IMG/VR virus record: IMGVR_UViG_3300025570_002077
Coordinates: 1-21,213 of that record
Strand: one strand, 5' to 3'
Length of the DNA stretch: 21,213 nucleotides
Source of the DNA: a virus
Below the pieces are notes generated by a model. The model did not search any database. It was not told the origin of the DNA and worked only from the letters and a program-made list of their open reading frames with translations. Below, piece after piece: positions 1-21,213 of this stretch (positions are counted from its first letter, which is position 1; every line of letters begins with the position of its first letter). The position numbers and the translations under genes were made by a program.

Positions 1-150
1 TGGTAGGTTATCATCTGTAACGTTAATATGTGTTCTGTTAGATTGACGAGGCTCACGTACAAGCAAGCTCGGGTCATAGTTACTAGCATACTCAGACGAC
101 TTACCGAGGTGCTTATTAATATTCGAATTATCTAGTTCTTTTAATGCCAT
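1..150 (-). CDS. queF: QueF, NADPH-dependent preQ0 reductase (N-terminal 50 residues; runs off the left edge)
   Basis: QueF reduces the nitrile of 7-cyano-7-deazaguanine (preQ0) to the aminomethyl group of preQ1. The ATG is at 148-150 and the frame stays open to base 1. The visible residues contain LGKSSEYASNYDPSLLV (about 15-31), then PRQSNR and DDNLP. From memory of the E. coli protein, these line up in order with LGKSTDYRDTYDASLL, PRSLNR and DNLPF at the N-terminus of the two-domain (type II) QueF. The catalytic Cys and Asp lie outside the window, so integrity cannot be judged. It is the last visible gene of the dpdA operon, 14 bases after the kinase stop. In this setting it would supply preQ1 for DNA modification rather than only for tRNA queuosine. 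The family call is strong despite the short length. Confidence 0.85.
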   Translation of the reverse strand, partial: MALKELDNSNINKHLGKSSEYASNYDPSLLVREPRQSNRTHINVTDDNLP

Positions 151-164
151 GTTATTATTATATG

Positions 165-749
165 TTATTTGATGTTAATGTCAAGTCCTTTTTCAGACAA
201 AGTCTTTTTAATATTTTCTAATCTTTCTTCTACAGTACCACTCAGTACTACAACCTTATCTCTCACCCTAGGATTGTTTGTAATCCAATGATTAAAGCTT
301 TCAATGATGTCATTTCTAAATCCAACATCCACACTTCGCTCGCCATCGTCTTCGATATTAACATCAGCTGGATCAGTATAAAAAATCACATCATATCTTT
401 CAATATAATTATCAAATAAATGATACGCATAATTACCAGTCCAAGGATTTAGAGCTCTATTTTCCTCTAACCAAGAAGTATAGATAATACCATCAAGAAT
501 ACATCTATCCAAAATAGTACTTCTTTTCTGCCTATTATGACTATTAATATTTTTAAAATGCTCAGTAATAATTAGAGCTTGAGTCATCTCATTACCAGCT
601 TCATTAATATCAACACCATAGTCTCTTTTAATAAGTCTAGTGACTTCATGAACAAAGTTAACGTCCCAGTTACACTTTCGTAGTCGTTTTAATAGAGTTG
701 TCTTTCCAGTACATTGAGCACCAGAAAATGATATTAGTAGTTTACTCAT
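165..749 (-). CDS. P-loop (AAA_28/NadR-like) nucleotide kinase of the 7-deazaguanine operon
   Basis: This 194-residue protein has an N-terminal Walker A motif, GAQCTGKTT (residues 10-18), after a hydrophobic strand. A likely Walker B/substrate segment, ILDRCILDG, lies near residue 80, and FYTDP near 123 resembles the strand-plus-acidic segment of small-molecule kinases. The build matches the AAA_28/NadR-type P-loop kinases, which phosphorylate nucleosides, nicotinamide riboside or similar substrates. The substrate cannot be read here. Its start codon overlaps the formyltransferase stop by one base (TAATG), so the two are probably translationally coupled. The position between the formyltransferase and queF suggests a role in the same modification, for example phosphorylating a precursor or a modified nucleotide. 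An unrelated nucleotide salvage enzyme is equally possible. Confidence 0.7.
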   Translation of the reverse strand: MSKLLISFSGAQCTGKTTLLKRLRKCNWDVNFVHEVTRLIKRDYGVDINEAGNEMTQALIITEHFKNINSHNRQKRSTILDRCILDGIIYTSWLEENRALNPWTGNYAYHLFDNYIERYDVIFYTDPADVNIEDDGERSVDVGFRNDIIESFNHWITNNPRVRDKVVVLSGTVEERLENIKKTLSEKGLDINIK

Positions 750-1390
750 TAGCAGTATATAGGTATGCAGTTCTCACGATCATTCTTAAATGTTCCATCG
801 TAGTTAAGTTCCGTTTCCAATATTATATCAGAGTTCCTAAAGAATCTCAACCATGATATTAAAGATAAGGTAGTACAAACTTTAAACATACCATTAATTG
901 AATTTATCATTAATGGGCTACCTTCAACAGCCTGCTCTGCAATAACTACGACCTCACCTCCGTCAACCTCTTCAGTTACTCTGTGAATTACACTACCAAT
1001 AACTTTATACTTATCGATATCTGTAAAGGCTCTTACTTGTGGATCCTTGCCTTTAAGTTCAGGGTAATCGACTATATGCCCAGGGTGTCCATTATAGATA
1101 GTATAAGCTTTACATGTCTCTGCTGGTATAATATTCAACCAACCATGCAATGTAGCTACATCATCTCGATGCATAATTTCATCATAGTACCTCACTTTAT
1201 AGTTCACACTCTTTGGTAGTGGTCTATACCAGAACTCAATTTTATTATACTTAAAGAACTCCTTACGTAAATTATATGACTCTTTATTGTCTGTTACAAT
1301 AAGGTCAGGCTTATAACCCTTCTTGATAAGACTTATAATCTCAGAACCTGTCTGCGAGAAGAACGCAACCCATTTTTGACTTACTTGCAT
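749..1390 (-). CDS. dpdN: PurN-like formyltransferase, candidate dPreQ1 formyltransferase DpdN
   Basis: This 213-residue protein has the 10-formyl-THF transferase catalytic triad Asn-His-Asp: YNGHPGHI (N100, H102), then HRVTEEVDGGEVV with D143. This matches the N-x-H and E-x-D-G-G motifs of PurN/GART. The N-terminus (VAFFSQTGSEI) matches the start of the Rossmann-like formyltransferase fold. Ordinary PurN acts in purine synthesis, but here the gene overlaps dpdA by 10 bases and queF lies downstream. In phages with formylated preQ1 in their DNA, a formyltransferase named DpdN has been proposed to act on dPreQ1; that assignment is recalled from published work on phage 7-deazaguanines. I infer the same role. 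Alternatives are formylation of a sugar amine or of a free base. The triad is certain; the substrate is inferred from context. Confidence 0.75.
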   Translation of the reverse strand: MQVSQKWVAFFSQTGSEIISLIKKGYKPDLIVTDNKESYNLRKEFFKYNKIEFWYRPLPKSVNYKVRYYDEIMHRDDVATLHGWLNIIPAETCKAYTIYNGHPGHIVDYPELKGKDPQVRAFTDIDKYKVIGSVIHRVTEEVDGGEVVVIAEQAVEGSPLMINSINGMFKVCTTLSLISWLRFFRNSDIILETELNYDGTFKNDRENCIPIYC

Positions 1391-2244
1391 AACTGCTTAT
1401 ATTGTTGTACGTTATAGTTAATATCGAATTTCTCTTCATCTGTAACTTCATGACCGATAAGATCAGCTAGCATAGTAGATGGCTTCTGAGTCATACCATA
1501 ATCTTTAATATAACGAATACCTTTAATACCTGCAACAACAGGGTTAGATGTATCAACAGATCTGATGGACTTAATACCTGTATAATGCTTCATCTCTTGA
1601 GGAAGTGAGTTACCTAGCAAGTGGTGTGGTTTATTATGATTCCAGATACCATCATCAATCAGCATGTTAATAAACTTACGTCTGCCGTCAGCTAGTAGTT
1701 CTAGTACTGTTCGGTGTTGATCTTGTTTATGTAACTTATCATATAGAGACTTATCTTCTACATCCATAACTACATGTGGCCTATCAACCGGCTCATAATG
1801 ACCGATAGTTTTATACCAGTAATAGTCAAACGAAATAGCAATATAATCAGCATGTGCTGACATGTACTTATAGCATTGAACGAGTTGTTGATATGTCTTT
1901 CCTTGCACAACACCGATAGTTAGGCCAGGTAGATCAGGGTATTGCATCTTGAACTTATGAAATGATGCCATAGTCTTTTGTGAGTCTTCAAGTACATCAG
2001 GTACTACATAGTAGGTAGGGTTAAGCTCTCTAACATACTTAGCGAACTTCTCTGGATCAAAAGCATGTCCAAGTTCAAAGATAGAGTTATCTAGCAATAC
2101 TTCTCTACCTTGAAGTAAAGATTGTTTAAAGAAAGAGTAATACTCAGGCTGCGTTTCGAATAGATGTACTAAGGCATAGTCATAGTCGTTGTAGTAGCGA
2201 GAGTCCTCAAGCATACTAATAGGTGATTCATGTGATACAAGCAT
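1381..2244 (-). CDS. dpdA: DpdA-type DNA guanine transglycosylase (TGT-like)
   Basis: DpdA proteins exchange guanine in DNA for a 7-deazaguanine base, using the TIM-barrel fold of tRNA-guanine transglycosylase (TGT). Visible landmarks in the 287 residues are LLDNSIFELG (50-59), YVVPDVLEDS (79-88), GVVQGKTY (111-118; TGT has a matching I-Q-G-x-x-Y segment), HHLLGNS (207-213), and SVDTSNPV (229-236). D231 in the last motif is the likely nucleophile. The C-terminal Cys3-His zinc site of tRNA TGTs is absent (only two cysteines remain), as expected for short phage DpdA. It is first in its operon, and a sigma-70-like promoter abuts the start: the -10 TATAAT is 6 nt from the ATG. The DpdA subfamily, and so whether all or only some guanines are replaced, cannot be assigned by eye. 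Confidence 0.85.
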   Translation of the reverse strand: MLVSHESPISMLEDSRYYNDYDYALVHLFETQPEYYSFFKQSLLQGREVLLDNSIFELGHAFDPEKFAKYVRELNPTYYVVPDVLEDSQKTMASFHKFKMQYPDLPGLTIGVVQGKTYQQLVQCYKYMSAHADYIAISFDYYWYKTIGHYEPVDRPHVVMDVEDKSLYDKLHKQDQHRTVLELLADGRRKFINMLIDDGIWNHNKPHHLLGNSLPQEMKHYTGIKSIRSVDTSNPVVAGIKGIRYIKDYGMTQKPSTMLADLIGHEVTDEEKFDINYNVQQYKQLCK

Positions 2245-2250
2245 ACCTTT

Positions 2251-2278
2251 ATTATAGCTCTTGTAAAACAGATTTCAA
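2251..2278 (-). promoter_or_regulatory. Sigma-70-like promoter of the dpdA operon
   Basis: On the minus strand a TTGAAA -35 (2273-2278) and a TATAAT -10 (2251-2256) are separated by 16 nt. Only AAAGGT lies between the -10 and the dpdA ATG, so the expected transcript start falls on or next to the start codon. This is a host-polymerase type of promoter, as for early or middle genes. Confidence 0.6.
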
Positions 2279-2279
2279 G

Positions 2280-2287
2280 GATAAATA
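2280..2287 (+). promoter_or_regulatory. T4-type late promoter motif (GATAAATA)
   Basis: GATAAATA differs from T4 TATAAATA at one base and ends 7 nt before the ATG at 2295. It overlaps, on the other strand, the -35 end of the dpdA promoter, so the 50-base gap holds a divergent early/late promoter pair. Confidence 0.6.
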
Positions 2288-2294
2288 TAATAAA

Positions 2295-2912
2295 ATGGCG
2301 TTAGTAGATAGTATAAATAAAGTATCACGAAAACTCAATAGTCGGTTGGGTAGTGTATCAAACAAGATCGGTCGTCTGTTGAATATCGGTAAGGGTATAT
2401 TATGTTTACCTACAATGGTATCCGGATTTATATCAGGTATACCTAGTATGATAGGTAATATAACTTCAGGTGTAAATAATGCAATTAATAATCAAATTGC
2501 TGGAGCGAAAGGGCTAGCATCTAAGATGGCAGGTGATGCTATACGGAATGCTCTAGGTCGATTTAACGGTATAGTTAGTGCTATATCCGGCGCTGTTGGC
2601 TCAGTTTTAGGGTTTGTAAATGATGTTAAGTCACAGGTCGACGACATACTTAATTTTATACCTAGTAAGGAAAACTGTAACTTCAGTGGAGCTGCCATCG
2701 ATAACTGCACTGTTCAGCAGACCTTAAATGGTATCAGTAAGAAGGATCTTAGGAACGCAGCTGCGGGATTAGTTTCAGTAAATAGCCTTGTTAATAAATC
2801 AACAAGAAATCTCGGTGATCCAGCTAGTGTTGTAGCCGCGTATGCAGACAAGCAAATCGCCCAACTACAGCGTGCGAGTAGTGTTATATCGAAAGCTGGT
2901 AAAATAATCTAA
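2295..2912 (+). CDS. Putative virion/baseplate-associated protein, helical and hydrophobic
   Basis: This 205-residue protein is not recognised by family. The ATG at 2295 is preferred over the in-frame ATG at 2223 because a late promoter motif lies between them and the earlier one overlaps dpdA. Residues about 30-65 form a Gly/Ser/Ile-rich hydrophobic stretch (GILCLPTMVSGFISGIPSMI). A second follows around 90-115 (GIVSAISGAVGSVLGFV), then a Cys-containing segment and a helical C-terminus ending KAGKII. This is unlike a simple transmembrane protein and resembles helical tail or baseplate components. It stands 2 bases before the spike-base gene and is read with it as a late unit. A tail-tip or baseplate structural role is inferred from that position only. 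Confidence 0.6.
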   Translation: MALVDSINKVSRKLNSRLGSVSNKIGRLLNIGKGILCLPTMVSGFISGIPSMIGNITSGVNNAINNQIAGAKGLASKMAGDAIRNALGRFNGIVSAISGAVGSVLGFVNDVKSQVDDILNFIPSKENCNFSGAAIDNCTVQQTLNGISKKDLRNAAAGLVSVNSLVNKSTRNLGDPASVVAAYADKQIAQLQRASSVISKAGKII

Positions 2913-2914
2913 TT

Positions 2915-3739
2915 ATGAATAATGATATATATCTAGGTACTGTAATAGCCAATAGTGATACTAGTGATACAAGAAATACTAGATCGCTAGGACGGGTATT
3001 AGTAATGATTAGAGGTAAAAGTGATATATCTGGTAGTGAGACATTTAAGAATCCCTTCGGAGAAAACATGTGCCGGAAGATGTCAAATCAGACTCTAGAG
3101 CGTGTTAAGAGATCTGAAGTATGGGCTTACGTTCTACAGCCAAGTACAGGTGGCGCGCAAGGTAGTTATAGTCCGGGCTATAATTATACTAGACCTTCTA
3201 ATGATAGTAGCTATCAAAATAAATCTGATCTAGGTGCACCTTCAAACGCTTATCAAGCAAACTCGGTTACAGATGGTCGTATAGGTAATGATAACGGCTC
3301 TTCTGGTATAAACACTACAGCAAATAGTTATACACCTGATAATAAAGATGGGGCTGTAAAAGGTGTCTTTAGTATACCTCCTATAGGTGCGACGGTAGCT
3401 ATACAATTTCTTCACGGCGCGCGTAGTATGCCTATTGTTATGGGTGTAATTCACGGTGAAGAGTCGATTGCTTCTATATATAGTACTGGTGGTGTTGGCT
3501 CACCAATGCCGGATTACCCCGGAGCTACGCAGGGAATACCTGGACAGTATGTAGATAATACACAAGCAAATAACGATACTGTAGCACAGCAAACTGGTCC
3601 TCCAATTGGTACAGGTGGTAATAGACCGGTAAGTAGAGCTAGTGATGGTGTTAGTGAGAACCCATCACTCAAACCAGGTACCGCAACAACAGCAAGTGAA
3701 ACTAGACGTACAAGTAGATCTCGCCGGCCAAGAGCATAA
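2915..3739 (+). CDS. gp5-like baseplate central spike, N-terminal OB-fold protein without lysozyme domain
   Basis: This 274-residue protein carries the OB-fold signature of T4 gp5 and VgrG/gpV spikes. The N-terminus (IYLGTVIANSD, about 5-15, then GRVLVMIRG) pairs with FSIPPIGATVAIQFLHG, then PIVMGVIHGEES (about 145-190). These are the strands in which such proteins close the barrel. The loop between (about 75-140) is long and rich in Ser, Asn and Tyr. After the OB fold comes a low-complexity tail with TGPPIGTGG and an Arg-rich end (RRTSRSRRPRA). In T4 a lysozyme domain follows the OB fold in the same chain; here the chain stops and the beta-helix is encoded by the next gene. It would sit at the centre of the baseplate. 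Confidence 0.72.
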   Translation: MNNDIYLGTVIANSDTSDTRNTRSLGRVLVMIRGKSDISGSETFKNPFGENMCRKMSNQTLERVKRSEVWAYVLQPSTGGAQGSYSPGYNYTRPSNDSSYQNKSDLGAPSNAYQANSVTDGRIGNDNGSSGINTTANSYTPDNKDGAVKGVFSIPPIGATVAIQFLHGARSMPIVMGVIHGEESIASIYSTGGVGSPMPDYPGATQGIPGQYVDNTQANNDTVAQQTGPPIGTGGNRPVSRASDGVSENPSLKPGTATTASETRRTSRSRRPRA

Positions 3740-3742
3740 ATA
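3735..3742 (+). promoter_or_regulatory. T4-type late promoter motif (CATAAATA)
   Basis: CATAAATA (7 of 8 to TATAAATA) lies over the stop codon of the OB-fold gene and ends 12 nt before the ATG at 3755. It would give the spike-tip gene its own late transcript with a very short leader. Confidence 0.5.
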
Positions 3743-3754
3743 CACTTATACAAA

Positions 3755-5164
3755 ATGGCCGTAGAGAATAATATAGACGAACCGCGTATACCTCTAAACA
3801 ATCCAATAGAAAAGGATATTGATAGAGATGGCTACGTGCTTAACCAAGGAGCGGGTTCACTCGTATTTTCAAATACAACTGCTGCACAGCGTGTACAGTT
3901 AACACATAGATCAGGTGCAAACCTCAAGCTTGATAACCGTTCTTATTCTGTATTTTCTCCAAATACATATCAGAACCTAACACACGGTAAGCGGTATGTT
4001 ACTACGCTAAATGATTGTTTTGAAACTACGCAGAAAAACGCGGAGCATAGATCATATGGTGATTTTAGAATAATTTCCGGGTCACCTAACTTCTTTAACG
4101 ATACTATTGCACAAGAGTGGGTTGATGCTTATGCTCCGATCGCTAATGCAATTGTAACGCCGGAACGAGAAATAGGTGGTATAGGTAATGTTACCGGTCG
4201 TTCGTTTCCAACAAATGGAAGGGCGAGTAGTCGTTCAAAAGCTGTTGAAGGTGGCTCATATAAGACAAGTAAAACAGCGAAAGATGTTCAAAAAACGATG
4301 GTAGAAGCGACGACCCGGTTGGCGGAAATCGAGCGGCAGATGGGTAAAGGAGGTAATATACAGATTATGTCTGCTAAACAACTCCATATACACGCGGGAG
4401 CTGCGTCGATGAAGTTTGATACTGGTGTAGTTGTTGAAAATGGCCGTGATGTTCAAGAGAGATTTAAAGTTAATGATCCGTTAAGAATTAAGAGTAGAAC
4501 CTGGACGTGGAATGGTCGTGGTGGTCAGCAACCTGTGTACACAAATACATCTCTTTATACAGCGACGAACGCGTCTGGTGCTGCGCCATTTGGCGAAATC
4601 TCTATTACAGCTGGTAACAAAATAATGCTTAAATCTGGCTCCGGTGGAATTAATCTTAATAGTACAGGTGAAGCTAGCTTCTCTGCAAATGGAAGACTGT
4701 CTTTAGGCGGCGCAGAAGTTGCTATTGGTTCTTCAACAAAAAACAACGGAGGAGCGTTTCGTGTGTATTGTGATAAGGATGTATTTATGAGATCAAATAG
4801 GCTCTGGCATGCCAGTGCACCAGAGTCTCAAATTACTGCAGAAGAACAAATAACCCTTGATGCTCCTAAGACACATGTTACAGATGATACTTACATACAA
4901 GGTCCGTTACAAGTGCATAAACAAACGATATTTAACAACGACGTACATATAGATGGTAACTTACACGTTGATGGTACAATTACTGTCGGAGGTAACGTTA
5001 TTGTAATGGGAGAAGTTGTGGCTAAGGCAGGTAGCTTTAGTAGCCCTGGCGGTGTAAGACTAAGTACACATGTACATCCATACTACTGGACACACCCTGG
5101 TGGTCGTACTACGACATCTAAACCGGTTAACTCTTCCGGTGGAGGTTCAGTAAGCTCCGGTTAA
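3755..5164 (+). CDS. Central spike beta-helix/tip protein (gp5 C-terminal/gpV-like)
   Basis: In this 469-residue protein, roughly residues 195-410 carry short repeating beta-strand units (IQIMSAKQLHIHAG, ISITAGNKIMLKSGSGG, ITLDAPKTHVTDDTYIQG). They end in the alternating run VHIDGNLHVDGTITVGGNV, typical of triple-stranded beta-helix spikes of the gp5C/VgrG/gpV type. Near the C-terminus, STHVHPYYWTHPGG contains an H-x-H pair like the metal-binding apex of P2 gpV-type spikes. The Ser/Gly-rich end (SSGGGSVSSG) is probably flexible. The N-terminal 190 residues are not recognised and may join the helix to the OB-fold protein. The stop codon shares bases with the stop of the convergent gene at 5161, so the two transcripts must meet here. 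Confidence 0.72.
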   Translation: MAVENNIDEPRIPLNNPIEKDIDRDGYVLNQGAGSLVFSNTTAAQRVQLTHRSGANLKLDNRSYSVFSPNTYQNLTHGKRYVTTLNDCFETTQKNAEHRSYGDFRIISGSPNFFNDTIAQEWVDAYAPIANAIVTPEREIGGIGNVTGRSFPTNGRASSRSKAVEGGSYKTSKTAKDVQKTMVEATTRLAEIERQMGKGGNIQIMSAKQLHIHAGAASMKFDTGVVVENGRDVQERFKVNDPLRIKSRTWTWNGRGGQQPVYTNTSLYTATNASGAAPFGEISITAGNKIMLKSGSGGINLNSTGEASFSANGRLSLGGAEVAIGSSTKNNGGAFRVYCDKDVFMRSNRLWHASAPESQITAEEQITLDAPKTHVTDDTYIQGPLQVHKQTIFNNDVHIDGNLHVDGTITVGGNVIVMGEVVAKAGSFSSPGGVRLSTHVHPYYWTHPGGRTTTSKPVNSSGGGSVSSG

Positions 5165-5403
5165 GATGATATATGTGTTTTTGTCTTTATATTACAAAGA
5201 GGAAATCCATATGTAATCATATATGTACCTGTACCTTGCTTTACAGTTACAGAGAAGCCACTATCAAAAACAACAGGGCCTGATATAATATTTGACCCAC
5301 CCGGTAACTGTACTATTCTGTGTATACTTCCAGTCATCGCGTTGTATACTTTAACCTTATTATTTGAGGCTAGTGATACTGTAAATGTTTTCGTGTTACT
5401 CAT
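5161..5403 (-). CDS. Small beta-rich hypothetical protein
   Basis: This 80-residue protein is not recognised. It is almost all predicted beta strand: alternating hydrophobic residues in KTFTVSLASNNKVKVYNA and FSVTVKQGTGTYMITYGF, with one Cys near the end. This suggests a small sandwich domain, perhaps a virion decoration or tail part. Its start overlaps the end of the upstream gene by 8 bases, so it is translated as part of the phosphoribosyltransferase operon. Its stop codon overlaps that of the convergent spike gene. Confidence 0.6.
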   Translation of the reverse strand: MSNTKTFTVSLASNNKVKVYNAMTGSIHRIVQLPGGSNIISGPVVFDSGFSVTVKQGTGTYMITYGFPLCNIKTKTHISS

Positions 5404-5758
5404 AGTCTTTTATATTATTTATAAACTCCGCTACAGCATCGTCAGATTTATGTGTAGCAAAGTTAAGCGTATTAGTAATCTTCTTTCTCTGACCTACACC
5501 TCTAATCTTATGAAAGTCAATTAAATCTTTTATATCTTGTGAGTCAGCATCAGGTAAAGAAGCATCATCAACATCTAGTATATTTCGAATCTCTTGAATA
5601 GAATACCCCTTATTGAGATATGTCTTTGCTTTCTTTGTAATAAAGTACCTCTTAAGAGACTCCTCATCATCGTACTCGTTAACCTTCTTAGTAAAGTAGT
5701 CCTTACTAAAGGTATACTTACTACCAGTAATTAAACATTGTAAACTTCTTGCAGCCAT
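5396..5758 (-). CDS. Conserved-type phage hypothetical protein
   Basis: This 120-residue basic, mostly helical protein has no family I can name. The N-terminus LQCLITGSKYTFSKDYF looks like a conserved nucleic-acid-associated start. A middle segment, YLNKGYSIQEIRNIL (about 48-62), resembles a helix-turn-helix-like pair of helices. The C-terminus has a Lys/Arg patch (GVGQRKKITN). It lies 4 bases after the phosphoribosyltransferase and overlaps the next gene by 8 bases, so the three form one operon. A GGGAG sequence about 12 nt before the ATG could be a weak ribosome binding site. Confidence 0.65.
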   Translation of the reverse strand: MAARSLQCLITGSKYTFSKDYFTKKVNEYDDEESLKRYFITKKAKTYLNKGYSIQEIRNILDVDDASLPDADSQDIKDLIDFHKIRGVGQRKKITNTLNFATHKSDDAVAEFINNIKDYE

Positions 5759-5762
5759 AACT

Positions 5763-6212
5763 TTAGTTCTCCCATGGAAACACCAACCAAGTACCTTCTT
5801 TTACCGTAACACCGTGATGATCAACCACATGCTTTGTATTCTCTCTCGCGAAGAGAGTAACATATCTTACAGATTTATACCTCGTATTACCAATCTTTTC
5901 TTTAATATGCTGCATAGTCTTACTTGAGTCACAAATATCATCTATAACTAAAACCTTACTATCCTTACCAATACTACCTAGATCAATGTCTTGATTAATC
6001 TCAATATCCCCTCGCTCCGTGCCCTCGTAAGAACTTACATCATAAGATAATAGCTTAGCATTAAAAATATAACTCATCATTGTAGCGGGTATCATACCGC
6101 CTCGAGCAATGCCAATAACATGCGTAAAATCCTTCCCGTTAAGCTTAAATCTCAGCGCTAAACTCTTAGTTAAGAAGTCTATTACATCGTACCCGATAAT
6201 CTTTTCTTTCAT
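5763..6212 (-). CDS. Purine phosphoribosyltransferase (xanthine/guanine type)
   Basis: The 149 residues have a PRPP-binding signature, VLVIDDICDSSKTM (about 87-100), with the two acidic residues followed by a Ser-rich loop. There is also an early GIARGGMIPA loop (about 34-43), as in xanthine-guanine phosphoribosyltransferases. The length matches Gpt (about 150). The enzyme would join guanine, xanthine or hypoxanthine to PRPP to give the nucleotide. In this phage it could recover free guanine, including guanine released when DpdA swaps bases; that link is inference. It is first in a three-gene operon with a TATAAT box 8 nt before its ATG. Confidence 0.78.
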   Translation of the reverse strand: MKEKIIGYDVIDFLTKSLALRFKLNGKDFTHVIGIARGGMIPATMMSYIFNAKLLSYDVSSYEGTERGDIEINQDIDLGSIGKDSKVLVIDDICDSSKTMQHIKEKIGNTRYKSVRYVTLFARENTKHVVDHHGVTVKEGTWLVFPWEN

Positions 6213-6220
6213 ATAGCATA

Positions 6221-6248
6221 ATTATAATATACTTTTTGATATAATCAA
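6221..6248 (-). promoter_or_regulatory. Sigma-70-like promoter of the phosphoribosyltransferase operon
   Basis: On the minus strand TTGATT (6243-6248) and TATAAT (6221-6226) are spaced by 16 nt. The -10 box is 8 nt before the ATG, so the leader would be about 1-2 nt. The -35 shares a base with the late motif of the divergent gene at 6261. Confidence 0.5.
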
Positions 6249-6255
6249 TTAAATA
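6248..6255 (+). promoter_or_regulatory. Late-promoter-like motif (ATTAAATA)
   Basis: ATTAAATA keeps the TAAATA core (6 of 8 to the T4 consensus) and ends exactly 5 nt before the ATG at 6261. This is the same spacing as several other late motifs in the window. Confidence 0.45.
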
Positions 6256-6260
6256 AGTGT

Positions 6261-6605
6261 ATGGATGATTATAAAGAGATGGGATTATTATACGAAGCGT
6301 TTGCTAGAGCTCCAAAAAGCTCGGTAGATACATCTAGATCTTACCCTGCGAGTGACTCCAAACACTCTTTAGGACACCAACTACCTACAACAATACCAGG
6401 TGGGTCTATTAATGCTTACGCGAAAGGCATAAGTAGTAGTGCTAATAACGCTGGTGTTTGTGATGAAGAAACAGATATGTCTACATTTATGAAAAGCGAT
6501 GTTATTAAAAAAATTAACAGTCTTATGACCGACGCAGAGAGCTTTGAAGATACAAAAACAATGATTGCTCTTAACGAGTTAAAGCAATTTATAGAAAGAC
6601 TCTAA
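6261..6605 (+). CDS. Hypothetical late protein with possible prohead-protease site
   Basis: This 114-residue protein is not recognised. The N-terminus MDDYKEMGLLYEAFARAP resembles the capsid-targeting sequences of T4 internal proteins, which end in an L/I-x-E cleavage site followed by Ala or Gly. Here LYE-A falls at residues 10-13. The middle is rich in Ser, Pro and Gly and probably disordered, and the C-terminal 45 residues (VIKKINSLMTDAESF onward) form amphipathic helices. A late-type motif 5 nt upstream supports expression with virion genes. An injected or internal head protein is possible but unproven. Its stop overlaps the stop of the convergent gene. Confidence 0.6.
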   Translation: MDDYKEMGLLYEAFARAPKSSVDTSRSYPASDSKHSLGHQLPTTIPGGSINAYAKGISSSANNAGVCDEETDMSTFMKSDVIKKINSLMTDAESFEDTKTMIALNELKQFIERL

Positions 6606-6889
6606 ATATCAGGATATGCTTTATTGCATAATATCTCTTTTATGAGATGTAAAAAATAGCATACACACGAGCTAAATAACGGTGTTAGTATACAGTATGT
6701 GAATGGTATTAAAACTACACCACACCAAAAACCTGTGCAAAGAGCACAGGAGAGAAGCTGATTAAAGAACTTAATTCTAATCAGCCTCTCTCTAAAATAG
6801 TTTAGTATCTCACCATACATCAGTATATAGCAAAGGCCATATGATGTAAGAGTGAGAAATATTAAATCAGCCACAGATAAGTGTGTCAT
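6602..6889 (-). CDS. Small membrane protein with C-x2-C-x-G-F-W motif (DUF1360-like)
   Basis: This 95-residue protein has three hydrophobic segments: about 6-24, 47-66 and 68-85. The loop motif CALCTGFWCG (about 48-57) resembles the C-x2-C-x-G-F-W-x-G of DUF1360-type inner-membrane proteins. Starting at the ATG (6887-6889) rather than the GTG three bases earlier places GGCGGCGGTG directly upstream as a possible ribosome binding site. The start overlaps the end of the upstream small gene by 23 bases. Function unknown; it would lie in the host inner membrane. Two strong RNA hairpins lie inside its coding region. Confidence 0.65.
   Translation of the reverse strand: MTHLSVADLIFLTLTSYGLCYILMYGEILNYFRERLIRIKFFNQLLSCALCTGFWCGVVLIPFTYCILTPLFSSCVCYFLHLIKEILCNKAYPDI
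6732..6792 (-). other. Tandem hairpins inside the membrane-protein gene
   Basis: Hairpin A pairs 6732-6738 with 6744-6750 (arms CCTGTGC and GCACAGG, 5-nt loop). Hairpin B pairs 6750-6764 with 6778-6792: 15 positions with 14 Watson-Crick pairs and one mismatch that is a G-U wobble in the minus-strand RNA. A further GAA/TTC pairing lies inside its loop. The two sit side by side. No T-run follows on either strand, so a plain intrinsic terminator is not supported. Confidence 0.6.
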
Positions 6890-7070
6890 CACCGCCGCCT
6901 ATAGTTTTAACAGCATCACCCATTAGTTCAAGCTCTTCTGCTTTAATAATAATAACGTTACCATCATCATCCGTAACCTTAAAGCGACCATCAGCTTGCT
7001 TTTCAACAACCGGGCAGCCCTTACCACCGCAGCAAACTCTTACAGAGTTATCATTGATTTTTTTAATCAT
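6867..7070 (-). CDS. Small Cys-containing hypothetical protein
   Basis: This 67-residue protein is not recognised. The ATG at 7070 is chosen over an upstream in-frame ATG (7178) because a late-type motif AATAAATA ends exactly 5 nt before it and the longer version runs through the small basic gene. Near the N-terminus RVCCGGKGCPVVE (about 11-23) packs three cysteines, followed by beta-strand-like segments and an acidic patch. The C-terminus ends GGGDDTLICG. A metal site is possible. It sits between the small basic gene and the membrane-protein gene, overlapping the latter. Confidence 0.65.
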   Translation of the reverse strand: MIKKINDNSVRVCCGGKGCPVVEKQADGRFKVTDDDGNVIIIKAEELELMGDAVKTIGGGDDTLICG

Positions 7071-7075
7071 AATAT

Positions 7076-7083
7076 TATTTATT
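7076..7083 (-). promoter_or_regulatory. T4-type late promoter motif (AATAAATA)
   Basis: AATAAATA on the minus strand (7 of 8 to consensus) starts directly after the stop codon of the upstream gene and ends 5 nt before the ATG at 7070. Confidence 0.55.
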
Positions 7084-7203
7084 CTATTTACCTTGACCTT
7101 TGTAGCGTTTTTTATAGATCTTACTTGTCTTCCTTCTCGATGTTCCAGAAATGGCATGACAACCTTTTCTAATACCATTCTGCTTTCCCCGTGTTTGTCT
7201 CAT
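7084..7203 (-). CDS. Small, strongly basic protein (39 residues)
   Basis: The reading frame ATG 7201-7203 to TAG 7084-7086 encodes 39 residues with 14 Lys or Arg and no Asp or Glu. It includes RRKTSKIYKKRYKGQGK at the C-terminus and a single Cys near residue 15. The composition suggests a nucleic-acid-binding or DNA-condensing protein, as seen for many short basic phage proteins. It fills the gap between the DUF2452-like gene and the small Cys gene in the same orientation. A TATAAT sequence lies 11 nt upstream, but no clear -35 is seen. The strong bias in composition supports it being real. Confidence 0.6.
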   Translation of the reverse strand: MRQTRGKQNGIRKGCHAISGTSRRKTSKIYKKRYKGQGK

Positions 7204-7238
7204 GTTTATATTATATTATAATCCTTTTGTTAATCAAC

Positions 7239-7601
7239 TTAATTTAATCTCTCCCATGTATTATCTGTAGTAAATCTAAATGATCCTTTATGTTCTACTA
7301 TATCCCATTCCTCTGGTCCTATAATGCTCAAGAATAATTTACCAGTATGATTAACGTATAAGTGATAGGTATTACCGACAGCAGGTATAAAGTTATATAC
7401 AGCACTATATACCATATCTGTATCTTCTGCAACCTCTACTAGTTTAAAGTATGCTTCTTTTAGTTCATCAAACTTAGACTCTAAATAATGTGTTGCAGTT
7501 ACACCTCGCTCTTTTTTATGAGATAGTATATCTGGCACCATAAACTTTGGTGCACCTACATTAGTAGGGTAGTGCATTAACTGAGGCTCTTCAACAGCCA
7601 T
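7239..7601 (-). CDS. DUF2452-like conserved protein
   Basis: This 120-residue protein has the order of motifs I associate with DUF2452: GAPKFMVPDI (about 16-25), a helical segment with HYLESKFDELKEAYFKLVE, then FIPAVGNTYHLYVN, LFLSIIGPEEW and GSFRFTTDNTWE. Function is unknown; the conserved aromatic and His residues suggest a ligand-binding beta sheet. The ATG at 7601 is chosen over the GTG at 7625 because AGAGGTG lies about 8 nt before it, overlapping the nrdA stop codon. It follows nrdA by 13 bases, so it is probably transcribed with the reductase genes. Confidence 0.7.
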   Translation of the reverse strand: MAVEEPQLMHYPTNVGAPKFMVPDILSHKKERGVTATHYLESKFDELKEAYFKLVEVAEDTDMVYSAVYNFIPAVGNTYHLYVNHTGKLFLSIIGPEEWDIVEHKGSFRFTTDNTWERLN

Positions 7602-7614
7602 ATCTGGAACACCT

Positions 7615-9264
7615 CTAGCCCTCACAAGTACTGCAGTTTAGAATAGATCTAGCGAGTTCCTGCGCTGGGTTAGCACTACGCTGATAGTATAAAGATTTAA
7701 TACCTTGTTCCCATGCAAAGATCATAAGTTCATTAACCTCCTTTGGTTTAGTCATAGGTGGTATCATAATGTTTAGTGATTGACCTTGATCAATATACTT
7801 CTGTCTGATACTAGCTTGAATAATAATCTCTTTCTGAGAAATCTCACCAAACGTTTTATACACATCCTTTTCTTCTTGATCTAAGAAATCTAAGTGCTGT
7901 ACTGAACCGCCATGCACGAGAATAGATCTCCATACATCATCAGTGTTCTGTTTCTTTTTAGTTAGTAACTTTCTTAACTGAGGGTTTTTAAATGTAAACT
8001 TACCCTTAGCTAAGTCCTTAACAAAGTAGTTAGAGTTAAGAGGTTCAATAGATGGTGATACCTGCCCTAGAATAAACGAGCTAGATGTAGTAGGTGCTAC
8101 TGCTAGTGTAGTTGTATTACGTCTACCGTAACCTTCTAGTATTGGTGCTTCTCCAAACATATCTGCCAGCTCAACCGATGCTTTGTCTGCTCTCTCACGT
8201 ATCGTTGACCAGATAGTACCGTTAGCCATCTTTGCCTCCATAGACTCAAACGCTACCATGTTCTTCTGCAGATATGAATGCCATCCTAACACCCCAACTC
8301 CCAGTGCTCTATGATTAAGAGCAAAGCGTCTCGGTGCTTGCATGAACTGCATACCTTCTGTCTTATCAATAAACTCTGATATAACAGCATCTAAGAAGTA
8401 TACAAGAGTTTCTACCGCGTCTGTATCTACCATTTTATCCCACTTAAGTAGGTTTAAACTCGAGAGACAGCAGACAAAGCTCTCCGCTGGGTTAGAAGGA
8501 AGCATTATCTCACTACAAAGGTTACTAGCATAAATCTTTTCACCTTTATCCTTATAAACATTAGGTGCTTGATTATTAACATTATCAGAAAAGAATACAT
8601 ACGGGTAGCCAGTTTCAAAACGCTTCTTAATAACCAGTCCCCAGATTGTTCTCTTCTCTTTATCACCGTCAAGCATGGACTTCATCCATTCATCACTGAC
8701 AGTAACACCAATAGACATATCCTGAATGTCATTACCTTCTGATTTAATCTTAAGGAACTCTTCAATATCTGGATGATCAACTGGTAAGTAAGCAGCAAAG
8801 GAACCTCGACGAACGTTCCCTTGAGATACAACGTTCATAAGCTTATCATACAACTCCATAAAGTGTACAGCTCCAGTTGATTGACCACCAGTAGATATAG
8901 CAGTACCACGACCTCTTACGTCACCAAAGTAACCAGATGTTCCACCTCCTTGAGCAGTCATAATACCTACTTCAGCAGTCTTCTCTAGAATACCTGACAT
9001 AGTATCAGGTACATATGAACCGAAGCAACTAATAGGAAGTCCACGCTCTCTACCAAAGTTACTCCATACCGGAGAGCTTAAAGAAAAGAAACCTTTACGC
9101 ATATAGTCTTCAAACTTGTCTGCATAGCCATCAATCTTAAGGATTTTTTCAGCATGCTCAGCTATATCTCTAATACGCTGTTCAGGTGATTCTCCTTCTA
9201 GTAAGTACCCACGCTCTAGAAATTTACGCGAGTCTTTGTTAAGCCAATATATACGTTTGTTCAT
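7615..9264 (-). CDS. nrdA: Class I ribonucleotide reductase, large (alpha) subunit, no ATP cone
   Basis: NrdA reduces ribonucleotides to deoxyribonucleotides with NrdB. Key residues are present: C80 in PISCFGSY and C265/C266 in SFVCCLSS (active-site disulfide pair), the NLCSEI motif with N248, the thiyl-radical C250 and E252, the radical-transfer pair Y526-Y527 in SLYYQRSAN, and the C-terminal C-x2-C (C544, C547). At 549 residues it is about 200 shorter than E. coli or T4 NrdA. The sequence starts almost at the catalytic domain, so the N-terminal ATP cone that lets dATP shut down the enzyme is missing. It follows nrdB by 6 bases. The enzyme supplies dNTPs for phage replication from degraded host nucleotides. 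Confidence 0.95.
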   Translation of the reverse strand: MNKRIYWLNKDSRKFLERGYLLEGESPEQRIRDIAEHAEKILKIDGYADKFEDYMRKGFFSLSSPVWSNFGRERGLPISCFGSYVPDTMSGILEKTAEVGIMTAQGGGTSGYFGDVRGRGTAISTGGQSTGAVHFMELYDKLMNVVSQGNVRRGSFAAYLPVDHPDIEEFLKIKSEGNDIQDMSIGVTVSDEWMKSMLDGDKEKRTIWGLVIKKRFETGYPYVFFSDNVNNQAPNVYKDKGEKIYASNLCSEIMLPSNPAESFVCCLSSLNLLKWDKMVDTDAVETLVYFLDAVISEFIDKTEGMQFMQAPRRFALNHRALGVGVLGWHSYLQKNMVAFESMEAKMANGTIWSTIRERADKASVELADMFGEAPILEGYGRRNTTTLAVAPTTSSSFILGQVSPSIEPLNSNYFVKDLAKGKFTFKNPQLRKLLTKKKQNTDDVWRSILVHGGSVQHLDFLDQEEKDVYKTFGEISQKEIIIQASIRQKYIDQGQSLNIMIPPMTKPKEVNELMIFAWEQGIKSLYYQRSANPAQELARSILNCSTCEG

Positions 9265-9270
9265 GTCAGT

Positions 9271-10242
9271 TTAAAATAATTCATCCTCAGAGAATGACTG
9301 GTTCTTCTTGGCATACTCAACTGGTTTACCATGGAAGAAGTCGGTCATAGAGTTACCAAGTAACTCCTCTTCGAACCATATTGTACTGGCTATTTTAGCT
9401 TTATCAATGTTAAATACAGGATTAAATCCAATCATTTCAAGTGAATCATTAATTCTACCTTTAACAAACTCTTTTAGTACATCAGCAGACAGACCTTCTT
9501 CGTCTACACCATTAACCATCCAGTCAATGATTTTAGCCTCGGCCTTGTATGCCTCCTCTGCTTCATGTGAAATACGCTCAATTAACTCATCGTCTATCAA
9601 TTCAGGATACTCTGCACGAATGGTATTAATAAGACGAGCCCCCACCATAGCGTGTATATTCTCCTCGTTACGAGTATATTTTACCTGCTGGTCAGTATCC
9701 TTGAGAACGTTCTTAAACCTTGCAAACCAGTTAATAACATAGAACTGAGAAAACAGCGAAACATTCTCAACAAATAAAGTAAACAAAATAAGAGCATATA
9801 GATACTGCTTCTTACTATCCTTGTAGAATCGATGTGTATACTTCTTAAGATACTTAACACGACCCTGTATAAAGTCTAACTTAAGGTTCTCTTCAAATAT
9901 ATCTTCCATGTCAAGCACAGAAAGCAATCTCTCATATGCGTTGTTATGAATAACCTCAGTGTTAGCCATAACATATCCAAGATCCTGAAGAGATGGATGC
10001 GGCAAGTTATCGCCTAGTTTAGCCCAGAAAGTCTTAACTGCTACCTCAATCTGACCAATAGCAGATAGACAACGAATTACGATTTCTCTCTCTTGGTCGT
10101 TTAATACAACCTTAAACTGCTGTACATCCGACTTAAATGTAAACTCCTTATCAGTCCAGAATCCATTGTGCATAGACTCAATGAACTGCTCTGTCCATGG
10201 GTATTGGTTAGGTTTCCTTGAAACCTGCTCATCAAATATCAT
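9271..10242 (-). CDS. nrdB: Class I ribonucleotide reductase, small (beta) subunit
   Basis: NrdB houses the dimetal centre that makes the radical used by NrdA. Ligands visible in the 323 residues are E96 and H99 in NTEVIHNNAY, E159 in LFVENVSLF, and E194 and H197 in EENIH. The radical-site tyrosine is Y103, four residues after H99 as in E. coli (H118, Y122). The first ligand, Asp84 in E. coli, appears to be Glu here (E66 in GQIEVAV), as in some other subclasses. The C-terminal SEDELF fits the short acidic tail that docks on NrdA. The gene precedes nrdA by 6 bases, an order opposite to the usual nrdA-nrdB. Confidence 0.95.
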   Translation of the reverse strand: MIFDEQVSRKPNQYPWTEQFIESMHNGFWTDKEFTFKSDVQQFKVVLNDQEREIVIRCLSAIGQIEVAVKTFWAKLGDNLPHPSLQDLGYVMANTEVIHNNAYERLLSVLDMEDIFEENLKLDFIQGRVKYLKKYTHRFYKDSKKQYLYALILFTLFVENVSLFSQFYVINWFARFKNVLKDTDQQVKYTRNEENIHAMVGARLINTIRAEYPELIDDELIERISHEAEEAYKAEAKIIDWMVNGVDEEGLSADVLKEFVKGRINDSLEMIGFNPVFNIDKAKIASTIWFEEELLGNSMTDFFHGKPVEYAKKNQSFSEDELF

Positions 10243-10254
10243 TTTATTAAATCT

Positions 10255-10350
10255 CTATTGAAAGTTAACTACAGACTGGTTATTAATAATACTGAAATTT
10301 CTCTGATTATGAGATAACTGCATGCTGTCTGTTAATGATGTATAGTCCAT
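10255..10350 (-). CDS. Possible 31-residue protein upstream of nrdB
   Basis: ATG 10348-10350 to TAG 10255-10257 encodes a polar peptide beginning MDYTSLTDSMQ and ending SVVNFQ. Support comes from position: it fills the space just before nrdB, a TATAAT sequence (10363-10368) lies 12 nt upstream, and a late-like TTAAAATA ends 5 nt before the ATG. There is no recognisable motif. It could instead be an untranslated leader of nrdB. The remaining 10351-10462 stretch shows no other gene I can support. Confidence 0.35.
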   Translation of the reverse strand: MDYTSLTDSMQLSHNQRNFSIINNQSVVNFQ

Positions 10351-10462
10351 GTTCTTATTTTAATTATAGTGTATGAAGCAGCCAACTCCAGCTACTCTCT
10401 TCAGAAAGTATTTAGTACAACCTCACTCAATAACAGACTATTTTCTCACCTTTTACACAAAA

Positions 10463-10897
10463 TTATGCCTCAGCTACTTTAATAAGAGCACCGGCAAACT
10501 TCTTACCAGAGCCATCAGCAGGGAATGGTGCTGTAGTATGTAATTTTACCACCTCTACAACATCCCACTCTTTACCTCCAAGCTCTAATGTATTGCCTGC
10601 TCTCTCAGCATTCTCTGCTGCTAGCATTGTATGATCAGGTGTACGTTTTAATGTGTAGGTACCGTCTACATTTACAATAGCTAATGTGAACCTCCTCATT
10701 AATGACTTACCGTTTGGCAGATCATCACCTTCAAGCGCGTCTTCTAGTTCTTGTTCAGATATGGTAATCTCTGGAAACTTAACACGCTCTTGAGCTCTCT
10801 TAATAGCTTCTGGGTCATATGGTAGTTCACGCTCTTCATCACTGTGACGAAGTCCACATTCTTCACTAAAAAATTGTTTAAAAGATCTCTTTGACAT
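10463..10897 (-). CDS. Conserved-type phage hypothetical protein
   Basis: This 144-residue protein is not recognised. The N-terminus (SFKQFFSEE) has the short aromatic-acidic form common at the start of T4-like marine phage proteins. An acidic helical region (about 15-60) follows, then a beta-rich C-terminal half with RRFTLAIVNVDGTYTLKR (about 68-85) and GGKEWDVVEVVKL. The latter looks like a compact sheet domain with a possible ligand pocket. An AATAAATA motif ends 5 nt before the start, so it is predicted to be late. It is divergent from the lysozyme gene, with only 37 bases between the start codons. Confidence 0.65.
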   Translation of the reverse strand: MSKRSFKQFFSEECGLRHSDEERELPYDPEAIKRAQERVKFPEITISEQELEDALEGDDLPNGKSLMRRFTLAIVNVDGTYTLKRTPDHTMLAAENAERAGNTLELGGKEWDVVEVVKLHTTAPFPADGSGKKFAGALIKVAEA

Positions 10898-10902
10898 ATT
10901 AG

Positions 10903-10910
10903 TATTTATT
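10903..10910 (-). promoter_or_regulatory. T4-type late promoter motif (AATAAATA), minus strand
   Basis: This motif ends 5 nt before the ATG at 10897. With the plus-strand motif at 10920-10927 it makes a back-to-back late promoter pair inside the 37-base intergenic region. Confidence 0.55.
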
Positions 10911-10919
10911 ACTTTTTGC

Positions 10920-10927
10920 TATAAATA
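10920..10927 (+). promoter_or_regulatory. T4-type late promoter motif (TATAAATA), plus strand
   Basis: This is a perfect copy of the T4 late promoter consensus. It ends 7 nt before the lysozyme ATG at 10935, leaving no room for a normal ribosome binding site downstream of the predicted transcript start. Confidence 0.7.
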
Positions 10928-10934
10928 TACTAGA

Positions 10935-11648
10935 ATGACTGAACAATTTGACGAAGGTGTAAAAGAGATAGTGTTGTCACTATTAGCTTTAGGCGCAGGT
11001 GCTTATGAGGCAGATTATATTAAGAGTTTAATTGATAGTAAGAATGAGCCTATCGAGCAAAAGATACAGGCTATTAAGATAGCTGATAGGCAAATATCTG
11101 ATATGTCATTCGATGCAGCTGCAGAAGAGGTCCTAAAGGATTTAGAGCAGGAAGCTGAACCAACAGAACCTGTGCTTGTTAAGCCAAAAGTTAAATATGA
11201 TCTCGCTTCAGAAGAAGATGCATGGAATGAGATGTTAGATGGTGTTAAGCACTTTGAGGGGTTCAGATCGAAGAAGTATATCTGTTCAGGTGGAAAAGAG
11301 ACTATTGGTTACGGTCATACAGGCCCTGCTGTTAATAAAGGTGATATAACCGAAGAAGAAGCCAGTAGTCTTCTTGCAAGAGAATTAAGGGAGACGCAAG
11401 GGGTAGTACAGTCTATTGTCAAGGTACCACTTAATAGTAATCAGTTAGCAGCGTTAACGTGCTTTACATACAACTGTGGTAGAGGAGCTCTCAGCCAGCT
11501 AGTTGGTAAGCCAGGTAGGCTAAATGATGGTAACTACGATAGTGTGAATGAAATACTACCTAAATATAGAATGGCTGGTGGCAAAATAAGAAAGGGTCTA
11601 GTTAGAAGGAGGGCGTTTGAGCTGGATCTATGGAATAATGAGTCCTAA
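10935..11648 (+). CDS. GH24 lysozyme (endolysin) with N-terminal extension
   Basis: This 237-residue protein has a C-terminal T4-type lysozyme domain (about 95-235). HFEGFR gives the catalytic Glu (E108), and KETIGYGHTG aligns with the T4 Thr26 region (T123). The position of T4 Asp20 is a Cys (C117 in YICSGG). Cys occurs there naturally in many GH24 enzymes, and Asp20-to-Cys T4 lysozyme is reported to stay active, so activity is expected. The first 90 residues are extra: a short hydrophobic helix (VLSLLALGAGAY, about 13-24) in an acidic setting, then a Glu/Pro-rich linker. They lack the basic start of a signal-anchor. It may be the free endolysin or a virion enzyme replacing the missing gp5 lysozyme domain. 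Confidence 0.88.
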   Translation: MTEQFDEGVKEIVLSLLALGAGAYEADYIKSLIDSKNEPIEQKIQAIKIADRQISDMSFDAAAEEVLKDLEQEAEPTEPVLVKPKVKYDLASEEDAWNEMLDGVKHFEGFRSKKYICSGGKETIGYGHTGPAVNKGDITEEEASSLLARELRETQGVVQSIVKVPLNSNQLAALTCFTYNCGRGALSQLVGKPGRLNDGNYDSVNEILPKYRMAGGKIRKGLVRRRAFELDLWNNES

Positions 11649-11671
11649 CAAATCATCCTAGGATGATTTGT
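11648..11671. terminator. 24-bp perfect palindrome between convergent genes
   Basis: Each arm is 12 bp (left arm ACAAATCATCCT, no spacer). It begins at the last base of the lysozyme stop codon and covers the last codons and stop of the sulfotransferase on the other strand. The position suggests a bidirectional terminator or mRNA 3'-end stabiliser. There is no clear T-run on either side, so factor-independent termination is uncertain. Confidence 0.5.
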
Positions 11672-12254
11672 AGTCGTAATTAAAGTTATCTATTACCCAT
11701 TTTTCTCTCTCAGCAACCATATCTATTAATTCTTGGTTATAATATTCAGTGTATGGTTTTTTGTATGAACTTTTATTAGAGTGTTTTAAATTTGGGATTG
11801 GTGTCATACCAACCTTATTACAAAATACAGCAAAATCCTTATTAAGGTTCTCGAGTCGGCCTACCATATCAACTGATAGGGTGTTGTTTTTAAATAAATA
11901 ATAATCCTGTGAAGGGTTCTTTTTTATTATTAAGCCTAAGTTAAATTTACCCCTTGTTTTAAAAGCAGATAAATCAAGACAATTATCAACCGTCTCCATC
12001 CACCTTAAAAACGAAGTATACCTTACCCATGGATTTCTTACTACAGCGAATTTAAAGTACTTATCAAAGTCCCAGGCATTTTTTAAAAACCCTATCTCTA
12101 CATCTGCAATACTAGCGTGTTGATAAAAATTACCAGGATTTGGTTCGCCTAAAACATCAACAATACCCAAAGGGCGTAGTGTTTGTATAAAGGTTGTTGT
12201 ACCAGCCTTTGGTATGTCTATTTTAATGAACTTATGTTTATGAGATATTAACAT
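11658..12254 (-). CDS. Sulfotransferase family protein (copy 1 of 3)
   Basis: The PAPS-binding loop is IPKAGTTTF (14-22), matching the 5'-phosphosulfate loop. AVVRNPWVRYTSF (about 70-82) is the 3'-phosphate-binding segment of the Sulfotransfer_2-type family. The 198 residues are near the lower limit for a complete domain. It would move a sulfate from PAPS to a hydroxyl of a glycan or lipid in the cytoplasm. It is last in the glycan cassette, overlaps the methyltransferase by 7 bases, and its 3' end forms half of the palindrome at 11648-11671. The acceptor cannot be read from the sequence. Confidence 0.82.
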   Translation of the reverse strand: MLISHKHKFIKIDIPKAGTTTFIQTLRPLGIVDVLGEPNPGNFYQHASIADVEIGFLKNAWDFDKYFKFAVVRNPWVRYTSFLRWMETVDNCLDLSAFKTRGKFNLGLIIKKNPSQDYYLFKNNTLSVDMVGRLENLNKDFAVFCNKVGMTPIPNLKHSNKSSYKKPYTEYYNQELIDMVAEREKWVIDNFNYDYKSS

Positions 12255-12940
12255 CTTTTAAACAATAATGATTTGTAGTTCTTTGGTTCTCCAAGATAGC
12301 GGGGTTTTGTAATGGTGACCCTTTCTAGTTTGAATCCTATGTCAGACAATATAGCTTCTATATCTTTCTGAGAGAGCATCCACCATGTATGACCATGCGT
12401 GTTGCTGTAAAAACTAGAGCGCGCTTGAAACGGGTTAATTAAAATCGCGTGATGTTTTACTTTATAAAGAATATTCATCAAAGTTAATATTGGATCTCTG
12501 ACATGAGACAACATTGTGCCAAAAACTGCCACATCAAATTCACCTAATTCATCTGGCAGTGGGTCATATATGTTAGCTCTGAAGATTTTGTTATTGGAGT
12601 CGAGTTTTTCGTGCAAATAATCATAACTATTGAACATTCCATTAGTTCTTTCTGCTCTTGGTTTTTTATAGCCCCGTTTTATCAAGTGATCCCAATAGCT
12701 TCCATCTGGCATATCAAAAGAAACAACATCAGCACCCTGATTCTCCATCTCAAACGACAAATAACCAGAAGCAGCACCAACATCAATAACACGCTTACCT
12801 CTAAAGTCTAAATTGCTTAAATAATCATCAATACAGTCAGTCAAATCCCAATCACCATCAATGATTTCATCTCCCACCTTTACCGTGTGATAAAATTTAC
12901 AGTCTTCTTTTTTTATATTTTTTATAGGCTTAATGTACAT
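12248..12940 (-). CDS. Class I SAM-dependent methyltransferase (CmoB/DUF1698-like)
   Basis: The 230 residues have motif I VIDVGAASGYLS (51-62), the acidic ribose-binding residue in VVSFDMPDG (D76), and a motif IV-like segment (FDVAVFGTMLSHV, about 134-146). SYWDHLIKRGY (about 81-91) recalls the CmoB/DUF1698 group. This group includes tRNA wobble-uridine enzymes and many methyltransferases of sugar clusters. Between two sulfotransferase genes, a sugar O- or N-methyltransferase is the better guess here. It overlaps both neighbours (7 and 11 bases), so translation is probably coupled. Confidence 0.8.
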   Translation of the reverse strand: MYIKPIKNIKKEDCKFYHTVKVGDEIIDGDWDLTDCIDDYLSNLDFRGKRVIDVGAASGYLSFEMENQGADVVSFDMPDGSYWDHLIKRGYKKPRAERTNGMFNSYDYLHEKLDSNNKIFRANIYDPLPDELGEFDVAVFGTMLSHVRDPILTLMNILYKVKHHAILINPFQARSSFYSNTHGHTWWMLSQKDIEAILSDIGFKLERVTITKPRYLGEPKNYKSLLFKRC

Positions 12941-13799
12941 AATTATTATAAATTTTTCTATCCCATTGTGATTTGAACTGCCATGCTTCGCGAGTCTCTT
13001 TTTTAAGTTGATGCAGTCGAATATTTTCTTTTTTTTCTGTTTTATTTTTAAAAATTATATTTTTTTTATTTTTTCTACCCGACCTCGCATACTCTTGACG
13101 AGCTTGTCTAGTTTCTTCTTGTGTCCCGTAAGCAAATATATTAAGATTTTTTATATCGATGTCATGACACTCCAACATAATTTTCCTCAACCTAACATCT
13201 ACTTTACTTATATCAAACACTCTCATTTTATCCAGGCTTGAACAAGCTTTATCAAAATTTTTCTGTGTAATAGGTATTATTCTCTCTAAACCCGTCAGTC
13301 TACGTATTAGCCATGAATCCTCAATTTGTGTAGAGTTAATATAATCTTCAAATGTTAAATTAGCAAAAGCGTTGTGATATAATTCATGGCTTGAGTTTTC
13401 AGATTGTGTGTAGTTAAACATAGATAATGCACGTTGGTATGGGTCACGTAAACAAATAAATTCTTGAAACTCTTGCCCGCGTTTTAAAAAATGCCTTAAA
13501 TCTTGGTTAATACTATAAAAACCATAATCCGCGACTCTTACCATAAAAATCTTTAATTGCTGTAGCTTGAAATGGTCAAAATCAACAGAATAACAAACAT
13601 TATTTATTTTATTATAAGCATTATTAAAAGTTACCTCACCATAGCATAATAATCTATATGCAATATGACCATCTTTAGTTATATCGATATGATAGCATGG
13701 TTCACCATCAGCCGCTTCGCGAAGTGCAGCAAAACATACATTGTTTATATACGTACCGGCACACTTTGGAATATGGTAGAATATCGGTATCTTTTTCAT
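12930..13799 (-). CDS. Sulfotransferase family protein (copy 2 of 3)
   Basis: The 289 residues have the PAPS loop YHIPKCAGTYI (8-18) and the 3'-phosphate segment FICLRDPYQRALSMF (114-128). It is longer than the other two copies and has an unusual Lys/Arg-rich stretch near the C-terminus (GRKNKKNIIFKNKTEKK) that may bind an acidic substrate or membrane. The sequence outside the two motifs is unlike its neighbours, so it probably acts on a different acceptor rather than being a recent duplicate. It overlaps the methyltransferase by 11 bases and is 4 bases from the glycosyltransferase. Confidence 0.8.
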   Translation of the reverse strand: MKKIPIFYHIPKCAGTYINNVCFAALREAADGEPCYHIDITKDGHIAYRLLCYGEVTFNNAYNKINNVCYSVDFDHFKLQQLKIFMVRVADYGFYSINQDLRHFLKRGQEFQEFICLRDPYQRALSMFNYTQSENSSHELYHNAFANLTFEDYINSTQIEDSWLIRRLTGLERIIPITQKNFDKACSSLDKMRVFDISKVDVRLRKIMLECHDIDIKNLNIFAYGTQEETRQARQEYARSGRKNKKNIIFKNKTEKKENIRLHQLKKETREAWQFKSQWDRKIYNNYVH

Positions 13800-13803
13800 G
13801 TCT

Positions 13804-14760
13804 CTAATCTGGCCATTCTTCTTGCATATGTGGTTTAGCCTTAACTAGTAAAAACTTATACAGGTCTCTTAACTCTTTGTTTCTACTAAAGGTAATATGG
13901 TCTATATCTATTCCATTTAAGTCACAACCATGCTTTCTAGCAGACGACACGACATCCTCCAACCATAAATATATTTCTGGATTAAAAACTAAACAATCCA
14001 TTAATTTTTCTTTATCTAGTACACGATCATGGCTATGTTCCTGTAGAAAGGGGTACGAATCCCACTCTCTAGATAAATCAGCTGTATCTATCCAGTCGTA
14101 AACTTCGCGATGGTAGATCCAACAATATGCACCGAAAAAATTATACTCAGTAAAATTGTCTACGTTTTTTAAGTATTCTAGAATAGTAACACCATGATTA
14201 CTAATGAACCACTTACGCATTTCCTCAAATAACCATTTAGGGTAAATTAGAGGCATTCTTCTCATAAATTCATACTCTACCGGCTCATCTAACTTTAAAG
14301 CTTCTGTTATAATATCTTGCCAGTGTGTACAATCTTCACCTGGATGATCTCTCTTAATACTCTCATATGATGTCATTAACATAGTTGGCTTACCATCTTT
14401 ATTAAAGTACATTTCAGGTGTATGCTCTTTATAGAATATAGAATCACTATCTACATGACAAATCCACTCTGTATCATCTGGAACGTAGAGATCGCTATAG
14501 AACTTCATATATTGCTGTCTAACATATCCTTTTGACACGTTTCTAGCATTTGTATCTATATAGTAGTTTATATTATTATGCTGTAACCACTGATCAGATT
14601 GCGCGCAATCTCTTTCATGATTATCAATCACAACATTATAAGAATGGTAGGTTTTGCAAAATGCATTAAAGCTATTCCACGACTTATTTAACCACTCTAA
14701 ATCCCTATCATAAGTTACTGTTAAAACAGATACTTTTGGTGTATTAAAATTCGTATCCAT
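13804..14760 (-). CDS. GT-A-type glycosyltransferase-like protein
   Basis: The start is taken at the ATG 14758-14760 because it lies directly before the GT-A beginning (PKVSVLTVTYDRDLEWL). A further in-frame Met at 14793 lies deeper in the upstream gene. At about 102-107 HVDSDS gives a DxD motif for a metal-sugar nucleotide. The 318 residues include several Trp/Tyr-rich segments (for example FGAYCWIYHREVYDWI) typical of glycan-binding sites. It is probably a sugar transferase building the glycan that the sulfotransferases modify. It overlaps the preceding sulfotransferase by 17 bases. Confidence 0.65.
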   Translation of the reverse strand: MDTNFNTPKVSVLTVTYDRDLEWLNKSWNSFNAFCKTYHSYNVVIDNHERDCAQSDQWLQHNNINYYIDTNARNVSKGYVRQQYMKFYSDLYVPDDTEWICHVDSDSIFYKEHTPEMYFNKDGKPTMLMTSYESIKRDHPGEDCTHWQDIITEALKLDEPVEYEFMRRMPLIYPKWLFEEMRKWFISNHGVTILEYLKNVDNFTEYNFFGAYCWIYHREVYDWIDTADLSREWDSYPFLQEHSHDRVLDKEKLMDCLVFNPEIYLWLEDVVSSARKHGCDLNGIDIDHITFSRNKELRDLYKFLLVKAKPHMQEEWPD

Positions 14761-15316
14761 ATTTTTCAATTTCAAAATGTGATAGTGAAGCAATTTGATC
14801 TATTAGCTGTTGTTGATCGTAATATTCCCTATAATCCTGACTCGGTCTATTTGTATCATGCTTTAGATTTAACACCTCGTAATCTGCTATGCCTAGTTTA
14901 CCCATTACAATCTTTAAATCGCTCTCAAAATGCTCCTGCCTTATGATATCATCTACTATATACTTACCCTTAATGTGAAGCTTTGGGTATATAGCATAAT
15001 TTATACTCTGTATATGGACATCGTTAAGTATAAATTTCCAGAACGGCTGCTTATAGTCTTTATGTTTTTGTAAATGGTGATAATAAGATACTGCTCTATC
15101 CCACGGGTTGCGTACTACTGCAAACTTATAGTAGTTCTTAATACCTGGTCCTATATGATTAGCCCATTCTGCAGCGCGCCAGTGACCGCTTCCTTTAGGC
15201 TCGAGCTCGTCTGAGATCATGCCTTCGGAATATTCGTTTCTTAAAATGTGCCTTAAACTGGTACCAGCACACTTTTGCGGGTGAATAAATAAGAATTTTT
15301 TTTCAGAATGATACAT
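14744..15316 (-). CDS. Sulfotransferase family protein (copy 3 of 3)
   Basis: The 190 residues have the PAPS loop IHPQKCAGTSLR (11-22) and the 3'-phosphate segment KFAVVRNPWDRAVSYY (64-79), both close to the Sulfotransfer_2 consensus. A perfect TATAAATA ends 10 nt before its ATG, with ACTAGGTACT between. This marks the start of a late transcript that runs through the glycosyltransferase, sulfotransferase 2, the methyltransferase and sulfotransferase 1. It resembles copy 1 in size and motif wording more than copy 2. Substrate unknown. Confidence 0.85.
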   Translation of the reverse strand: MYHSEKKFLFIHPQKCAGTSLRHILRNEYSEGMISDELEPKGSGHWRAAEWANHIGPGIKNYYKFAVVRNPWDRAVSYYHHLQKHKDYKQPFWKFILNDVHIQSINYAIYPKLHIKGKYIVDDIIRQEHFESDLKIVMGKLGIADYEVLNLKHDTNRPSQDYREYYDQQQLIDQIASLSHFEIEKYGYEF

Positions 15317-15326
15317 AGTACCTAGT

Positions 15327-15334
15327 TATTTATA
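15327..15334 (-). promoter_or_regulatory. T4-type late promoter motif (TATAAATA) inside the glycan cassette
   Basis: A perfect consensus copy on the minus strand, 10 nt before the sulfotransferase 3 ATG. It lies in the short gap between two cassette genes, which argues that it is a used promoter and that the downstream half of the cassette is late. Confidence 0.65.
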
Positions 15335-15344
15335 ATAAGTGATG

Positions 15345-16277
15345 TTATAAATCAAGCTTAGTTTGTTCGGAAATAGTTTTCCAATCGGCACCTGGTGATA
15401 GTTGTCTATTCATTATATGGCAAGATAATCCCGGTATAGGTGATATTAAAAGACGCTCTCTCTCATGATATAATTTTGGCCAAACCGCGCTATCTAATAT
15501 TGTTTGATAAACAATATCATAATCTTCATCAAATATTTTTTTTGTTGACATTGCATGTGGTGTACCTCCTGGCTGGATTACCATCCAGTGATGGCTGCTA
15601 TCCGGCATGAACCCTTGGTTCCAATCATCTGCACTTTGTGTGCCTGTGCTAAAGAAGTTAAACTTTTCAAATCTATTAATATCTGTAATTGGTCCTTTTA
15701 AATTATCACCACATAAGTGTTTATATCTATATCTTGCATCACACGGTGCAATATAATTGTTTGATGTTAAGTCTGGAAACTCCTCATAAAGTAAATTTAT
15801 TTTATCTAACCAATTATTTTGAAACAAATAATCATTCTCACATATAAAAATTTTATCATCTGGATCTACTCTCAATGTTTTTATATATTTTAACGTTTCT
15901 CTAAGAGATATAAAATCTCTCGGTAGTGGGTAGTTATCTGTTGTTAGAACAGTTGTAGCGGAGTGCTGTCTATTTGGTTGTATTTTTTGAATATTTCTAG
16001 CTAAGTCTAAATGATCACTAACACAGCTACTAGTATCGATAGTGTAGATTGTTAAAAAGTCTTTATATTTATATATAAAATTGTTTGTTGGTTCTAAACT
16101 ATCCATTATAATATGAAGACAAACATCATCACGGTCTTTAATAGAATTAAATAAGCTTAAGAAACACTTTTCAAAACTAAACCAGCTCGGTATACGTCCG
16201 TTACCTGCTACATTAGATTTAGACGGATTCTCTGTATCATAATGACGGTAAAAAATATGTAGTTTGTTATGCTTCAT
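15345..16277 (-). CDS. Putative glycosyltransferase (GT-A-like)
   Basis: The 310 residues show alternating strands near the N-terminus (LHIFYRHYD, CLHIIMDS, LTIYTID) and an acidic motif KIFICENDYLFQNNWLDK (about 143-160). There E-N-D takes the place of the usual DxD, and aromatic residues follow as in sugar-nucleotide transferases. The C-terminal half has ACDARYRYKH-like and HHWMVIQPGGTPHAMS-like segments. The family cannot be named with certainty, but the layout and neighbours fit a glycosyltransferase. It lies 28 bases before the late promoter motif's side of sulfotransferase 3 and 2 bases after a possible 30-residue gene. Confidence 0.55.
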   Translation of the reverse strand: MKHNKLHIFYRHYDTENPSKSNVAGNGRIPSWFSFEKCFLSLFNSIKDRDDVCLHIIMDSLEPTNNFIYKYKDFLTIYTIDTSSCVSDHLDLARNIQKIQPNRQHSATTVLTTDNYPLPRDFISLRETLKYIKTLRVDPDDKIFICENDYLFQNNWLDKINLLYEEFPDLTSNNYIAPCDARYRYKHLCGDNLKGPITDINRFEKFNFFSTGTQSADDWNQGFMPDSSHHWMVIQPGGTPHAMSTKKIFDEDYDIVYQTILDSAVWPKLYHERERLLISPIPGLSCHIMNRQLSPGADWKTISEQTKLDL

Positions 16278-16279
16278 GC

Positions 16280-16372
16280 TTATAAAATATTTTTTTGTTG
16301 AAAACAGCCAGGTGCATCTGATTCTATATCGATAAAAACAATATATTTTTTAATTGGTATAATTTCTTTCAT
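16280..16372 (-). CDS. Possible 30-residue protein or gene remnant
   Basis: ATG 16370-16372 to TAA 16280-16282 encodes MKEIIPIKKYIVFIDIES followed by about 12 residues. It fits tightly between neighbours (4 bases after the acyltransferase stop, 2 before the next start). The strand-like KKYIVFIDIES resembles the first beta strand of a larger enzyme. It may therefore be a tiny gene or the leftover N-terminus of a lost cassette gene. There is no other support. Confidence 0.35.
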   Translation of the reverse strand: MKEIIPIKKYIVFIDIESDAPGCFQQKNIL

Positions 16373-16376
16373 ATTT

Positions 16377-16964
16377 TTACTTATTAACATTTTGGGCATG
16401 TGCAGGGATTCCTACGTAGCATCCGGGCTCGTTTATGTTTGTTACAACCGCAGCACACATACCTATAATGATGTTATCTCTAATCGCGATTTTCTCTTTA
16501 ATACAGGAATTAGCTCCTAAATAAACATTATCACCTATACTAACACTACCAGATACAACAGCGCAAGGCATTGCACTAAAAAAATCACCGATTGAGCAGT
16601 CATGACTAAGATGATTACTTCTGTTTAATAGAGCGTGTTTACCTAATTTAATATTTGTTGTTAATATACAGTTAGCACCGATAAAGCTACCTTCACCTAC
16701 AGATATATTTAAATCCATAATTAAAGCGGTTGGATGAATAAAAGTAAAATAAGTTGTGTTAGCTGGTAGCTTGCTTACTAGTTGTCTTCTTAGCATGCTA
16801 TCCCCAACAGCCACCATAACCTCATATTTATTATGATCAAACTCTGATAGAGGTCTAGTATGTTCGCAGACAAACTCATCATCAACAAAACAGGTCAAAC
16901 AACAACCCATCTGACTCATTATCTCTCTTGCATGGCCACCATAACCTATAAGTGCTCGCTCCAT
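16377..16964 (-). CDS. NeuD/PglD-type sugar O/N-acyltransferase (left-handed beta-helix)
   Basis: The 195 residues have an N-terminal Rossmann-like UDP-sugar-binding part starting ALIGYGGHARE (4-14). A left-handed parallel beta-helix of hexapeptide repeats follows (about 83-190; for example ISVGEGSFIGANCI, VSIGDNVYLGANSCI). The catalytic His is H121 in LSHDCSIGDF, as in PglD/NeuD. The enzyme would acetylate an amino sugar nucleotide using acetyl-CoA. It follows the DegT-type aminotransferase by 8 bases; this pair normally makes a 4-acetamido-dideoxy sugar or a related residue. Length is normal for the family. Confidence 0.85.
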   Translation of the reverse strand: MERALIGYGGHAREIMSQMGCCLTCFVDDEFVCEHTRPLSEFDHNKYEVMVAVGDSMLRRQLVSKLPANTTYFTFIHPTALIMDLNISVGEGSFIGANCILTTNIKLGKHALLNRSNHLSHDCSIGDFFSAMPCAVVSGSVSIGDNVYLGANSCIKEKIAIRDNIIIGMCAAVVTNINEPGCYVGIPAHAQNVNK

Positions 16965-16972
16965 ATCAAATA

Positions 16973-17608
16973 CTACTTATAAATATCAAATTTACTTAGA
17001 TCAGGGTATGGTAGAGTTAAGTCTTTATTATGTTTTTTTGTACCATCCATATTATAGAACTGTTTAATAAGGAGTAAACCTCTAGCTGCTAGCTCAGGCA
17101 TCATATAAAAATTCCAGCCTAACATGTCAAAATTATCATCATGATACGAGCATTCGTTACGTCCACTATATCTAGCACGTCTAAACCAATCATTAGCTTC
17201 TTTTGAATCGGTTAAAATAGCACCACCTTTACTAAGCTTAAAGTGTTTATATGGACCGGTAAAAGATATGCACATATGGGTATCTGGTATATACATATCC
17301 GCTGTAAATCTTAACGCAGAATCCCATACATTACTTCCCTCCAATAAATAAGCTCCTGTTAGTGTATTACCCTTCATTTTTTTAAAATCAACCTTTAAGC
17401 CAGCGTGTATAATTTCACATGGTACAGATGGGTAGGTACGAGAGGGTATCGTTATATAATCTCTGCAGTTTTTTTTAATATGATGCTCATAGTATAAAGA
17501 TAAAAAAAGACCATTGCTTAAATTATCCAAACATATAGCATATTTAGCACCGGTATAATCTGCTAAACTTTCTTCAAGAGAATCAGTAACCGCATATACA
17601 TTAGACAT
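16973..17608 (-). CDS. DegT/DnrJ/EryC1-type PLP aminotransferase, short form
   Basis: Numbering is from the ATG at 17614, though the ATG at 17608 is preferred as the start because TAAAAATA lies 9 nt before it. The Schiff-base Lys is K123 in SFTGPYKHFKLSKGGAIL, matching the F-x-x-x-K-x-x-x-x-G-x-G-G pattern of the family. A PLP-pyridine Asp is D98 in VWDSALRF. DegT proteins usually have about 370 residues; this one has about 211. It retains most of the large PLP domain and lacks the normal C-terminal small domain. It is open to a clean stop, so it is either a compact phage form or a truncated gene. With NeuD it would make an N-acyl amino sugar. Confidence 0.7.
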   Translation of the reverse strand: MSNVYAVTDSLEESLADYTGAKYAICLDNLSNGLFLSLYYEHHIKKNCRDYITIPSRTYPSVPCEIIHAGLKVDFKKMKGNTLTGAYLLEGSNVWDSALRFTADMYIPDTHMCISFTGPYKHFKLSKGGAILTDSKEANDWFRRARYSGRNECSYHDDNFDMLGWNFYMMPELAARGLLLIKQFYNMDGTKKHNKDLTLPYPDLSKFDIYK

Positions 17609-17666
17609 ACACATACTTATTTTTAACAGTTATAATAGCAATATACTATTACCACTTTTACATAAA

Positions 17667-17686
17667 AATTTTCTAATTAGAAAATT
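17667..17686. repeat. 20-bp perfect palindrome in the leader of the aminotransferase gene
   Basis: The arms are AATTTTCTAA and its complement with no spacer. It lies in the 181-base gap (17615-17795), about 60 bases upstream of the aminotransferase start. It could be a protein-binding site or an RNA stem; the high A+T content makes it weaker evidence than its length implies. Confidence 0.5.
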
Positions 17687-17697
17687 AATAAAGTCTG
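17683..17697 (+). repeat. 15-bp direct repeat, copy 1
   Basis: AATTAATAAAGTCTG, followed by TTAC. The same 15 bases occur at 18474-18488, followed by GTTAC. The two copies bracket the wcbI-like gene 791 bp apart. Nothing else is seen in the rest of the 17615-17795 gap except the palindrome and a TATAAATA motif. Confidence 0.55.
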
Positions 17698-17785
17698 TTA
17701 CCCGGTAAATGAGCTTTGTGGTTTTTTTCTGTATTGGAATGTTTCCAGAAAATATGTATTGTGCTATTATTTTGTTTATTAATGA

Positions 17786-17793
17786 TATTTATA
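17786..17793 (-). promoter_or_regulatory. T4-type late promoter motif (TATAAATA) before the aminotransferase
   Basis: A perfect consensus copy on the minus strand in the intergenic gap, just after the wcbI-like stop codon. If used, it would give the aminotransferase an unusually long leader of about 170 nt that includes the 20-bp palindrome. Other late motifs here sit 5-12 nt from their genes. AT-rich surroundings make chance occurrence possible. Confidence 0.4.
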
Positions 17794-17795
17794 TA

Positions 17796-18380
17796 TTAAC
17801 CATTTGGCCATTTATATTTTGAAATTGTATTATATTGTTCATGTGAATAATAATTCCAATCAAGTTTATTACAAATACATCTAACCAATTCAAGATAGTA
17901 CTTATGATTAGGGTGTGTATATGCTGTTGGAGATTGGATGGATATCTCATCTACATGTTCATCAATAATTTTATGCGCTGGTATATCAATGTCAAACTTT
18001 TTCCATCGATCAATCATTCCATCATATAAGTGATGAAGATCTGGGTCTGGAGACCAATGAAAACTCGATATTGATATAGGTAAACATCTCTCATTTATAT
18101 ACTTAAGTATTTTTTCATAGTTCCAGTTTAAAGAGTATCCCGGACTTATATGCATATACACTAGTATATCGGCCTCATTCAAGAAATCAATAGACTCTTC
18201 AACAGTATTTAAAAATGGTAATTGTGACCCGGTAGGGTCTAAAGATTTAAGTTTAAAAAGTTTTTCAGCTGGTATATGTTTACATACAAAATCCGGAGAC
18301 AGTTGCTGTATATACCATGTTAAGGCTCTAGACTGACAGTTACCTACGGTTGCTATATTCATACTTTGTGACTTAAACAT
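17796..18380 (-). CDS. WcbI-like polysaccharide biosynthesis protein
   Basis: The 194 residues begin with IATVGNCQSRALTWYIQQL (about 9-27). This G-N-C-Q-x-R-A signature is typical of WcbI-family proteins of capsule clusters, where binding of CoA suggests acyl transfer. HHLYDGMIDRW and YTHPNHKYYLEL near the middle and end fit family-style conserved His and Asp positions. An alternative ATG 6 codons in (18362) starts right at the signature strand. ATTAAATA abuts the first ATG, and 15-bp direct repeats flank the gene. It is likely to add an acyl group to the glycan made by the cassette; the exact reaction of the family is not settled. Confidence 0.7.
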   Translation of the reverse strand: MFKSQSMNIATVGNCQSRALTWYIQQLSPDFVCKHIPAEKLFKLKSLDPTGSQLPFLNTVEESIDFLNEADILVYMHISPGYSLNWNYEKILKYINERCLPISISSFHWSPDPDLHHLYDGMIDRWKKFDIDIPAHKIIDEHVDEISIQSPTAYTHPNHKYYLELVRCICNKLDWNYYSHEQYNTISKYKWPNG

Positions 18381-18473
18381 ATTTAATACGTATGGTTATG
18401 TTTTCAATAAACAACTACTACTCTTTTACACGACAGTATAAAAAAAATTATCTAACACACAGAGGCATTAGAG

Positions 18474-18488
18474 AATTAATAAAGTCTG
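18474..18488 (+). repeat. 15-bp direct repeat, copy 2
   Basis: Same sequence as 17683-17697 (AATTAATAAAGTCTG), here preceded by AGAG and followed by GTTAC. It lies at the boundary between the glycan cassette and the small late genes, in the 18381-18502 gap. That gap otherwise shows only an A-run and no gene. Confidence 0.55.
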
Positions 18489-18502
18489 GTTACTAGTGAC
18501 GT

Positions 18503-18871
18503 TTAGTTACTTGATCTACTCTTAAATGCATCATAAGCATCGCCAATGTGACCGAAAGTAAGCTCGAATGCACGATCGGTTACATCCGGATCGTCAAAGA
18601 TATTAGCTAACCCGTAAAGGAACTCTTCCATACTATCAGCATCTAACTCTCCGACACTTGCTAGTAGTTGAAAGACCTCTGGATTCTCAGCATCTTCTGA
18701 CTTACTTGCTTCGAAGTTATCCAGAGCGTCCTGTGACTCAGGCAATTCACCATGCACCTCTAAGTACTCAAGATCCTTATCTTCACCGTCTTCGTAACCT
18801 TCTGTGATTACCTGACCTGCCAGTGATGCTAGATCGTTCCTGTCCTTACCCCATGTATTGTGCTGTTGCAT
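18503..18871 (-). CDS. Acidic hypothetical late protein with possible protease cleavage site
   Basis: This 122-residue, very acidic protein (long Glu/Asp-rich middle) is not recognised. Near the N-terminus LASLAGQVITEGYEDG places an I-T-E followed by Gly at about 22-25, like the sites cut by the T4 prohead protease. The C-terminal half (SMEEFLYGLANIFDD onward) is helical. AATAAATA ends 5 nt before its ATG, supporting late expression. An internal head or scaffold-associated protein is possible. It is the first gene after the glycan cassette. Confidence 0.6.
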   Translation of the reverse strand: MQQHNTWGKDRNDLASLAGQVITEGYEDGEDKDLEYLEVHGELPESQDALDNFEASKSEDAENPEVFQLLASVGELDADSMEEFLYGLANIFDDPDVTDRAFELTFGHIGDAYDAFKSRSSN

Positions 18872-18876
18872 ATTAT

Positions 18877-18884
18877 TATTTATT
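18877..18884 (-). promoter_or_regulatory. T4-type late promoter motif (AATAAATA)
   Basis: Seven of eight bases match the T4 consensus. It ends 5 nt before the ATG at 18871. Confidence 0.55.
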
Positions 18885-18901
18885 GTAAAGGTGTTCCTTT
18901 T

Positions 18902-19108
18902 CTAGGATTTTACCCAATCCTTTACCGTACACCCGAAATGCTTCTCACTGCATTCAATACATCTATATATGTCACAATACAAACATCTATACATGTCTAG
19001 TATGTTAAACCTCTCACCACACTGACAAACGACCTCCGCACCCTCGGCTCCCTGAAGATCATGTGATTGTAAACCTAGAAGCTCTCGCTCATACGCCGTT
19101 CTTTTCAT
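18902..19108 (-). CDS. Cys/His-rich zinc-binding small protein (RING/B-box-like spacing)
   Basis: The start is set at ATG 19106-19108 (68 residues) because a perfect TATAAATA ends 5 nt before it. An in-frame ATG 36 bases upstream (19144) would place that promoter inside the gene. Potential ligands are C28, C30, C42, C45, C50, C53, H57 and C60. The order C-x-C, C-x2-C, C-x2-C, H-x2-C would fit two zinc ions. Key segments are EVVCQCGERFN and MYRCLYCDIYRC. Such folds mediate protein or nucleic acid contacts; no specific role can be assigned. This is the most cysteine-dense gene of the right-hand block. Confidence 0.7.
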   Translation of the reverse strand: MKRTAYERELLGLQSHDLQGAEGAEVVCQCGERFNILDMYRCLYCDIYRCIECSEKHFGCTVKDWVKS

Positions 19109-19113
19109 ATAGG

Positions 19114-19121
19114 TATTTATA
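19114..19121 (-). promoter_or_regulatory. T4-type late promoter motif (TATAAATA)
   Basis: A perfect consensus copy on the minus strand ending 5 nt before the ATG at 19108, and used here to choose that start. Confidence 0.7.
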
Positions 19122-19137
19122 CAGCGCAATGCGTATA

Positions 19138-19749
19138 CTACCACTTCTTACATGACCAATAACCTGCTGTAGTCTTGTCTTTCTTTTGATCACACTTATG
19201 TCTAGCTCTGAATGACTTACGTGCACCTGGGTTAGACTTTCTTATACGCATGTTAGGGTCGCCGAAGTTAACCTTCTTAACGTTACCTGTCTTAGGGTTC
19301 TTAACATATACCTTAAACTTCTTAACATCGCCACGTGTAGGCTTATTTAATGTTACCTTACGTCCTTTATACTCAGCATCCTCCTCTGGAAGACCAGCGA
19401 GCTTCTCTTCAGCTTCTTCATTGCTCCACTCTTCTTCATCACAATCGTGGTAGTTAATAAAGCGTTGTGCTGCTTTGGCTGTATGAGAGCCTTTGTCTTT
19501 AGTACTGCTCTTCAAGCTCTTAGCCTTTGAACAAGTAACCTTACCTTTGATCTGATTAGAGAGTATACCAGGTTTAGATGCCTTATGCTTATCTTCTGCA
19601 TCTTCAGCCTTCTCACATGAACCCTGCTCACCGCGCTTCTTACCAGGTACCTTCTTGTATCCATCCCAGCACTTCTTAGCATTCTCACTAACTGTGCTAT
19701 ACGCCTCAGCTAAGAGCTCCATGTCCTTCTTATAGTTATTGTGTTGCAT
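19138..19749 (-). CDS. Lys-rich phage protein with capsid-targeting-like N-terminus
   Basis: The 203 residues start with YKKDMELLAEAYSTV, where L-A-E before Ala (about 13-16) matches T4 internal protein starts (FIAE-A). Next come CWDGYKKVPGKKRG (about 28-41), an acidic and Lys-rich low-complexity centre, and a conserved-looking C-terminal domain. This includes VTLNKPTRGDVKKF, NFGDPNMRIRKSNPGARKSF and RARHKCD, ending YWSCKKW. The C-terminal block recurs, from memory, in many marine phage proteins of unknown function. The protein is strongly basic overall and could be packaged with DNA. No late motif is seen directly before its ATG. Confidence 0.65.
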   Translation of the reverse strand: MQHNNYKKDMELLAEAYSTVSENAKKCWDGYKKVPGKKRGEQGSCEKAEDAEDKHKASKPGILSNQIKGKVTCSKAKSLKSSTKDKGSHTAKAAQRFINYHDCDEEEWSNEEAEEKLAGLPEEDAEYKGRKVTLNKPTRGDVKKFKVYVKNPKTGNVKKVNFGDPNMRIRKSNPGARKSFRARHKCDQKKDKTTAGYWSCKKW

Positions 19750-19768
19750 GGTATATTAAAGTTATATG

Positions 19769-20410
19769 TTACTCTTTATTACTCTGTACACCCTCAGTGT
19801 AAAGTTGTGCCATGTCTTGGTATACTGAATTAGGACGTCCTACACTCTCACCAATTGCTGAAAAAGCTTTTCCCATGTCGTTAACCGGCTCATCACTGTT
19901 CTTATGCTCATATGGCTCTTCTTTCTCTTTCTCAGACTCTCTAGCTTGCTCATACAGGTCATTAATAATCTTATCCCACTCTTCTGAACTATGATCTGAC
20001 CAATGATGTCCACGTGGTCTGAAACCATTAAGAGACTTATATGCATCACTATACTCAGATGAAGCTTCAACTGCCTGGAAGTCTTCTAAGGACTTAATAC
20101 CATTCATACCGTACTCTTTCAGATCTTGAATGATACCCTCTGTAGCTGGTACAGCCCAAAAAACACTCTCACCTGCAGCCTGACGAGCCTCCATCTCTTT
20201 ATCAATCGCTGCACCCTTATCATCAAGATACCTGCGAATCTCATCTAGTAATGACTCATCAACCTCTTCTGCATCTTCAACATCTTCAACATGTCCTTGC
20301 GTGTCATCTGTATCCTTAGTAGGTGTAATATCCTCTGCACAATGGTCGCAGTCCTCATGAAGCACCCTTGATGCAATCTCACCTATACATAACATATCTC
20401 GCTTGTTCAT
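19769..20410 (-). CDS. Hypothetical late protein with a YKSLNGFRPRG segment
   Basis: The 213 residues are acidic with a Cys/His cluster near the start (LHEDCDHCAED, about 17-27). A region about 118-140 (YSDAYKSLNGFRPRGHHW, followed by Ser/Glu-rich sequence) recurs in many phage hypothetical proteins. A coiled, Glu/Lys-rich stretch and a C-terminus reading QLYTEGVQSNKE follow. ACTAAATA ends 5 nt before the ATG and overlaps the end of the upstream gene. Function unknown. It could be a structural or internal head protein, based on its neighbours and late-type promoter. Confidence 0.6.
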   Translation of the reverse strand: MNKRDMLCIGEIASRVLHEDCDHCAEDITPTKDTDDTQGHVEDVEDAEEVDESLLDEIRRYLDDKGAAIDKEMEARQAAGESVFWAVPATEGIIQDLKEYGMNGIKSLEDFQAVEASSEYSDAYKSLNGFRPRGHHWSDHSSEEWDKIINDLYEQARESEKEKEEPYEHKNSDEPVNDMGKAFSAIGESVGRPNSVYQDMAQLYTEGVQSNKE

Positions 20411-20415
20411 ATAGT

Positions 20416-20423
20416 TATTTAGT
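20416..20423 (-). promoter_or_regulatory. Late-promoter-like motif (ACTAAATA)
   Basis: It contains the CTAAATA form of the T4-like late motif. It ends 5 nt before the ATG at 20410 and overlaps the stop region of the FeoA-like gene. Confidence 0.45.
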
Positions 20424-20628
20424 CATCGACGATGATTTGTTCGCACAAATTTTTGGAAACTACCACCCTTACGCTGCATGCCGCACAAATAATGTTATTG
20501 TGACTCTCTGATATCTTCCGAACCACTGTACCTTCTGATAAGCCGAACTCTCTGATACGCTGGCAGTCAGCGCCTTTCAGGCATCTGATGATCAGATTAC
20601 AGTTAACACACGCATCAGTAAGGTTCAT
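20419..20628 (-). CDS. FeoA-like small protein with seven cysteines
   Basis: This 69-residue protein has QRIREFGLSEGTVVRKI (about 23-39), matching the core of FeoA domains (R-L-x-E-L-G-L-x-P-G-x-x-V-x-V). A C-terminal strand pair (RVVVSKNLCEQIIVDD) closes the SH3-like barrel. Bacterial FeoA is a cytoplasmic partner of the FeoB iron transporter. Here seven Cys residues are added, including C7-x2-C10 near the start and C48-x2-C51, suggesting that metal is bound. No FeoB is present in the window. It may act as a metal-binding adaptor or regulator. It ends one base before the start region of its neighbour. Confidence 0.55.
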   Translation of the reverse strand: MNLTDACVNCNLIIRCLKGADCQRIREFGLSEGTVVRKISESHNNIICAACSVRVVVSKNLCEQIIVDD

Positions 20629-20629
20629 A

Positions 20630-20860
20630 CTATGCTAACATCCTGATTATAATAAGTGTTAGACCAAACAAAGCCCCTATACTATACATCTTGTATGCAA
20701 AGTGTCTTGTATCTCTCTTACACTTAGTATAGTACTCGTCGTACAAGCGGTCCATACGCGCATCATACTCCTTATCCCTTTCTGACATCTTACTATATGT
20801 CTCTTCAATCAACTCTGACAAGCATTGCTCGTCACCATCTACTAGTTTGTTATCTGTCAT
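20630..20860 (-). CDS. Small C-terminally anchored membrane protein
   Basis: The 76-residue protein has a charged, helical N-terminal 55 residues (ERDKEYDARMDRLYDEYY). One transmembrane helix at the extreme C-terminus follows (YSIGALFGLTLIIIRMLA, about 59-76). This tail-anchored layout resembles small phage lysis or inner-membrane proteins, but there is no motif that identifies it. It lies one base after the FeoA-like start codon region and 5 bases from the next gene. Confidence 0.6.
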   Translation of the reverse strand: MTDNKLVDGDEQCLSELIEETYSKMSERDKEYDARMDRLYDEYYTKCKRDTRHFAYKMYSIGALFGLTLIIIRMLA

Positions 20861-20865
20861 GATTC

Positions 20866-21081
20866 TTAATATGCGTCGTTCATGGCTGCCTGTACCTTCA
20901 CCTCAGCCAACTGATCCTGAATACCACTATAGTTCTCTAAGATAAAGATATAGCGTTCTCGCGACAAGCCGGTCATCTCCCTCGCACGGGGGTCGAACAT
21001 ATTATAGTAACCGGTGAGTCTGACACGCTCGTACGTACGCCAGTCGACAATATCCCTATCTGAGTATCTGTTAATATCCAT
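20866..21081 (-). CDS. Conserved-type phage hypothetical protein
   Basis: The 71 residues include RLTGYYNMFDPRAREMTGL (about 21-39), a segment that looks conserved and is probably a helix-capping or binding loop, followed by a long helix (RERYIFILENYSGIQDQ). The family is not recognised. The start ATG 21079-21081 has no clear ribosome binding site or late motif. It is the first gene of the right-hand minus-strand block, and its leader lies in the 21082-21213 stretch. Confidence 0.55.
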   Translation of the reverse strand: MDINRYSDRDIVDWRTYERVRLTGYYNMFDPRAREMTGLSRERYIFILENYSGIQDQLAEVKVQAAMNDAY

Positions 21082-21105
21082 ACTATGAGTATATCGGTGT
21101 TCCTT

Positions 21106-21210
21106 TTAAGGGCAAGCATCACCGGGTCTCTCAGATAATGCGTAACAGGGAGCTCCCGATTTCCGTATACCCCGGAAAATTCTGGACACGCGAAAATTTT
21201 TTGATGCCAT
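21106..21210 (-). other. Weak 34-codon frame at the window edge
   Basis: A minus-strand frame runs from ATG 21208-21210 to TAA 21106-21108 and encodes a basic, Cys-containing peptide. It could equally be the end of a gene that enters from outside the window. The stretch 21082-21213 also carries a 10-bp palindrome GGGAGCTCCC (about 21150) and a small stem (TTTCCG/CGGAAA). It looks more GC-rich than its surroundings, and its nature is open. Confidence 0.2.
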
Positions 21211-21213
21211 GGC

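Follow-up and report, generated by a model that had tools for sequence, protein, structure and literature searches.

Four genes packed onto the minus strand in the first 2,244 bases of a virus contig very probably encode the late steps, insertion and tailoring, of a 7-deazaguanine DNA modification pathway, with 7-(formylamino)methyl-7-deazaguanine (fdPreQ1) as the predicted base. The contig, whose full 21,213 bases are referred to here as the window, stops at base 1, inside the gene for QueF (preQ0 reductase), of which the amino-terminal 50 residues are present (positions 1–150). Next to it on the same strand lie the genes of a P-loop nucleoside/nucleotide kinase (165–749, 194 residues), a DpdN-like formyltransferase (749–1390, 213 residues) and a DpdA3-like guanine transglycosylase (1381–2244, 287 residues). 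The transglycosylase and formyltransferase frames overlap by 10 nucleotides (1381–1390), those of the formyltransferase and the kinase by one (749), and 14 nucleotides separate the kinase stop from the QueF start. These coordinates agree with the single unit that the earlier note had described.

The operon is a further case of a system of the DpdA3/DpdN type, reportedly published already by Cui in 2023. The same genes in the same order (DpdA, formyltransferase, kinase, QueF) are present in Flavobacterium phage vB_FspM_immuto_2-6A (NC_055915), with identities to the window of 47%, 39%, 30% and, for the QueF amino-terminus, 43%. The immuto locus differs in a 50-residue orf between DpdA and the formyltransferase, and in QueD, QueE, PRT, FolE and a PRA-PH hydrolase located upstream, with QueC elsewhere in the genome. 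In Campylobacter phage CP220 (Firehammervirus), a DpdA 44% identical to that of the window is followed by a homologous kinase (28%), but the record contains no formyltransferase and the fetched locus no QueF; the base reported for CP220 is dADG. A search of IMG/VR gave 559 DpdA-like and 552 formyltransferase-like stretches, which are not distinct phages and of which 80 each were kept; for the formyltransferase, relatives were confirmed by an alignment-based search and not by a single-sequence one. Of the 80 DpdA clusters, 78 contain QueF, 78 the kinase and 55 the formyltransferase, the last share being inflated because the formyltransferase served as the query that retrieved half of the loci. 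The cassette genes share one strand in every locus counted, and they co-occur more than expected by chance. A PADLOC search with four proteins gave no match.

The model of the window DpdA (pLDDT 90) has a TGT fold, with Z scores of 17 to 18: 17.8 against the archaeosine TGT (1iq8) and 17.4 against the DNA preQ0 insertase DpdA (7ui4), with 228–229 residues aligned. The bacterial DpdA is among the best fold matches, level with the tRNA TGTs, and with scores so tied the fold cannot tell a DNA transglycosylase from one acting on tRNA. This tie is what speaks for an enzyme acting on tRNA instead of DNA, a reading that is nevertheless very unlikely, as the CxCx2C zinc motif present in E. coli TGT is absent from all 17 DpdA sequences, no Pfam TGT (PF01702) match was found for DpdA in the window, and the enzyme is kin to the DpdA of CP220, the DNA of which is reported to be fully modified. 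The grouping with tRNA TGTs that the earlier note named as refuting did not show up in a strong form, given the tied fold and the missing motif. At the sequence level, the DpdA profile found no match in the PDB, and hhalign gave probabilities of 11% against E. coli TGT and 0.3% against the 9g and Dp-1 DpdA proteins, too weak to place residues. The conserved motifs are LD52NS, PD83, Q114G115, HLLG211 and D231TSNP; D52 and D231 are invariant in the 17 sequences, and of 150 sequences 149 have LDNS and 146 have DTSNP. D52 and D231 may correspond to TGT D102 and D280, judging by motif order rather than by residue-level structural alignment. Judged by sequence identity (47% to immuto and 44% to CP220, over 93%), the window DpdA is related to the enzymes of the Campylobacter/immuto group, reportedly named DpdA3 by Cui in 2023, and not to DpdA1, a relationship that the earlier note did not mention. 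The DpdA1 proteins of Enterobacteria phage 9g and Streptococcus phage Dp-1 are also guanine transglycosylases for 7-deazaguanine in DNA, and their LDSGAFS/VDSSAYS and CDSSS/ADSTS motifs are comparable by eye to those of the window; they differ in giving no usable hhalign match, in lacking an adjacent kinase and in modifying DNA only partially, with about 1.7% of G modified in Dp-1 according to Hutinet 2019 (PMC6884629). Net charge was considered as a sign of DNA binding and rejected as uninformative, since the values of the clade (−2 to −12 in 17 members), of two DpdA1 proteins (−8 and −3) and of E. coli TGT (−6) overlap.

The formyltransferase matches Pfam Formyl_trans_N at 27.4 bits (cut-off 26.1), and its triad N100/H102/D143 is indeed intact, exact in the window and invariant in 13 aligned sequences; NGHP is present in 116 of 116 ORFs, some contigs being counted twice. 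Domain and triad are shared with PurN, the GAR formyltransferase, and the profile matches PurN structures with an E-value of 4e-12. However, the protein scores 29.2 bits against the PurN equivalog TIGR00639, far below the cut-off of 150.1, and the GSN loop of PurN, presumably its phosphate loop, reads GSE. The grouping with purine or sugar formyltransferases that the earlier note named as refuting likewise did not show up in a strong form, although PurN is the nearest relative by sequence. A formyltransferase domain with the N-H-D triad lies beside DpdA and QueF, as in DpdN, the predicted dPreQ1 formyltransferase. It is extremely improbable that the protein instead formylates an amino sugar for phage surface-sugar genes: aminotransferase (DegT-type) and sulfotransferase families do occur at 11.6–18.4 kb of the window, a PglD-like acyltransferase is also present in the window, and the profile of dTDP-4-amino-sugar formyltransferases gives a weak match (22.6 bits, cut-off 238), but the PurN match is stronger, and the formyltransferase is joined by DpdA, the kinase and QueF in the fetched loci of 54 of the 80 clusters, and likewise in immuto. 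The gene is absent from 25 of the 80 DpdA clusters. Five records (34.5–209 kb, possibly fragments) with a DpdA locus lacking it have no formyltransferase elsewhere either, so that, from gene content, the formyl step looks like an optional add-on to the cassette.

The 50-residue QueF fragment of the window scores 18.2 bits against QueF_N, under the cut-off of 25.6. Two close relatives, L003 and L004, with DpdA proteins 97% and 93% identical to that of the window, run on into a full QueF, and the full-length L004 protein matches TIGR03138 from end to end with an E-value of 7e-69 and 232 bits, below the cut-off of 293. The motif ESK(S/A)xK(L/Y)(Y/F/W), which we take to be the NADPH motif of reductase-type QueF, is present in 152 of 152 QueF ORFs of relatives (some contigs counted twice; the window fragment ends before it). 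Both results argue against QueF being an amidotransferase (QueF-like), with dG+ or a mixture as the product and the formyltransferase acting elsewhere. That possibility, which draws on the difficulty of separating QueF from QueF-L by sequence noted by Hutinet 2019 (PMC6884629), is quite improbable; according to the same paper, Dp-1 and HVTV-1, each with a QueF-type protein, have dPreQ1 in their DNA, Dp-1 without dG+ and HVTV-1 mostly as dPreQ1 with little dG+. The window itself carries none of the preQ0 genes. Past QueF, neither the FolE and QueD profiles nor the immuto QueE protein found a match in L003 (3.3 kb) or L004 (7.8 kb); for QueE this is weak evidence, because it diverges in the DpdA3-like group. 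QueC and QueD each occur in 18 of 20 large records from the clade, FolE in 15 and QueE in 14, the last count coming from a single-protein query with many weak matches.

In the proposed pathway, FolE, QueD, QueE and QueC, encoded beyond the fragment or by the host, would provide preQ0, which QueF would reduce to preQ1. The DpdA3-like transglycosylase would swap guanine for preQ1, yielding dPreQ1, and the formyltransferase would add a formyl group, probably from 10-formyl-THF, to the aminomethyl group to give fdPreQ1. This order of insertion and formylation is presumed; by sequence, formylation may take place on free preQ1, on a nucleotide or on DNA. The freed guanine might be returned to GMP, perhaps by a xanthine-guanine phosphoribosyltransferase-like enzyme of the phage (5763–6212, minus strand), and the modified DNA would be expected to resist many restriction enzymes. 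The logic of the earlier note, from QueF through preQ1 and DpdA to the formyltransferase, is upheld by the immuto synteny, the fold, the triad, the QueF type and the preQ0 genes, but the scheme leaves out the kinase, which matches none of its steps. Exchange of guanine in DNA after replication is the probable route to fdPreQ1. The degree of replacement is probably high, since all G is reportedly replaced in Campylobacter phages with a DpdA of the same group. Literature searches on DpdN/fdPreQ1 and on formylamino deazaguanine returned nothing relevant among the matches listed.

The kinase matches Pfam AAA_28 (E-value 3e-17). Its model is nearest to NadR ribosylnicotinamide kinase (Z 18.5), with deoxynucleoside kinases at about 17, and the fold is similarly close to NadR-RK, dCK/dGK and TMPK. 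Both DpdA clusters lacking it lie at contig ends, and it was not used as a query when the clusters were gathered; its profile matched in none of ten DpdA1-type control records, which at 42–77 kb are smaller than most clade records. The kinase is thus a near-constant partner of DpdA in the DpdA3-like clade. All 20 large clade records also matched its profile, which is no fresh test because they were chosen from loci where the kinase had already been seen; new in that search were only the controls and second copies. The kinase is not exclusive to phages with DpdA: Streptomyces phage Karimac matches it without a DpdA match, and Streptomyces phages account for 28 of 49 cultured records matching the kinase (28–31% identity over 74% among the matches listed). 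The main text of Hutinet 2019 (PMC6884629) does not contain the word kinase. No 7-deazaguanine phage paper on a kinase or on complete guanine replacement was found in the literature searched, and a search for 7-deazaguanine with thymidylate kinase gave, among the matches listed, one paper, on Pseudomonas putida.

These data bear on a second route to fdPreQ1, at the nucleotide level, which we regard as unlikely, if less so than the other alternatives. A DpdA3-like DpdA would exchange guanine on a deoxynucleoside or deoxynucleotide, the dedicated kinase would phosphorylate the product and a polymerase would incorporate it. This would explain a complete replacement of guanine. The constancy of the kinase, its absence from the controls (whose smaller size weakens the comparison) and its structural neighbours favour this route, as do the DpdA and kinase frames, which touch or overlap in 55 of 57 loci without a formyltransferase (frames taken stop to stop, so that overlaps are upper bounds). 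However, in seven loci (L008, L020, L021, L022, L046, L066 and L082) the kinase is located 6.7–7.1 kb from DpdA, beside the formyltransferase and QueF. Also in favour of the nucleotide route, four of six remoter DpdA relatives have a different P-loop protein immediately upstream of DpdA: the genes of this protein, DpdA and PolA overlap in BSTP12 and Youna2, and an AAA_18 protein adjoins DpdA in phiST and MA9V-3. The other two, in RHph_I1_18 and StAshley, count against it: they have no adjoining kinase, and RHph_I1_18 has only a weak, distant match in its record. As PDB matches of the four proteins are weak (at best an E-value of 0.017 for YorR and 0.16 for a deoxynucleoside kinase), calling them kinases rests on Pfam AAA_18 (MA9V-3 and phiST), the BSTP8 annotation and the P-loop; a strict P-loop pattern caught five of eight, missing phiST, whose motif ends in GKD. 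In immuto, the PRA-PH NTP pyrophosphohydrolase directly precedes DpdA, but PRA-PH is present in 6 and MazG in 3 of 24 records (one above the cut-off), so that neither is a core component and MazG was rejected as a general dGTP-depleting partner. A DNA polymerase next to DpdA was dropped as a clue, since polymerase genes lie beside DpdA1 genes as well. The formyltransferase has PurN, an enzyme with a small nucleotide as its substrate, as nearest relative, but carries GSE in place of the GSN loop. Crippen reportedly found in 2019 no dADG phosphates in the nucleotide pools of Campylobacter during infection and favoured an insertion into DNA already made, and we know of no TGT-fold enzyme that acts on mononucleotides.

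Exchange in finished DNA remains the preferred route. Should DpdA and the P-loop kinase of the DpdA3-like clade, against our expectation, form one device that exchanges preQ1 on nucleosides or nucleotides before polymerisation and takes the product towards the triphosphate, giving a genome without ordinary guanine, then DpdA1 phages, which have no kinase, would be those that modify finished DNA in part, and phages of Bacillus, Weizmannia, Cellulophaga and Chryseobacterium would have recruited their different DpdA-adjoining P-loop proteins independently for the same task. In the collection searched, one cultured phage group has the immuto-type cassette, which is common in uncultured phages. Comparing cassettes that include the formyltransferase with those that lack it offers a natural experiment, and the pairing of kinase and DpdA opens to testing the question of how a phage replaces all its guanine.

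The window comprises an entire virus record of 21,213 bases. The four genes of the cassette were confirmed by ORF calling where the earlier note had placed them on the minus strand (DpdA 1381–2244, formyltransferase 749–1390, P-loop kinase 165–749 and QueF 1–150), with overlaps of 10 bases and 1 base. A 14-base gap separates the kinase from QueF, which runs for 50 residues before the contig ends. The same order is present in the closest relatives, loci L003 (DpdA 97% identical) and L004–L006 (93%); QueF is full-length in L003, L004 and L006 and truncated in L005. Among cultured phages, the DpdA proteins nearest to that of the window are those of Flavobacterium (immuto, 47%) and Campylobacter phages (CP220 type, 44%), the group called DpdA3. 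In immuto, DpdA is followed by a 50-residue ORF, the formyltransferase, the kinase and QueF; QueD, QueE, a phosphoribosyltransferase, FolE and a PRA-PH hydrolase are located upstream and QueC elsewhere. The PRA-PH hydrolase, an NTP pyrophosphohydrolase, precedes the immuto DpdA (L001, 11273–11797), and five IMG/VR records contain members of the family as well. Cui et al. (2023, in NAR) reportedly described fdPreQ1, DpdA3 and a predicted DpdN, probably in an immuto phage, and the window cassette would thus be a further instance of that system.

The window DpdA does not match the Pfam TGT family, and a PDB sequence search found no match, even with a profile of 17 relatives. Despite this, its predicted structure (mean pLDDT of 90) has a TGT fold. 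The model superposes on the archaeosine TGT (PDB entry 1iq8) with a Z-score of 17.8 and an r.m.s.d. of 2.8 for 228 residues, and on the DNA preQ0 insertase DpdA (PDB entry 7ui4) with a Z-score of 17.4 and an r.m.s.d. of 3.2 for 229 residues, while tRNA TGT structures among the matches listed reach 17.0 to 17.4; these scores are ties. The CxCx2C motif of E. coli TGT is absent. The motifs LDNS, HLLG and DTSNP are present in 149, 149 and 146 of 150 DpdA sequences, respectively; their order, compared by eye, suggests that they contain the residues with which TGT binds the base and attacks as nucleophile.

The N100/H102/D143 triad of the formyltransferase, reported earlier as intact, is indeed invariant in 13 aligned sequences. 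In the PDB, the best matches of the formyltransferase profile are PurN (GAR) formyltransferases (E 4e-12), with weaker matches to formyltransferases acting on sugars and tRNA; against the PurN model the window protein scores 29 bits, the cut-off being 150. The GSN loop of PurN is GSE in all 13 sequences, and if GSN is, as we assume, the GAR phosphate site, the substrate should differ from GAR. In the cultured-phage collection, matches at E 0.01 are limited to four immuto records. Ten contigs with the formyltransferase, 7–41 kb long, are without DpdA. In three such contigs a class II glutamine amidotransferase-like protein, identified by eye, directly precedes it (L103, 5297–6546; L104, 4215–5437; L142, 5291–6525), and in L103 and L104 a QueC-like gene, also identified by eye, is nearby, so that these contigs may belong to 7-deazaguanine gene sets too. 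The formyltransferase of L010 (8605–9465) has 286 residues, with a carboxy-terminal extension, and in L092 and L093 the formyltransferase also lies in a long, extended ORF.

IMG/VR loci were collected with DpdA queries (16, then 75 further) and with a formyltransferase alignment (80); each large search contributed its best 80 matches, and the sets share many contigs. Of 152 DpdA loci, 150 remained after removal of L002 and one short piece, forming 80 clusters at 90% identity. Among these best-match clusters, QueF is present in 78 and the formyltransferase in 55, a share inflated by the half of the loci obtained with the formyltransferase query; QueF and the kinase never served as queries. The kinase, which the earlier scheme listed yet gave no role, is likewise found in 78 of the 80. 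The two clusters without it are contig ends: L013 stops 1 base past DpdA and L019 152 bases past the formyltransferase ORF. In L031 (3114–3665) the kinase is spread over two frames, as from a frameshift or sequencing error. The cassette genes share one strand in every locus, while their order varies: L170 has QueF, formyltransferase, kinase, DpdA, and in seven loci (L008, L020, L021, L022, L046, L066 and L082) DpdA is 6.7–7.1 kb from a formyltransferase-kinase-QueF block. The formyltransferase was not found in five records (G008, G009, G010, G035 and G036, 34.5–209 kb); a group lacking the formyl step therefore seems to exist, with dPreQ1 as its predicted product.

The kinase profile matches all 20 large clade records, though these were chosen from loci already showing the kinase, and none of ten DpdA1-type controls (9g, Dp-1 and eight chosen from 25 matches listed; at 42–77 kb, smaller than most clade records). 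A BLAST search with DpdA had missed Campylobacter phage CC_R7, where profiles place DpdA at 103,390–104,121 and the kinase at 104,185. Six DpdA relatives are more distant. In two of them, BSTP12 and Youna2, a P-loop gene overlaps DpdA on its upstream side, and in MA9V-3 and phiST an AAA_18 protein is encoded next to DpdA, also upstream; none of the four matches the kinase profile, and none is thus a close homologue of the kinase. The other two, RHph_I1_18 and StAshley, have no such gene beside DpdA, RHph_I1_18 showing a weak profile match far from it. The kinase model (pLDDT of 90) is nearest to NadR ribosylnicotinamide kinase (Z-score of 18.5), followed by deoxycytidine kinase (about 17), deoxyguanosine kinase (16.5) and vaccinia thymidylate kinase (16.3), and a nucleoside or nucleotide is the natural guess for its substrate. 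A second, weaker homologue is located elsewhere in 9 of the 20 records, in seven of them no more than 3 kb from QueE or QueD (G004, C1:96401–96904; L194, 4902–5648; also G001, G002, G005, G009, G010 and G011), and in CC_R7 a homologue adjoins a dUTPase gene; the DpdA-linked copy is thus not the sole such kinase of those phages. The family also occurs in 28 Streptomyces phage records, the one searched being without DpdA. A limited literature search, mostly of titles, met no published description of the kinase-DpdA rule.

In the large clade records, QueC and QueD are each present in 18 of 20, FolE in 15 and QueE in 14, the latter from one distant query protein with many weak matches. In G001 (DpdA 63% identical to that of the window), FolE and QueD lie about 46–47 kb from DpdA. 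The window phage plausibly makes its own preQ0, with genes beyond the fragment. G001 (197 kb) also carries, at its other end, an additional but partial DpdA and a further phosphoribosyltransferase (C1:3–359 and 188260–189063), from end redundancy, mixed assembly or real duplication. G004, without a FolE match, contains a GTP cyclohydrolase IB (FolE2)-like gene, recognised by eye (L194, 1098–2147). The window itself encodes, on the minus strand, both ribonucleotide reductase subunits (7615–10242; the large one sharing 59–61% identity with its counterparts in Rhodobacter, Ruegeria and Sinorhizobium phages) and a run of sulfotransferase, methyltransferase, acyltransferase, DegT aminotransferase and WcbI-like genes (11658–18380) that looks like glycan or surface modification.

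In the best-supported scheme, which we consider likely, QueF would act first, then DpdA and then the formyltransferase, yielding fdPreQ1 in DNA. We are less sure of the site of guanine exchange. Exchange before polymerisation, at the nucleotide level, would require a kinase, as constantly present here, and Campylobacter members of the clade are reported to replace all G, against partial modification in the DpdA1 phage Dp-1. Such a route is nevertheless improbable: a search by Crippen (2019) for phosphates of dADG was reportedly negative, no kinase adjoins DpdA in two distant members, the kinase is sometimes kilobases away, and enzymes that remove dGTP are not a general feature. Replacement of G by deazaguanosine in Campylobacter phages is mentioned in passing in one paper. 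Modification of about 1.7% of G, as stated for Dp-1 by Hutinet 2019 (PMC6884629), fits an enzyme acting on DNA. A third possibility is that the kinase serves to recycle guanine, as every exchange releases one guanine and the window encodes an XGPRT-like phosphoribosyltransferase (5763–6212, minus strand; best PDB match 1vdm, E 2e-15; best NCBIfam match xanthine phosphoribosyltransferase, 79 bits with a cut-off of 138). A search of 37 records gave a phosphoribosyltransferase in 17, none of which is one of the ten DpdA1 controls; a related gene in immuto is located between QueE and FolE. The XGPRT-like enzyme may recycle the guanine that DpdA releases, first to GMP and then to GTP, on which FolE acts.

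Follow-up and report, generated by a model that had tools for sequence, protein, structure and literature searches.

A putative exchangeable glycan-decoration island with a miniature DegT-family aminotransferase in a viral genome fragment

Nine co-oriented genes on the minus strand of a 21,213-base IMG/VR viral fragment (the whole stretch that was analysed, hereafter the window) occupy positions 11658-18380 and are, on balance, probably an exchangeable phage island for glycan decoration, by which an amino sugar would be made, transferred and then sulfated and methylated. This reading draws on what was observed of the gene content, the predicted folds, purifying selection, the coupling to amine-capping enzymes and the exchange of genes at a hotspot.

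Gene content of the cassette

The original prediction described nine glycan-enzyme genes in one orientation in this region, and all nine open reading frames were confirmed. Elsewhere the window carries nrdA and nrdB, a baseplate OB/spike pair, a lysozyme gene, a DNA guanine transglycosylase gene, and kinase and phosphoribosyltransferase genes of nucleotide metabolism. The nrdA gene resembles copies in Rhodobacter and Ruegeria phages, and also those in Staphylococcus phages, and is no guide to the host. The backbone proteins (spike and hub) had no relative among annotated phages.

Three sulfotransferases had been proposed, and two of them score above the Pfam cut-off of 22 bits for the PAPS-dependent family PF03567 (Sulfotransfer_2), i.e., ST1 (11658-12254; 4.6e-7, 30.7 bits) and ST3 (14744-15316; 2.7e-7, 31.4 bits). 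Both also match PHROG 3347 (galactose-3-O-sulfotransferase; 2.9e-12 for ST1), and the alignment of ST1 shows the motifs IDIPKAGTTTF and FAVVRNPWVRYTS. The third, ST2 (12930-13799), is divergent and falls below the cut-off (9.4e-5, 15.9 bits), with no Pfam match as a protein; it keeps both PAPS-type motifs (HIPKCAGT and FICLRDPYQRALS / ICLRDPYQRALS) and has a homologue of 34-37% identity in the related contig L087. Its assignment as a sulfotransferase is a weak one. MT (12248-12940) is a predicted class I SAM methyltransferase (Methyltransf_23, 2.4e-10). The gene at 17796-18380 is likewise only weakly assigned as WcbI-like (PF18588, 7.7e-5, 22.9 bits against a curated cut-off of 29.2), and has a counterpart of 27% identity in another related contig, L086.

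The two glycosyltransferase-like proteins gave no match to each other in a comparison with hhalign. GT2 (15345-16277) had no Pfam match at the sequence level, and its AlphaFold model has a pLDDT of only 73.6; the model nevertheless places it as a GT-A-fold glycosyltransferase, the best match being GlcNAc-transferase I (GnT-I; Z 15.0 over 216 residues, rmsd 3.9), and in its ENDY motif the acidic, metal-binding type END is invariant at residues 147-149. GT1 (13804 to about 14760, with a probable ATG start at 14760) had no Pfam match and is only a probable glycosyltransferase, weakly assigned, since the assignment comes from a conserved DSDS motif and from a homologue in L087 (42-45% identical) whose own match to Glycos_transf_2 is weak (0.0018, under the cut-off). 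The gene in the corresponding spot of L086 is a DUF6492 gene. Searches of solved structures with the GT1, GT2, sulfotransferase and WcbI-like sequences gave no convincing match, and in viral contigs ST2, ST3, WcbI-like, GT1 and GT2 gave nothing useful beyond the near-identical L084 and one ST3 relative of 27% identity. A DNA-level search of phages matched only the aminotransferase-acetyltransferase pair of Flavobacterium phage immuto and one uncultured phage.

Taken as families and folds, these genes, together with the aminotransferase and acetyltransferase described below, give good support to a cassette that modifies a glycan by sulfation, methylation and acylation. The claim that the pathway is complete did not hold, as the window contains no nucleotide-sugar dehydratase, PAPS synthase, lipid-carrier or membrane enzyme. 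Neither an NDP-sugar nucleotidyltransferase nor a 4,6-dehydratase is encoded in these 21 kb, and no PAPS source was found there, although the phage genome is incomplete and such genes may sit elsewhere in it. Because the cassette holds only amination, N-acylation, transfer and decoration functions, it would need NDP-4-keto-6-deoxy sugar and PAPS from the host, or from phage genes outside the 21-kb fragment.

Late-promoter-like motif and timing

A T4-type late promoter-like motif, TATAAATA, lies at 15327-15334 on the minus strand, 10 nt before the start codon of ST3. The motif as such is not commoner than chance in the window (8 occurrences against 4.84 +/- 1.99 expected), and it is the spacing that is distinctive. 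NATAAATA stands 5-12 nt before the start codon at 8 of the 33 starts in the window against 0.12 expected, and at 13-60 nt before none. Similarly, in nrdB-related loci (not dereplicated) 153 genes have the motif at 5-12 nt, where 3.4 would be expected, and the spacings peak sharply at 5 nt, whereas near and far occurrences numbered 0 and 8 in T4 and 0 and 6 in S-PM2. The short spacing between motif and start is thus typical of the present phage group, unlike T4 and S-PM2. Were the promoter geometry of T4 to apply here, as we assume, transcription would begin at or just ahead of the AUG.

The nrdA, nrdB, kinase and phosphoribosyltransferase genes lack the motif at 5-12 nt. ST3, GT1, ST2, MT and ST1 overlap or abut in an operon-like manner, and with the motif 10 nt before ST3 the late expression of this half of the cassette is plausible from the sequence. 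Late motifs had been predicted before ST3 and perhaps before the aminotransferase; the first of these stood, but the site proposed for the aminotransferase (17786-17793) is located about 170 nt upstream, at the stop-codon end of the WcbI-like gene, with the wrong spacing, and was rejected. Use in the late phase is unsupported for the aminotransferase, acetyltransferase and GT2 genes. Counts of sigma-70-like promoters and terminators in 10200-21213 were equal to those in shuffled sequences.

Proposed pathway and acceptor

We infer the substrates, the acceptor and the timing of the cassette from these features and from the families, folds and neighbours of its genes. The aminotransferase (AT) would aminate a host-supplied keto-deoxy nucleotide sugar, and the acetyltransferase (AcT), judged from its family, would cap the amine with an acetyl group to give an N-acetylamino-deoxy sugar nucleotide of the VioB/PglD type; for these two steps the case from sequence and models is fairly strong. 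GT2 and/or GT1, considering fold and linkage, may then attach the capped sugar to a cytoplasmic acceptor, while MT and the three sulfotransferases, according to their families, would add methyl and sulfate groups to the glycan, to which the WcbI-like protein may add an acyl group.

The cassette contains no membrane, lipid-carrier, polymerase, export, flippase or ligase enzyme. Moreover, no hydrophobic segment was found in any of the nine proteins (largest 19-residue mean 1.53), all of which look soluble from their sequences. The acceptor is therefore most likely one that can be reached in the cytoplasm. We favour a virion protein, by analogy with the VioT-type transferases that act on flagellin, although this choice is put at about an even chance; a host glycan precursor or a host surface protein is a less probable acceptor, though one to be taken seriously.

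The most serious competitor is a change of the host envelope, in which cytoplasmic precursors of O-antigen or capsule would be modified during infection and the attachment of further phages or grazers would be blocked. In its favour, the NeuD/VioB, WbqC and WcbI families consist mostly of O-antigen and capsule enzymes. The LPS genes of cyanophage P-SSM2 also offer a precedent (PMC2984593). However, a cassette devoid of flippase, polymerase, ligase, membrane protein and hydrophobic segment is not what such a role would lead one to expect, and, given the late-type motif ahead of ST3, there would be little time for remodelling of the envelope. We regard envelope change as a tenable explanation, but one with perhaps half the weight of decoration by an exchangeable island.

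The miniature aminotransferase

AT (16973-17614, minus strand) belongs to the DegT family of PLP-dependent sugar aminotransferases (PF01041, 1e-11; 45.2 bits against a cut-off of 19.8), but is only 213 aa long, compared with about 370 aa in the family and 360-400 aa for the full-length, two-domain enzyme. It is nevertheless not gene debris. A scan of viral contigs confirmed relatives in 481 of them, the best 80 at 72-82% identity, while contigs of bacterial genomes gave only seven matches, of which one, L167, clearly belongs to this phage type. Between the window and these relatives dN is about 0.2 and dS ranges from 1.6 to saturated, i.e., the gene is under strong purifying selection. D98, S117, K123 and N168 are invariant in an alignment of 41 sequences, and K123 aligns with K183 of PseC (2fn6), which we take to be the PLP lysine.

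The model of AT (pLDDT 87.7) matches GDP-perosamine synthase with Z 17.4 over 181 residues and aligns, with gaps, inside residues 26-330 of that 367-residue enzyme. AT lacks some 160 of the residues that a normal DegT enzyme has, probably with parts that contact the substrate among them, and for this reason its substrate may not be a sugar nucleotide. One could go further and suppose that AT is no longer an aminotransferase but a binding or regulatory protein or another PLP enzyme, such as a ColD-like dehydratase; only 213 of some 370 residues are present, the GT of the phosphate loop is replaced by S33-N34, and ColD and E1 dehydrase are likewise among the top structure matches. This we consider unlikely, since the PLP lysine is kept, where ColD-type dehydratases have a histidine, the Asp and Asn are invariant as well, and the adjoining genes encode amine-capping enzymes. 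If AT is indeed an aminotransferase, it could rank as the smallest sugar aminotransferase with this fold.

Neighbours of the aminotransferase gene

The adjoining AcT gene (16377-16964, minus strand) encodes a putative sugar N-acetyltransferase of the NeuD/PglD/VioB type, with a full-length match to TIGR03570 (E 9e-44) that reaches 149.4 bits against a cut-off of 160.8, and VioB (7txp, 1e-26) as the closest solved structure. When the AT loci were grouped at 95% identity into 56 clusters, the gene after AT encoded a VioB-type acetyltransferase in 32 of them, and 41 of 44 such acetyltransferase genes overlapped AT by 4 nt. In the other clusters the place was taken by WbqC (5), a sulfotransferase (3) or a methyltransferase (3), by a sugar N-formyltransferase, an ATP-grasp enzyme or another hexapeptide acyltransferase (one cluster each), or by other or unknown genes (9); in 4 no gene was adjacent. 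This pattern is explained if the product of AT is an amine that is capped in varied ways. Of the 80 loci that represent the best of the 481 relatives, 19 to 22 encode a GT2-like protein downstream of AT, and the conserved core is AT-AcT, often followed by a GT2-like enzyme. Of 50 viral records that carry AT, only 4 contain a PF03567 sulfotransferase, and sulfation thus lies outside this core.

A broader and quite tentative idea is that the miniature DegT proteins are a virus-associated subfamily making one conserved amino-sugar unit, which would receive phage-specific caps and be displayed on the virion as an exchangeable coat. With similar reserve, the caps might be acetyl, formyl, aminoacyl (through WbqC or ATP-grasp enzymes) and perhaps N-sulfate, the present phage being a sulfate-rich version.

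Exchange of genes beside the lysozyme gene

One border of the cassette is fixed by the lysozyme gene outside it (10935-11648, plus strand; PF00959, 6.8e-33), which is 90-97% conserved in L086 and L087 although the cassette differs, and the other by the small conserved phage genes d18503, d18902 and d19138 (18503-19749, minus strand), which lie in DNA blocks conserved in L087. In L087-L090, whose nrdA is 95% identical to that of the window and whose flanking DNA matches it over much of its length at 78-92% identity, three other genes lie between the same borders, i.e., a GT-like, an ST2-like and a GT1-like gene. In L086, whose nrdB is 100% identical, the hotspot holds the end of an FkbM methyltransferase gene and the DUF6492 glycosyltransferase gene, and the WcbI-like gene is located across the lysozyme gene, on the opposite side. 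L087 retains the last codons of the L086-type FkbM gene and the opening bases of the L086-type glycosyltransferase gene, joined straight to the lysozyme end, and this junction is a deletion scar. The comparison of cassette content in related phages, which had been suggested as a check, thus revealed different glycan genes in the same spot, and the cassette is swapped at an exchange hotspot among close relatives whose ribonucleotide reductase proteins are 95-100% identical. Such exchange fits a surface feature on which diversifying selection acts.

That the hotspot clearly gains and loses genes, that PF03567 sulfotransferases seldom accompany AT elsewhere and that the WcbI-like gene of L086 sits beyond the lysozyme gene would also suit a loose set of unrelated moron genes with no common product, but this is quite improbable given that every recognisable gene at the hotspot in the three variants encodes a glycan enzyme, that the AT-AcT-GT2 combination recurs in other phages and that the genes from ST3 to ST1 overlap or touch as in an operon.

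A phage with these sugar genes offers a testable system, with a compact conserved enzyme, hundreds of phage contigs, interchangeable caps and an exchange hotspot. If the product of the decoration island coats virions, aquatic phages would diversify their surface chemistry, sulfation included, as bacteria diversify their O-antigens.

Comparison with known systems

The nearest working analogue is the viosamine island of P. syringae (vioA-vioM-vioT-vioS-vioB-vioR-acp), which serves flagellin glycosylation and varies between strains (PMC3927599). Like the cassette, it groups a DegT-type aminotransferase, a VioB-type acyltransferase, a methyltransferase and a glycosyltransferase in a variable island (PMC3927599). 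However, its VioA has 372 aa compared with 213 aa in AT, its VioT of 1173 aa contrasts with the two smaller GT-A-like proteins here, and the phage-borne cassette has three additional sulfotransferases and no vioS, vioR or acp. The product of the island sits on a protein surface (flagellin), as that of the phage cassette may also do.

The cultured example of the AT-AcT pair is immuto (NC_055915, L080, the same as G082), in which a miniature AT of 74% identity is directly followed by an acetyltransferase of 61% (gp172-gp171). Within gp171-gp181 the pair likewise stands among glycosyltransferases and a methyltransferase; the differences are that a full-length DegT, an epimerase and large GT-B-like enzymes are also encoded, and that no PF03567 sulfotransferase was found in the immuto record. 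For change of the envelope, the nearest phage precedent is the T4-like marine phage P-SSM2, which shares a large block of surface-polysaccharide-type genes, although its 24 LPS genes form two clusters compared with the nine-gene cassette here, and for which alteration of the host surface was suggested (PMC2984593). Phage-encoded glycosyltransferases were linked to the glycosylation of virion proteins in mycobacteriophages (Freeman 2023, cited in PMC11256854), which concern another host group and for which the citing text names glycosyltransferases alone. A literature search, limited to the library available, found no paper on sulfotransferase cassettes of marine phages. Phage glycan cassettes are already known as a kind, and it is the richness in sulfotransferases, together with the miniature aminotransferase and its interchangeable caps and the direct evidence for exchange, that sets the present cassette apart.

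Related cassettes and aminotransferases

The 6269-base contig IMGVR_UViG_3300025806_005051 was identical to the window along its entire length; the same glycan cassette had been assembled separately. The window is also not unique in having multiple sulfotransferases, since contig IMGVR_UViG_3300025621_001340, a relative by the ribonucleotide reductase gene nrdB (86%), carries two genes of the PF03567 sulfotransferase family. This contig also encodes a 1913-aa repeat protein.

The miniature DegT form of aminotransferase found in the cassette may predate the 75% family and extend beyond it, because a 195-aa version with 31.6% identity occurs in Synechococcus phage S-SCSM2R (8001-8588 of the compared locus), where it adjoins a radical SAM maturase, an amidinotransferase, and several glycosyltransferases. 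In Flavobacterium phage immuto, one region encodes two DegT aminotransferases, one full-length and one miniature (8292-9491 and 12001-12645 of the compared locus), which suggests that the two differ in substrate. On an Opitutia MAG contig (10001-12409 of the compared locus), the miniature enzyme is followed by WbqC. As the remaining genes of this contig mostly had no match to the phage loci compared, the pair is possibly a bacterial chromosomal copy, from which the phage genes may have come.

7-Deazaguanine locus

Judging from gene content, window 1-2244 is a putative 7-deazaguanine DNA modification locus that includes a formyltransferase. Its minus-strand genes are the start of queF (1-150, by sequence resemblance), an AAA_28/thymidylate-kinase-like gene (165-749), Formyl_trans_N (749-1390), and a DpdA-like DNA guanine transglycosylase (1381-2244), and the gene order matches immuto gp202-gp206. 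The predicted product is perhaps a formylated preQ1 base.

Late-promoter-like motifs

In the window and the compared loci of the T4-like group (L087-L164), the T4-type late motif NATAAATA lay 5-12 nt upstream of start codons (mode 5); in the window it preceded the starts at 2295, 3755, 5403, 10897, 10935, 15316, 18871, and 19108. Such short spacing points to late mRNAs that are leaderless or almost so, or else to an element resembling a ribosome-binding site. In T4 and S-PM2, by contrast, the late motif is located 14-37 nt before start codons.
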